NCBI GenBank assembly: GCA_030674185.1
Contig: CM060315.1
Coordinates: 88,854,915-88,918,914, forward strand
Length of the DNA stretch: 64,000 nt
Reading direction: 5' to 3'
Source: Monoplex corrugatus
Taxonomy: Eukaryota; Mollusca; Gastropoda; Littorinimorpha; Ranellidae
Below the pieces are notes generated by a model that saw only the letters and a list, made by a program, of their open reading frames with translations, did not search any database and was not told the DNA's origin. Both the position numbers and the translations under genes were made by a program. Below are positions 1 to 64,000 of this stretch, one piece after another. Each line of letters starts with the position of its first letter. Positions within the stretch are counted from its first letter, which is position 1.

Positions 1-2
1 AC

Positions 3-260
3 TCTCCAATCATTGCACGATGCACCTTTTATGAGGACAAGATCCGTATTCTCAAAGCCAAAATGAAGTTGAAGGTGAGTCAGATTTTTGTCGGAGAAGA
101 TTTCTCCAGCAAGGTGCGTGAATTAAGGCGCAAATTGACCCCACATTTGAAAAAGGCCAGGTCTGAGGGAAAGAGATTGGCAATGATTTTTGACCATTTG
201 GTCATCGATGGAAAAAAGTTCGGGCTTAATGCAACAGAACAGCTAGTGGAACTAAGATAG
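3..260 (+). pseudogene. LINE ORF1p-like C-terminal remnant
   Basis: The frame is open from the window edge to the stop at 258-260. It reads as the RRM/C-terminal part of an L1-type ORF1 RNA-binding protein: a stretch EDFSSKVRELRRKL, then KKARSEGKRLAMIFDHLVIDGK, which matches the family pattern of an E-D-F/Y, V-x-E-x-R-x-K-L core followed by A-x-x-x-G and a D-x-L-x-I-D-G motif. The N-terminus lies outside the window. This protein normally coats LINE RNA. The first ATG at 63 is internal to the domain and is not a believable start. Confidence 0.7.
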
Positions 261-569
261 GTCATTGGCCGGCCCTTTCATAACAAAATGTATGCGTCCT
301 TTTCCAAAGGAAACGACAAAAAAATTAACACCGGTGCACATCTCCACACACGACGAACATAGGCCTATTGGCGACTGTCACTCATGTGAAGGGCAAAATT
401 CACGTGGAGAAGGGTTGATTGAAAGCGTAACTCCCGACCTTCATGGTTGGCAAACGTGCTCTTTGAACGATGTACACGACAGATATAAATCGGATGTAGA
501 ATCAGAGTCGAAAATAAATGAAAGTGTTCATATTTATGATAATCACCATGTCATAATAAGGACTCAGAT

Positions 570-1407
570 GTGTACCCGTGCTTGAGTAAAACGTTCTCTT
601 TTCTCTCATGGAACGTTAACGGTTTATTTTCCAAAGTTACTGAAAAGGATTTTGTCTCGTATGTGTGTGTGTTTGATTTCATATGCTTTGGAGAAACATT
701 CATGGAAAAGTGTCACACAGATGTTTTTGTTGGCTATACTGTATTTTGCAAACCAGCAGTAAAGCTTTCGTCCCAAGGGAGACGATTGGTTTGTTTAGTA
801 AAAAACCAATTGGTTCCTTTTGTAACATGGATTGATATTAAACAAACTAATATATGTGCATTTGTTATCGATAAAAAATATTTTTGGTACTTCAAAAAAT
901 GTTTTGTTTGTTTGTGCTTATGTTCAGCCAGAAGGTTCACCTTATTATACACATTTTGATATTGATAACGGAATCTGTTTTGGAAGAATGTCTTGTTGAT
1001 TGTTTACTGTCATTAGGTGATGCTGAAATATTACTTTGTGGAGATCTGAACAGCAGAACGTGAATTTTTCTCCGGAAATTTTCGACTGTTTTAGCATTGA
1101 CTCGCTGACGAATAGTTAACCGTCATGTGCAAATCACAGATCTGACGATTCTGTTTTAAATGATTATGGTAAAATGTTGTTGAATTTGTGTGCTGCATTT
1201 GATTTGTATATTTTGAATGGGGTTTGTAATGGCGACCATCAGGGTCGCTATACTTACATATCTGATAATGGATGCAGCGTGAATGATTATTTTCTTATTT
1301 CTAAAGTTCTTTTTTCTTCTGTTTGTAATGATTGTACCTTATATATATCTGATCGCATTGATTCGGACCATTTACCCGTTCAGTTGCATATTACTTTCCC
1401 AAAATGA
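570..1407 (+). pseudogene. LINE APE-type endonuclease domain remnant
   Basis: The first part reads LSWNVNGL, then CFGETFM, matching the N-terminal metal and active-site motifs of exonuclease-endonuclease-phosphatase domains. After a disrupted middle (about 960-1170), the frame resumes with NGVCNGDHQGRYTYIS, DNGCSVNDYFLIS and SDHLPV; the last two correspond to the D-Y and S-D-H catalytic motifs. The domain would nick target DNA for reverse transcription. Frameshifts and stops make it non-functional. Confidence 0.7.
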
Positions 1408-1834
1408 AAATACATTTGGAACGGATGTTTGTGACAGAGGCACGGTGATTGAAAAATTTGTGTGGAGCGATGAAAATGGTCATGTTTATAGATCAAACTT
1501 ACAGAAAGAGGAGACGCGTTTGAAATTTCAATCTGCTATGAATTTGATTGATGTAGATGTAGATGATGCTTTGAACGTGTTCAATGACTGTATTAACAAT
1601 AGTGCTGAAAATATGAAGAGATACTTGCATAGTAACAAGACAAACACAAATAGTGATTGGTTCGATTTTGAATGTTTAACAGCCAAACGGAATGTCCGAA
1701 GATTGTTAAAAAGATTAAGAAAAACTTTAAGAGATGAGGTCAGATGTATGTAGGCCTATACTATTGCTAGAAGAGAATATAAAAACCTTCTGAAAAGAAA
1801 GAGAAGGTCCTTTCATCTAGCATTACTGAACAGC

Positions 1835-3360
1835 TTGGTGTCCACATTGAATGACCAACAGACATTTTGGAAATCCGTTAAAAAGGCATCATTTAAAAGA
1901 AGTCAGTCAAAACGTTGCATTACTGTTAACACGTGGTATGAACATTTTCGTTCTCTGTTAGATAAAGATGTTGTGCAAGAGGCTGAGTATACTATGCAAG
2001 TCAATGAGGAAACAGATGGCCATCTTAGTCGTCCTATTTCAATGGATGAAGTTGTGTCTGCCATGCGTAAACTGAAGAATAATGAAGCTGCAGTCCTGAT
2101 CTTATTATTGGTGAATTTTTTAAAAATGGGACAGAAGATACAATTCAATTTTTCCTGAAACTATTCAATAAACTTTTTAATGATATCATATTTCCAGAAA
2201 GTTGGTCAGAATCAATAATTTTACCATTATTTAAGAAAGGGGACGCCAGTAATCCAAATAATTACAGAGGAATTTCTGTCTGTAATATAAGCAGTGAATT
2301 ATATAGCACCATGATCAATAAGAGGTTACAGGATGGGTTGCAATTGATGACATTACAGGAGATCAGCAAGCTGGCGTTAAGAGGGGATGTTCTACAGTCG
2401 ATCATATGTTTACTCTCCTTTCACATATTCAGAAACAGTTTTCTTGATTTTGAAAAAGCATTTGATTCTATTGATAGAAATTTGCTTTGGCCAATTTTAT
2501 TGAAGAACGGTGTAAATGGCAAATTGTTTCAATGTATAAAGGCAATGTATCAAAAAGTTAAATGTCGAATCCGCTATGGGCTTCATATTACAGATTATAT
2601 TCAGTGTACAACTGGAGTTAAACAAGGAGATGTTTGTAGCCCTGTATTATTTTCTATGTTTATTAATGAGCTTGCTCTGGAGGTTATCAGCAATGGGCAT
2701 CATGGTGCCAAATGTCCACAAGATTTGTCAGAATTGTTTATTCTTTTGTTGGCAGATGATGTGCTGTTGTTATCTGAAACGGTTGTAGGTTTACAGAGGG
2801 TGTCAAATACTGTACACAGAGCAGCTACTTCTTTGCATCTTAAGGTAAATTTGAACAAAAGCAATGTTGTATTTAGAATAGGAGGACACCTAGCTGCTAG
2901 AGAGAGATGGGTGTACAATGATACAGTTATGCCTGTTGTAAATGTATAGAAATACCTGGGAATTTATTTTTCTACACGTTTGAGTTTTACTCTGGCTTGT
3001 AAAGATATTGTTAGCAGGGCAAAAAAAAAAAAAAAGCATTGCTGTGTACGATGAAAAGATTGAATATGTTAACTAACAATTCATTTGATTTACTTATCAA
3101 AATATTTGATTCACAAATACAGCCAATTTTGCTGTATGGAGCAGAAATTTGGGGATTAGATAAGGCAGTTATGCATTGTGAAGCTGTACACTTATTTGCT
3201 TCGAAAGGATTTTTAGGACTGGATAAGCGCACATCTAATGATTTAGTGTATGGAGAAACAAACAGATACCCATTGTTTGTTCATTCTGTTGTACGATATA
3301 TTCAATTTTGGTTAAAACTATTGCACATGGAAGACAACAGACTGCCGAAAAAAATCCTAT
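1835..3360 (+). pseudogene. LINE reverse transcriptase remnant
   Basis: Key RT blocks are readable: the pre-finger segment with MDEVVSAMRKLKNNEA (about 2040-2090), then DFEKAFDSIDRNLLW (palm motif A, about 2445-2490), GVKQGDVCSPVLFSMFINEL (motif B, about 2615-2670) and LLADDVLLL (catalytic motif C, about 2745-2775). These are followed by KYLGIYF and a thumb segment with LLYGAEIWG (about 3130). At least three frame breaks separate them (about 2090, 2160-2310 and 2949), so this is a dead copy. Confidence 0.8.
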
Positions 3361-3677
3361 AAGATGCTATTTGATCTAGACTGTAAAGGAAAGAAGAATT
3401 GGGTAACTAGTATACGTATGTGTCTGAATGAATATGGGTTTGATGATGTTTGGTTTTTCCAAGGAGCTGGCGATGAGAGACAGTTTATTCGTGATTTTCG
3501 ACAAAGACTGATTGATTGTAGATGGCAAAAATGAAATGACCATATACAGACAAGTGGAAGATATGATTTTTACAGAACTGTCATAGACTCTCACAGTGTT
3601 AAACCATACATAAGCCTTGATTTGGATATTAATTTGAAAAAAAAATAATAGCAACATTTAGACTTGGTTTATCAATC

Positions 3678-3950
3678 TTGAAAGCCCATCAACTGAGATA
3701 CAAGCAAAACAGAGAGTCTGATTTGCTCTGTCCCTTATGTATGCAAGCTGAAGAAGACGAAATACATTTTGTCATTTGTTGTCCAGCTTTAGATGAAATC
3801 CGTTCAAGATTTATCCCTCAAAAGTATTATAGATGCCCGAATATGTTTAAACTGTGTTTGTTAATGTGTTCAACTCGTTTCGATTATATTAAGAACTTTG
3901 GTTTGTTCCTGCTTAAAGCAGTTAAAATCAGGGAAATCGCTTTATCGTAA
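3678..3950 (+). pseudogene. LINE 3'-terminal Cys/His knuckle segment
   Basis: The segment contains CPLCMQAEEDEIHFVICCP, a C-x2-C-x8-H-x4-C arrangement typical of the zinc-knuckle-like C-terminus of several LINE RT proteins. It ends in a stop at 3948-3950 and is followed by an AT-rich 3' UTR. It belongs to the same copy as the RT upstream but is separated from it by frameshifts. Confidence 0.65.
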
Positions 3951-4096
3951 TACACAATTTATTTTGTTGTTGATTGTTAATTCTATATGATATGATATCT
4001 GATTATCTCATTATGTTTATAAGCACCCTTTCAGTAGGGGCTATGGCCTTTCTAGAATAAAAATTCTGAAATCTGAAGTCTGAAGTCTCTCTCTCT

Positions 4097-4692
4097 CTTC
4101 TGAAAAGAAAGAGAAGGTCCTTTAATGTAGCATTACTGAACAGCTTGGTGTCCACATTGAACGACCAACAGGCATTTTGGAAATCTGTTAAAAAGGAATC
4201 GTTTAAAAGAAGTCAGTCAAAACGTTACATTACTGTTAACACGTGGTTTGAGCATTTTCGTTCGCTGTTAGATAAAGATGTTGTGCAAGAGGCTGAGTAT
4301 ACTATGCAAGTCAACGAGGAAACAGATGATGACCATCGTAATCGTCCAATTTCAGTGGATGAAGTTGTGTCCGCCATGCAAAAACTGAAGAATAATGAAG
4401 CTGCAGGTCCTGATTTTATTATTGGTGATTTAAAAAAAAAAGACAGAAGATGCAATTCACTTTTTCCTGAAACTATTTAATAAATTTTTTGATGATGGCA
4501 TATTTCCAGAAAGTTGGTCAGAATCAATAATTTTATCATTATCTAAGAAAGGGGACACCAGTAATCCAAATAATTATAAAGGAATTTCTCTCTGTAATAT
4601 AAGCAGTAAATTGTATAGCACCATTATCAATAAGAGGTTACAGGAATGGGTTGCAATAAATGACATTACAGGATATCACCAAGCTGGCTGAG
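4097..4692 (+). mobile_element. Second internal LINE fragment, duplicate of 1789-2386
   Basis: Starting at the words CTGAAAAGAAAGAGAAGG after a (TC)n stretch, the sequence repeats the 1789-2386 part of the first LINE with point differences and small indels (for example an extra GAT codon near 4327). It includes the pre-RT segment and FPESWSESIILSLSKKGD. It stops abruptly at about 4692 in the middle of the RT, so it is truncated at both ends. This suggests a rearrangement rather than a normal 5'-truncated insertion. Confidence 0.8.
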
Positions 4693-4729
4693 TCATTGAA
4701 TTTATCTTGTATAACTCCACATTAGACTA

Positions 4730-5030
4730 CTTTGTTTTCATGTCTTAATTAATCCAACGAGTACAGTAGCTACCGTAAATCTACACTGCTTGGTAACCTA
4801 CGTTTGCTCACATCCATATTAATCTATTTGCCGTCCATGTCTGAGTTAACTTACTTGTATTTCACGTCCATGTGAATCTGCTTGGTGTTTACGTCCTTGT
4901 TCACCTACTTTTTTCTGTCCACATAAACCTACTTGGTTTTCACGTATGTGTTTACCTACTGATTTTCGACGTCCATTTTAGCCTATTTGCCTTTAACATC
5001 CGCATTAACCTATTAATTTGTTTTTCAGTT
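4730..5030. repeat. Degenerate minisatellite, about 35-bp period
   Basis: Phrases such as CACGTCCATGTGAATCTGC, CTACTTGGTTTTCACGT and CCATTTTAGCCTATTTGCC recur with an irregular spacing of roughly 33-37 bases and heavy divergence. I read this as an old, decayed tandem array. Confidence 0.5.
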
Positions 5031-5455
5031 TATCATCCCAGTCCTTGCGCATCGTAGTAAATTAAAAAAATCAAACAATACCTACTTGCAGATCAAAAGT
5101 TTATTCAAGAAGTACCACAAACATTATTCACACAATACATTAATTTGTCTCCCTCTCATTTCATACAGACACCGTATAATTACATTCCCACATTCTTACA
5201 TCTCTTGAATTAAAACATTCCGCAAAAGGATCATAAGACTGCACTGACACTGCATTTATTCTAGCCAAGAAGCAAGAGATTCCTAAAAGCTATAAACCTG
5301 ACTCACCACACTTGTGTACAAAACCAAGATTGCCGACATAAATAAATATCACACCTCAACAGAAAATATTTCTATGTACTGTCACTTTACCAAATTTTTC
5401 TTTTACTTCTGTGCAGAGGGGAACATGTTTCTGAAAAATTTCCTCATAGCTTCTG
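5031..5455. other. AT-rich intergenic stretch, nothing recognised
   Basis: No open reading frame of note, no element termini and no RNA gene seen. It separates the decayed minisatellite from the 38-bp array. Confidence 0.5.
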
Positions 5456-6385
5456 TGAGTATGACACTATGAGCATCAAATATGACAGCATGCTGAGTAT
5501 GACACTATGAGCATCAAATAGGGCAGCATGCTGAGTATGACACTATGAGCATCAAATAGGGCAGCATGCTGAGTATGACACTATGAGCATCAAATGGGGC
5601 AGCATGCTGAGTATGACACTATGAGCATCAAACAGGGCAGCATGCTGAGTATGACACTATGAGCATCAATGGGGCAGCATGCTGAGTATGACCTATGAGC
5701 ATCAAACAGGCAGCATGCTGAGTATGAACTATGAACATCAAACAGGCAGCATGTGAGTATGAACTATGAGATCAAATGGGGCAGCATGCTGAGTATGACA
5801 CTAGCATCAAGGAGCAGCTGAATGCACATGAGCATCAAATGGGCAGCATGCTGAGTATGACACTATGAGCATCAAACAGGGCAGCATGCTGAGTATGACA
5901 CTATGAGCATCAAACAGGGCAGCATGCTGAGTATGACACTATGAGCATCAAATGGGGCAGCATGCTGAGTATGACACTATGAGCATCAAACAGGGCAGCA
6001 TGTTGAGTATGACACTATGAGCATCAAACAGGGCAGCATGCTGAGTATGACACTATGAGCATCAAACAGGGCAGCATGTTGAGTATGACACTATGAGCAT
6101 CAAATGGGGCAGCATGTGAGTATGACACTATGAGCATCAAACAGGGCAGCATGTTGAGTATGACACTATGAGCATCAAACAGGGCAGCATGCTGAGTATG
6201 ACACTATGAGCATCAAACAGGGCAGCATGTTGAGTATGACACTATGAGCATCAAACAGGGCAGCATGCTGAGTATGATACTATGAGCATCAATAGGGCAG
6301 CATGTGAGTATGACACTATGAGCATCAAACAGGGCAGCATGCTGAGTATGACACTATGAGCATCAAATAGGGCAGCATGTTCAAT
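5456..6385. repeat. 38-bp minisatellite array
   Basis: About 24 copies of a 38-bp unit containing GAGTATGACACTATGAGCAT followed by CAAACAGGGCAGCATGCT. Variation is mostly CAAACAGGG versus CAAATGGGG or CAAATAGGG, and GCTGAG versus GTTGAG. The stretch 5680-5840 is different in character: its copies carry many single-base losses, which looks like consensus error or a local low-quality patch rather than biological divergence. Confidence 0.93.
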
Positions 6386-6639
6386 AAGACAAAGTTCACT
6401 GTTTACCGTTACCTATAACTGCCATGTCTGGCCTGTTTGTCCTCTCAGTGACGTACGCACACATACACTCACATATATCTCCATCATTCCATGCATAGAT
6501 ACCTGCACACTTACACATACTTACAAACATATACCAGTGTGATCCCAAGAAAGCTATGAGTGAACACACCCACAAACTGAGCTCTCAAACTACCGTAACT
6601 TGGCATGTCCAAATCCATATATTTGAATGGGCAATAATA

Positions 6640-7000
6640 ATTAATAATAATAATTACAATATTTATATAGCGCAAAATCTTGATAAAATCAAATCTAAGC
6701 GCTGAAGCAGACACACACGCACGCACGCACGCACACACACACACGCACGCACACACACACACACACTTTGGTCACAGCGAATGAAATGTCGAACGGTTAA
6801 TATACAGGATTTCTCCACCTCTTTTGGATTTTCATTTTGGACATCAGGACAACAACAGCAATAACAACGACAGCAACAAGAATGATAAAACAGAGTCAGT
6901 TCATTCATTGATAATACTATTATTAATAGTAACAATAATTCTATTTGTATAGTGCGAACAGTCCATGTCAAAAGATGCTTGTTGCGCTCTACATACAAAA
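6640..7000 (-). mobile_element. Two CR1/L2-like LINE 3' tails with (AC)n
   Basis: Two short blocks, at about 6640-6705 and 6911-6995, each start with an (AAT)n-type microsatellite and continue into TTTATATAGCGC or TTTGTATAGTGCG and then a GCGC/GCGCT word. This is the mirror image of the 3' terminus ending GCGCTATA...ATTATT seen at the end of the CR1/L2 LINE at 9420-9500. They are probably severely 5'-truncated insertions or SINEs sharing that tail. A (CA)n tract lies at about 6711-6765. Confidence 0.5.
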
Positions 7001-7389
7001 AAGTGGACTGCCATATCGATACATCAATGCAGTAGAAACAAGATTGGATACATGCCTAAATGCAGTATAAACATATCAGTTCATCAAAAGTATCAACAGA
7101 TCATAATGATATGAAAACAAAAATCGGTATGAAATAGGTAGTATTAACAATAGTCCAGACAGTAGAATCAGACGAAAATAGAATCACAACGCCTATAAAC
7201 AGACATGACAGGTGCAAATCTTTGGCTATCTAGCGTCTGCCAAGCGTCAACACAGGACAACAAAGAACAAACAATACAAACAAGAATTACGGGAAAACGG
7301 CAAAACTTCTCTTTTCTTTTGTTGAGAGGGAAAAAGTCCAGAAAAAATATATAAGGAAGAAAACTGTATAGACCATTTGATAAGTCTTT

Positions 7390-7484
7390 CCCACACACAC
7401 ACACACACACACAAAACATACGCATGTATGCACTCACTCACACACACACACACACACACACTCACAAACATACGCATGCATGCA

Positions 7485-7558
<74 letters not shown>

Positions 7559-7652
7559 TACATACACATGTATGCACTCACTCACACACACACACACACA
7601 CTCACAAACATACGCATGCATGCACTCACACACACACACACACACACAAACA
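7390..7652. repeat. (AC)n microsatellite cluster
   Basis: Several long (CA)n runs are separated by a repeated spacer containing AAACATACGCATGCATGCAC. The spacer recurs about three times, so the whole block was also duplicated at a larger scale. Open frames here are only low-complexity His-Thr or Val-Cys strings. Confidence 0.95.
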
Positions 7653-7849
7653 TGCAACATGACCGGAATTAGTATCAATCTATGCATCTATACATGTTTC
7701 TGAAAGATAAATGTTTTGAGAACTGTGTTTTAAAAGTAAGAAGACAACTGTTTGTTTTAAAAATACTGGGAAACATTTCCATGTTGTTGGTCCAAAAACA
7801 GAGGATTTCTTTCCGCAAGTAGTAAGAGAGAACAAAGGAACAGCGAAGA

Positions 7850-8560
7850 GGTGAGCTCCTTAATGCCCGAAAGCTTTGGAAGGTTTGTAGGGCAGGAAGA
7901 ATACTGACATTATATCACATATTCGGCCTGTCCTGTAGGGCAGAAGTTCTGACACACATCGCATACTATCACCACAGTTTTGTCCAGTAACTGGCATGGT
8001 CAGTGGATTTATGGATGACTGATAGGACACATCAGCAGACGGGATCTCTTCTTGGTCTCTGGGTCGCAGCAACAGGAAGGTCAGGTATACTGAGGCTGTC
8101 TGGACTTTGATATTTGCCACCCAGTTCTTCTTCTGTCCACCTCAGTAGTGGCCTCCTTCCTGAAGTATGGTCTTGAGCAAGTGTGTTGTCGTGAGTGTTG
8201 GTTGTTATTTCTTAGCATAGTCTTTGATTTCATATTCAAGGGAAAGTATACGAAGCAGTTTCATTAGGCACTTGTTCTCAAAGGCTTTCATTTTCGTCTC
8301 TGAATCATGGTGTGCAAGTTTTACTAAGGCTTCAAGTGAGTCTGTAAGTGGCAGTGAAACTGACAAGTTTTACTCTCCCATAGCCAAGTTTGATCTGGCC
8401 ATTGCTGCCATTGCTCCTTCAACCCTGATGCAGATTTTTGCAATGCTGCTGCCTTCTTTAAACAGAGTAGTGCCCAAGCACTTAAAACTGTTGACCAGTT
8501 CAGTGTAAAAGGGACTGAAAGCTGAGAACTTTGCAATATCTCGACATTGATGTTGTTTTC
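7850..8560 (-). pseudogene. RTE-like LINE C-terminal remnant
   Basis: Read on the minus strand, with frame changes, the segment gives FKCLGTTLFKE, then MAARSNLA-like text, then DSETKMKAFENKCLMKLLRI, then KTILQE and KKNWVANIK. This is the thumb/C-terminal layout of an RTE-type RT (YLGS, KIKAFE-x-KCLRKLLRI, T-x-LQG, RK-x-W). It is heavily decayed, and no catalytic motif is retained. Confidence 0.55.
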
Positions 8561-8561
8561 A

Positions 8562-8562
<1 letters not shown>

Positions 8563-8596
<34 letters not shown>

Positions 8597-8900
8597 AGAA
8601 GAAGAAGAAGAATGATAACAACGATAATATACTACTACTACAACTACTACTACTACTACTGCTATTACTAAGAAGAAGAAGAAGAATGATAACAACGATA
8701 ATATACTACTACTACAACTACTACTACTACTGCTATTACTAAGAAGAAGAAGAAGAATGATACCAATGATAATATACTACTACTACTGAAGAAGATGATG
8801 ATAATAATAATGATGATGATGATAACAACAACAACAACAACAACAAAATAATAATAATGTAAATAATAAAAGTAAGCAGCAGAAGAAGAAGAATTCCATT
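8563..8900. repeat. Trinucleotide repeat complex with higher-order unit
   Basis: Runs of (CTA)n, (AAG)n, (ATA)n, (GAT)n and (CAA)n alternate. A compound unit of roughly 85-90 bp, with CTACTACT followed by AAGAAGAAGAAGAATGATAA and CGATAATATA, occurs about three times, so the block has a second-level tandem period. A CR1/L2-like tail word (TTTGTATCGCGC) follows at about 8896. Confidence 0.85.
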
Positions 8901-9644
8901 TGTATCGCGCAAACAGTTCATATGAAAACATGCTCACAGTTATTTCCATAGCAACAACTTCCTTTTTGAGGGGTGGTTGGGGCAGCATAAACACAGACAT
9001 TAACCCTTTCACCACCAGACATCATGGAACACAGAAATTCCCAGCGCCAGGTGTTTTCGGCAGCAGCAGCAATGACAACAGTCACTGCCTTTAAATGCTT
9101 ATAACTTCTCTGTTTTTTGTGAATTGAAGAAAAAAATGACAGCATTTTTTTTCATGCTTGGTTTTGTTTTTGCTTACGTTTTGTTGTTTTTGTCAATGTT
9201 CATGAATCTTTCATTAAAAAGAATAGACGGAACTGTTACACATTATCTCAAGAAGACACAGAAACACCCTTGGGGCATTGCATCAACTTCACACTACATG
9301 GGTGCCCCTCATCTAACTCCTCACCCCCTTCCCTGCTTGGCAAAAGTTTCAGTTTCTTCAAAACATCCTCAGTTATGTGGGTGATATTCTATATGATCGT
9401 CATAATGGAGCAGTTTTAAAGTAATAATAATAATAAATAGCTTTTGTATAGCGCTATTCTCAGTTCAACTCACTGCACTCTTACATAAAAAATAATCTCA
9501 CTCACATAGCAATAACATTTTTTTCAATCAACACACACACACACACACACACACCACACACACACACACACACACAACACACACACACACACACACACAC
9601 ATACACACACACACACACACAACAACAAAATGTAGGGGGGATAG

Positions 9645-10308
9645 TTATAAAAATGCCTGCAGAAACAAATGTGTTTTGAGTTTTATTTTGAAAGCTTGAA
9701 GGGTTGGAACATCTCTTAGACTGGTCGGCAACTCATTCCATGCAGACGACGCGGTGTATCCAAACGAATGGTCTCCTGCAGCCTTTAGATTAAACCTTGG
9801 GGATACTAGGCGTTTCTCCTGCGACGAGCGGAGTGTGCATGATGGCCGACAAGTAGGCCTACACAGTGTGTCAGACAGGTAGGGAGGCAATGGGCCATCA
9901 AAATGACGGTAAGCCAACACACAAATTTTGTACTGGCAACGAAAGCAGACGGGGAGCCAGTGAAGTTCCTTTAACAAAGGTGTTACATGATCGCCCTTTG
10001 TCTTTTTCATTACGTGCCGAGCTGCATTGTTATGTACTTTCTGCAAACGGGAAATTTTCTCGTCCAGTAGACCTGCGAGAATGGAGTTACAATAGTCTAA
10101 CCGGGAAATGATCATGGCTGAAACAATCATTGATGCAGAAGAAGTTGAAAAGTAACGACGGTTTGATGCAATACGTCCGAGTTCCAGAAAGGATGCTGGC
10201 AGACATACTGATGTGATTTTGCATCGACAGAGTTTGGTCAATCATAATGCCAAGATATTTAACAGAAGACGCGAATGGAATATTGTTACCGCCTATATGC
10301 AAGCACAA
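9645..10308 (-). pseudogene. CR1/L2 RT C-terminal segment
   Basis: The longest uninterrupted stretch of the LINE (9645-10241 open). It holds the RLDYCNSILAGL and LHWLPV motifs and the terminal FKIKLKTHLFLQAF, all hallmarks of the CR1/L2 thumb/C-terminus. A frameshift near 10220 leads into the preceding segment FASSVKYLGIMIDQTLSM. It ends at a natural stop, so the 3' end of the element is intact here. Confidence 0.85.
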
Positions 10309-10898
10309 TTGCTGCCGACCAATCCAAGGCGACTAGAGGCACCAACAGGCATGAGTTCAGTTGTGTCTGTGTTCAGCTTCAAATAACTGATGTTTATCCA
10401 ATACAGTACATCATCCACAGTTCCACTCTTTGACAGTACAGTGTCATCAGCGTATTAATGAAAATTACACTGATGAGAGGCTGTAACACCTGACAAAGGC
10501 TGAGAATATAGTGTAAACAACACTGGTCCAAGTACAGACCCTTGTGGTACACCATAAACCAGGGGACGTGGAGCAGACATAACACCATCAACAGTGACTG
10601 ACTGATACCGGTCTTCTAACTATGAGGCAAACCAGTGAAGAGCTGGACCACGCACACCAAAGGTCAATTCCAGTCTCTTGAACAGTACGGAGTGGTCAAG
10701 CGCGTCGAATGCCGCACTGAGGTCCGACAACGTCAATAGAGACACCAGTTTTTTTTTATCCGCATTGACTAGCCGACCGTTGAGGACACTCAGAACTGTG
10801 GTCTCCGCGCTATGACCACCACGGTATGCCGACTGGCGCACTTCAAGCAAGTTGTTGGCACATTAGTGATTTTGTAGTTGCTTTAGTACAACTGTCTC

Positions 10899-11643
10899 AA
10901 GAACCTTAGAGAGGAAGGGAAGATTAGATACGAGTCTATAGTTCTAAGAAGTGGACACACAAGAACCTTAGAGAGGAAGGAAGATTAGATACGAGTCTAT
11001 AGTTCTAAGAAGTGGACACACAAGAACCTTAGAGAGGAAGGGAAGATTAGATACGAGTCTATAGTTCTAAGAAGTGGACACACAAGAACCTTAGAGAGGA
11101 AGGGAAGATTAGATACGAGTCTATAGTTCTAAGAAGTGGACACACAAGAACCTTAGAGAGGAAGGGAAGATTAGATACGAGTCTATAGTTCTAAGAAGTG
11201 GACACACAAGAACCTTAGAGAGGAAGGGAAGATTAGATACGAGTCTATAGTTCTAAGAAGTGGACACACAAGAACCTTAGAGAGGAAGGGAAGATTAGAT
11301 ACGAGTCTATAGTTCTAAGAAGTGGACACACAAGAACCTTAGAGAGGAAGGGAAGATTAGATACGAGTCTATAGTTCTAAGAAGTGGACACACAAGAACC
11401 TTAGAGAGGAAGGGAAGATTAGATACGAGTCTATAGTTCTAAGAAGTGGACACACAAGAACCTTAGAGAGGAAGGGAAAATTAGATACGAGTCTATAGTT
11501 CTAAGAAGTGGACACACAAGAACCTTAGAGAGGAAGGGAAGATTAGATACGAGTCTATAGTTCTAAGAAGTGGACACACAAGAACCTTAGAGAGGAAGGG
11601 AAGATTAGATACGAGTCTATAGTTCTAAGAAGTGGACACACAA
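10899..11643. repeat. 62-bp minisatellite inside the CR1/L2 RT
   Basis: Twelve copies of a 62-bp unit beginning AAGAACCTTAGAGAGGAAGG and ending AAGTGGACACAC. Copies are nearly identical: one has a lost G (about 10980) and one a G-to-A change (about 11478). On the minus strand each unit encodes the LINE motif NYRLVSNLPFLSKVL, and single-copy LINE sequence resumes on both sides in the expected order. The period is not a multiple of three, so the amplification destroys the frame and must have occurred after the element became inactive. Confidence 0.95.
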
Positions 11644-12477
11644 TGGCCTGATTGAAGTAACCTGGTACTTCTCCGGTGGAGAGGGAGACATTTAATAATA
11701 TCTGTGATAACTGTAACCACATCAGGCAAACACTGTTTTAGCAAGGAGGTGGGAAGAGGGTCAAGCACACAGCTTTTCGTTGGCATGGCTGAGATAAGTT
11801 CTTCAATTTCCTTACAGGAAACTGGTGCAAACTATTCTAGAACAGGACCTTCATACACAGCAAAGTCGGGTGGATCATGCACACTGGATTCCAGTTCATC
11901 ACGAATGCGTTGTGTCTTGTTTGCAAAAAAGTCAGAGAAGCATTGCGCCAAATCAGCCTGTACTAAAAAATCGATCAAAATTCACTCGATAAGATCAAAT
12001 AAAACGGTGAACTGACAAGTTAGGGGAATCCCCGTGCCTTGTGCAAAATATGACCACTTTTCTCTCCCAAACAAAAGAGCGATTGCCACAAGAGTAACAT
12101 CTCATGTACTTGTCTCTAAAATACCACATCAGCGGTGAGCCAGGCGGTCGCAAAAATGCGATATTGACGCCGAAAGGGTTAATCCCGTGTAAACATAGTT
12201 CATGAAGGAGAGCCACAAATAATAACAGGAAATCCGAAGCAAGTAATAGTACCACTAGAATATATATGAAGAAGAAAATGCATAACTCATTCGCGTATAC
12301 AAGTCTTTCATACACGAATAAGAAGAAAATATATTAAGTCATTTGATAAATACAAAATGTATTAAGTCATTTTAAGTCATTTGATAAATACAAAGTTTTT
12401 GTACAGAGACACACATGAAAACACACATACGTACATACACACATATAAAGTCATTCACAATGTTCAAACAATCATCA

Positions 12478-12600
12478 TCATAATCATCATGATTATCATC
12501 ATGATTATCATCATCATCATCATCACCGTGAATAAAATTAATATGATATAGATGATGATGTCTATAAGGCGCTTAATCTTGATGTATAAATTAAATCAAA
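12478..12600. repeat. (ATC)n microsatellite with LINE-tail-like word
   Basis: A (CAT/ATC)n tract at about 12478-12525 is followed by GATGATGTCTATAAGGCGC, resembling a diverged copy of the TATAGCGC tail seen elsewhere in the window. Confidence 0.45.
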
Positions 12601-12904
12601 GTCCACACTCTCATCTTTCATTCAAACGTTCACTCACAACGACAAAAACTACTTAAAGGTAAAAGCACATGCATACTGGGAGGAAGAAAAGAGAAGAAAA
12701 CAGAGATGGGGAGGGATGAAGGGGGAATCACTGCTGGACAAAAAGATATATTTTTCACTCAGTTGAACCAAGCTAGAAGAATATGGTGGACGGTTCTTAG
12801 TGCAGTGACCAGATGACTCTTTATGGAATTAAGGGAGAAAAAGAAGAAAAGTAGGAAGAGGGTTCAGACAGACTCACAGACTGCTGCAAACATTCAGATG
12901 AATA
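12601..12904. other. Unannotated spacer
   Basis: No gene or recognised element. It contains a purine-rich stretch (about 12680-12725). Confidence 0.4.
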
Positions 12905-13525
12905 CAGTAAACCTCGGATAGAACGAGATCGTCGGGACTGATGGTTATTCTCGTTGGATCCGAGGTGTCGTTGAATGCGAGGGGAGCATGTGATAAAGGG
13001 AAAGGCAAAAGAACTACCGGTACACAATCGATTTAGTGTGCAGTTTGTTGCCGTGACGGATGCTTCAATGTCAGTGCCGCGTTCAAGCACCCAACGCGTA
13101 ACGACGCTAAGCGAGGCCGCCTTCGAAAACGGTCGTTCTGATTGGTCGTTGGACGAAGTGCACGCGAGCGCTTTCCTTGCGAACGCAGGCCTGGGTCTTG
13201 CTTGTCCTTCACTCTCCGCCTTGGCTTATAACCCCCCCCCCCCTCTCCCTCCTCTGCGCCGCCTCGCAAACTAGCGGGCCCTGTTGTTCTCATCACGCCA
13301 GGCAGTGATGCAAACCGAATAAAGAAAGGGGGAAAAAAAGTGATTCAACTGGTTCATTCAACCAGCCATGGTTGTGCTCGTTAGAGCCGAGGCTGACTAT
13401 TTTGGTGCTCGTTCGATCCGATTTATTTTACTAACAGTTTATAAGGAATAAAACGGGGATTAAAATGTACCTCGTTGGATGCGAGGTCTCGTTTAATCCG
13501 AGCTCGTTGAATTCGAGGTTCACTG
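12905..13525. mobile_element. pogo/Tigger-like MITE with TA target duplication
   Basis: The left end reads CAGTAAACCTCGGATAGAAC and the right end, reverse complemented, CAGTGAACCTCGAATTCAAC. Both are directly flanked by TA (12903-12904 and 13526-13527), as in Tc1/mariner-pogo elements. Length is 621 bp with no transposase, so it is non-autonomous. Near both ends lie several near-palindromic words of the form CTCGTTNNATNCGAG. The interior is GC-rich with a C9 run near 13231. Confidence 0.8.
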
Positions 13526-14750
13526 TACAAAGACACTAGCACTGTTATTGCTATTTTTGTTCAAAGCTCAGCATATGAAAACAGGCCTAACTCACCCGAA
13601 ATTGCTTCTGGACATGACACTTCCTTAAATGCCAAAAATGCAGTTAAACATGTATCCAATTATCAGTCCTAAGAGGTTATATAAGGCTTTATAGAACACA
13701 TCCAGGTGAGTGGACCAGCAAGGCAGAAAATGACAGGAAGAGATAACAGAAAGCAAAGTAGAAAGGCAGAAACAAAGATAGTGACAGACAACAGGAAATG
13801 TCTAGCACAGAATTCCTTAAGACGGCGATACTATTTATTCTGAAAGTCCCCGGCATCCCCATGTGACACTGTGAGAATTCTATATAAATACAGACTCCTG
13901 CACACGCTCAGATAAACAGAGACCTTCAATGTTCAGACTGCTATTTAGATATTCACAAACACTTTATATTTCATATCAGTTACGTTTTCCAGCTCAATGC
14001 TCCATGAAACAGTAGGGAAGTTAGTTGATTTGTTTTTGTCCTCAATCTAGTGAACTTGTTTATGTGTTGTCGTTTGTGTTCGCATTCTATCTTTATGTTC
14101 CTTGCTTGTGTTTGCTTAAATGCTGTGTTGTGTCTACCGTACATTTTGGATAAACATGACTGGAACAACAACCGATGGCAGTTGATTCTCTATTTCCAGA
14201 ATCGTTTTATTTCTGTAGAACTTTACCAGTCAAGCCAACTAAAAATAATGTCTTAACACAGAAACACAAAACAACCATTATTGATACATAAAAGTGCTGA
14301 CAGCCACTTTGACTCAGACTGTGAAATAATTAGTGTGTATCAGAAAACTCACGACAGTTCAGAAAAATGTCAAGACTCTGTGAGTGTTGCACCGACTACA
14401 CAGAGCTCCTGGAGTATTCAGATGGAAATAACGAGACCTGGCATGATTAGGCTCACAATTCGGATGTAGATAATCATGGACAGATGGATGGATTTGATTT
14501 GAGATTTCACAAGGACACAAACTCCTGGAACTTCAAGCTTTCAGACTGAGAAGCAGATTCATGTCCATGCTCAAAGACGGAAGTAGAAAGTTGTGTGAAT
14601 GTTAGGAAGAACGCTTAATCAAACGTATGTCAAGGTGAACAAGCTGATAGAAGGAATATATCAAATATTCACACAGATGTGAAAACTCCTGAGTGCCCAA
14701 ATGGATGCACAGTATTCCGTAAGCATTCAACATGATGCTGTCACAGTGAC
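13526..14750. other. Unannotated region
   Basis: No convincing gene. Open frames here are short, overlap on opposite strands and have no recognisable domain. Phrases such as CAGACTCCTG and TGTTCAGA recur loosely and may be the worn edge of the degenerate repeats that follow. Confidence 0.4.
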
Positions 14751-14754
14751 ATCA

Positions 14755-14815
14755 GTTAAAATGTACATCATGGTTCAGTGTACATCACGGTTCAGTGTAC
14801 ATCACGGTTCAGAAC
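14755..14815. repeat. 21-bp triplet repeat
   Basis: Three tandem copies of a 21-bp unit: TGTACATCATGGTTCAG once, then TGTACATCACGGTTCAG twice, joined by TG. Confidence 0.85.
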
Positions 14816-14949
14816 ATTGAGTGTTGAGATGAATATTCAGTCTGTATGTAAAGATGAAGAAGCCAGTGAATCTGAATCAAGTCTTTCTCTTGGACCTGCA
14901 AGCTTTTGAAAATGTAGTTGGAAGATGTACAGGATCATGTCACAGTGTT

Positions 14950-15420
14950 CGCATGGGATCTGTGGACTTTTCAAATGGATCAGCAAATGGATTTAACACA
15001 ATAATAGTAACACAGATTTGAAATTTTCTGATATTTCATATAAATGCTGACTCCAGTGATCAGAATGGCGAATGTGTTAGGATGAGTACTGAGACATGCG
15101 CATAAATATTGACAAAGCAGATGGACTGCAGATAAATATTAACACAGAACTGAAAACTCACAGGACTTCACATGTATGCCTAAGCTCCAGAGTTCACAAT
15201 GGCATATGTGTTATGTGTTATGATGAATACTGAGACATACACAGAAACATGGTCAAGCAGATGCATTTCAATAGAATGTTAACACAGATCTGAAAACTTA
15301 TAGGACTTCACGTATACACTCAGACTGCAGTGTTCAGACAAATGCACACACTGTGACACACACAATGTTCAGGTGAATACTGACATTTAAATAAAGATGA
15401 CCAGACAGGTGGACTTTCAA
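14950..15420. repeat. Degenerate tandem repeat, about 135-140 bp
   Basis: The phrase CACAGATTTGAAA / CACAGAACTGAAAACTC / CACAGATCTGAAAAC recurs at about 15012, 15145 and 15285. Each is followed by a GGACTTCAC-like word, then CTCCAG, TTCA and GAATACTGAGACAT. Copies are strongly diverged, so this is an old array. Confidence 0.6.
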
Positions 15421-15968
15421 ATTTGATATTCACTAATGTGCTACTTCCGAACATTCAAATGAATTATGAAAAGCTAAAAGGGCATACATAACCCCTATAA
15501 CTCAGGGTCGTTTGAGAGTGAGACAGGAATTTCAGAATCCAGGAACTTTCCAGAATGGGTCCCACACTTCTCCCTAAATGCTTAACTTTCTTGTTTTGGT
15601 TTCTCAAGATAACATGTCGATGCTCAGAATGATTTCCATGATGCAATGATGACATGTAATGCAGAAAATCCAAAGTGATCATGAAAAAAAAAACATGGCC
15701 TGCCAAAGAGTTGATACCACAACCCCTGCATTATGACCATGGCACTTTCACAACTACGCTAATGGGTTACTCAAAAATATTGTTAATGAGGCAGATAATA
15801 ACCGCTCTTCAAGTGTTCAAATGAGTTCTCAGGATTGTTCAGAGAAACTCACAATCGTCTGAGTGTTCACATGGATATGCAGACTTGCGTAACTGTTTCG
15901 ATAGAAGTTTGGGTTCTTGTAAAGGTTCAAACAGACATGGTGACTCAAATGAGCGATCTGACAATCTG

Positions 15969-16612
15969 GGTGTTCACCAGGACGGGATGGGTGTTCACAA
16001 TGACGACTGAATGTTCACAGTGATAGCTGGGTGTTCACAGTGATAGCTGGGTGTTCACAGTGTTGACTGACTTCACAGTAATGGCTGAGTGTTCACAGTG
16101 ATGGCTGAATGTTCACACTGATGGTTGGGTGTTCACAGTGATGGCTGAATGTTCACAGAGATGGTTGGGTGTTCACAGTGATGGCTGAATGTTCACAGTG
16201 ATGGCTGAATGTTCACAGTGATGGCTGAATGTTCACAGTGATGGCTGAATGTTCACAGTGATAGCCGGGTATTCACTTGTGATGGCTGAATGTTCACAGA
16301 GATCGTTGGGTGTTCACAGTGTTGGCTGACTTCACAGTAATGGCTGAGTGTTCACAGTGATGGCTGAATGTTCACACTGATGGTTGGGTGTTCACAGTGA
16401 TGGCTGCATGTTCACAGAGATGGTTGGGTGTTCACAGTGCTGGCTGACTTCACAGTAATGGCTGAGTGTTCACAGTGATGGCTGAATGTTCACACTGATG
16501 GGTGTTCACAGTGATGGCTGAATGTTCACAGAGATGGTTGGGTGTTCACAGTGTTGGCTGACTTCACAGTAATGGCTGAGTGTTCACAACAATGGCTGAG
16601 TGTTCACAGGGA
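15969..16612. repeat. 20-bp minisatellite array with larger blocks
   Basis: The basic unit is TGTTCACAGTGATGGCTGAA. Shortened units (GGCTGACTTCACAGTAATG) are interspersed, and a block of several units beginning at TTGGCTGACTTCACAG recurs about four times (near 16063, 16322, 16440 and 16554), giving a weak higher-order structure. Confidence 0.9.
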
Positions 16613-16732
16613 TGAATATATTTCTGACATGCTCAGACCCACATTCAAACTTCCAAAATTATTGATGTGGATTAATAATCTCCAAGTATACAAATCAAGG
16701 ATAAGAAGGTAAAATGGTACAGGTAGTCCCAT

Positions 16733-18090
16733 TCTCCCTAAAAGTCTCTCTCCAATCAGCTTGTTCCTGGTGGTTTACTGTCCCTAAAAGTCTCTCTCCT
16801 ATCAGCTTGTTCCTGGTGGTTTACTGTCCCTAACAGTCTCTCTCCTATCAGCTTGTTCCTGGTGGTTTACTGTCCCTAACAGTCTCTCTCCTATCAGCTT
16901 TTTCCTGGTGGGTTTCTCTCCCTAAGAGTCTCTCTCCTATCAGTTTTTTCCTGGTGGTTTACTATCCCTAAAAGTCTCTCTCCTATCAGCTTGTTCCTGA
17001 TGGTTTACTGTCCCTAAAAGTCTCTCTCCTATCAGCTTGTTCCTGGTGGTTTACTGTCCCTAAAAGTCTCTCTCCTATCAGTTTTTTCCTGGTGGTTTAC
17101 TGTCCCTAAAGGTCTCTCTCCTATCAGCTTGTTCCTGGTAGTTTACTATCCCTAAAAGTCTCTCTCCTATCAGTTTTTTCCTGGTGGTTTACTGTCCCTA
17201 AAAGTCTCTCTCCTATCAGCTTGTTCCTGGTGGTTTACTATCCCTAAAAGTCTCTCTCCTATCAGCTTGTTCCTGGTGGTTTACTGTCCCTAACAGTCTC
17301 TCTCCTATCAGCTTGTTCCTGGTGGTTTACTGTCCCTAAAGGTCTCTCTCCTATCAGCTTGTTCCTGGTGGTTTACTGTCCCTAAAAGTCTCTCTCCTAT
17401 CAGCTTGTTCCTGGTGGGTTTCTATCCCTAAAAGTCTCTCTCCTATCAGCTTTTTCCTGGTGGTTTACTATCCCTAAGAGTCTCTCTCCTATAAACTTTT
17501 CCTGGTGGGTTTCAATCCCTAAAAGTCTCTCCTATCAGCTTTTTCCTGGTGGTTTTATATTCCTAAAAGTCTTTCTCCTATCAGCGTTTTCCTGGTGGTT
17601 TTATAGCCCTAAAAGTCTCTCTCCTATCAGCGTTTTCCGTGTGGTTTTATATCCCTAAAAGTCTTTCTCCTATCAGCGTTTTCCTGGTGGTTTTATAGCC
17701 CTAAAAGTCTCTCTCCTATCAGCGTTTTCCGTGTGGTTTTATATCCCTAAAAGTCTCTCTCCTATCAGCGTTTTCCTGGTGGTTTTATATCCCTAAAAGT
17801 CTTTCTCCTATCAGCGTTTTCCTGGTGGTTTTATAGCCCTAAAAGTCTCTCTCCTATCAGCGTTTTCCTGGTGGTTTTATAGCCCTAAAAGTCTCTCTCC
17901 TATCAGCGTTTTCCTGGTGTTTTATATCCCTAAAAGTCTCTCTCTTATCAGCTTTTTCCGGTGGTTTTATAGCCCTAAAAGTCTCTCTCCTATCAGCTTT
18001 TTCGTGTAGTTTAGTCCCTGTCTACTCCTATCGGCTTTTCCCTGGTTGTTTACTGTCCACAAAAAGTCTCTCTCCAATCAGCCTTTTCCT
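16733..18090. repeat. 46-bp minisatellite array with two subfamilies
   Basis: About 29 copies of a unit containing TCCCTAAAAGTCTCTCTCCT, then ATCAGCTTGTTCCTGGTGGT. Up to about 17520 most copies have GCTTGTTCCTGGTGGTTTACTG; after that most have GCGTTTTCCTGGTGGTTTTATA. The change is sharp, indicating local homogenisation of two variants. Confidence 0.95.
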
Positions 18091-18194
18091 TTCGTTTGCA
18101 GTCCAACATCTTACCCACATGAATATTACACCTGTCAGTGGTCTGGTGGAATGGAACGTTTGGGTGGATCAAGAAATTCCCAGGCATGGTCAGA

Positions 18195-18480
18195 TGATCG
18201 CTCAAACTTTTGTACACGCTACAATAGAATCTCAGAATCATCAGGTGTTGAGGCGGGTGCTCGGTATCCTGCAGATTTCCAATGAACGCTCAAACTTTTG
18301 CAGTTGTTGATGAAAACTCAAAATCCTGTAGGTGTTTCAGGTGGGTGCTTGAAAACCTGCTGATGTTCAGATGAACGTTCACAATTCCGCAGGAGTTGAA
18401 ATAGAAAGTTGGACACTTACAGGTGTTCAGGAAGATGGTCATATTCCAAACAATTTGAAGACTGCGTACACTTTGCTCCA
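18195..18480. repeat. Degenerate repeat of about 90 bp
   Basis: The words GCTCAAACTTTTG (about 18199 and 18288) and TGTTCAGATGAACGTTCACA mark two to three diverged copies. No coding potential is seen. Confidence 0.5.
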
Positions 18481-18599
18481 CCATAAGTACTGGATTGGCT
18501 GCGGAACAGACAGAAAAATGTTAGAAGCATACTATGATAGACTCCCACATGTACGTATTCTATTATAAACAATTTTTAAAAAAATCAGAAGCAAACTAA

Positions 18600-18720
18600 T
18601 CAACAAATTATTTAACCAACCAATCCAACCGATAAGTCGACCAATCAATTAACCAACCAACCAACAATCAACTGACTAACCAACTAAACTAATGACTAAA
18701 CCAACCAACCAACCAACTCA
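18600..18720. repeat. ACCAA-type low-complexity repeat, part 1
   Basis: An irregular chain of AACCAACCAACTAA-like words. Confidence 0.8.
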
Positions 18721-19079
18721 TACATGCCTACCCCAGAATGTATATTTTTTCAGGAAAAACGTCAATGAATATAAAGAACAGACGCTAAGTTTAAGGAACA
18801 TGGCAGAGAAAAAAGTCATAAGCATACATACCACAGGCTAACCGAAACCCATAGTACTTTGGGTTAACTATTTTGCATGTGAGTGAAAGTAACTGATTGA
18901 AAAGCTCTTGGTAAACTATGAAGTTGTGAAATTTACTGCTCTCGTCTTCGTTTTCTTCACAAATTTTTTAGCAACATTTGTATTTTGCAGAACAGGCTTT
19001 TGTGTCCATACTTCCGTAACACCCTGCCAAAACATATGGCTTTCCGAAACAAATGTGGATGTCCCACAATGGTAAGCAT

Positions 19080-19640
19080 GCCTGACAACTAACCAACCTA
19101 TTGTCAACCAACTAATCGAGTAATCAACCAACTAATCGAATAACCAACTAACCGATCAACAAATCAAATAAACTAACCCACCAACTGACCTACTAACCAT
19201 CCAAACAACTGAGTCACAAATCAATTAATCAACTAATTGACCAACTGACCAATTAACCAACCAACCAAATGACCGACAAGCCTACCAACAGACCAACAAA
19301 CTTAACCAACAACTTGCTAATCATTGTCCAACCAACTAACTAACAAACCAGTTGACCAACTGACCAACCAATCAATTGACTGACCGACCAACCAACCGAC
19401 TGACAAACTGACTGACTAACCCAACAAACGACCGCTCAGTCAATTAACTAACAATGGGCTGACTTGCCGACTGACTACCTAACCAACCAACCAGACTGAC
19501 CAGCTGGCCAGTCACCCAGCAGCCAGCCAACCAACAAATCGACCAACGATCAACTGACTGATTGATCGATCAACCGACTGACTGATTCACCAATCAACCA
19601 ATTGATCAAGCAAATAACTAACCAACCAACTCAATAACTC
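19080..19640. repeat. ACCAA-type low-complexity repeat, part 2
   Basis: A longer irregular chain of 4-bp-based words (CCAA, CTAA, CTGA, TCAA). Together with part 1 it surrounds about 350 bp of more complex sequence in which I see no gene. Confidence 0.8.
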
Positions 19641-19844
19641 AAGATCATACCATTTTGTAAGAAATAAGGAATAATATTACCAGTTCACAAAGAATGAAAG
19701 GAAGAAAAATATATAAATGAATCATTTGCCCAGCAGTGATTTCCCCTTCTGCGTGCCCACCCTTCTGCCCAACTCCCCTCCTGTCCTCCTCCTCCTGGTT
19801 AGCATGCACTTTGTGCCCTGAAGTTTTGGATCGTTGTTGGGTGA

Positions 19845-19962
19845 TTGTTGTGGTGAATGATGGAGTGTGTGCTTTGATATGATTCTTGTGGTGAATGATG
19901 GAGTGTGTGCTTTGATATGATTCTTGTGGTGAATGATGGAGTGTGTGCTTTAATATGATTCT
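19845..19962. repeat. 38-bp repeat, three copies
   Basis: Three tandem copies of GTGGTGAATGATGGAGTGTG followed by TGCTTTGATATGATTCTT; the last copy has TTTAATATG. No relation to the 38-bp array at 5456 is seen. Confidence 0.9.
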
Positions 19963-19979
19963 TATATCAAGATCTGGCA

Positions 19980-20640
19980 CCTTATGAATTCATTGGTATC
20001 ATCATCATCGTCGTCGTTATTGTTATTTTATTATTTATTGTTATTGTTATCATCATTGTTATTATTTGATAAATACACTGAAAATCCCACCCGACCTCCA
20101 TTTTCTGTAAAGAGCATGGACAGTAAAAGCACAAAAAACAACTTTATTTTCACCTTAATTATGCACTCCTCTACCCCCTGGGAATTATTCAATACAGATT
20201 TTGATAACAGTTACACCGATATGAAAAAAAAGACACTGAACAGCTCCTGTTAGCAGCTGATGTCCCATCAATCTAAACAACCAATATCTGCATCATTTTG
20301 AAGTACTTACTGATAGCTCTGTTTTAACTAATAGTGAAACTAGAGGTGGCTTCATAATCTAAAAATTTAAAGGAGAAAGCTTTACTCTTTAGGGAATAGG
20401 TATTCCGTTTTCATTTTGAATTAGTTGCCATCCTCTGCTTTGTGAAATGACTATCAATTGGCGTCGGGAGCTTGGAAGGTGATTGTCCGGCGGAGAGTGG
20501 TGAGGCACTGGTATTCCGGGTCCCATCCAAACCCTTGTGGTGTTTCTTGTTAAGTATAGTCGATCTTGTAGATTTGAAATCTGCATTACAGGCCCTAAAG
20601 ACTTACAAACAAACAAACAAACAAACAAACAAACATCATC
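19980..20640. other. Spacer ending in (CAAA)n; no gene recognised
   Basis: An (ATC/GTT/TTA) low-complexity start (about 19998-20070) is followed by unremarkable sequence and a (CAAA)5-type tract at about 20608-20635, abutting the 3' end of the RTE LINE. The block before the tract could be a SINE-like insertion, but no A/B boxes are clear. Confidence 0.35.
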
Positions 20641-20642
20641 AT

Positions 20643-23083
20643 CATCGAATGCCCTGCCTCATGGTGTTGGCGATCATGGCCTTCCATATGTATCTATCCC
20701 TTGTTGCTACAAGCACATCTTCCACCCTCCCTGTCCTCAGGCACCCTGCAAGTCCGTCCAATATTTTCTCCCTGGGTCTACCTGCTGCTCTCTTTCCCTC
20801 CAGCTTTCCTGTTGTAACCAAGTGCTCTAATTCCCCTTGCCTCATAAAATGGCCTATAAATGTTGCCTGTCTTTTGTGTGTCTGTCTCCATCAAGACTGT
20901 CTCGTTTGTTTTATTTGCTGTCCATGGAACTCTCAACATTCTTTTTAGAAACCACATCTTGGCTGCCTCAATTTTGTTCTGGTTTTGCATGTTGACTGTC
21001 CACGCTTCACAACCGTATAACATTATCAGTTCTATATAACATTCAAGAACTATCTTCCTGATGTTCACTGATAGGCATTTGTTGGTAAGAATGCTTTTCA
21101 TCTTCCTGAATGCTGTTTAGGCTGGGCCGATTCTGCTGGCTATTTCTGATTTGCATCTGCCATCTGATGAGATGACCGTTTCAAGATATTTAAACTTATC
21201 AACCTGTCTCAAGGCTGTGCCATTTGCTGTTATTTTGCATGAGGGGATTTCATGTTTTTAACTGATTACCATGTCTTCAGCCTTCTTGCTATTTAGCTCC
21301 AACCCTTTATTTTTGCTTTCTATTTCTAATATATTCACAAGGTTTTGTAGGTCCCTTTCATTTTTTGCAATTAGCACGGTTTCATCTGCGTAACGATGTT
21401 GTTATCATTTTTCCTCCAACCTTTAATCCAGGGTTTCTTCTAGGTTTCTCATGATGTTTTTGCCTTAAAGTGAAAACAGATCTGGTGACAAAACACAACC
21501 TTGCCTGACTCCTCTTTTGATATTTTGGAAAATGCTTATATCGTTTTCTATTCTCATTGGAGCTGTTTGTTCCCAATACATATTTCTGATTATTCGTAAT
21601 CTTTTCCATCAGTATTGAGTCATTTTAGTTGGTTGATCAGTTCTTCTGTCTTACCCGATCGAAAGCCTTGGTCTAATCAACAAAGCATAAACATAAATCC
21701 TTATTCAACTCAAATGACCTCTCTATGATAGTTCTTAGGAAGTATATGGCATAAATAGTTCCTTTCCCTTCGGCAAATCCACACTGTTCTTCTGCTATTT
21801 CTCTTTTGATTCTGTTCCTTGTCCTCATCATGATTATTCTTAATAGGACTTTTGTTACATGACTCATCAAGCTGATTGTGCCATGGAGTTCGCATTCTGT
21901 AGCTCCCGTTTTCTTTGGAACAGCAATGAAACTTGATTTTGACATATCTTTGGGGATTTTTCTGGTGTCATAAATTTCATTAAAGACTTATTTTTTCAAT
22001 ACCAAATTCCTCCAGCACTTCAATCATCTCTATAGTAATATTGTCTGGTCCTGGGTTTTTTCCTGGTTTCATCTTTTACAGTGCTGCTCTAACTTCATCT
22101 TTTATTAGCGGTGGCCCTTCAACGTTCTTTATCATAATGTGTCCTTCGTTTCTGTCATCTTCAAAAAGGTATTTAATGTACTCTCCCCATCTGTCTAATA
22201 TTTTGTCTTTTTCCATGATAAGCGTACCGTCTTTCGATTTTAAGCAATCAGTTGATGTGCATGTCTTTTTCCTGTGGACAATTTCTTTAATTCTTCTGTA
22301 CATACCCTGAGGATTTGTTTAGTGTCGATCTTCTATTTCTTTACACTTTGTTTTTAGGCAAGCTTCCTTAGCTTCATTGCACCTATTCCTGATTTCTTTG
22401 TTTATCTTCCTGTATCTTTCCTCCTTTCCCTTTGCCTTCCTCTGTTCCTCCATCAAGCCTATAATTTCTTTTGTCCTCCAGTTCTTTTTTGCTTTTCTAT
22501 CTCCTATAGGGATTTTTTCATGAGCTTTATTTAACGAGTTTCTCAACTTCGTCCATTATTCCTCAGTCACCAACGTCTTCCAGAGCACTGAATTTGATTT
22601 AAAAATGTACGTTAAATTTTTTACGTATCGCTTCATCTGTCTTTAAGAGTCCAAGATTTAGTTTGATGTTGCTTTTGGTCTGTTTCCTTTTCCATAATTT
22701 CAGCCTAAATCTTCCCATTTCAGGATTGTGGTCACTGTTGCAGTCTGCGTCTGGTAGTGTTTTTGCTGTCAGCAAAGAATTTCTAAATCATTTCTTGATC
22801 AGGATGTAGTCAATTTGATTTTTGGTATTACCTCCTGGACTCATCCATGTCCATTTTCTTCAATTAGGCTGCTCAAACCAGGTGTTTCCTACTATGAACT
22901 CATTCATCTGTGCCCATTCTACAGGTTCCACCCCCCCCCTTTCATTTTGTGTACCAAGGCCTTGAGGTCCAACTATATCCTCACCCTATCCTGTCCCACT
23001 TTAGCATTAAAATTTCCCATCATTGTTGTAACTTCTTGGACATCTTTATACTTCATAGAAGTTGTCAATGTTGTCCTGAGTAC
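20643..23083 (-). mobile_element. RTE-type LINE copy 1, minus strand, decayed
   Basis: Minus-strand reading from high to low coordinate gives: an endonuclease end with FNAKVGQDRV (about 23000); linker KNWRTKEIIGLMEEQRKAKGKEERY (about 22450); RDDRNEGHIM and a DEVRAAL segment (22090); FIAVPKKTGATECE and EEQCGFAEGKGT (21780-21940); CFVD-TKAFDR (about 21670); a YADETVL-like motif C; and the C-terminus LTNKCLSVNIRK, CEAWTVN, LKRMLRVPWTANKTNE and GRPREKILDGL. It ends at GGCAGGGCATTCGATGATGATG, the (GAT)n-type 3' end seen in the other copies. The C-terminal layout is that of the RTE/BovB clade. Many frameshifts are present. Confidence 0.88.
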
Positions 23084-23084
23084 T

Positions 23085-23345
23085 TACTTCATTGTACATA
23101 TTTCTGATTTCCCTGTTTATCCTTTTGTATTTATCATCTTTTCCCTTTGCCTTCCCCCATTCTTCCATCAAGCCTATACTTTCTTTTGTCATCCAGTTCT
23201 TTTTTTGCTCTTCTTTCAACTCTAGCAATTTCTTCACAAAGCTTGTTTTATTTATCGAGTTTCTCAACTTTGTCCATTGTTTCTCATTGTCACCAACGTC
23301 CTCCAGAGCACTGAATTTGTTTTGAACATGTACGTTAACGCAGAG
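23085..23345 (-). mobile_element. RTE linker fragment joined to copy 1
   Basis: Encodes FSALEDVGDNEKQWTKLRNSINK, then KNWMTKESIGLMEEWGKAKGK, up to RNMYNE, where it abruptly joins the endonuclease text of copy 1. The same linker segment is present again inside copy 1 (22319-22620), so this is a separate fragment. Confidence 0.75.
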
Positions 23346-23394
23346 CTTGTGTTTCGCTAAATTTAGAAGTGAACAGTATTAAAAAAAACAAAAA

Positions 23395-23703
23395 AACTGT
23401 AGTGTTGTCCGTATGCTTGTGTCACTTCGGTTTTAGCTCTCTTAGCAGAGGGAGTTAGGGCCAGTGTAGCGGAAGTCATTTCTGTCTCAGACAGAAGAAG
23501 CGTAGTGTTTCCGTATCTTGTGTACTTCGGTTTAGCTCTTAGCAAGGATTAGGGCCATGTAGCGGAAGTCATTTTGTCTCAGACAGAAAAGCGTAGTGTT
23601 GTCCGTATGCTTGTGTCACTTCGGTTTTAGCTCTCTTAGCAGAGGGAGTTAGGGCCAGTGTAGCGGAAGTCATTTCTGTCTCAGACAGAAGAAGCGTAGT
23701 GTT
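23395..23703. repeat. 103-bp repeat, three copies, with inner palindrome
   Basis: Three tandem copies of a unit running from GTAGTGTTGTCCGTATGCTT to the palindromic word TTCTGTCTCAGACAGAA. Copies 1 and 3 are almost identical, while the middle copy (about 23501-23591) has about a dozen scattered base losses. No coding frame runs through it. Confidence 0.9.
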
Positions 23704-24593
23704 CTTGTTAAGTTTGATGCTTAGAAAACTACTGTCCGTGTATCCACATTAATTGTACCTCTGAGAGATATCTAACATCCCCAGATGGAGTGGGATGGAG
23801 GTGCTTTAATGTGTTGTGTCGTCGTGTAATCCGAGCTCTGTCGTCTTCGTCATCGTAAACCTTTTGGGTATTGTGAAGGTCAGTAAGTGTGTCGTGCATG
23901 TACAGTTGAAATCCAAACGTGAGTAGTTATAAATTGAAAGATAAAATGGGGTAACAGAATTAACGTTGAATCCATCGGTGGTGCATACATAGTGATGTAG
24001 TTAGTTAGAAATTGGTGTTAACACTTAATGCTTTATACCTTTGTAATACTTTGTAGTGAATGTTAAGCTGCGCGTTAGTCAAGCAAATCGTATAGGAATT
24101 GTGCGCCGTGCAGGTAGCTGGCAAACGCTGATTGTAGACTTTAGAACGAGAACGTGATAAGTCGTGAGTCCCTAGCAGAAGAGCCATCAGAGCTATCAGA
24201 GCTTTTAATAGTCAAGCATAGCGTAGTCATTGGACAATCGAAATAAATAGCATGGCCAGCAAAGATTGAAGGCTAGGCATTGCTTGCTATAGTAGAGATG
24301 TAAGTGGAGGTTTTGTGGCATAAACGCTGTATAGCAAGCCATAAGGTTAGAATAAATGATAATTTTGAAATCTTATTTCAATTTGAAATTGTGTGCATTG
24401 ACAAATGAAATAATTGATACTTTGAAGGCCAGAATTGTAAAAAGTATTTGGTTAAACTCCAGAAATGTACATGTATGAATTATAATTTGTTAACAAAACA
24501 TGTGTAAGAATGGGGACATCGGTAATTTCAAGTAATTTCTACAAAAAGAAATTATTCTCAACACATTTGTGTAAAGATTATTGATATCTGTGA
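23704..24593. other. Unannotated region
   Basis: Moderately AT-rich; no domain-bearing frame, terminal repeat or RNA gene seen. It lies between RTE fragments of opposite orientation. Confidence 0.4.
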
Positions 24594-26236
24594 CAGACGA
24601 AGTGATACGCAAAAAGTTTAACGTACATGTTCAAAACAAATTCAGTGCTCTAGAAGACGTTTTTAACGATGACATTAAAGTCCTTTTTAGCCATAACAGA
24701 AATGAAGAACACAAACAAGAAAGAATACTGAAGGACCACTCATAATGAAGGATGAAGTAAGAGCAGCACTGGAAAAGATAAAACTGGAAAAAGCCCCAAG
24801 ACCAGACGATATTATTATAGAAATGGTAGAGATCCTAAAAGAATTTGGTATTGAAAAAATAACAGTTCTCTTAAATGAAATTTATGACACCAGAAAAATC
24901 CCCAAAGATATGTCAACATCAAGTTTCATTGCTGTTCCAAAGAAAACAGGGGCTATAGAATGTGAACTTCTTCATACAATCAGCTTGATGAGTCATGTAA
25001 CAAAAATCCTATTAAGAATAATCATGATGAGGACGAGGAATAGAATCAAAAGAGAAATAGCGGGAAAACAGTGGATTTGTCGAAGGGAAAGGAACTATTA
25101 ATGCCTATATATCCTAAGAACTATCATGGAGAGATCAGTAGAGTTGAATAAGGATTTATTTTTGTGCTTCATTGATTACACCAAGGCTTTTGATCGGGTA
25201 AGACGCGAAGAATTAATCAACCAACGAGAAAGGCTCAATATTGATGGAAAAGATCTAAGAATAATCAAAAATATATATTGGGAACAAACAGCAGCAATGA
25301 GAATAAAAACGATATAAGCTCTTTCCAACATATCAAAAGAGGGGGCAAGCAGGGCTGTGTTCTGTCACCAGATGTGTTTTCACTTTACAGCGAAACCATC
25401 ACGAGAAACCTAGAAGAATGCCTTGGTATAAAGGTTGGAGGAAGAATGATAAACAACATTCGTTATGCAGATGACACCGTGCTAACTGCAGAAAATGAAA
25501 AAGACCTACAAAACTTTGTGAATATAATAGAAATAGAAAACAAAAAAAAGGGCTGGAGCTAAATAGTAAGAAGACTGAAATCATGGTAATCAGTAAAACA
25601 CAAGAAATCCGCTCATGCAAAATAACGGCAAGTGACACAACTCTGAGACATATTGATAAGTTTAAATATCTGGAAATCTCACCAGATGGTAGATGCACAT
25701 CATAAATAGCAGCAGAATTGGCCAAGCCAAAACAGCATTCAAGAAGATGAAAAGCGTTCTTACCAACAAATGCCTATCAATTAACATCAGGAAGAGAGTT
25801 CTTGAATGTTATATAGTACCAATACTGTTGTACAGTTGTGAGGCGTGGATGGTCAACACCAAAAGTCAAAACAAAATTGAGGCAAGTGAAATGTGGCTTC
25901 TAAGAAGAATGCTGAGAGGTCCATGGACACAAAGAAAACAAACGGGATAGTCTTGATGGAGGCAGACACAAGAAGATCATTAACAAAGAAAATTAGGAAA
26001 AGAAAAGGCAGGCAACATTTCTAGGACATTATGAGGAAAGCGGAATTAGAGCTCCTGGTCACAATGGGAAAGCTAGAGGGAAAGAGAACACCAGGTAGAC
26101 CCAGGGAGAAAATATTGGACGGACTTGAAGGGTAGCGGCCGAAGACACAGAGGGTGGAAGATGTACTTGCAGCGACAGGGAATAGATTCATATGGAGGGA
26201 CATGATCGCCAATACTATGCGGCAGGGCACATGATG
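24594..26236 (+). mobile_element. RTE-type LINE copy 2, plus strand, truncated
   Basis: Begins in the linker (TDEVIRKKFNVHVQNKFSAL), with an internal deletion near 24680 that removes most of the linker. It then reads DEVRAALEKIKLEKAPRPDD, FIAVPKKTGAIECEL, LFLCFIDYTKAFDRV (motif A), GGKQGCVLSPDVFSLY (motif B), IRYADDTVL (motif C, about 25465), KFKYLEISPDG, LTNKCLSINIRKRV, LYSCEAWMVN, LRRMLRGPWTQRK and GRPREKILDGL. It ends GCGGCAGGGCACATGATGA. Several frameshifts interrupt it. It is the same family as the minus-strand copy at 20643-23083. Confidence 0.88.
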
Positions 26237-26443
26237 ATAACAAGCTCTACGCCTCCAATGTGAAGTCCACACTCCACATGAAAACTGCCTTTTACACGAA
26301 AACTGCCTCCCTAACACAGAATGCTCCTTACGTGGGAAAAAATCTTCCTTCCCCATCTTGCCAGTCTGAAACATTACCTCACCATACTGAATCCTATCCA
26401 TTCTTTTTATTATAATCCTATTGCATCAGTTGACCTGGTCATG

Positions 26444-26523
<80 letters not shown>

Positions 26524-26754
26524 ACACACACACTTACCGCATGCAAATCTCTTACTCTCACTAAAAGCACGTATATGTGAATAAATGATAAAAGAGATAA
26601 TAATAATTCTCTCTCTCACTCTCTCTGTTTCTGTCTGTCTGTCTCTCTCTCTCACAGACAGAAACAAACAGACAGACAGACAGACAGACAGATAGACAGA
26701 CAGGCAAACTGACAGACAGACAGACAGACAGACACAAATACAGAGAGAGCTCAC
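26237..26754. repeat. Spacer with (AC)n and (CT)/(GACA)n tracts
   Basis: Holds about 200 bp of unassigned sequence, a (CA)n run (26444-26533), a (CT)n/(TCTG)n tract (about 26608-26655) and a (GACA)n tract (about 26655-26735). The last ends directly at the 3' side of the fucosyltransferase exon 3 donor. I could not identify the missing terminal exon here. Confidence 0.8.
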
Positions 26755-27438
26755 CGATTGCAAAGGACAGGAATCATCACCCACCCAGCCCCTGAAATCG
26801 GAATAGACTTGAGGCACCCTGGACTGATTGTGAAGAGCGGCACACATCTGGCACCAGTTGGCGAGTTGATCTGGCAACCGGATGTAGTGCTTTTTCCACA
26901 AGAAGAAGGAGTTGTAGAGGTCTCTATCAGACCCCACACGCAACACGAACATTGCTAGCTCCTCCACAGATGTGAAGTTATCCACATCGATGTAAGATCC
27001 AGGGATAGCAACTTGGGAATAATCTGCACCCCCGCTAACGATTGGGATCTGATTCCTGCCTATTGCACGCCAGTATTTCTCCGTCACATAGTCCCGACAG
27101 TAGCCGTTCTCAAAGGACAGGACAAACTTGTAGCGGCTGAGGAGATCGCTGCACGCTTTGGTGCCCTGACTGCAGGTGTACTTCCCGCAAGCCCCGTACG
27201 TATCAATAGGGAGATGCTTCTGGAGTGCTGTGGCCAGTTTGTAGCGCTGACTATAGTTGATGCAGTTACTAGCTGCCCAGAACACCATCAGGTCGTGGAG
27301 ACTGAAAGGGTCCTCTGCGAGGTTGTCGTGCTGTGCCCTGATTGGGATATTCTGACGGATGGCCTGATCGTCCCAGAAGCTGGTTTGAATGGCAAAGGGT
27401 GTTGCTGGTTCATGAGGGGTGTGGTGCTGGTCACCTGA
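26755..27438 (-). CDS. Fucosyltransferase exon 3: GDP-fucose-binding catalytic domain
   Basis: Starts in phase 0 at 27438 after CTTCAG and runs 228 codons to the donor TCG|GTGAGC. It contains VFWAASNC, LPIDTYGACG, then the GT10 signature SFENGYCRDYVTEKYWRAI followed by IPIVSGGADYSQVAIPGSYI and DVDNFTSVEELA. This is the donor-binding motif of the family (F-E-N-S/G-x-C-x-D-Y-x-T-E-K). The C-terminal part has WCQMCAALHNQ and VYSDFRGW...DSCPLQS, close to the natural C-terminus of the family. Reading on past the donor leads into simple repeat, so a short last exon is expected downstream. Confidence 0.9.
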
Positions 27439-27890
27439 CTGAAGATACAGTGATTTTAACCCTTTAACTCCTGCACCCTATCTGCCAGCTGCAAAAACTT
27501 AACCCTTTACTGATAGATAGGCTGAGAGAGTAAAAGTATTAAGTTTTTGCTTTGCCATCATGACTGACAATACAAGATGCTGGTGGATAGGATGAGGGAG
27601 TCAAATGATTAAGAGTAAACATGTGGACACAGAAGACAGTTGGACAGGCAGGTGTAAGTGCTTGACAGATGGACAGACTCACCAACAGTCCAGACACTCA
27701 GAGACAAATACATCTTGAATGGTGCTATCTTCTTAAACACCATGGACTCACTGAACAGTATACATGTACAAGACAGATGTAACGTATACAGAATCACTGA
27801 TATCATTCCCTCACTCTCACACACAAAGACACACACACACATCAAACATACACACACACATACACACACACACATCGCACACACAAACAT

Positions 27891-27985
<95 letters not shown>

Positions 27986-30900
27986 TCACATATACACACA
28001 CACACAAACACGCACACACATATAAGAATACTTCATTCGTATACACTCCTGCACACACAAATGAATACAAACTCACAATCTAACCAGACATAAACAAGTA
28101 TTCCTAAGGTCATAGATACATACACACATAAATATTTACATCATGCCAAATAATCAGTTGTTAAAAGTGACAGCACGTATTGGTGGAGGAATAATGATGA
28201 TACCAATCAACAACAGAAGGCCTGGGTGAACAGGTAAGTGTATAACAGTGACATAGAATTATAAAGAATGGACAGATCCCTTAGATCAGCTGGCAGTGAT
28301 TGCAAAACAGATAATGCAAAGAAACTGAAGGCACGTTCACCAGCTAACTTCAGGTCACATTCTGGTACCATAAGAAGTCTTTGCTTTGAGAATCGCAGGA
28401 TGTGTGATGTTTGATACTTGCGGTGTAAATATGTAAGGTGTTAGAGATCCATCAAAATAACGACATACAAGGCTTGCAATTTTACAATGGCAGCGAGATT
28501 TCATTGGTAAGCAGTGGAGCTCTCTGAATGGTGGTGTTAAGTGATCATGCTTTCTTGTCTGCATGATAAGATATGCTGCATTATTCTGAATCCTTTACAA
28601 TCGAGAGACTTGCTCAAGTAATTACAAAGTCATGGAGCCAGACCAAACGAGAAAACCCACAAGAAGGAAACCATCATCACAGCCCTCCACAAACAGCTCC
28701 CACAAACCACATACACCCCAAACCCCTCACACCGACCACTGGCACTTAAGACCCCATCTTGAATTTACCTCAGGCAGAGATGATGCCTCGGTCCTGGGTT
28801 CAACCCCCCTGTGGGTCACGTGAATGTTAGGTGGCCCATTGCTTAACCCTTTGCCCCCTCACCCTATCCACCAGCATCCTGCACCATCATCAATGACAGC
28901 AAAGCCAAAAGAAAATAATCCTTTGATTCCTCACCCTATCTACCGGCTTCCCACAGAAAGCTGGTGGACAGGTGAGGGAATCAAGAGTTAAATTTGTGCA
29001 GTTGGTGGATAGGGTGTGAGAATCAAAGGGTTACAAGTTGACCATGCGACAGTTGTAGGTTCCACCATCACGGGCCACAGCATTTTAAGTGGGTTGGCTG
29101 GTTCTTGTAAAATGAGTTGTGACATCTACATCTCATGTCTTGAGCTCAACCTCAGTCCGCAAAATAAAAACTGGCTTGTTTGCTGTCCATCTGAAATGTT
29201 CCAATCATTCTGACGGTGTCAGCGCTTGTTTGCTGTCCATCTGAAATGTTCCAATCATTGTGATGGTGTCAGCTTACTATTCCATAAGTCCCGTTCTCTC
29301 CCACTCCATTTCAAGATCTTGCCGGCACATTAGAAAATGTAAGTAATTTTACATATTTAGGCTCCAATTAGGCTCTATAGAAACAATGGTCAGGACACCC
29401 ACACAGTAAGTGCACCGCCACTCAAGAAAGCAATGGCAAACTACTTGTTTTAATCACTTGCCAAGAACTGCATAAAAATGACACAAAAGGAGAAAAGAAA
29501 ATATCATAGTTCTGGTTTCTTTGGGACCACCAGGTAGGAGTAGGACTCAAGTGCTACTGGGGAGGGAGGATCCATAGATGCGAAAGGTAGCTGTGATGAC
29601 GGTACTTCACCTGAATGTCGTTACTGGAAGCAACGTGTCGAGACTCCTCAAAAAAGAGAAAAAGAAGAAGGAAACAAAAAAGGAAGAACATCATCAGAAT
29701 TGGCACTTGGAATGTTCAGACTATGCTGGAGACAGGGAAATTAAGTCTCTTGGTAAAGGAGTTAAATAGGAGCCAAATGAATATCACTGGCCTTAATGAA
29801 GTAAGATGGAGATGAGAGGGCAAAGTTTTGCATAGTGACCATACAATTGTCTATAGTGGAAATGAAAAGGGTGGATCTAATGGAGGTACACTTGTACTAG
29901 ACAAAGAACATGCTGCAGCAATGAAAAGCTTTAACACAATCAGCGACCGCATTCTCTCTGTGTGAAACTAAATACCAAACACCACATTCTCAACATCATA
30001 CAAGTGTTATGCACCAACATCCACTAGCTCTGATGAGGAATTTGAACAGTTTTATAATTATCTTCCAACTGTCAAAGATGAGATACCAAGAAGGGAAGGT
30101 TGTATCATAATAGGCGACCTCAATGCAAAAGTTGGTGAAGGTGATGACAGAGAGTGTGGAATAGGCCCCTGCAGACTGGGAGAAAGAAATGAAAGAGGTG
30201 ACATGTTGGCATCCTTCTGTCGAGCAAATGAGCTTCAGATTACTAACACCCTCTTGAAGCAGCCAGTCAGAAGGCGTTGTACCTGAATATCACCATGAGA
30301 CAGAGTGAGGAACCAAGTAGATTACATAATGATCGATAGAAGATGGAAATAGCAGTTTTAAACTCAAAGGCCTTGCCAGGCACAGACTGTGCCAGAGACT
30401 ACATTCTTGTCTCACTGAAAATCAGATTGAAAGCTATGAAAATTTCGAAAAATAAACCGCCCCCTAAATTTGACACTGAAAAGCTAGAAGATCCAGACTC
30501 TGCCTCATATTTTCAAATTCAAACAAGTTATCGTTTTTCATAGCTACTAGAAACATAAGCAGAAAATGATAAATTGCCAGAAGAAATTTGGACTGACATG
30601 AAAAACGTCTATACTGACGCAGCAGAAGAAAAACTAGGAAGGAAAAAACGAAAGAAAGCAAATCCATTTATAAGTGATGAGGTGATGGAATTAGCCAAAG
30701 AAAAAAGTAATGCCCGCAAATCAGGCAAAAGAGAAGAATACTTAAGACTAAAGAGACAAATCAAAAGCAAATTCGAAAAGACAAGAAAAACTGGCTGGAA
30801 CAAGAATGTGCAAAGATAAATGAACACAACGAAAAAGGAAAATCAAGAGAACTCTTTCAGCAGGTTAGATCAGTCAAACAAAACAAGCTTCAAGCCAAAA

Positions 30901-33508
30901 ATCAGTGTGTCAATACCTTAGATGGAACTACGCTAACTGAGCCAGAAGACATTCTAAAAAGACGGCATAAATACAGCAAAACCTTATTCAATGGTCAAGA
31001 ACAAACTAAACCTCAAAATGATAGAGTTCAATTTTGACACAGCACTGAGTTAGTGCCAGAACCCCTCATCAGTGAAGCTGAAGCAGACATCAAAGAGCTT
31101 AAATGCAGAAAGTCACGTGACCTCGTTAACATTTCAGAACTGTTGAAACATTCAGGAGAAGGTGGGCTGAAAGTCATGCATTACCTATGCTGTAAAATAT
31201 GGAAGACTGGTCAGTGGACAACAGACTGTAAGTCACAAGAATTTGTCACGCTCCATAAGAGCGAAAATTTAAAAGATTGCAATAATTAGAGGACAATAGC
31301 CCTTATTTGTCATGCAAATAAGATCCTGCTGATCATAATCTTAAACAGGATGAAAAAAGTAGAGTTTGAACTACCAGACTATAAGGCAGGTTACAGAACA
31401 AACAGAGGAACAACAGAGATGTTATTTGTGCTTCAAAACATCATTTAGAAAGTGAAAAGTACGAATGAAGAACTTTTTATTATCTTCACAGACTATAGCA
31501 AAGCCTTTGACAGCATAATCTACCAGCATCTTTTTGACATAATGCATAAAATGGGCTTTTTAAAACACATCATCTCACTAATTTCCTCACTTTATGAAGA
31601 CCAAAAGAGAACTATCAGATGGGACAATCAAAAATGTGAATTATTCAGTATCTCGAAAGGATTCAGGCAAGGATGCATCCTATCACCTCACCTTTTCAAC
31701 ATATGTATATACAGAGCAAGTAATGAGAGAGTCTGATATTGAAGACATGGGTCTTAAGATAGGTGGTAGAACTATAACAATTCTGTGCTACGCTGATGAT
31801 ACAGCACTACCAGCCGACAACATCACTAGCATGAAGACAAAGTAGATGAAACAGGAAGAAGAGCCGATCTCAAGCTTAATGCCAAAAAGACAAAAGTACT
31901 GTATGTTGCCAGAATCAGTTGCCAAACAGAGCAAGAAATAAAGACAGATACAACGCCTTTAGAAAATGTCAAATATTTTAAATATCTAAGCTCAGTCAAA
32001 ACAAACCATGGATCATGTACCAAAGATATAAAAACAAGAATAGGCATGGCTAAAAGCAGAATGATCCAACTACACAACATCTGGAAAGAAAGATCGCAGC
32101 ATTCCTCTCCATCTAAAAGTGAAAATACTGAAATGCCTCGTATGGCCGTCATGTTATATGACTGCAAATCCTGGACACAAAGTATTGATGATGACAAAAG
32201 AAATGAAGCAGCTGAGATGTGTTTTTTAGGCGGCTGCTCTGGGTCAGCTGGACAGATAGATGAACAAATGAAAGCATACTAAACGAACTGGATACAGCAA
32301 GAAAACTTCTGTCATTAATAAATGAAAGAAAATTACGATATGAAGGCCATGCGCTACAAAACCAAGAGACTGACTTTATGAAGACTGTCCTCAAGGCAAA
32401 AAGGAAAAGAGACAGACCACCGGCTTCTCTCACTGGCAACATCACCGAATCCAGTGGCACGAGAATCCATGAAGTCAGCAGGGCCAGCAAAGACCGGAAC
32501 AAACTGAGGGGGATAACCCTGTCAGTGTCATTGACTGCAGTGGCCAACATTGCACCTGGTGATGCCAACAGGTGAGACTCCATTAATACTTATGACAGCA
32601 CCTGTACTGAAACCATCAAAATAAGAGTAGAAATGGCAAAACAGAAAATCATCCAACTCAGTCACATTTAGAAAGACAGAAGTACACAAACAGCCCTTAA
32701 AATCAAAATTTTAAAATGTCTGAGCACGCCAGCAATGTTACATGGCTGTGAAGCCTGGAATGCAGAAATGCAAATCAAAATAATATTGAAGCAGCAGAGA
32801 TGTAATTCTACAGACAGCTTCTAAGAGTCAAATGGACCGATAAGAGCTAGAGAACAACTGAAAGCATTCTGAACCAACTCAGATCATATCCACTGGTGGC
32901 AGAAATCAACAAAAGAAAAATGAGACACATCAGCCATGGAACCCACAACACCAACACAACCCTAATGACAACAGTTTTACAAGGAAAAGTTGAAGCCAAA
33001 AGAAATCCAGGCAGATCAACCACCTGTATAAACAACACCACCAACATCAGTGGTTTCAAGGTCTACGAAGTAGTACAGAAAGGTCAAGACTGGAGTAAAT
33101 GGAGAAGAGTTAGGTGATAGGTTTTTGCACAAGTTCAAGGCGTCTTGACAAATGGCAGTTTGGGTGGAGCACATACAGAATTGTCCAAGTGTAAAGAATC
33201 CCTCCTGAATGAAGGCAATTGTAGGCTCCGGCAGACAGAAATCTGTTCTTACCTTGTCGGAGGAAGGCAACAGGTGGGTAAAGTGACCATAGGGGGAGAA
33301 GATGTCGCGTCTGAGCGGTACCATGAGGTCCAGTTGAACACATTGTTGAACTCCTCTTCCTTGATGTCAATATAATATGGAGGCTCAGACCCGTGGACAA
33401 TCCACACCTGTTGATATACATCTCACAGTCATAACAATTTTATGATAGAAGTTAGTGTCTTAAGACCAGATGCTCTCTCTCTCTCCCCCCTCTCTCTATA
33501 TATATACA

Positions 33509-33539
<31 letters not shown>

Positions 33540-36500
33540 GCACACACACACACACACGCCACACACACACACATATGTATGTATGCACATATAGATACAC
33601 AGAGAGAGAGAAAGAGAGATTTACTACAGCCAGTCTGTCCCTAAGGGAGTAAACACTGGAAAAAAATCACCCTACTGCCTTGTAGGTTGTCGTGAGAACG
33701 ACAAAGGCTATCGGACAGACCGTACACAAACCGATAGAAGGCAACGGGAAATCACCATCGTACTTTCACAAGTCGAATCATGGCCAGACAAAACAAGGAA
33801 AAAGAGGATAACGACGTAAATAGAGGCTCCTATGGAGTACCTACGTCGGTAGGGACCCTCATGCTGCACAGGTGACACAGGACCGTCAGCAAGCCACTGC
33901 GTTTAATCTAAAAAAACAACAACCAAAATCGCAACAGGGAATGTGAGGACATTGTTGCAAAAGGGAAAATTAAAGAATGTCAAAATGGAAATGGAAAGGC
34001 TTAACATTAGTTTTTTAGGATTAGGGGAAGTGAGATGGAAGGGGGCAGGCATGATAACATCAGGAGAGCATACAATAACATATTCTGGTGGAAACACACA
34101 CGAAAGAGGACTTGGCATCATAACTGACAGGGACAAACCAAAAGCAGTTAAGGGATATTGGGATATGTCCGAGAGTTTTGCTGGTTAAATTGGATGGCAA
34201 GCCATTTGATATCAACATCATCCAGGTGTATGCACCAACATCCGCAAGTACTCAAGACGAAATTGACAAGTACTATGAAGTATTAGAGATGTCCAAGGCT
34301 CAATGTAAATCACAAGAAGTTACAACAATAATGGGAGATTTTAATGCTAAAGTGGGACAGGATAGGGTGAGGATATAGTTGGACCTCAAGGCCTTGGTAC
34401 ACAAAATGAAAGGGAGGGAAACTTGTAGAATGGGCACAGATGAATGAGTTCATAGTAGGAAACACCTGGTTTGAGCAGCCTAATAGAGGAAAGTGGACAT
34501 GGATGAGTCCAGGAGATAATACCAAAATTCAAATTGACTACATCCTGATCAAGAAAAGAGTAGACAGAAAAGCAAAAAACGAACTGGATGACAAAAGAAA
34601 TTATAGGCTTGATGGAAGAACGGAGGAAGGCAAAGGGAAAGGAGGAAAGATACAGGAAGATAAACAAAGAAATCAGGAATAGGTGCAATGAAGCTAAGGA
34701 AGCTTGGCTGAAAACAAAGTGCAAAGAAATAGAATACCGACACAAAACAGATCCTAGATCCTAGGGGTATGTACAGAAGAACTGAAGAAATTGTCCACAG
34801 GAAAAAGACATCCACATCAATTGGTTGCTTAAAATCGAAAGATAGTACGCTTATCATGGAAAAAGACAAAATATTAGACAGATGGGGAGAATACATTAAA
34901 GATCTTTTTGAAGATGACAGAAACGAAGAACACATTATAAGAAAGAACGTTGATGACCACCCATAATGAAAGATGAAGTTAGAGCAGCAATGAAAAAGAT
35001 GAAACCAGGAAAAGCCCCAGGACCAGACAAAATTACTACAGAGATGATTGAAGCCCTGGAGGAATTTGGTATTGAAAAATTAAGTCCTCCTTAATGAAAT
35101 TTATGACACTGGAAAAATCCCCAAAGAAATGTCAAAATGAATTTTCATTGCTGTTCCAAAGAAAACAGGGGCTATAGAATGCGAACTCTATCACACAATC
35201 AGCTTGATGAGTCATGTAACAAATATCATGTTGAGAATAATCATGATGATTGCAGAAAATGAAAGGGACCTACAAAACCTTGTGAATATAATAGAAATAG
35301 AAAGCAAAAGTAAAGGGATGGAGCTAAATAGCAAGAAGACTGAAGTCATGGTAATCAGTAAAAAACATGAAAGCCCCTCAAGCAAAATAACAGCAAACGG
35401 CACGACCTTGAGACAGGTTGATAAGTTTAAATATCTGGGAACGATCATCTCACCAGACAGCAGATGCACATCAGAAATAGCCAGCAGAATCGACCGAGCC
35501 AAAACAACATCCAAGAAGATGATGAGCATTCTTACCAACAAATGCCTATCAATGAACTCAGGAAGACAGTTCTAGAATGTTATATATGTAACAGAGTGCC
35601 TTGCTCTGTTACGATCTTTCCCCATTTACCTACAATGCTCAAAGGCAACACCGTGTAGTGTGCTTGCCTAGATCAAAAACGCCTTGCGTTCTCTTGGTCA
35701 AATTGTACTGTTATCTCACAGCCTCTGCCTACCCATAACTATGCATTGAACATTCCAAAGGTCTAACCAATACATGACGCATATAGATAACACACTGCTA
35801 AACAATGAGCAGATCTACAATGTGTACATGTATTCTGAAGCGGGGGCCTACGACAAGATTTTGTCGTCATCTCCAGTCAGTATTACGTTGTCGTCCTACA
35901 GAACGTAGAGGAGACAGTCTTTAATCTATGCCGCCTCCAGCCAATTGTAGTACAACCACCGTCCTAATAGCCATTGTGTGACCCGCGGAAACCCACGTAC
36001 AATGACCGCAGGTTATGTTGCGGTTGTATGGAGCCCCGGGGCGGACAGTCTTTGTTTCATGCCGCCCTTCGGTGTTTGTGGCGTAATAGCCAATAGCCAC
36101 CAACAAAACCACCAGACGAGTATGCCGGTTGTGTGTACCGAGGCACTGCACTTATGTAAGACCTCCATTAATTAGACCTCCATTAATTTCAAACAGAGTT
36201 GACTTTTCGCCACGCCCCAAGTGTTGATTGATTGGGTAGGTGAGAACAACCAATCAGACCTTATTATCTGAAAGGTTTGAAAGTATGACCATGCTCTGTT
36301 CTCAGAGTACAAAATTAACAAGGCGCATCATAGCGTGTGCTTTTCCACCGCCACTCTCAGTCTCACCAGAGGTGCCCTTTCCTGCCACCACTCTTGGTCT
36401 CACAGCAGGTGTTAAAACTTCACGGCGTTACTGTAGTAAGTTCTGGATTCTTATCACTTTATTATTCATTGTCATTTGCAGTAAGCTTAGACTTTAGTGC

Positions 36501-39500
36501 CTCTTATTTCTTTAGATTCTAGCTCGAGTCTATTGAGTACCGCGCTAGATTTGCAGAATTCGCACAGTGAGAAAGTATGTTTTGATCTAAACGATGTGCT
36601 ATCTCACAAGATCTGTAGCACTTAGCATGGCGGCCACCATTGTAAAGATGGGACTGAGGTTTAAATGTAATAACCACGATAGATTTAGCCCCTATTTTCA
36701 TGTGGCTATTGTAGGACTATTGACAACCATATTCTGCCAAAAGCCAAGATACAAGGCATTGTTGTGCAGAGGAAGAGTATTTTATACTTGACAAGGTTGT
36801 ATTTTTACATACTGACATGATGACTGATGAAACACGTGCTCAGCTAATTGATCTGTTTAGTGTATCCCTTAGCTGATCAGCACCACTGATAATCATGTAT
36901 AGAGTGTTGTTTTGATGACATGGTTTAATAGTAATATGCTATACTATTTTGTTATCATTGTCTCTAGCACTTGATCTAGAATTATAGTATATACTTAATC
37001 ACATAGAGATAATGGGTAATAGACTACTCAAGTGTGTTGTTCTCTCAACACTGCTGACTGCTGTTTGATTAGGTGCTGTTTGTGATGACATAGTTCTCAT
37101 TGTCAAATAGGCCTACTATGCAGACCTGCCAACCAGTACGATTTTGGCGTATTATTTTACGATCATAATTAAATAATACTAAATTACGATCGAGTAAAAA
37201 ATGATACGATGCAAAAAAACAAAAACAAAAAAAACAACGATTATAGGTCTAGTAGTGACTTTGAGCCGAGAGCGCCACTGAGAAGACAATCACGATCGGT
37301 AAACAAGTGGACTATGGGCGCAGCCATGTTTGTTATTATAAATGAGAATCTCGTCAAACGAGAGTCTTGTACTGGGTCAAACGAAAGTCTCGTACCGACT
37401 GTGAGACTTCCGTTTTTGCAAAAAGAAAATGGCGACACGAGGTAGACCGCGTGGTAGTGGCAAAGGAAAACGTGGTGGTGAAGCTGCTTTGGGCACCGGC
37501 AGTGAAAGTGTACAGAAAAAGGCAAAAAGAGAACAAAAGTTCATCCAGTCGTACTCACAAGAGTACCCATGCATCACTGCATCGAAAGTGGGAAGCACAT
37601 ATGCAAGGTGCAGTGCTTGTGAGTTCGATTTTCTAGTTTCGCATGGCGGGATCGACGATGTAAAAAAGCACGTGACTTCATTGAGGCACATTGCAAAGGC
37701 ATCAGCCTTAAGAAACACCTCTTCTCTTGTTGATTATATTCAAAGAACTGAAGATACTGATCTCCAGCCCATTCGTGCAGAGGCATATTTCACGGCGTTT
37801 TTGGTGGAACACAACGTGCCACTTTCAGCCTCTGACCATGCTGGACAGTTGTTTAAGAAGATGTTTCCTGACAGCAACATAGCAGATACCTACAGTTCTG
37901 CAAGAACAAAAACCACATCCATTGTGAAGGAATGTGCTGAAGATAGTAAGGCTGAACTTGTGCAGTGCATGAAGGGACCCTTTGTGTTAGGTACTGATGG
38001 TAGTCAGGAGGGGGAAGACAAGTTCTTTCCCATTGTTGTGAGAGCTGTGGATCCCCATGGAACTATCAAAACTGAACTGCTCAGTGTCCCCTCATGTGAG
38101 ACGTCAGCCACTGGAGAACACATCTTTCAGTTGTTGGACTCTGAGCTAAGGGCTTACCAGATAGACTGGAGGAACTGCCTGGCATTTGTAACCGACAATG
38201 CCAATGTCATGATTGGGGTCAACAAAGGTGTCATCTCGTTCATCAGAGACAAGCATCCAGAGACCTTCTTGGCCAGATGTGTATGCCATCTCCTTAGTCT
38301 GACTGTGAAGAAAGCCATGAAGGAGTCTAGCAAGTTTGACCTTGATGACACAATGCGTCAACTGGCCTGGTATTTCTCCAAGAGCACTGGCAGACAGCAA
38401 CGCCTGAAGCAGATCCAGAAGGAACTAGGCTTGCCAGAGCACAAGGTTGTTGAGCATGTTCCCACCCGATGGCTCTCTCTTGGGGCTGCCTTGGACAGAG
38501 CAGTTGAGCAGTGGAACGCTTTGGACAAATTCTTCAAGGAAGAATGCAGTGTGAAGACATCACATGCTTCAAGTACATCTAGTTCTGACCCACCTATGAG
38601 GCAAAAACTCGGGGATTTCTTCCGGCGCAAGACCACCAAATTGTATGTCTTGTTCTATGCAACAGTCTTGGAGGTGTTCAACCAAGTCAACAAACTTGAA
38701 CAGACCGACAGCGCCAGAATCCATCTGATCAAGAGAGACATGGAACGACTGTACAGACGCCTGCTTGTCAGTTATCTGAAGCCAGCTGCTCTGAACAATG
38801 GGGCCCTGATGGATGTGGACTTCAAATCCTCATACAACATGAAGCGTGATGAAGACATCTTCATTGGTAGCACCACCCGAGAACACCTGGACTGTGTGGA
38901 AAGTAAGCAGCAGCAGATCTTCATGGAGAATGTGAAGACATTCTACAAGGAGGCATGCAAGTACATGAAAGAGAAGCTGAACCCGGCCGAGGAAACTCTA
39001 TGGAAACATGCAGAGCTTGCGGATGTGAACCTGCAGAAGTCAGTTCAAGCATCTTCTTTGAAATACTTCTTGAAGAAGTTCCCATGCACTCTGCCACCTA
39101 ACACAACCCCTGATGAGCTGGAGGGAGAGTTTCTGGAGTACCAGGCAGCAGAACTTCCACCTGTGGTGTTGAACCAGCCATCAGCAGAACTGCAGTGGAA
39201 GGAGATTGGTGCCATGAAAGATCACAATGGTGCCACTAGACTGAAACATCTGTCCCAGTTCATGCTGTCAATTCTCCTCATCCCTGTGTCCAACTGTGGG
39301 TGTGAGAGAATCTTCAGTCAAGTGCGAAGAAACAAGACTGACTTTCGGGGATCCATAGGGGCAAAGACATTGGATGCTCTCATGGTTCTGAAGTCCAAGA
39401 AAGGGGGCCCATGCTACAAAGCAGTGTTCTCTGATGAGCTCTTGAAAAAGTGCAAGTCAGCTACCAAAAGGCAGCACACTGAGCACAGTGCAACAAGCTC

Positions 39501-42500
39501 TACCGACACAACTCAGTAACTTTCAAAGTGTGCCTTGTTGGCTTCAAATTGTCATTTTGACAATGCAGTTTGTAGCGAAGCAGACATTAGAATTTATGTT
39601 TTTTGAGTGAATCATATGTGATTGTGCCTCAGTGGAGACAGACACTGGAACTCATAGTGATCAATATATGTGGAAAACAGACACTTGAACTCAGAATTTG
39701 TGATGCATGTGAAAAAAGACATTAGAAGTGATACATGTGAAAATATGTGTTCCTGGAGCCACAAATGACGAGACGAATCTACTTTATAATGAGGTACGGT
39801 ATATAATTCTTTGTATACTTGGAATACTACTGTTTTTGAAAAAATACTATAAAAAATTTATAAAGGTACTATTGCAGGCTTAGAGGGGTTGGCAGGTCTG
39901 ACTATGTCATCACCACTGAATATTAACTGTCTGAAAGCTACCAGGATGCAATGCATTATTGTGCACTATTTTATACTTGATAATGTTGTATGTGTGTACA
40001 TGATGGTAGTTGATGAAACATGTGCTCAGCGAATTCATCCAATTGTTGTATCCCTTGTCTGCTCAGCACCACCACTAATCATTATTGAATGTTGCTTGGA
40101 TGACATACCGGGTAGCTTAATTAGTAATATGCTATGCTATTTTGTCATCACTATCTCTAGCACTAGATATAGAATTACACATAACTACATGGATCCGGGA
40201 GCAAATATTTAATGGATGACTCAAGTGTGTTGACTGCTATTCGATAAGGTAGACCCAATGTTTGTGACGACAGTTCACATAGTCAAATACTATGTCTGTC
40301 ATCACTACTGAATATTAACTGTCCAATAGCTGCCCACTCAGATGTTATGTTACAACTAACTCAGCCCATGGCGGCCGAACAGCTTAATATGACTGTGCAT
40401 TATTTTGCCAGTACATTATTGAAAGTCTACTCTATGCTAAGGCTATCGAACAAGCAGTATGGTAGTTTACCCTCAACTTATCAAAGGGTTACTCAATGTT
40501 TTGTCACCAATTATTTGTTCCATGTTTACAAGTGCTAGTGCTTTAGAGTGTAAATATCGACACCACATATTTTGGTATAATGTAGTAGTTCTTTACACAT
40601 CATTTTGTTATCAATTATTTGTTGCATGTTTACAAATGCTAGTGCTTTTGTTTGTAAATGTAGACATCTTCTGTTAGAATGTAATAGTTCACTCTTGTAC
40701 ATTGACATTGTTATTTCACAAAATGTGTACTTTGTCATTGTATTTATGAAACCTATTTTGTGTCTTACAGGCACTGTCTTCTTTGACTGTCTTCTTTCAG
40801 TCTTCTTCTTCTTAGACGTCTTCTTTGTTGTCTTTCTCAATAATAAAGAGTCAAGTAGCAAAACGAGGACTTGTCTTTTGATTGAGAGACTTCCCTTTCT
40901 GCTCTGGATTCAAAGGACCACCACAGCAACCATCACCAAACCCCTTAACCCACTCGCACCATCTCACCTGGCGCTGCGATCAATCATCATCAATCACTTA
41001 CTCCCCTCACCACCTTACCACTCGCCCCATCTCATATAGAACCGATAATGTTATACGGTTGTGAGGCGTGGACAGTCAACAAGCAAAGCCAGAACAAGAT
41101 TTGAGGCAGCCAAGATGTAGTTTCTAAGAAGAACGTTGAGAGTTCCATGGACAGCAAAGAAAACAAACAAAACAGTCTTGATGGAGGTAGACACAAGAAG
41201 ATCATTGATAAGGAAGATTAGGAAAAGACAAGCAACATTTATAGGCCACTTTATGAGGAAAGGGAATTAGAGCACCTGGTCACAACAGAAAAGCTGGAGG
41301 GAAAGAGAGCACCAGGTAGATCCAGGTAAAAATATTGGACGGACATGCAGAGGGGCTGAGGACAGAAAGGGTGGAAGGTGTACTTGCAGCGACAAGGGAT
41401 AGATTCATATGGAGGGCCATGATCGCCAACGCCGTGCGGCAGGACACTTGATGATGATGATGAGTCTGTCCCTTGTAACCCTGTCTTACAGTCTCAGTAC
41501 AGATAATGTACAGGATCCAAATGACCTGAAGACTATCGCTGTACAAAATGACTCACAATGAACAATACCAATGGCAGTAGAAATGTATAAATAACTAAAA
41601 AAAAAAAAACTTTAAAAACGTTAAATTGTCTCATAACCCTGAAGTTGTAGGGCAGTGAGGTGGAAGAGATCTCAAATTTTCTCAGGGCCAGCATTATGAA
41701 GGTGATACCCATTTCTTCTCCTTTGCGGCTTTACCTTTCCCTAAGTTTCAAGAAAGTTTGGTACCCGTTCACTGCTGGGTAGACTGAAAGCCACACACGC
41801 ACATAGTTCCATGCGTGTGACTCCACCTGTGCAGTCTCAGGAAAACAGACTGGAAGGTGAGTGCTCTACCTCTACGCGAATCAAGCACACAAGAATGTTA
41901 TTAAAGTTTCCACCAATATTTGAAGGTAATCACAAACATATTCTGCAACATGTGTAAGAATGTCATCGTCAGTAAGCATGTAACTTGGGAGTAGTTAATC
42001 ATCAGATTCATAACAATGGAAAGTTCAGCTATTCAAAATGCCTTGATACAAATACAACACTCACACTTTCCAATGTTTTGCCCATGTTTGGACTTTTTCT
42101 GTGGAATTATCTGCCCTTTGATCTGAACATTTTTGCCTAGCCTTTCCTGTTCGAAGATCCAACGTAAATCCCATTTTCCCCATGAATCCTTCTGTCCAAA
42201 TCAACTTTTGTATACTGACCCTGCCCCGTCCTGTTTTAGTGCGTTGTTGTAGCATGCTGTACATGAAAGTTATTGAGAGTGTGTGCATGATGTTAATGGG
42301 TTTAAACAGTGAATGTGTGTTACATGTATATTTCATTTAGTTTTGTATTTTAGAATTGTATGTGCACACATCACTGTTAGGAACACTATAAATGTACAGT
42401 AATTATTATCATTATTACATTAGTTTTTCTTAAATCATCTTTATCAGCTTCAGTCTGGTGTCCAAGTTACCCAAGAAAAGTTCGTCCCCAATCCTACCGC

Positions 42501-43110
42501 ACACTGTACATTCTCTGTCTTTTCTGGGAATGTCTGGGTATGTTATTATGCAAAATCCACTAAATGTGTTACAATCCACTGTTATACACACACACACGCA
42601 CACACACACACGCATACACACACAAGCACACACACACACAAACAGGCAGGCATGCACATAATTGTTTAAAAAATCTTCAAAAGGGTGACAAGTTACCTGG
42701 TGGGGCGGGTGGGAAGGTGGAAGATCATTGGGAGTGTAAATATTCCGCACGTTTATCAGCACGGCATCGGCATCGTTGATCTCCTGTTTGTCCACAGTCA
42801 CACGGCATTTCTTCATGGCACAGTTCTGGAACGTCTGATCGCCCGCCCCCCAGGTCTTGGAACCGAAGAACTCAGTCCACAAAAGAATGGTCTTCTGCCC
42901 ATCTGTTCCCTTCAAGCCCTCAGAAACCCCTGCTGTACTTGTGTGAAGACGGGGGAAAGTGGTGATGAAGGGAGTCGGTCTTTTCGGAGGTCCAGCAGGG
43001 AATCTGGCCTTGACTTTGGGAGGGTGGGTGTCGTAGATGATTAAGGAGATGAGGACAACAATGATGATGATGACCACAAGCTGACGTTTGAATTTTCGCA
43101 GTGTCCTCAT
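26755..43110 (-). CDS. Alpha-1,3-fucosyltransferase-like gene, GT10 (split, incomplete)
   Basis: Minus-strand gene of three recognisable coding exons: 43110-42697, 33407-33253 and 27438-26755. They encode about 418 residues when taken together, close to the 350-450 usual for GT10 enzymes. These are type II Golgi membrane proteins that transfer L-fucose from GDP-fucose to N-acetylglucosamine-containing glycans. All junctions are GT-AG and phase 0: donors CAG|GTAACT, AAG|GTAAGA and TCG|GTGAGC, acceptors CAACAG and CTTCAG. Two anomalies exist. Exon 2 has an apparent one-base loss, and no terminal exon with a stop is found, so it probably lies at or beyond the left edge of the window. Introns of about 9.3 and 5.8 kb are filled with mobile elements. 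It may be a functional gene with an assembly error or a recent pseudogene; the enzyme's exact linkage specificity cannot be told. Confidence 0.85.
27460..27608. mobile_element. TTAA-flanked MITE 1 (piggyBac-like termini)
   Basis: Flanked by TTAA on both sides (27456-27459 and 27609-27612). The left end CCCTTTAACTCCTGCACCC and the right end, reverse complemented, CATTTGACTCCCTCATCC form imperfect inverted repeats extending into CTATCTGCCAGC / CTATCCACCAGC. About 150 bp, non-coding, just 5' of fucosyltransferase exon 3 (inside intron 2). Confidence 0.65.
27826..28022. repeat. (AC)n microsatellite
   Basis: A long, interrupted (CA)n tract with CATACA and CACTCACA variants. Open frames here are low-complexity artefacts. 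Confidence 0.95.
28215..28620 (-). pseudogene. CR1/L2-like LINE C-terminal fragment
   Basis: Minus-strand text KHDHLTPPFRELHCLPMKSR, then CHCKIASLVCRYFDGSLTPYI and QVSNITHPAILKAK, followed with a frameshift by LPADLRDLS-like residues. This is the H-I-T-P...L-H-W-L-P C-terminal block of CR1/L2 RTs. It is a short, dead fragment within intron 2. Confidence 0.7.
28847..29030. mobile_element. TTAA-flanked MITE 2, nested palindrome
   Basis: The left end CCCTTTGCCCCCTCACCC with CTATCCACCAGC mirrors the right end GTTGGTGGATAGGGTGTGAG with AATCAAAGGG. The left flank is TTAA (28843-28846); the right flank TTAC is one base off. A second, smaller inverted pair (CCTTTGATTCCTCACCC at 28920 and GGTGAGGGAATCAAGAG at 28972) lies inside, so one copy seems inserted in or duplicated within another. 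Confidence 0.6.
29174..29273. repeat. 50-bp tandem duplication
   Basis: Two copies of GCTTGTTTGCTGTCCATCTG followed by AAATGTTCCAATCATT, differing at two to three bases. Confidence 0.9.
29560..32580 (+). mobile_element. RTE-type LINE copy 3, nearly complete, decayed
   Basis: Readable in order, with stops and frameshifts: IIRIGTWNVQTMLETGKLS (endonuclease start, about 29690), LNEVRWR, CIIIGDLNAKVGEGDD (about 30100-30140), VDYIMIDRRWK, linker PEEIWTDMKNVYTDAAEEKLG (30574), TELVPEPLISEAE, CRKSRDLVNISELLK, IIFTDYSKAFDSI (motif A, about 31480), SKGFRQGCILSPHLFNICIY (motif B), LCYADDTAL (motif C, about 31785), NAKKTKVLYVA, YDCKSWTQ (32160) and a C-terminal end near 32575. It is a more diverged RTE lineage than copies 1, 2 and 4, and lies inside fucosyltransferase intron 2, antisense to the gene. 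Confidence 0.85.
32600..33118 (+). pseudogene. Second RTE C-terminal fragment
   Basis: Repeats the C-terminal layout already present just upstream: VEMAKQKIIQLSHI, MLHGCEAWNAEMQ, LLRVKWTD, RKMRHISHG and GKVEAKRNPGRSTTCI, ending at a stop at about 33117. It is a separate, 5'-truncated copy of a related RTE element, ending 135 bp from fucosyltransferase exon 2. Confidence 0.7.
33253..33407 (-). CDS. Fucosyltransferase exon 2, with a frameshift
   Basis: Begins in phase 0 after CAACAG and reads VWIVHGSEPPYYIDIKEEEF then NNVFNWTSWYRSDA. The family pattern then needs a frame change to continue DIFSPYGHF to the donor AAG|GTAAGA. Length is 155 nt, one short of 52 codons, while both neighbours are phase 0, so a single base is missing near 33300. 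The NWT...YR-x-D and DIFSPYG words are the conserved central block of GT10 enzymes. This could be a base-calling loss in the assembly or a real inactivating mutation. Confidence 0.85.
33470..33620. repeat. Compound (CT)/(TA)/(AC)/(AG) microsatellite
   Basis: Simple-sequence runs of four kinds follow each other, about 65 bp upstream of exon 2 on the gene's strand. No coding role. Confidence 0.9.
33650..35586 (+). mobile_element. RTE-type LINE copy 4, 5' part
   Basis: A probable 5' UTR (33650-33910) leads to TKIATGNVRTLLQKGKLKNV, SFLGLGEVRWKGAG, HTITYSGG, NIIQVYAPTSAS, TTIMGDFNAKVGQDRV (34320-34370) and IDYILIKKRV, then the linker LDDKRNYRLDGRTEEG, EDDRNEEHI, EVRAAMKKMKPGKAPGPD (34975-35025) and KKTGAIECEL. 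At about 35250 the text jumps from LRIIMM straight to AENERDLQNLVNIIEIE, so the palm with motifs A, B and C is deleted. It continues KFKYLGTIISPDSRC and LTNKCLSMN up to 35586, where a 5.4-kb insertion splits it; the rest is at 41034-41460. Confidence 0.87.
35588..35612. other. Terminal hairpin of the inserted element
   Basis: A perfect 9-bp stem: GTAACAGAG (35588-35596) pairs with CTCTGTTAC (35604-35612) around a 7-base loop, one base inside the insertion boundary. Confidence 0.85.
37121..39900 (+). mobile_element. hAT DNA transposon, apparently intact
   Basis: 2,780 bp bounded by perfect 14-bp inverted repeats: CAGACCTGCCAACC at 37121-37134 and its complement at 39887-39900. The terminal CAG is usual for hAT elements. 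Both sides are directly flanked by ACTATG; the related sequence at 40289-40294 has a single ACTATG and looks like the empty site. hAT duplications are normally 8 bp, so two bases may have changed. One uninterrupted transposase frame fills most of the element. It is antisense to the fucosyltransferase gene, inside its intron 1. Confidence 0.92.
37429..39519 (+). CDS. hAT-family transposase, 696 aa, intact
   Basis: A single frame with no stop or frameshift, unlike every other element in the window. Domains in order: a basic N-terminus (RGRPRGSGKGKRGG, residues 4-17); a BED-like zinc finger C61-C64...H81-H87 for DNA binding; an RNase-H-like catalytic core with D190 (LGTDGS) and D256 (VTDNANVM), the hAT-typical C-x-C-H word at 284-287 and W348 (TRWLSL); an insertion domain; and the C-terminal hATC dimerisation region with E626 (NCGCERIFSQVRRNKTDFRG). 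D190, D256 and E626 fit the DDE catalytic triad. It should cut out and re-insert elements bearing the 14-bp ends. The start at 37429 is the first ATG of the frame and lies about 300 bp inside the left end. A domesticated ZNF862-like host gene is the alternative, but the flanking inverted repeats argue for a transposon. Confidence 0.93.
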   Translation: MATRGRPRGSGKGKRGGEAALGTGSESVQKKAKREQKFIQSYSQEYPCITASKVGSTYARCSACEFDFLVSHGGIDDVKKHVTSLRHIAKASALRNTSSLVDYIQRTEDTDLQPIRAEAYFTAFLVEHNVPLSASDHAGQLFKKMFPDSNIADTYSSARTKTTSIVKECAEDSKAELVQCMKGPFVLGTDGSQEGEDKFFPIVVRAVDPHGTIKTELLSVPSCETSATGEHIFQLLDSELRAYQIDWRNCLAFVTDNANVMIGVNKGVISFIRDKHPETFLARCVCHLLSLTVKKAMKESSKFDLDDTMRQLAWYFSKSTGRQQRLKQIQKELGLPEHKVVEHVPTRWLSLGAALDRAVEQWNALDKFFKEECSVKTSHASSTSSSDPPMRQKLGDFFRRKTTKLYVLFYATVLEVFNQVNKLEQTDSARIHLIKRDMERLYRRLLVSYLKPAALNNGALMDVDFKSSYNMKRDEDIFIGSTTREHLDCVESKQQQIFMENVKTFYKEACKYMKEKLNPAEETLWKHAELADVNLQKSVQASSLKYFLKKFPCTLPPNTTPDELEGEFLEYQAAELPPVVLNQPSAELQWKEIGAMKDHNGATRLKHLSQFMLSILLIPVSNCGCERIFSQVRRNKTDFRGSIGAKTLDALMVLKSKKGGPCYKAVFSDELLKKCKSATKRQHTEHSATSSTDTTQ
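40501..40700. repeat. 104-bp duplication
   Basis: TTTTGTCACCAATTATTTGT (40501) and TTTTGTTATCAATTATTTGT (40605) begin two copies that both continue through CATGTTTACAA-TGCTAGTGC to AATGTA-TAGTTC, with about 20 per cent divergence. Confidence 0.8.
41034..41460 (+). mobile_element. RTE-type LINE copy 4, 3' part
   Basis: Resumes exactly where 35586 left off: IEPIMLYGCEAWTVNKQSQNKI, then the FLRRTLRVPWTAKKTNKTVL block, EHLVTTEKLEGKRAPGRSR and a DRFIWRAMIANAVRQDT end, with frameshifts. It closes with GCGGCAGGACACTTGATGATG, the (GAT)n-type 3' end of the family. Confidence 0.87.
41461..42585. other. Unannotated intron 1 sequence
   Basis: AT-rich, with an A12 run near 41600. No supported gene, terminal repeat or RNA was seen. 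Confidence 0.4.
42586..42645. repeat. (AC)n microsatellite near exon 1
   Basis: A short interrupted (CA)n tract about 50 bp beyond the exon 1 donor. Confidence 0.9.
42697..43110 (-). CDS. Fucosyltransferase exon 1: signal anchor and N-terminal stem
   Basis: The start is the ATG at 43110 (MRTLRKFKRQL); the upstream in-frame GTG is not a eukaryotic start. A basic cytosolic tail is followed by a strongly hydrophobic segment, residues about 11-26 (LVVIIIIVVLISLIIY), which is the single signal anchor. A Pro-rich stem follows, then ILLWTEFFG and the N-terminal catalytic-domain text CRVTVDKQEINDADAVLI and HPPHQ. The exon is exactly 138 codons and ends at a good donor (CCAG|GTAACT). A TTTACTCAG acceptor just upstream (exon starting at 43140) suggests a further 5' UTR exon. 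Confidence 0.87.
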
Positions 43111-43307
43111 TTCACATGTGTCTTGCTCCTGTGGGTATCTCTGAGTAAACACAAAGTGTTTAGTTCTGTACAGATTCCATCACATGGCATCATGGTGTAA
43201 ATACATATGAAACTGTGGAGATGCTCTCTTTAGAAACAGAAACTGAAACTGTGTTAAAGATGGCAAAGCCATTCTAACAGTCTCTCTTTTTGTAAAAGAA
43301 CAATAGC

Positions 43308-43308
<1 letters not shown>

Positions 43309-43376
<68 letters not shown>

Positions 43377-43410
43377 CAACAACAACAACAACAACAAACA
43401 ACAACAACAA
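43309..43410. repeat. (AC)n plus (AAC)n microsatellite
   Basis: A pure (CA)n run (43310-43375) continues as (CAA)n to about 43410. Confidence 0.95.
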
Positions 43411-43837
43411 AAGAAAACCCAAAAAAAACCCGGATTTTTAAGGTCACTGTTGACCACTGTAACAATTCTTCTTCTCAAAAAGAATCATTAAAACATTTTT
43501 TTCTGAATGTTGTCATTTTCAAGGTCACTGTGACAATTGTAAGGTATTCTGCTTTGGGTGACCTATTCCACAATCGGACTGGAACATTCCTACAATAATA
43601 AACTTAACTCTAATAAAAACTGAAAAAGTAATGACAAATTTGGTGATTTTTCTATACACATCTCTCAAAAGGGTGAAAAATGTTTCATAGGTGTTCTTGT
43701 AATTTTGTGTTATCACTGGTTATGTGCTCCTTGCAAAATTGTTTGGCCCACATTGATACAATAATGCCTAAGTGCTTACAAGACATTCTTAATGAAATTA
43801 TTTATTTTGTATTTCTCACCCCTAAGGAAGGGAGGGG

Positions 43838-43846
43838 AGGGGGAGG

Positions 43847-43888
<42 letters not shown>

Positions 43889-43905
43889 AAAAGAGAGAGA
43901 GTTGT
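43838..43905. repeat. (GA)n purine tract
   Basis: GGGAGGG followed by (GA)n with AAAGAG interruptions: an entirely purine strand of about 65 bases, a possible triplex-forming tract. Confidence 0.9.
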
Positions 43906-44114
43906 TGGAAGATTAAGAAATCATCTGCTATTTTCTTTCACACTATCCCTTCTCTTAAGAGCTTCAACCCTAAAACAACAAATAGTGACCTCTCTCCATA
44001 AGGGTTGGTCAGTTCTTTTAATACAGCCATGGACTCAAGATCTTTCCATGATGTTGGATCCTCGGATCCATACAGTAATGCAGTACAAACATATATCTCT
44101 CGCTTCTTTCTCTC

Positions 44115-44420
44115 CACTGGCTCCCCACTGAAAAATAGATTGACTATAAACTCGCTGTGCAGTGCTTTAAATCACTGACTACTCTGGCTCCTTCCTATGT
44201 TGCTGTTCTTCTTTTCCTCTATGCTCTATCAGGACAGTTGGGATCCTCATGATACTCATCTTCTCCACGTCCCTTGATTTCATACCAAAACTGCTGGCCA
44301 ATGTTTATTCTCCTTTCAGGCCCCCATGGAACACAGTTTGTCACTCTGCAGTTTTGATATTCTGTCATTATTCAAATCCTTACTGCAAACTATTCTCTTC
44401 ACGTCTTGACACACGAAAAC
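44115..44420 (+). pseudogene. CR1/L2 or Rex1-like LINE C-terminal fragment
   Basis: Plus-strand text across frames: SLHWLPTE, DYKLAVQCFKSLTTLAPSYV, LYALSGQLGSS, then RSFSFQAPMEHSL and SLFKSLLQTILFTS. The order LHWLP, YKL-x-x-CFKSLT-x-LAPSY, R-S-F and FK-x-x-L-x-T-x-LF is that of the CR1-group C-terminus. Confidence 0.65.
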
Positions 44421-44539
44421 AATGGCCCTCAATCCCCAGCGGCTCTGGAACCGCTGCTCAAGGTAGAGGGCAGACAGGGAATGGAGTAGACGGTGCTAAG
44501 AATCTCTGGGTTCGGACAGGCTACTGCCATCGAAAACGG

Positions 44540-46120
44540 ACTGCTAAGCCTTTAATTGTTGCTGTTAGGAACGTGCGAACTCTTCTAGATAGAAAACAGG
44601 CCAACCAAACAGAAAGAAGAATTGTCTTGGTAACACAAGAGCTCCAAAGATACAAAGTCGACATTGCTGCCCTCAGTGGCACAAAATGTGTAGACAAAGG
44701 TCAGTTAAGCGAGGTTGGATCAGGATACACTATATACTGGTCAGGTTGCAAAGCTGAAAGGAAGGCAGGTGTTGGCTTCCTAGTAAGAACCCCTCTCGTC
44801 TCTCAGCTTGAGTCACAGCCCCAGGGCATCAATGACAGAATCATGACTATGAGGCTCCCATTATCAGACAATACATATGCTACCATGACAAACCAAGACG
44901 AAAACACAGAAGTCTTCTACCAACAACTTGAGGAAGTTGTACACAGCGTACCTACAGGTGATAAGCTGATCATCCTGGGAGATTTCAACGCAAGAATCAG
45001 CTCAAATCATACACCATGGGCTGGTATTATTGGTCAGCATGGTATCGGTCATGAGAACTCAAATGGCAAACTTCTGCTTTCACTTTGCTCCCAGCATAAT
45101 CTTTCAATCACAAATGCATTCTTCCAACTGATTGATGCTTACAAAACTACCTGGATGCATCCAAGATCAAAGCACTGGCATTAAACAGATCTTATCATCC
45201 GCAAACAACATGACCTGCGTGACTTGCATATCACGAGAGCAATAAGATGTGCCCAATGCTCAACACATAACCTTCTCCTCAGATCAAAGGTGAACCTCCA
45301 GGTGCGGAGAAAAGGAGGTACAAAGGCAAGAAACCTCCCAAAAACTGGATGTTGGGAAAATCAATAACTCTGGCATAACAGTTGTCTTACAGAATGAACT
45401 CTCAAAGCATCCAGAACAATTTGCCTTCACCAAAGGAGAGACAGAAGAAAACTGGGTCAAACTAAGAAATGAAGTTGACACCGCTAATGAGACAATAGAC
45501 GTCCTCAAAAGACATCACCAGGACTGGTTTGATGACAACGGTTCTGAAATTCAAAGTCTTCTTGCTGAGAAGTATGCTGCACACAAGAAGACAAGTTCCA
45601 CCATCTCGGAGAAAAAGTTCAGAAGCGGTTGCGCTCCATGAAGGATGAATGGTGAGCGCTCCATGAAGGATGAATGGTGGAAAAAGAAGGCAGAGGAGAT
45701 CCAGGGTTATGCTGACTCAAAAATGCCAAGCGCTTCTACTCCAACTTGCGGGAGATGTATGGGCCACCACAGAGAAGTGCAGCCCCAATCCAGAACCTGC
45801 AAGGTGAGCTCCTCACTGATAATGAGGCAATAAATAAGAGATGGCCAGAACACTTCGAGCAGCTCCTTAACAGGCATTCATCAATTGACCCCAGCGTCAC
45901 TGAAGAATTCCCTGCAAGACCCCTACGCATGGAACTTCACGACCCACCCATGGAAAATGAGGTGACAGAAGCAATTGCAGAGTTGCAATGTGGTAAATCA
46001 GCAGGCTCCGATGGTATTCCGCCTGAAGTTTTTAATTAAAGCAGGTGGTCAGCCGCTGATACAGAAGTACATGCTGGGAAGATGACTGTTTACCCCAAGA
46101 TCTGAAAGATGCCAGAATAG
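44540..46120 (+). mobile_element. LINE (APE-type), 5' half, cut off by satellite
   Basis: An endonuclease frame (about 44549-45183) has IVAVRNVRTLLDRKQ, IAALSGTK, KLIILGDFNARISSNH and GNGKLLLSLC-like text. It continues after frameshifts with QDWFDDN, IQSLLAEKYAAHKK (about 45520-45590), RLRSMKDEWWKKKAEEIQGY, REMYGPPQRSAAPI, LLTDNEAINKRWPEHFEQLL and LQCGKSAGSDGIPPEVF (46000). It is lost at DLKDARI (about 46110), where the 26-bp satellite begins. A 25-bp internal duplication (GCGCTCCATGAAGGATGAAT, 45631 and 45656) is a local lesion. The RT half is not here. Confidence 0.82.
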
Positions 46121-49100
46121 ATTATTGGATGAAACAGACCTAACAGACTTCTGGATAAAACAGACCTAACAGACTTCTGGATAAAACAGACACAACAGAC
46201 TTCTGGATAAAACAGACACAACAGACTTCTGGATAAAACAGACACAACAGACTACTGGATAAAACAGACACAACAGACTTCTGGATAAAACAGACCTAAC
46301 AGACTTCTGGATAAAACAGACACAACAGACTTCTGGATAAAACAGACCTAACAGACTTCTGGATAAAACAGACACAACAGACTTCTGGATAAAACAGACA
46401 CAACAGACTACTGGATAAAACAGACACAACAGACTTCTGGATAAAACAGACCTAACAGACTTCTGGATAAAACAGACACAACAGACTTCTGGATAAAACA
46501 GACACAACAGACTACTGGATAAAACAGACACAACAGACTACTGGATAAAACAGACACAACAGACTACTGGATAAAACAGACACAACAGACTTCTGGATAA
46601 AACAGACACAACAGACTTCTGGATAAAACAGACACAACAGACTATTGGATAAAACAGACACAACAGACTATTGGATAAAACAGACATAACAGACTATTGG
46701 ATAAAACAGACACAACAGACTATTGGATAAAACAGACACAACAGACTTCTGGATAAAACAGACATAACAGACTACTGGATAAAACAGACACAACAGACTA
46801 CTGGATAAAACAGACACAACAGACTACTGGATAAAACAGACACAACAGACTTCTGGATAAAACAGACATAACAGACTTCTGGATAAAACAGACACAACAG
46901 ACTACTGGATAAAACAGACATAACAGACTACTGGATAAAACAGACATAACAGACTACTGGATAAAACAGACATAACAGACTACTGGATAAAACAGACACA
47001 ACAGACTACTGGATAAAACAGACATAACAGACTACTGGATATAAACAGACACAACAGACTTCTGGATAAAACAGACATAACAGACTACTGGATAAAACAG
47101 ACACAACAGACTTCTGGATAAAACAGACATAACAGACTACTGGATAAAACAGACATAACAGACTACTGGATAAAACAGACACAACAGACTTCTGGATAAA
47201 ACAGACACAACAGACTTCTGGATAAAACAGACATAACAGACTACTGGATAAAACAGACATAACAGACTACTGGATAAAACAGACATAACAGACACAACAG
47301 ACTACTGGATAAAACAGACATAACAGACACAACAGACTACTGGATAAAACAGACTACTGGATAAAACAGACAACAGACTACTGGATAAAACAGACATAAC
47401 AGACACAACAGACTACTGGATAAAACAGACTACTGGATAAAACAGACATAACAGACACAACAGACTACTGGATAAAACAGACTACTGGATAAAACAGACA
47501 TAACAGACACAACAGACTACTGGATAAAACAGACTACTGGATAAAACAGACATAACAGACACAACAGACTACTGGATAAAACAGACTACTGGATAAAACA
47601 GACATAACAGACACAACAGACTACTGGATAAAACAGACTACTGGATAAAACAGACATAACAGACACAACAGACTACTGGATAAAACAGACTACTGGATAA
47701 AACAGACATAACAGACACAACAGACTACTGGATAAAACAGACACAACAGACTACTGGATAAAACAGACAACAGACTACTGGATAAAACAGACACAACAGA
47801 CTGCAGGATAAAACAGACTATTGGATAAAACAGACACAACAGACTACTGGGTAAAACAGACACAACAGACTACTGAGATAAAACAGACAACAGACACAAC
47901 AGACTACTGGGTAAAACAGACACAACAGACTACTGAGATAAAACAGACAACAGACACAACAGACTACTGGGTAAAACAGACACAACAGACTACTGAGATA
48001 AAACAGACAACAGACACAACAGACTACTGGGTAAAACAGACAACAGACACAACAGACTACTGGGTAAAACAGACAACAGACACAACAGACTACTGGGTAA
48101 AACAGACAACAGACACAACAGACTACTGGGATAAAACAGACACAACAGACTACTGGAATAAAACAGACACAACAGACTACTGAGATAAAACAGACACAAC
48201 AGACTACTGGGATAAAACAGACACAACAGACTACTGGATAAAACAGACAAACAGACACAACAGACTACTGGAATAAAACAGACACAACAGACTACTGGGA
48301 TAAAACAGACACAACAGACTACTGGGATAAAACAGACACAACAGACTACTGGGATAAAACAGACACAACAGACTACTGGATAAAACAGACACAACAGACT
48401 ACTGGGATAAAACAGACACAACAGACTACTGGGATAAAACAGACACAACAGACTACTGGATAAAACAGACACAACAGACTACTGGGATAAAACAGACACA
48501 ACAGACTACTGGGTAAAACAGACAACAGACACAACAGACTACTGGATAAAACAGACATAAACTCTTGGATAAAACAGACACAACAGACCATTGGATAAAA
48601 CAGACATAACAGACTACTGAGATAAAACAGACACAACAGACTACTGAGATAAAACAGACACAACAAACTACTGAGATAAAACAGACACAACAGACTACTG
48701 AGATAAAACAGACACAACAGACTACTGAGATAAAATAGACACAACAGACTACTGGGATAAAACAGACACAACAGACTACTGGGATAAAACAGACACAACA
48801 GACTACTGGGTAAAACAGACAACAGACACAACAGACTACTGAGATAAAACAGACACAACAGACTACTGGGATAAAACAGACACAACAGACTACTGGGATA
48901 AAACAGACACAACAGACTACTGGATAAAACAGACACAACAGACTACTGGGATAAAACAGACACAACAGACTACTGGATAAAACAGACACAACAGACTACT
49001 GGATAAAACAGACACAACAGACTACTGGATAAAACAGACACAACAGACTACTGGATAAAACAGACACAACAGACTACTGGATAAAACAGACACAACAGAC

Positions 49101-50270
49101 TACTGGATAAAACAGACACAACAAACTACTGAGATAAAACAGACACAACAGACTACTGAGATAAAACAGACACAACAGACTACTGGATAAAACAGACTAC
49201 TGGATAAAACAGACACAACAGACTACTGGATAAAACAGACACAACAAACTACTGAGATAAAACAGACACAACAGACTACTGAGATAAAACAGACACAACA
49301 GACTACTGGATAAAACAGACACAACAGACTGCTGGATAAAACAGACACAACAGACTACTGGGTAAAACAGACAACAGACACAACAGACTACTGGGATAAA
49401 ACAGACACAACAGACTACTGGGATAAAACAGACACAACAGACTACTGGAATAAAACAGACACAACAGACTACTGGGATAAAACAGACACAACAGACTACT
49501 GGGATAAAACAGACACAACAGACTACTGGGATAAAACAGACACAACAGACTACTGGAATAAAACAGACACAGCAGACTACTGGGATAAAACAGACACAAC
49601 AGACTACTGGAATAAAACAGACACAACAGACTACTGGAATAAAACAGACACAACAGACTACTGGAATAAAACAGACACAACAGACTACTGGAATAAAACA
49701 GACACAACAGACTACTGGAATAAAACAGACACAACAGACTACTGGGATAAAACAGACACAACAGACTACTGGAATAAAACAGACTACTGGAATAAAACAG
49801 ACACAACAGACTACTGGGATAAAACAGACAACAGACTACTGAATAAAACAGACACAACAGACTACTGGATAAAACAGACACTACAGACTACTGGATAAAA
49901 CAGACACAACAGACTACTGGATAAAACAGACAACAGACTACTGGGATAAAACAGACACAACAGACTACTGGGATAAAACAGACACAACAGACTACTGGAA
50001 TAAAACAGACACAGCAGACTACTGGGATAAAACAGACAACAGACTACTGGGATAAAACAGACAACAGACTACTGAGATAAAACAGACAACAGACTATTGG
50101 ATAAAACAGACACTACAGACTACTGGATAAAACAGACAACAGACTACTGGATAAAACAGACAACAGACTACTGGATAAAACAGACAACAGACTACGGGAT
50201 AAAACAGACACAACAGACTACGGGATAAAACAGACATAACAAACTCTTGGATAAAACAGATAAAAAGTCC
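46120..50270. repeat. 26-bp satellite with higher-order repeats
   Basis: About 4.15 kb built from CTACTGGATAAAACAGACAC plus AACAGA, with variants TTCTGG, TATTGG, CTGGGATAAAA, CTGAGATAAAA and CTGGAATAAAA. Blocks have their own larger periods: 52 bp at about 47330-47720 and exactly 60 bp at about 47880-48060. Variants cluster by block (TTCTGG early, GGGATA, GGAATA and GAGATA late). Open frames on both strands (Cys-Val-Leu-rich on minus) come from the repeat and have no gene support. Confidence 0.96.
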
Positions 50271-50835
50271 TTTGCAGATCAGGCAGTTAAGTTTGTTTTA
50301 AGGTATTTGTTCATCCTGACCATGGAAGACAACCATACTTTCTGTGGATACGGTCTAGTGCTGCTTTTTAAAGTTCTGTCGTTGTGAATGTGTATCCACT
50401 CAAATGTTAGGTCACCCGACCGTGACGGTAGCAATAAAGCCATCGCTATACTACAGACCTTCAGATTACACGTCGCGTATCTCCCAGCACGTATGCGTAT
50501 CGCGATACCTAGTAGGCCTACGTGTCCTGTACGTGAAAGCGATTTGGGTTTAGATTATACATGAAACAGATCTACGTCCCCCGACGCTCCGGAAGAAAGG
50601 GACATAACCACAGCCTTTTCTGTACTTTACGACGTGTGACATAAACATATGGAGCTATTTGTTTTTCATTGACACTACCAATATGACGACGAACTAAATT
50701 GTTACACTCGGATTTTTAAAGGAAAATAGATCTGGCAATTACTTTGTATCTTTCCTAGCAACTTGGTTCCTCGGTATCATATCATTCAATATAATGACAT
50801 CATAGGCAATGAATGCTATTGATGTTTTGTTTGTT

Positions 50836-50840
<5 letters not shown>
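50271..50840. other. Unannotated region with left TIR of a possible element
   Basis: Contains the left inverted-repeat arm (50452-50482) and the palindrome GTATCGCGATAC near 50497-50508. No coding frame is recognised. Confidence 0.5.

Positions 50841-50925
<85 letters not shown>
50840..50925. repeat. (GT)n microsatellite
   Basis: A GTTT run followed by a (GT)n tract with one TT interruption. Confidence 0.95.
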
Positions 50926-51409
50926 ACGCGTGCCCCATCTATTTCAATAAATCATGGCTGAAATGTTTTTATTATATATAGATATATATTTCTGTACTTT
51001 TATTTAATGCTAGCAAGGAAGAAAAGGAATTGTTTATAAATTCAGATCGTAATCAAATTAATTATGTACATACTTTGCAGTATAATTAATAACTCAGTCT
51101 TTGTTTACACACGCACACACCCGCACCCCCCCCCCCCCACACACACAAATCATGCACTTGCAACAACTTTCCATATGACGAAAGTATTCACTATGTGGGC
51201 ATATGAATCCTTTATTGTGAGAAAATGAATTCTGAATACTATTCTGAAAGATTATACACGTTCTGAGACATATAGGTTTTTGTTTTTGTTTTTGTACCGT
51301 AAAAATGAAGACGACTAATTAGTAAAAAAAACTTAAAAAAAAAAGTAACTTGTAAAAACAATCATTCCCCTTTCCCTGATCTCTGCTTATTTTTTTTAGT
51401 TTGTCTACA

Positions 51410-51690
51410 CTGTGCAGGCAGTATACTGGTGCAGTCTGCATACTCTGATTTGATGGATATGCTTGCTGGGCCAAGCTTCCATAAGCCACCAAACACACAA
51501 GATATGACTTACAAGATCTTTATAGTGCATATTTGATTTTCTGCATCAGCATGCACACAAAGGGGTTCAGACACTGGCAGGTCTGTACACATGCTGACCA
51601 GAGAACTGAACAAATTCTCCGCCCTTTTTCACCAGGCAGGAGGCACTCAGAAGGGACCAAACCCAGACATTCTTATTACAGTCTGACATT
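51410..51690. mobile_element. tRNA-SINE-like dispersed repeat, copy 1 (decayed)
   Basis: Shares a series of words in order with 55210-55620: CTGTGCAG, GCAGTCTGCAT, GGGGTTCAG-CAC, CAGGTCT-ACACATG and CACCAGGC. This resembles a repeat common in gastropod genomes that ends in a tRNA-related region; that identity is from memory and unverified. Confidence 0.45.
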
Positions 51691-51703
51691 TACCTGCTCG
51701 AGT

Positions 51704-52642
51704 ACATCTCGATATCTCCCAGGTTCGACGCATCCAAGGTTCGTCGCGTCCCAGGTTCGAAACATCCCAGATACGATACGTCCCAGGTTGATGCACGCGC
51801 ATGTTTGTGTGTGTCTGGTTGTGCCGCGTGTGTGTGTGCATGTGTGGATGTGTTGTGCAGCTGGGTGTATGTGTATGTGTGCACATGTGCGTGCGTGCCA
51901 GCACGTGTGTGTATGTGTTGCGCGCGCACCCCCACACAACCACACACCCACAAAAGCACACCCCACACCTCCACACCACAACCCCCACACCACCCAACTA
52001 CCACACCACCCAAACCCCCACAATCGAGACACCCCCCACCACCACCAATCCCCCACAACCCATACCCCCACCCTAACCCCCTCCCCCACTCACACAACTA
52101 CACCACCCACCCACACCCAACCACACACCTACACCACCCAAACCCCCACAATGGGTGGTGGTGGGTGGGTTGGGTGGTATGGGGCTGTGCATTGTGTGGG
52201 TGGTGTGATCGGGGTAGTGGGGTGTGGGTGGGGTGGTGGGGGTTTGGGTGGTGTGTGGGTGAGATGGGGTTCAGCTGTGTGGTTGTATGGGGATGTGGGT
52301 GTGTGTGTGGGTGGTGTGGGGAGTTGGGTGGTGTGGGTGATGGGGTGTGGGTGGTGTGCAGGTGGGTGTAGTGGAGGAGTGTGGGGGTTGTGGAGGTGTT
52401 CGGGGTGTGGTAGTGAGGTGTGGGGGAGTGGGTGTGGGTGTGTGGGGATGCGCGCGCAACACATACACACACGCGCTCGCGCACACACATACACACAGCT
52501 GCTCAACACATACACACATGTACACACGCGCGCGCGCACAATCAGACACACACACACGCGCACACGTGCATCAACCTGGGACGTATCGAACCTGGGACGT
52601 ATCGAACCTGGGACGCGTCGAACCTGGGACGTATCGAGATGT
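51704..52642. repeat. 0.94-kb imperfect palindrome (foldback)
   Basis: The left arm starts ACATCTCGATATCTCCCAGG and carries repeated CCCAGGTTCGA words down to GTTGATGCACGCGC. The right arm is its mirror image: GTGCATCAACCTGGGACGTA and repeats of CGAACCTGGGACG to TATCGAGATGT. Inner arms are (GT)-rich on the left and (AC)-rich on the right with a CCCCACAACC / GGTGTGGGTG G-rich centre near 52145. It contains no gene; long open frames are low-complexity only. Confidence 0.85.
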
Positions 52643-52756
52643 CCCCACCTGCTCGATTACCGCATCTGTCATTTTGTGACTTCATAATGGTGTGTTTCCT
52701 CTGCACGTGTGTGTGTGTTTGCATGGAAAGTGGGAAAGGGGGTGGGGGGGGGGAGA

Positions 52757-52870
52757 CATTTATATAGCGCTATTCTCCCACACATAGGTAAGGACTCACT
52801 GCACTTTACATTAATTAGTTCATACACACACATACACACACAAACACACACATACACAGATACAAACAAA
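52757..52870 (-). mobile_element. CR1/L2-like 3' tail
   Basis: TTTATATAGCGCTATTCTCC followed by ACTCACTGCACTTTACAT matches the terminal region of the minus-strand CR1/L2 LINE (9428-9490), then an (AC)n tract. Probably a very short insertion of the same family. Confidence 0.55.
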
Positions 52871-52889
52871 CACATAATGAAAGATGTGT

Positions 52890-53335
52890 CTTTTCTAGCA
52901 TTCTTCTATTTGGTACTGTTAGAGCTATCTGATTTTACAATAGCATTAGGGATAAGTGTAAGTACAATGAACATAGATAAGTGCTTTTTCTAACATTTTT
53001 CTAAAGAAGAATAAGAACGCGTACTTAATACAAGACAAGACAGTGTTCTTCCAGGACACTTTCATTAGTTCTTCAATGTGTCTATTTGACACGTAGTAGT
53101 CTCCGATAAAACAACATTTCTGCGCCTGTCTTGTCTTGTATTAAATATGCGCTCTTATTCTTTCGTGCTTTTTTTTCTGGTTCCTGTTTGCTAGAACGCC
53201 CGCAGTCACACTTCGACTTGTTTTAGATTTAACATTCTTCTGTTAAGCACCAGTTGAGTATAGATCTGCTTTTACAACAACATTATAGATGAGTGTAACT
53301 ACAATGAAAGATAAATGTTTTTCTAACATTCAGGC
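52890..53335. repeat. Duplicated segment of about 85-110 bp around a MITE
   Basis: ATCTG-TTTTACAA-A-CATTA through GAGTGTAA-TACAATGAA to TTTTTCTAACATT occurs at about 52927-53000 and again at about 53264-53335, on both sides of the small inverted-repeat element. Confidence 0.75.
53007..53162. mobile_element. Small MITE with 37-bp inverted repeats
   Basis: Arms 53007-53043 and 53126-53162 are inverted copies; the inner 18 bases TAATACAAGACAAGACAG match perfectly and the outer part has four mismatches. Total 156 bp, non-coding. No target duplication is obvious. Confidence 0.8.
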
Positions 53336-53579
53336 TATTGCATCCTCCAGCTTCTGGACTTTTATATTTTCTCTCATCACATTAATCTTTATGAATATCA
53401 AAATCAGTCTTTTTGCTTTCTTCTTCTGTTTGTATTTAATCTTGCCGGTACTCCATGGTTGTAGACCACCGTGCAGCTGAGCTGTGTGATTTCTTGATTT
53501 GGCATGGGGAACACTTAGATCTGAAAAACAGGAAGAAACTTATTTCATTAATTTTGTCTTTTTATTTGTTTACATATTT

Positions 53580-53670
53580 ATTCATTATGATGATGATGAT
53601 ACTGGCAATGATAACAATAATAATAATAATAGTTATAATAAATAAATAAACAAATAAATAGATAATATAA
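53580..53670. repeat. (GAT)/(AAT)n low-complexity tract
   Basis: A short GATGATGAT run, then (AATA)n-type sequence. The remaining stretch to 54290 has no recognised gene. Confidence 0.7.
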
Positions 53671-54321
53671 TCATCATCACTCAGTTTCTGCCATCTGTGC
53701 ACAATGTGGCCACTCATGCGCTCCACCAACTTCTCTTACCAGGGTAGGCCCATGTGGCCTTGACCTTGATGAGAAACCAGACAGTGAACTGCAAGGCTAG
53801 ATCTAACTTGGCGTTAGATTTCTATAAAATTTATCAGCAACTAATCAAAAACAATAAAAACAATTACGTCAGTCATGACATTTATAACGTTTGGCGTCCA
53901 CAAAATAGAATTTCATAGTTAAATTGCAGTCGAAGAACGGGGCCTGTGAGCTGAAGTCTCGTTCGACACTTAGAGCAGCTGGGCGAGGTGTTTCCCAGAA
54001 GCAGGCTTTTGCTTGCTGACACTTGGTGTGTTTGGTCGACTCGTAGATGAATTGTTTAAAACTCAGTGACACAAGACATACCTAACAAGGTAGAAAAGGG
54101 GTTTCAAAACACAACCAAAATATTACTTACCTTGAAACTTGAGATATGCAGTCCCAAACTAAATACTGGCGAGAGCACGTATAAGCGGATTTCCATACGT
54201 AGACACGTCCCTATCGAAGCGACACGTATCAATAAAAGCGCGCGAGAAAATGCGATACCTAGTCGGTACGTAACGTATCTGACCGGTATTGGATACGTGA
54301 CGTGTAATCTAAAGGTCTCTA

Positions 54322-55200
54322 CTGTCACTCCTCCGTTTGATCGTTTTTATTTTCAATTTTCCCTTTATCTTCTGTTGGTTATTTTATTTTACAATGTACA
54401 TTTTCACTTACAGTACAATGCACAATGTACATTTTCACTTACAATACAATACACATGTCAGTCCTAGGGAAGAATTAACATCAGGAATAAAGAAACACAA
54501 AAGAGAAACAGACGAAGGGGCAACTGGTCATTTACGACATTATTCAAGTCAACGACATAATTATAATGCCTGCGGACTGCCAGACTGAGGAATACAACAC
54601 GATCAGAAACTTTGCATCATTATTGTTAACACACACATCTATGTAACATGCAACGATTAACTGATTCATTTGCAACCAATCTGCCTGAGAATTGATAGAA
54701 CTTTACTCTTGATTTTTGCATTATATTTTTCAATCTATATTTGTATTTCAAGCTCTTTTTTGAAAGCATGCCTTACATTTTTCAATTCATATCTGTATTT
54801 CAATTCTTTTTTGAAAGCAGAAATGTTTGGTAAAGTATTATTTAACTGACATTTATAAACACACATTTTTACAAACAAGGTAATGAAGTCAAGAACTACG
54901 TCAGTCTTGTTCAAAATCATGAAGTCGTTATAAGCCTGTCTACTTTGTTATAGCTTCACAATGTGTCCGTTGATGTTTCCGTAACAAGCTTTTCCGGCCC
55001 CTGTGATTGGGTCGTCAGTTCTGTGCCCAGTCCCTAATCTGGAGGACCAATGGTCAAGCCTCTGCCCGTACTGACTGAAATGGATGAGTTTCACTAAGTG
55101 TCCACAGTATTTGCTTAAACAGCAGCTTTTGTTCCTGTTCTTACTTATGTTCTCTTGTGGATTTTGTTTTTGTTTTTTTCATGTTTCGATTTCTTCTCTG
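54322..55200. other. Unannotated region
   Basis: AT-rich. It contains a short duplicated phrase (TACATTTTCACTTACA, about 54397 and 54427) and a second (TTTTTCAAT-ATAT-TGTATTTCAA, about 54726 and 54777). No gene seen. Confidence 0.45.
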
Positions 55201-55209
55201 GTATGTGTA

Positions 55210-55620
55210 CACACGCTGTTCTGCTCACGCTGTGCAGATGATGTGGTGCTGCACAGTCTGCATGCTTTATCTTCGGTGGGTGTGCCTGCTGGTTTTATTT
55301 TTCTTCATGTTGTCTTAATCTACCGGGCACTGAAACAAGCTACAGGATCTTCAGCGTTCACGTTTACAGTTTGATGATGTACGCATAGGGGAGGTTCAGG
55401 CACATACAGGTCTTCACACATGTTGTGCTGGGGGGTGGGGGTGGCAACAAGCTCCCGCCATTGTCCACCAGGCGACAGGTATCATGCAGTGGTGAGCTTA
55501 CATCTTCTGACAGCAAGTCCGACATCTTATGCACGTGATTACCGCGCCCATCAAATTGAAAAAGATAATGGCCTGGAGAGTCCTTGCTTTCAGTTGGTCC
55601 GAAATTCGAACCTGGCATTT
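55210..55620 (-). mobile_element. tRNA-SINE-like dispersed repeat, copy 2
   Basis: Homologous in order to 51410-51690 and longer. Near 55605 it carries ATTCGAACCTGG, whose complement resembles a tRNA B-box (GGTTCGAAT). That suggests a tRNA-derived head on the minus strand. No A-box was found, so the call is tentative. Confidence 0.5.
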
Positions 55621-55621
55621 A

Positions 55622-56583
55622 ATGCAGGCTACTTCACCATGCACTGTTAGTATCAATGCAGGCTACTTCACCATGCACTGTTAGTATCAATGCAGGCTAC
55701 TTCACCATGCACTGTTAGTATCAATGCAGGCTACTTCACCATGCACTGTTAGTATCAATGCAGGCTACTTCACCATGCACTGTTAGTATCAATGCAGGCT
55801 ACTTCACCATGCACTGTTAGTATCAATGCAGGCTACTTCACCATGCACTGTTAGTATCAATGCAGGCTACTTCACCATGCACTGTTAGTATCAATGCAGG
55901 CTACTTCACCATGCACTGTTAGTATCAATGCAGGCTACTTCACCATGCACTGTTAGTATCAATGCAGGCTACTTCACCATGCACTGTTAGTATCAATGCA
56001 GGCTACTTCACCATGCACTGTTAGTATCAATGCAGGCTACTTCACCATGCACTGTTAGTATCAATGCAGGCTACTTCACCATGCACTGTTAGTATCAATG
56101 CAGGCTACTTCACCATGCACTGTTAGTATCAATGCAGGCTACTTCACCATGCACTGTTAGTATCAATGCAGGCTACTTCACCATGCACTGTTAGTATCAA
56201 TGCAGGCTACTTCACCATGCACTGTTAGTATCAATGCAGGCTACTTCACCATGCACTGTTAGTATCAATGCAGGCTACTTCACCATGCACTGTTAGTATC
56301 AATGCAGGCTACTTCACCATGCACTGTTAGTATCAATGCAGGCTACTTCACCATGCACTGTTAGTATCAATGCAGGCTACTTCACCATGCACTGTTAGTA
56401 TCAATGCAGGCTACTTCACCATGCACTGTTAGTATCAATACAGGCTACTTCACCATGCACTGTTAGTATCAATGCAGGCTACTTCACCATGCACTGTTAG
56501 TATCAATGCAGGCTACTTCACCATGCACTGTTAGTATCAATGCAGGCTACTTCACCATGCACTGTTAGTATCAATGCAGGCTG
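55622..56583. repeat. 34-bp minisatellite, highly uniform
   Basis: About 28 copies of TGCAGGCTACTTCACCATGC followed by ACTGTTAGTATCAA. The copies are identical apart from one G-to-A change at about 56439. The array directly extends the 3' edge of the SINE-like repeat. Confidence 0.97.
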
Positions 56584-56739
56584 ACTGGCTTTTTTGATAC
56601 AGCCGTGATCTCAAAATCTCATGTCTCTCGCTCACGATTAATAAATCATTTTTGTATAGAGTACAGTCAGGCACTTTCTTTTTTGGTCTGCGTGACACTG
56701 ACCTTGGAGTTCCATCTTTCAAACTTACGCTTTCACGAC

Positions 56740-59700
56740 TTCTATGGTTAGAGAATGTTTACTTTGCTATGGTGGCTCTATGGTTAGAGAGTGTTTACTT
56801 TGCTGTGGTGGCTCTAAGGTTAGAGAGTGTTTACTTTGCTATGGTGGCTCTATGGTTACAGAGTGTTTACTTTGTTATGGTGACTCTATGGTTACAGTGT
56901 GTACTTTGCTATGGCGGCTCTATGGTGTTAGAGAGTGTTTACTTTGCTATGGTGGCTCTATGGTTAGAGAGTGTTTACTTTGCTATGGTGGCTCTATGGT
57001 TAGAGAGTATTTACTTTGCTATGGTGGCTCTATGGTTACAGTGTTTACTTTGCTATGGTGGCTCTATGGTTAGAGTGTTTACTTTGCTATGGTGGCTCTA
57101 TGGTTAGAGAGTATTTACTTTGCTATGGTGGCTCTATGGTTACAGTGTTTACTTTGCTATGGTGGCTCTATGGTTAGAGAGTGTTTACTTTGCTATGGTG
57201 GCTCTAAAGTTAGAGTGTTTACTTTGCTATGGTGGCTGTATGGTTAGAGAGTGTTTACTTTGGTATGATGGCTCTATGGTTACAGAGTGTTTACTTTGCT
57301 ATGGTGGCTGTATGGTTAGAGAGTGTTTACTTTGCTATGATGACTCTATGGTTAGAGACTGTTTACTTTGCTATGATGGCTCTAAGGTTAGCGAGTGTTT
57401 ACTTTGCTATGGTGGCTCTATGGTTAGAGAGTGTTTACTTTGCTATGATGGCTCTATGATTAGAGAGTGTTTACTTTGCTATGGTGGCTCTATGGTTAGA
57501 GAGTGTTTACTTTGCTATGAGGCTCTAAGGTTAGAGAGTGTTTACTTTGCTATGATGGCTCTAAGGTTAGCGAGTGTTTATTTTGCTATGGTGGCTCTAT
57601 GGTTAGCGAGTGTTTACTTTGCTATGGTGGCTCTATGGTTAGCGAATGTTTACTTTGCTATGATGGCTCTATGGTTAGAGAGTGTTTACTTTGCTATGGT
57701 GGCTCTATGGTTAGCGAGTGTTTACTTTGTTATGGTGGCTCTATGGTTAGAGAGTGTTTACTTTGCTATGGTGGCTCTATGGTTAGCGAGTGTTTACTTT
57801 GCTATGATGGCTCTATGGTTAGAGAGTGTTTACTTTGTTATGGTGGCTGTAAGGTTAGCGAGTGTTTACTTTGCTATGGTGGCTCTATGGTTAGAGAGTG
57901 TTTACTTTGCTATGGTGGCTCTATGGTTACAGTGTTTACTTTGCTATGATGGCTCTAAGGTTGGAGAGTGTTTACTTTGCTATGGTGGCTCTATGGTTAC
58001 AGAGTGTTTACTTTGCTATGGTGGCTCTATGGTTAGAGAGTGCTTACTTGCTATGGTGGCTCTATGGTTAGAGAGTGTTTACTTTGCTATGATGGCTCTA
58101 AGGTTAGCGAGTGTTTACTTTGCTATGATGGCTCTATGGTTAGAGTGTTTACTTTGTTATGGTGGCTCTAAGGTTAGCGAGTGTTTACTTTGCTATGGTG
58201 GCTCTATGGTTAGAGAGTGTTTACTTTGCTATGATGGCTCTAAGGTTAGCGAGTGTTTACTTTGCTATGATGGCTCTAAGGTTAGCGAGTGTTTACTTTG
58301 CTATTGTGGCTCTATGGTTAGAGAGTGTTTACTTTGCTATGATGGTTCTATGGTTAGTGAGTGTTTACTTTGCTATGATGGCTCTATGGTTACAGAGTGT
58401 TTACTTTGCTATGGTGACTCTATGGTTAGCGAGTGTTTACTTTGCTATGATGGCTCTATGGTTAGCGAGTGTTTACTTTGCTATAGTGGCTCTATGGTTA
58501 GAGAGTGTTTACTTTGCTATGATGGCTCTAAGGTTAGCGAGTGTTTACTTTGCTATGATGGCTCTATGGTTAGCGAGTGTTTACTTTGCTATTGTGGCTC
58601 TATGGTTAGAGAGTGTTTACTTTGCTATGATGGCTCTATGGTTAGAGAGTGTTTACTTTGCTATAATGGCTCTAAGGTTAGCGAGTGTTTACTTTGCTAT
58701 GGTGGCTCTATGGTTAGCGAGTGTTTACTTTGCTATAATGGCTCTAAGTTTAGAGAGTGTTTACTTTGCTATGGTGGCTCTAAGTTTAGAGAGTGTTTAC
58801 TTTGCTATGGTGGCTCTATGGTTACAGAGTGTTTACTTTGCTATGATGGCTCTAAAGTTGGAGAGTGTTTACTTTGCTATGGTGGCTCTATGGTTACAGA
58901 GTGTTTACTTTGCTATGGTGGCTCTATGGTTAGAGAGTGTTTACTTTGCTATGGTGGCTCTAAGGTTAGAGAGTGTTTACTTTGCTATGGTGGCTCTAAG
59001 GTTAGAGAGTGTTTACTTTGCTATGGTGGCTCTAAGGTTAGAGAGTGTTTACTTTGCTATGGTGGCTCTAAGGTTAGAGAGTGTTTACTTTGCTATGGTG
59101 GCTCTATGGTTACAGAGTGTTTACTTTGCTATGGTGGCTCTATGGTTACATAGTGTTTACTTTGCTATGGTGGCTCTAAGGTTAGAGAGTGTTTACTTTG
59201 CTATGGTGGCTCTAAGGTTAGAGAGTGTTTACTTTCCTATGGTGGCTCTATGGTTAGAGAATGTTTACTTTGCTTAGTGTGCTCTAAGGTTAGAGAGTGT
59301 TTACTTTGCTATGGTGGCTCTAAGATTACAGAGTGTTTACTTTGTTATGGTGGCTCTATGGTTACATAGTGTTTACTTTGCTATGGTGGCTCTAAGGTTA
59401 GAGAGTGTTTACTTTGCTATGGTGGCTCTATGGTTACAGAGTGTTTACTTTCCTATGGTGGCTCTAAGGTTAGAGAGTGTTTTCTTTGCTATGGTGGCTC
59501 TAAGGTTAGAGAGTTTACTTTGCTATGGTGGCTCTATGGTTTCAGAGTGTTTACTTTGCTATGGTGGCTCTATGGTTACAGAGTGTTTACTTTGCTATGG
59601 TGGCTCTATGGTTACAGTGTTTACTTTGCTATGGTGGCTCTATGGTTACAGTGTTTTACTTTGCTATGGTGGCTCTATGGTTAGATAATGTTTACTTTGC

Positions 59701-60040
59701 TATGGTGGCTCTAAGGTTAGAGAGTGTTTACTTTGCTATGGTGGCTCTATGGTTACAGAGTGTTAGCGTTTACTTTGCTATGGTGGCTCTATGGTTAGAG
59801 AGAGTTTACTTTGCTATGGTGGCTCTAAGGTTAGAGAGTTTACTTTGCTATGGTGGCTCTAAGGTTAGAGAGAGTTTACTTTGCTATGGTGGCTCTATGG
59901 TTAGAAAGAGTTTGCTTTGCTATGGTGGCTCTATGGTTAGAGAGTTTACTTTGCTATGGTGGCTCTAAGGTTAGAGAGAGTTTACTTTGCTATGGTGGCT
60001 CTATGGTTAGAGAGAGTTTACTTTGCTATGGTGGCTCTAT
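56740..60040. repeat. 36-bp minisatellite, about 91 copies
   Basis: The unit GGTTAGAGAGTGTTTACTTT + GCTATGGTGGCTCTAT varies at a few positions (AGAGAG/ACAGAG/AGCGAG, GGTGG/GATGG, TATGG/TAAGG). Because 36 is divisible by three, long frames stay open; the largest (57120-59153) spells a 12-residue repeat M-V-R-E-C-L-L-C-Y-G-G-S. There is no signal peptide, intron boundary or conserved domain, and 33-, 34- and 35-bp units break the frames, so I treat it as non-coding. Confidence 0.95.
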
Positions 60041-60084
60041 CTTGGTCTTCTTTTCCACCCCCGGGCCATCTATTTCTTTTCCAG

Positions 60085-62625
60085 TGAATATACACTGTTC
60101 ATCATACAAGTACACTGATCACAATGCAAGTACACTGTTCACAGTACAAGTACGCTGTTCACAATACAAGTACACTGTTCACAATAACTGTTCACAATAC
60201 AAACACACTGTTCACAATAAAAGTACACTGTTTACAGTACAAGTACACTGTTCACAAGTACACTGTTCACAGTACAAATACACTGTTCACAAGTACGCTA
60301 TTCACAATACAAGTACACTGTTCACAGTACAAATACACTTCACAATACAAGTACACTGTTCACAGTACAAGTACACTGTTCACAGTACACTGTTCACAGT
60401 ACAAATACACTGTTCACAAGTACGCTATTCACAATACAAGTACACTGTTCACAGTACAAATACACTTCACAATACAAGTACACTGTTCACAGTACAAGTA
60501 CACTGTTCACAGTACAAGTACACTGTTCACAATACAAGTACACTGTTCACAATACAAATACGCTGTTCATAATACAAGCACACAGTTCACAATACAAGTA
60601 CACTGTTCACAGTACACTGTTCACAAAAGAAATACGCTGTTCGCAATACAAGCACACTGTTCACAATACAAACACACTGTTCACAGTACAAGTACACTGT
60701 TCACAGTACAAGTACACTGTTCACAATACAAGTACACTGTTCACAACACAAATACACTGTTCACAATACAAGTACACTGTTCACAATACAAGTACACTGT
60801 CCAGAGTACACTGTTCACAATACAAATACACTGTTCACAACACAAATACACTGTTCCCAATACAAGTACACTGCTCACAATACAAGTATGCAGTTCCCAA
60901 TACAAGTACACTGTTCACAATACAAGTACACTGTTCACAACACAAATACACTGTTCACAATACAAGTACACTGTTCACAATACAAGTACACTGTTCACAA
61001 CACAAATACACTGTTCACAATACAAGTACACTGTCCAGAGTACACTGTTCACAACACAAATACACTGTTCACAATACAAGTACACTGTCCAGAGTACACT
61101 GTTCACAACACAAATACACTGTTCACAATACAAGTACACTGTCCAGAGTACACTGTTCACAACACAAATACACTGTTCACAATACAAGTACACTGTCAAC
61201 AGAGTACTGTCACAATACAAATACACTGTTCACAACACAAATACACTGTTCCCAATACAAGTACACTGTTCACAATACAAGTACACTGTTCCCAATACAA
61301 GTACACTGTTCACAACACAAATACACTGTTCACAATACAAGTACACTGTTCACAATACACTGTTCACAACACAAATACACTGTTCACAATACAAGTACAC
61401 TGTTCACAATACAAGTACACTGTTCACAATACAAGTACGCAGTTCCCAATAAAGTACACTGTTCACAATACAAGTACGCAGTTCCCAATAAAGTACACTG
61501 TTCACAATACAAGTACACTGTTCACAATACAAGTACGCAGTTCCCAATAAAGTACACTGTTCACAATACAAGTACACTGTTCACAGTACACTGTTCACAA
61601 TACAAGTACACTGTTCACAGTACACTGTTCACAATACAAGTACACTGTTCACAACACAAATACACTGTTCACAATACAAGTACACTGTTCACAGTACACT
61701 GTTCACAATACAAGTACACTGTTCACAACACAAATACACTGTTCACAATACAAGTACACTGTTCACAGTACACTGTTCACAATACAAGTACACTGTTCAC
61801 AGTACACTTTTCACAATACAAGTACACTGTTCACAACACAAGTACACTGTTCACAATACAAGTACACTGTTCACAGTACACTGTTCACAATACAAGTACA
61901 CTGTTCACAACACAAATACACTGTTCACAATACACGTACACTGTTCATAATACAAGCACACTGTTCACAATACAAGTACACTGTTCACAACACAAATACA
62001 CTGTTCACAATACAAGTACACTGTTCACAGTACACTGTTCACAATACAAGTACACTGTTCACAATACAAGTACACTGTTCACAATACAAGTACACTGTTC
62101 ACAATACAAGTACACTGTTCCCAATACACATACACTGTTCACAGTACAAGTACACTGTTCACAGTACAAGTACACTGTTCACAATACAAGTACACTTTCA
62201 CAATACAAGTACACTGTTCACAGTACACTGTTCACAATACAAGAACATTGTTCACAGTACTGTTCACAATACAAGTACACTGTTAACAATACAAGTACAC
62301 TGTTCACAGTACAAGTACACTGTTCACAATACAAATACACTGTTCACAATACAAGTACACTGTTCACAGTACAAGTACACTGTTCACAATACAAGTACAC
62401 TGTTCACAATACAAGTACACTGTTCACAATACAAGTACACTGTTCACAATACAAATACACTGTTCACATTACAAGTACGCTGTTCACAACACAAATACAC
62501 TGTTCACAATGCAAGTACATTGTTCACAATACAAGTACGCTGTTTGTAAGTAATACAAGTACGCAGTTCCCAATACACGCCACCTGTTCACAATACAAGT
62601 ACACTGTTCACAGTGCACAATACAA
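60085..62625. repeat. 20-bp minisatellite, about 125 copies
   Basis: The unit ACAATACAAGTACACTGTTC has variants ACAGTACAAG, ACAACACAAA and shortened ACAGTACACTGTTC. A 54-bp compound unit with GTCCAGAGTACACTG recurs at about 61033, 61087 and 61141. Open frames are repeat-driven (period 20 bp gives a 20-residue cycle) and not credible genes. Confidence 0.96.
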
Positions 62626-62639
62626 GTACAGAAGGATAC

Positions 62640-63030
62640 ACACGTGTATACAGTGAGGAGGCCAGTAGTGTGGAGATGTCTTGTCCACAGGGTGCAATAA
62701 CATGGCGTGTTTTGGAAGGGGATGGTATGTGTGGACAGCTAGACTGATATGAGGGAGGGAGTTACACAGGTTTTGAACTCCGACCATCTGCGTGACAGGC
62801 AAGCATTAATCCAACCGTGAATGGCGACCACAGGTGGCTTTTTGGTGACCTGTTTGACTAAGCCTGTGCGCCTTGAGTACAAGTCGTTGCTGTGATGTAC
62901 TGGCTCAGTAGCCTGCTGTTGGTCACTGTTGCACGGTGGATTGCTTTTCTATGATACTATCATCGCATGAACCTTTACAGCAGGATCCATTCTGCTGACC
63001 CATCGAATCTGTCCAATGCAATGTTTACAA
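62640..63030. other. Unannotated spacer
   Basis: Non-repetitive sequence between the last array and the LINE RT half; no gene or element end recognised. Confidence 0.4.
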
Positions 63031-63034
63031 CCAC

Positions 63035-64000
63035 ATGTTCCTCTTTCTGTGGAAAAGGTTGAATGATAGGTTGAATAACAGGATGAATAATGGACCTACT
63101 TATTGGTGCCGTCCTTACTACATAAACAAGTCAGTGTGGATTCCGAGCGGAACGCGGCACTGCCAACATGATATTTTCGGCATGCCAGCTCCAGGAAAAA
63201 TGCCAAGAGCGGCACGGCGACCTCTTCATGACTTTTGTTGATCTGACCAAGGCCTTCGACACGGTCAGTACAGATAAAGAAGAATGAAGAAGTTGGGATG
63301 TCCCAGCCAATTCATCACTATCGTCCGTCATTTCCACGATGGCATGATGGCGAAAGTACTGGATGATGGGGAAGAACTGCAATGCAACCCTTCCCACTGA
63401 CAAACGCGTCAAACAAGGTTGCGTTCTGGCTCCTACACTCTTCTGCATGGTATTTTCAGCCATGCTGACAGACGCCTTAGGTGATTGCCAGGACGGGATA
63501 CACGTCAGATATAGGACTGACGGTGGTTTGTTTAACTCCAAGCACTTGAAAGCTGTTACGAAGGTGAAGAATACCATCATCAGAGACTTTTTGTTTGCTG
63601 ATGACTGTGCCCCCGACGCCTGTACAGAGCAAAAGATGCAACATGGAATGGACCGCTCCGTAAAAGCCCGTGACAACTTTGGTCTCACCATTAACACCAA
63701 AAAGACCAGGGTTATGTACCAGCCTGCGCCTGGCAATCCCTATCAAGAAGCACACATCACAGTGAAAGGGCAGAGCCTACAAGCAACAGATCATTTTGCC
63801 TATCTGGGCAGTATACTCTCACGTGCGGTTAACACAGACGAGGAAATAAACAACAGGAAAGTCAAGGCCACTGTTGCCTTTGAAAGACTGAAGGAACGTC
63901 TGGGAATGGAGAGGACTCAGTCTTACCACCAAGCTGAAGATCTACCGTGCTGTGGTACTCACCACTCTCCTCTATGCCAATGAAAACCTGGATAATCTAT
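63035..64000 (+). mobile_element. LINE RT half (palm to thumb), runs off the window
   Basis: Text across frames: LNDRLNN, QCGFRAERGTANMIFSACQL (about 63139), GDLFMTFVDLTKAFDTV (motif A, about 63220), then the open stretch 63363-63983 with KRVKQGCVLAPTLFCMVFSA (motif B), IRDFLFADDCAPDA (motif C), NFGLTINTKKTRVMYQPAPG and FAYLGSILSRAVNTDEEINN. Frameshifts near 63180 and 63280 make it inactive. From knowledge of the family it matches the endonuclease half at 44540-46120, so both may come from one copy. Confidence 0.87.

Follow-up and report, generated by a model that had tools for sequence, protein, structure and literature searches.

The window, a 64,000-nucleotide stretch of the Monoplex corrugatus genome, carries a 2,780-bp hAT transposon on the plus strand, inserted in an older high-copy dispersed repeat. 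An earlier interpretation made from the letters alone (here the sequence-only reading) had placed an intact hAT element with perfect 14-bp ends and a 696-codon transposase at 37121-39900, and these coordinates proved exact. The features are as follows.

35581..37120 (no strand): left part of the older dispersed repeat that hosts the element, ~95% identical to L073 and L074
37115..37120 (no strand): left copy of the target site duplication (TSD), ACTATG, 6 bp, from flank comparison; single copy in five empty sites
37121..39900 (plus): whole hAT element, from terminal inverted repeats (TIRs), TSD and open reading frame (ORF)
37121..37134 (plus): left TIR, 14 bp, from end comparison
37353..37395 (plus): two 20-bp subterminal direct repeats, 90% identical (repeat family D4)
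37429..39519 (plus): transposase ORF, 696 codons plus stop, from the ORF list, frame check and Pfam
37609..37689 (plus): putative DNA-binding finger, C61-x2-C64-x16-H81-x5-H87, from sequence and alignment
37996..37998 (plus): codon of D190 (TDGS), putative first catalytic aspartate, invariant in ten sequences
38194..38196 (plus): codon of D256 (TDNA), putative second catalytic aspartate, invariant in ten sequences
38278..38289 (plus): CxxH motif, C284-H287, invariant in ten sequences
39235..39396 (plus): hAT C-terminal dimerisation region (hATC), best stretch, residues 603-656, from Pfam PF05699
39304..39306 (plus): codon of E626 (CERIFS), putative catalytic glutamate, aligned to Hermes SERTFS
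39887..39900 (minus): right TIR, 14 bp, from end comparison
39901..39906 (no strand): right copy of the TSD, ACTATG, 6 bp, from flank comparison and empty sites
39901..41042 (no strand): right part of the older dispersed repeat, matching L073, L074 and L077

The two 14-bp arms are 100% complementary. Searching the window for the TIR 14-mer with up to three mismatches returned 10 matches against a chance expectation of 4.25; the two perfect ones are the arms of the element, and the other eight each carry three mismatches. Elsewhere in the window, DNA similarity to the element is limited to five short matches (17-32 bp), of which four involve its A-rich stretch, and no transposase-less derivatives were seen there by DNA similarity search. 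All 97 tblastn matches of related transposases to the window fall inside the element. A TATAAA sequence lies at 37337, upstream of the ORF, whose start context is AAAATGG, and the subterminal 20-bp repeats are possible transposase or promoter sites. The size of the element and its perfect TIRs lie within the range given for hAT elements in a passage of PMC3942097 (2.5-5 kb, TIRs of 10-25 bp, duplications of 8 bp).

The transposase frame is uninterrupted over its 696 codons. Where the sequence-only reading had named zinc-finger, DDE and hATC residues, Pfam detects the hATC domain (PF05699, E=2.9e-7, 30.6 bits versus a cut-off of 21.4) and alignment supplies candidates for DDE, while the finger at residues 61-87 stands as a C-x2-C-x16-H-x5-H sequence pattern with no Pfam match. 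NCBIfam yields only an IS1249 match below threshold. D190, D256, C284, and H287 show no change across ten aligned relatives. In a predicted model of the transposase (mean pLDDT of 71), the best match by both Foldseek and VIA-align is Hermes, an active hAT of the house fly (2bw3, 4d1q, 6dww, 8edg, 8sjd), which has the hATC domain and predicted overall fold in common with the element at an identity of 15 to 17% in structural alignments. As modeled, the transposase would have an RNase-H-like, Hermes-type fold with D, D, and E, and by analogy with Hermes we infer catalytic roles for D190 and D256.

In simulations of neutral decay with 0.1 indels per substitution, such a frame stays open in 9% of runs when divergence is 1% and in 1% of runs when it is 2%; without indels, the corresponding figures are 43% and 17%. 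The intact frame by itself is therefore no more than moderate evidence of youth, and the genomic copies described below are stronger evidence.

On the opposite strand, the window contains a fucosyltransferase gene with exons at 42694-43035, ~33271-33413, and 26755-27420, matching Babylonia and Nucella proteins; the best protein match is from Babylonia areolata (73%), which points to a caenogastropod host. The element sits antisense to this gene, within the intron that separates the exons at 42694-43035 and ~33271-33413. The middle exon (33271-33413, minus strand) shows a frame change at ~33306 relative to the Babylonia and Nucella proteins, which reflects either a pseudogene or an assembly base error. 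Large tandem arrays occupy 46119-50260, 56741-60040, 60091-62612, 10898-11643, and 55621-56582, with units of 26/52, 36, 20, 62, and 34 bp, respectively; they give rise to long spurious ORFs. With 99% uniformity, the 62-bp and 34-bp arrays are likewise young. Retrotransposon gene fragments, two from reverse transcriptase and one from endonuclease, lie at 2311-2949, 44249-45184, and 63363-63983. The sequence-only reading had held everything else mobile in the window to be broken; this is borne out for the 8 of 16 ORFs of at least 150 aa that were scanned with Pfam, where the other mobile-element matches are three fragments of 206 to 311 aa, and the claim extends as far as that half.

Comparison of the flanks of the element at lengths of 2 to 14 gave a match at 6 alone (ACTATG), ruling out an 8-bp duplication at the window copy. 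The repeat around it is abundant: a 401-base flank has 762 first-look candidates in the genome; 40 of these were scored, and apart from the window's own match all (39) are 97 to 98% identical. Five empty paralogous sites (L073-L077), aligned to the joined flanks, read gapless across the insertion point with a single ACTATG; the insertion was therefore precise and duplicated six bases. No insertion-free allele was found for the two flanks searched, those of the window copy and of L027, a copy on the small contig C1434. For the latter, the other 39 scored matches are 93 to 96% identical over only part of the flank and are therefore repeats. The repeat surrounding the element has internal tandem units of roughly 400 bp, and among its listed matches there are same-strand pairs ~5 kb apart on C23, C20, C15, C7233, and C1358, each of which may mark both ends of some longer element. 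The 6-bp TSD, the nesting in an older repeat, and the fucosyltransferase intron are new relative to the sequence-only reading.

Hermes makes 8-bp duplications, and the canonical hAT groups (Ac, Buster, and Tip) likewise have 8-bp TSDs, in contrast to the 6 bp of this element. The hAT6 group combines a hAT transposase with a 6-bp TSD, as here, and by TSD length alone, rather than by clade comparison, the element fits hAT6. A passage of PMC12730594, citing Kapitonov and Jurka 2007, applies the names hAT5 and hAT6 to hAT families whose duplications are 5 bp and 6 bp long and sets both within the lineage holding Blackjack and other animal hATs. TcMar and hAT are described in PMC10294476 as the richest transposase superfamilies in molluscs. 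Among the papers listed on mollusc or gastropod hAT elements, no title or abstract opening mentions the present family or a comparable burst.

A search of 5.8 billion proteins returned at least 12 relatives of the transposase at E<=1e-5, and an alignment-based search at least 85 at E<=1e-10, with ~8,000 candidates scored in both. Among the relatives listed, P0001 is 72% identical over 74% of the query, P0002 is 56% identical, and Nucella lapillus proteins are 47 to 49% identical. All belong to the same transposase family, with the finger and catalytic motifs in common where covered, and by protein identity they represent families separate from the element. Hosts named in the larger list include Nucella lapillus, Batillaria attramentaria, a scallop, a chiton, a ribbon worm, fish, and arthropods; no relatives were found in viral contigs or in prokaryote genome contigs.

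The genome holding the window comprises 3.018 Gb in 7,621 contigs. A transposase search of it scored the best 64 of 947 candidates, the window's copy among them; all are ~100% identical over residues 1-695 or 1-696, and 61 are without a stop. With the left 300 bases of the element as the query, the best 40 of 210 candidates are all 99 to 100% identical, and 29 of these loci are absent from the transposase list, bringing the loci with direct near-identity to the element to at least 93. When P0001 was used as the query, the best 82 of 811 genomic candidates were 71 to 73% identical to it, with no stops; 18 of them are additional loci, which match P0001 about as closely as the window copy does. 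The family thus totals at least 111 loci (93 plus the 18 seen via P0001 alone), of which 23 are known by the left end alone. Each search scores the best candidates only, so these counts are lower bounds and are silent on older copies.

The sequence-only reading had proposed recent or current activity and named two contrary outcomes, that all other copies would be old and diverged or that the transposase would be a conserved single-copy gene. The 64 scored copies and the number of near-identical loci speak against both. A host gene domesticated from a hAT transposase might likewise keep an intact frame, and conserved protein relatives do occur in other animals. We regard domestication as extremely improbable, given intact TIRs and TSD, the near-identical loci, an insertion into a repeat with empty paralogues and the fact that a single species, Nucella lapillus, contributes five distinct proteins to the 12 closest database relatives listed. 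For the window copy it is ruled out by ends, duplications, and copy number.

All 63 other transposase copies were retrieved with ~300 bases per side. The left TIR is perfect in 62 of the 64 copies and the right TIR in 60. An exact 6-bp TSD flanks 48 of the 63 retrieved copies, and three more have longer matches inside simple repeats; 8-bp flank matches occur in two copies (L021 and L038), both inside TG repeats. Twelve of the 63 lack a perfect TSD: the flanks run into Ns in L025 and L067, part of one end is missing in L044, L046, L061, and L062, the TSD copies of L032 differ at one base, L048 sits in AT repeats, and L016, L026, L051, and L065 have complete ends outside simple repeats yet no duplication at all. 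In L046 and L061, the left end is missing (the first 14 and 52 bases) exactly at the TSD, which keeps 5 of its 6 bases, as if one cut end had been poorly repaired. Target sites show a weak base bias, toward T or A at the position three bases out from the TSD and toward TA at its center. A full-length frame is present in 61 of the 64 copies (60 with 696 codons and one with 697), and 18 of the 64, the window's included, encode an identical protein. Under strict criteria for the ends, the duplication, and the frame, 45 of the 64 qualify, a lower bound, as the test demanded the exact start context.

Copies could also multiply by segmental duplication or arise through assembly error, without transposition, and one pair of copies does look like this. 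L051 and L065, 8.7 kb apart (G000:C30, 23.52-23.54 Mb), have an identical 250-bp left flank and different right flanks, so at least one of them was made by rearrangement. In an all-against-all comparison of flanks, this was the sole pair from different copies more than 90% identical over more than 80 bases. Counting the window, 48 of the 49 clean sites have distinct TSDs, and in the five empty sites the flanks join precisely. As an account of the family, duplication or misassembly is very unlikely and we consider it ruled out; the L051/L065 pair is a duplication.

Relative to their own consensus, the 64 copies differ by a mean of 0.134% (range, 0 to 0.291%), with a pairwise value of 0.255%; since they are the best-scoring of 947 candidates, this describes the youngest layer of the family. 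Singletons account for 145 of the 173 variable sites. Divergence is 0.129% (52/40,200) in the non-coding parts, which were not directly selected by the protein search, and 0.095% (127/133,824) in the coding part. The coding variants (43 synonymous, 67 non-synonymous, and 3 stops; expected shares, 27%, 69%, and 4%) are close to the neutral expectation, and because the sample is also biased, we make no claim of selection on the frame. The tree of copies is a star in which none of 60 inner branches reaches the support threshold, with a bootstrap that had not settled. Three substitutions and a 5-base insertion set the window copy apart from the consensus, and one copy has no substitutions. Neutral rates are a few per billion per year, which would put the copies at under about 1 million years without fixing a firm age.

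Near-identity, locus number, and distinct TSDs together therefore show recent activity, and with dozens of near-identical copies the multiplication must be very recent and movement may go on. Current activity is likely as judged from the sequences. The same burst may instead be over, leaving copies that are young and mostly intact but silenced, for instance by small RNAs, or fixed. The data speak of the past alone, 3 of the 64 frames carry stops, ends are missing from some copies, and the two flanks searched yielded no polymorphic site. We nevertheless think a finished burst unlikely in view of the copy with no substitutions and the protein common to 18 of 64 copies, from which it follows that any end of activity was very recent.

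Among the 111 loci, themselves a selected sample, eight neighboring pairs lie less than 200 kb apart versus ~0.8 expected under uniform placement, which suggests, short of proof, that the element tends to land close to where it started (local hopping). One of these pairs is L051/L065, the duplication with the common flank. The close pairs are on C6, C9, C11, C14, C17, C21, C28, and C30; the pair on C9 is 7.6 kb apart. L022 and L023, 80 kb apart, are grouped in the tree with modest support.

Taken as a whole, this is a very young hAT family, new but of a kind already known. We consider it probable that the element is an autonomous hAT with a 6-bp TSD whose multiplication in this snail genome is very recent and which, as its sequence indicates, can still move. 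In the mechanism we propose, with chemistry and residue roles inferred from Hermes, the transposase would bind the element ends via its finger domain and assemble through hATC; the D-D-E active site would cut the element out, and insertion elsewhere by cuts staggered by 6 bp would leave a gap whose repair yields the duplication.

More tentatively, the burst could reflect a recent invasion, perhaps by horizontal transfer, with more than 100 mostly intact copies spread partly by local hopping and a currently mobile mollusc hAT with a 6-bp TSD as the result. The star tree and near-zero divergence are in keeping with such an arrival. So is the distance to other proteins: the nearest in the database search is just 72% identical, and nothing closer to P0001 appears among its 82 scored genomic matches, all of which resemble it to the same extent as the window copy. 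Against an invasion, no second host was found, and older copies may escape searches that score the best candidates only.

A young family of intact, near-identical copies offers a mollusc test of what sets the 6-bp versus the 8-bp hAT stagger. It also opens tests of landing near the source and of the response of a snail genome to a DNA transposon possibly still spreading. If competent, the element could serve as a tool for gene transfer in gastropods.
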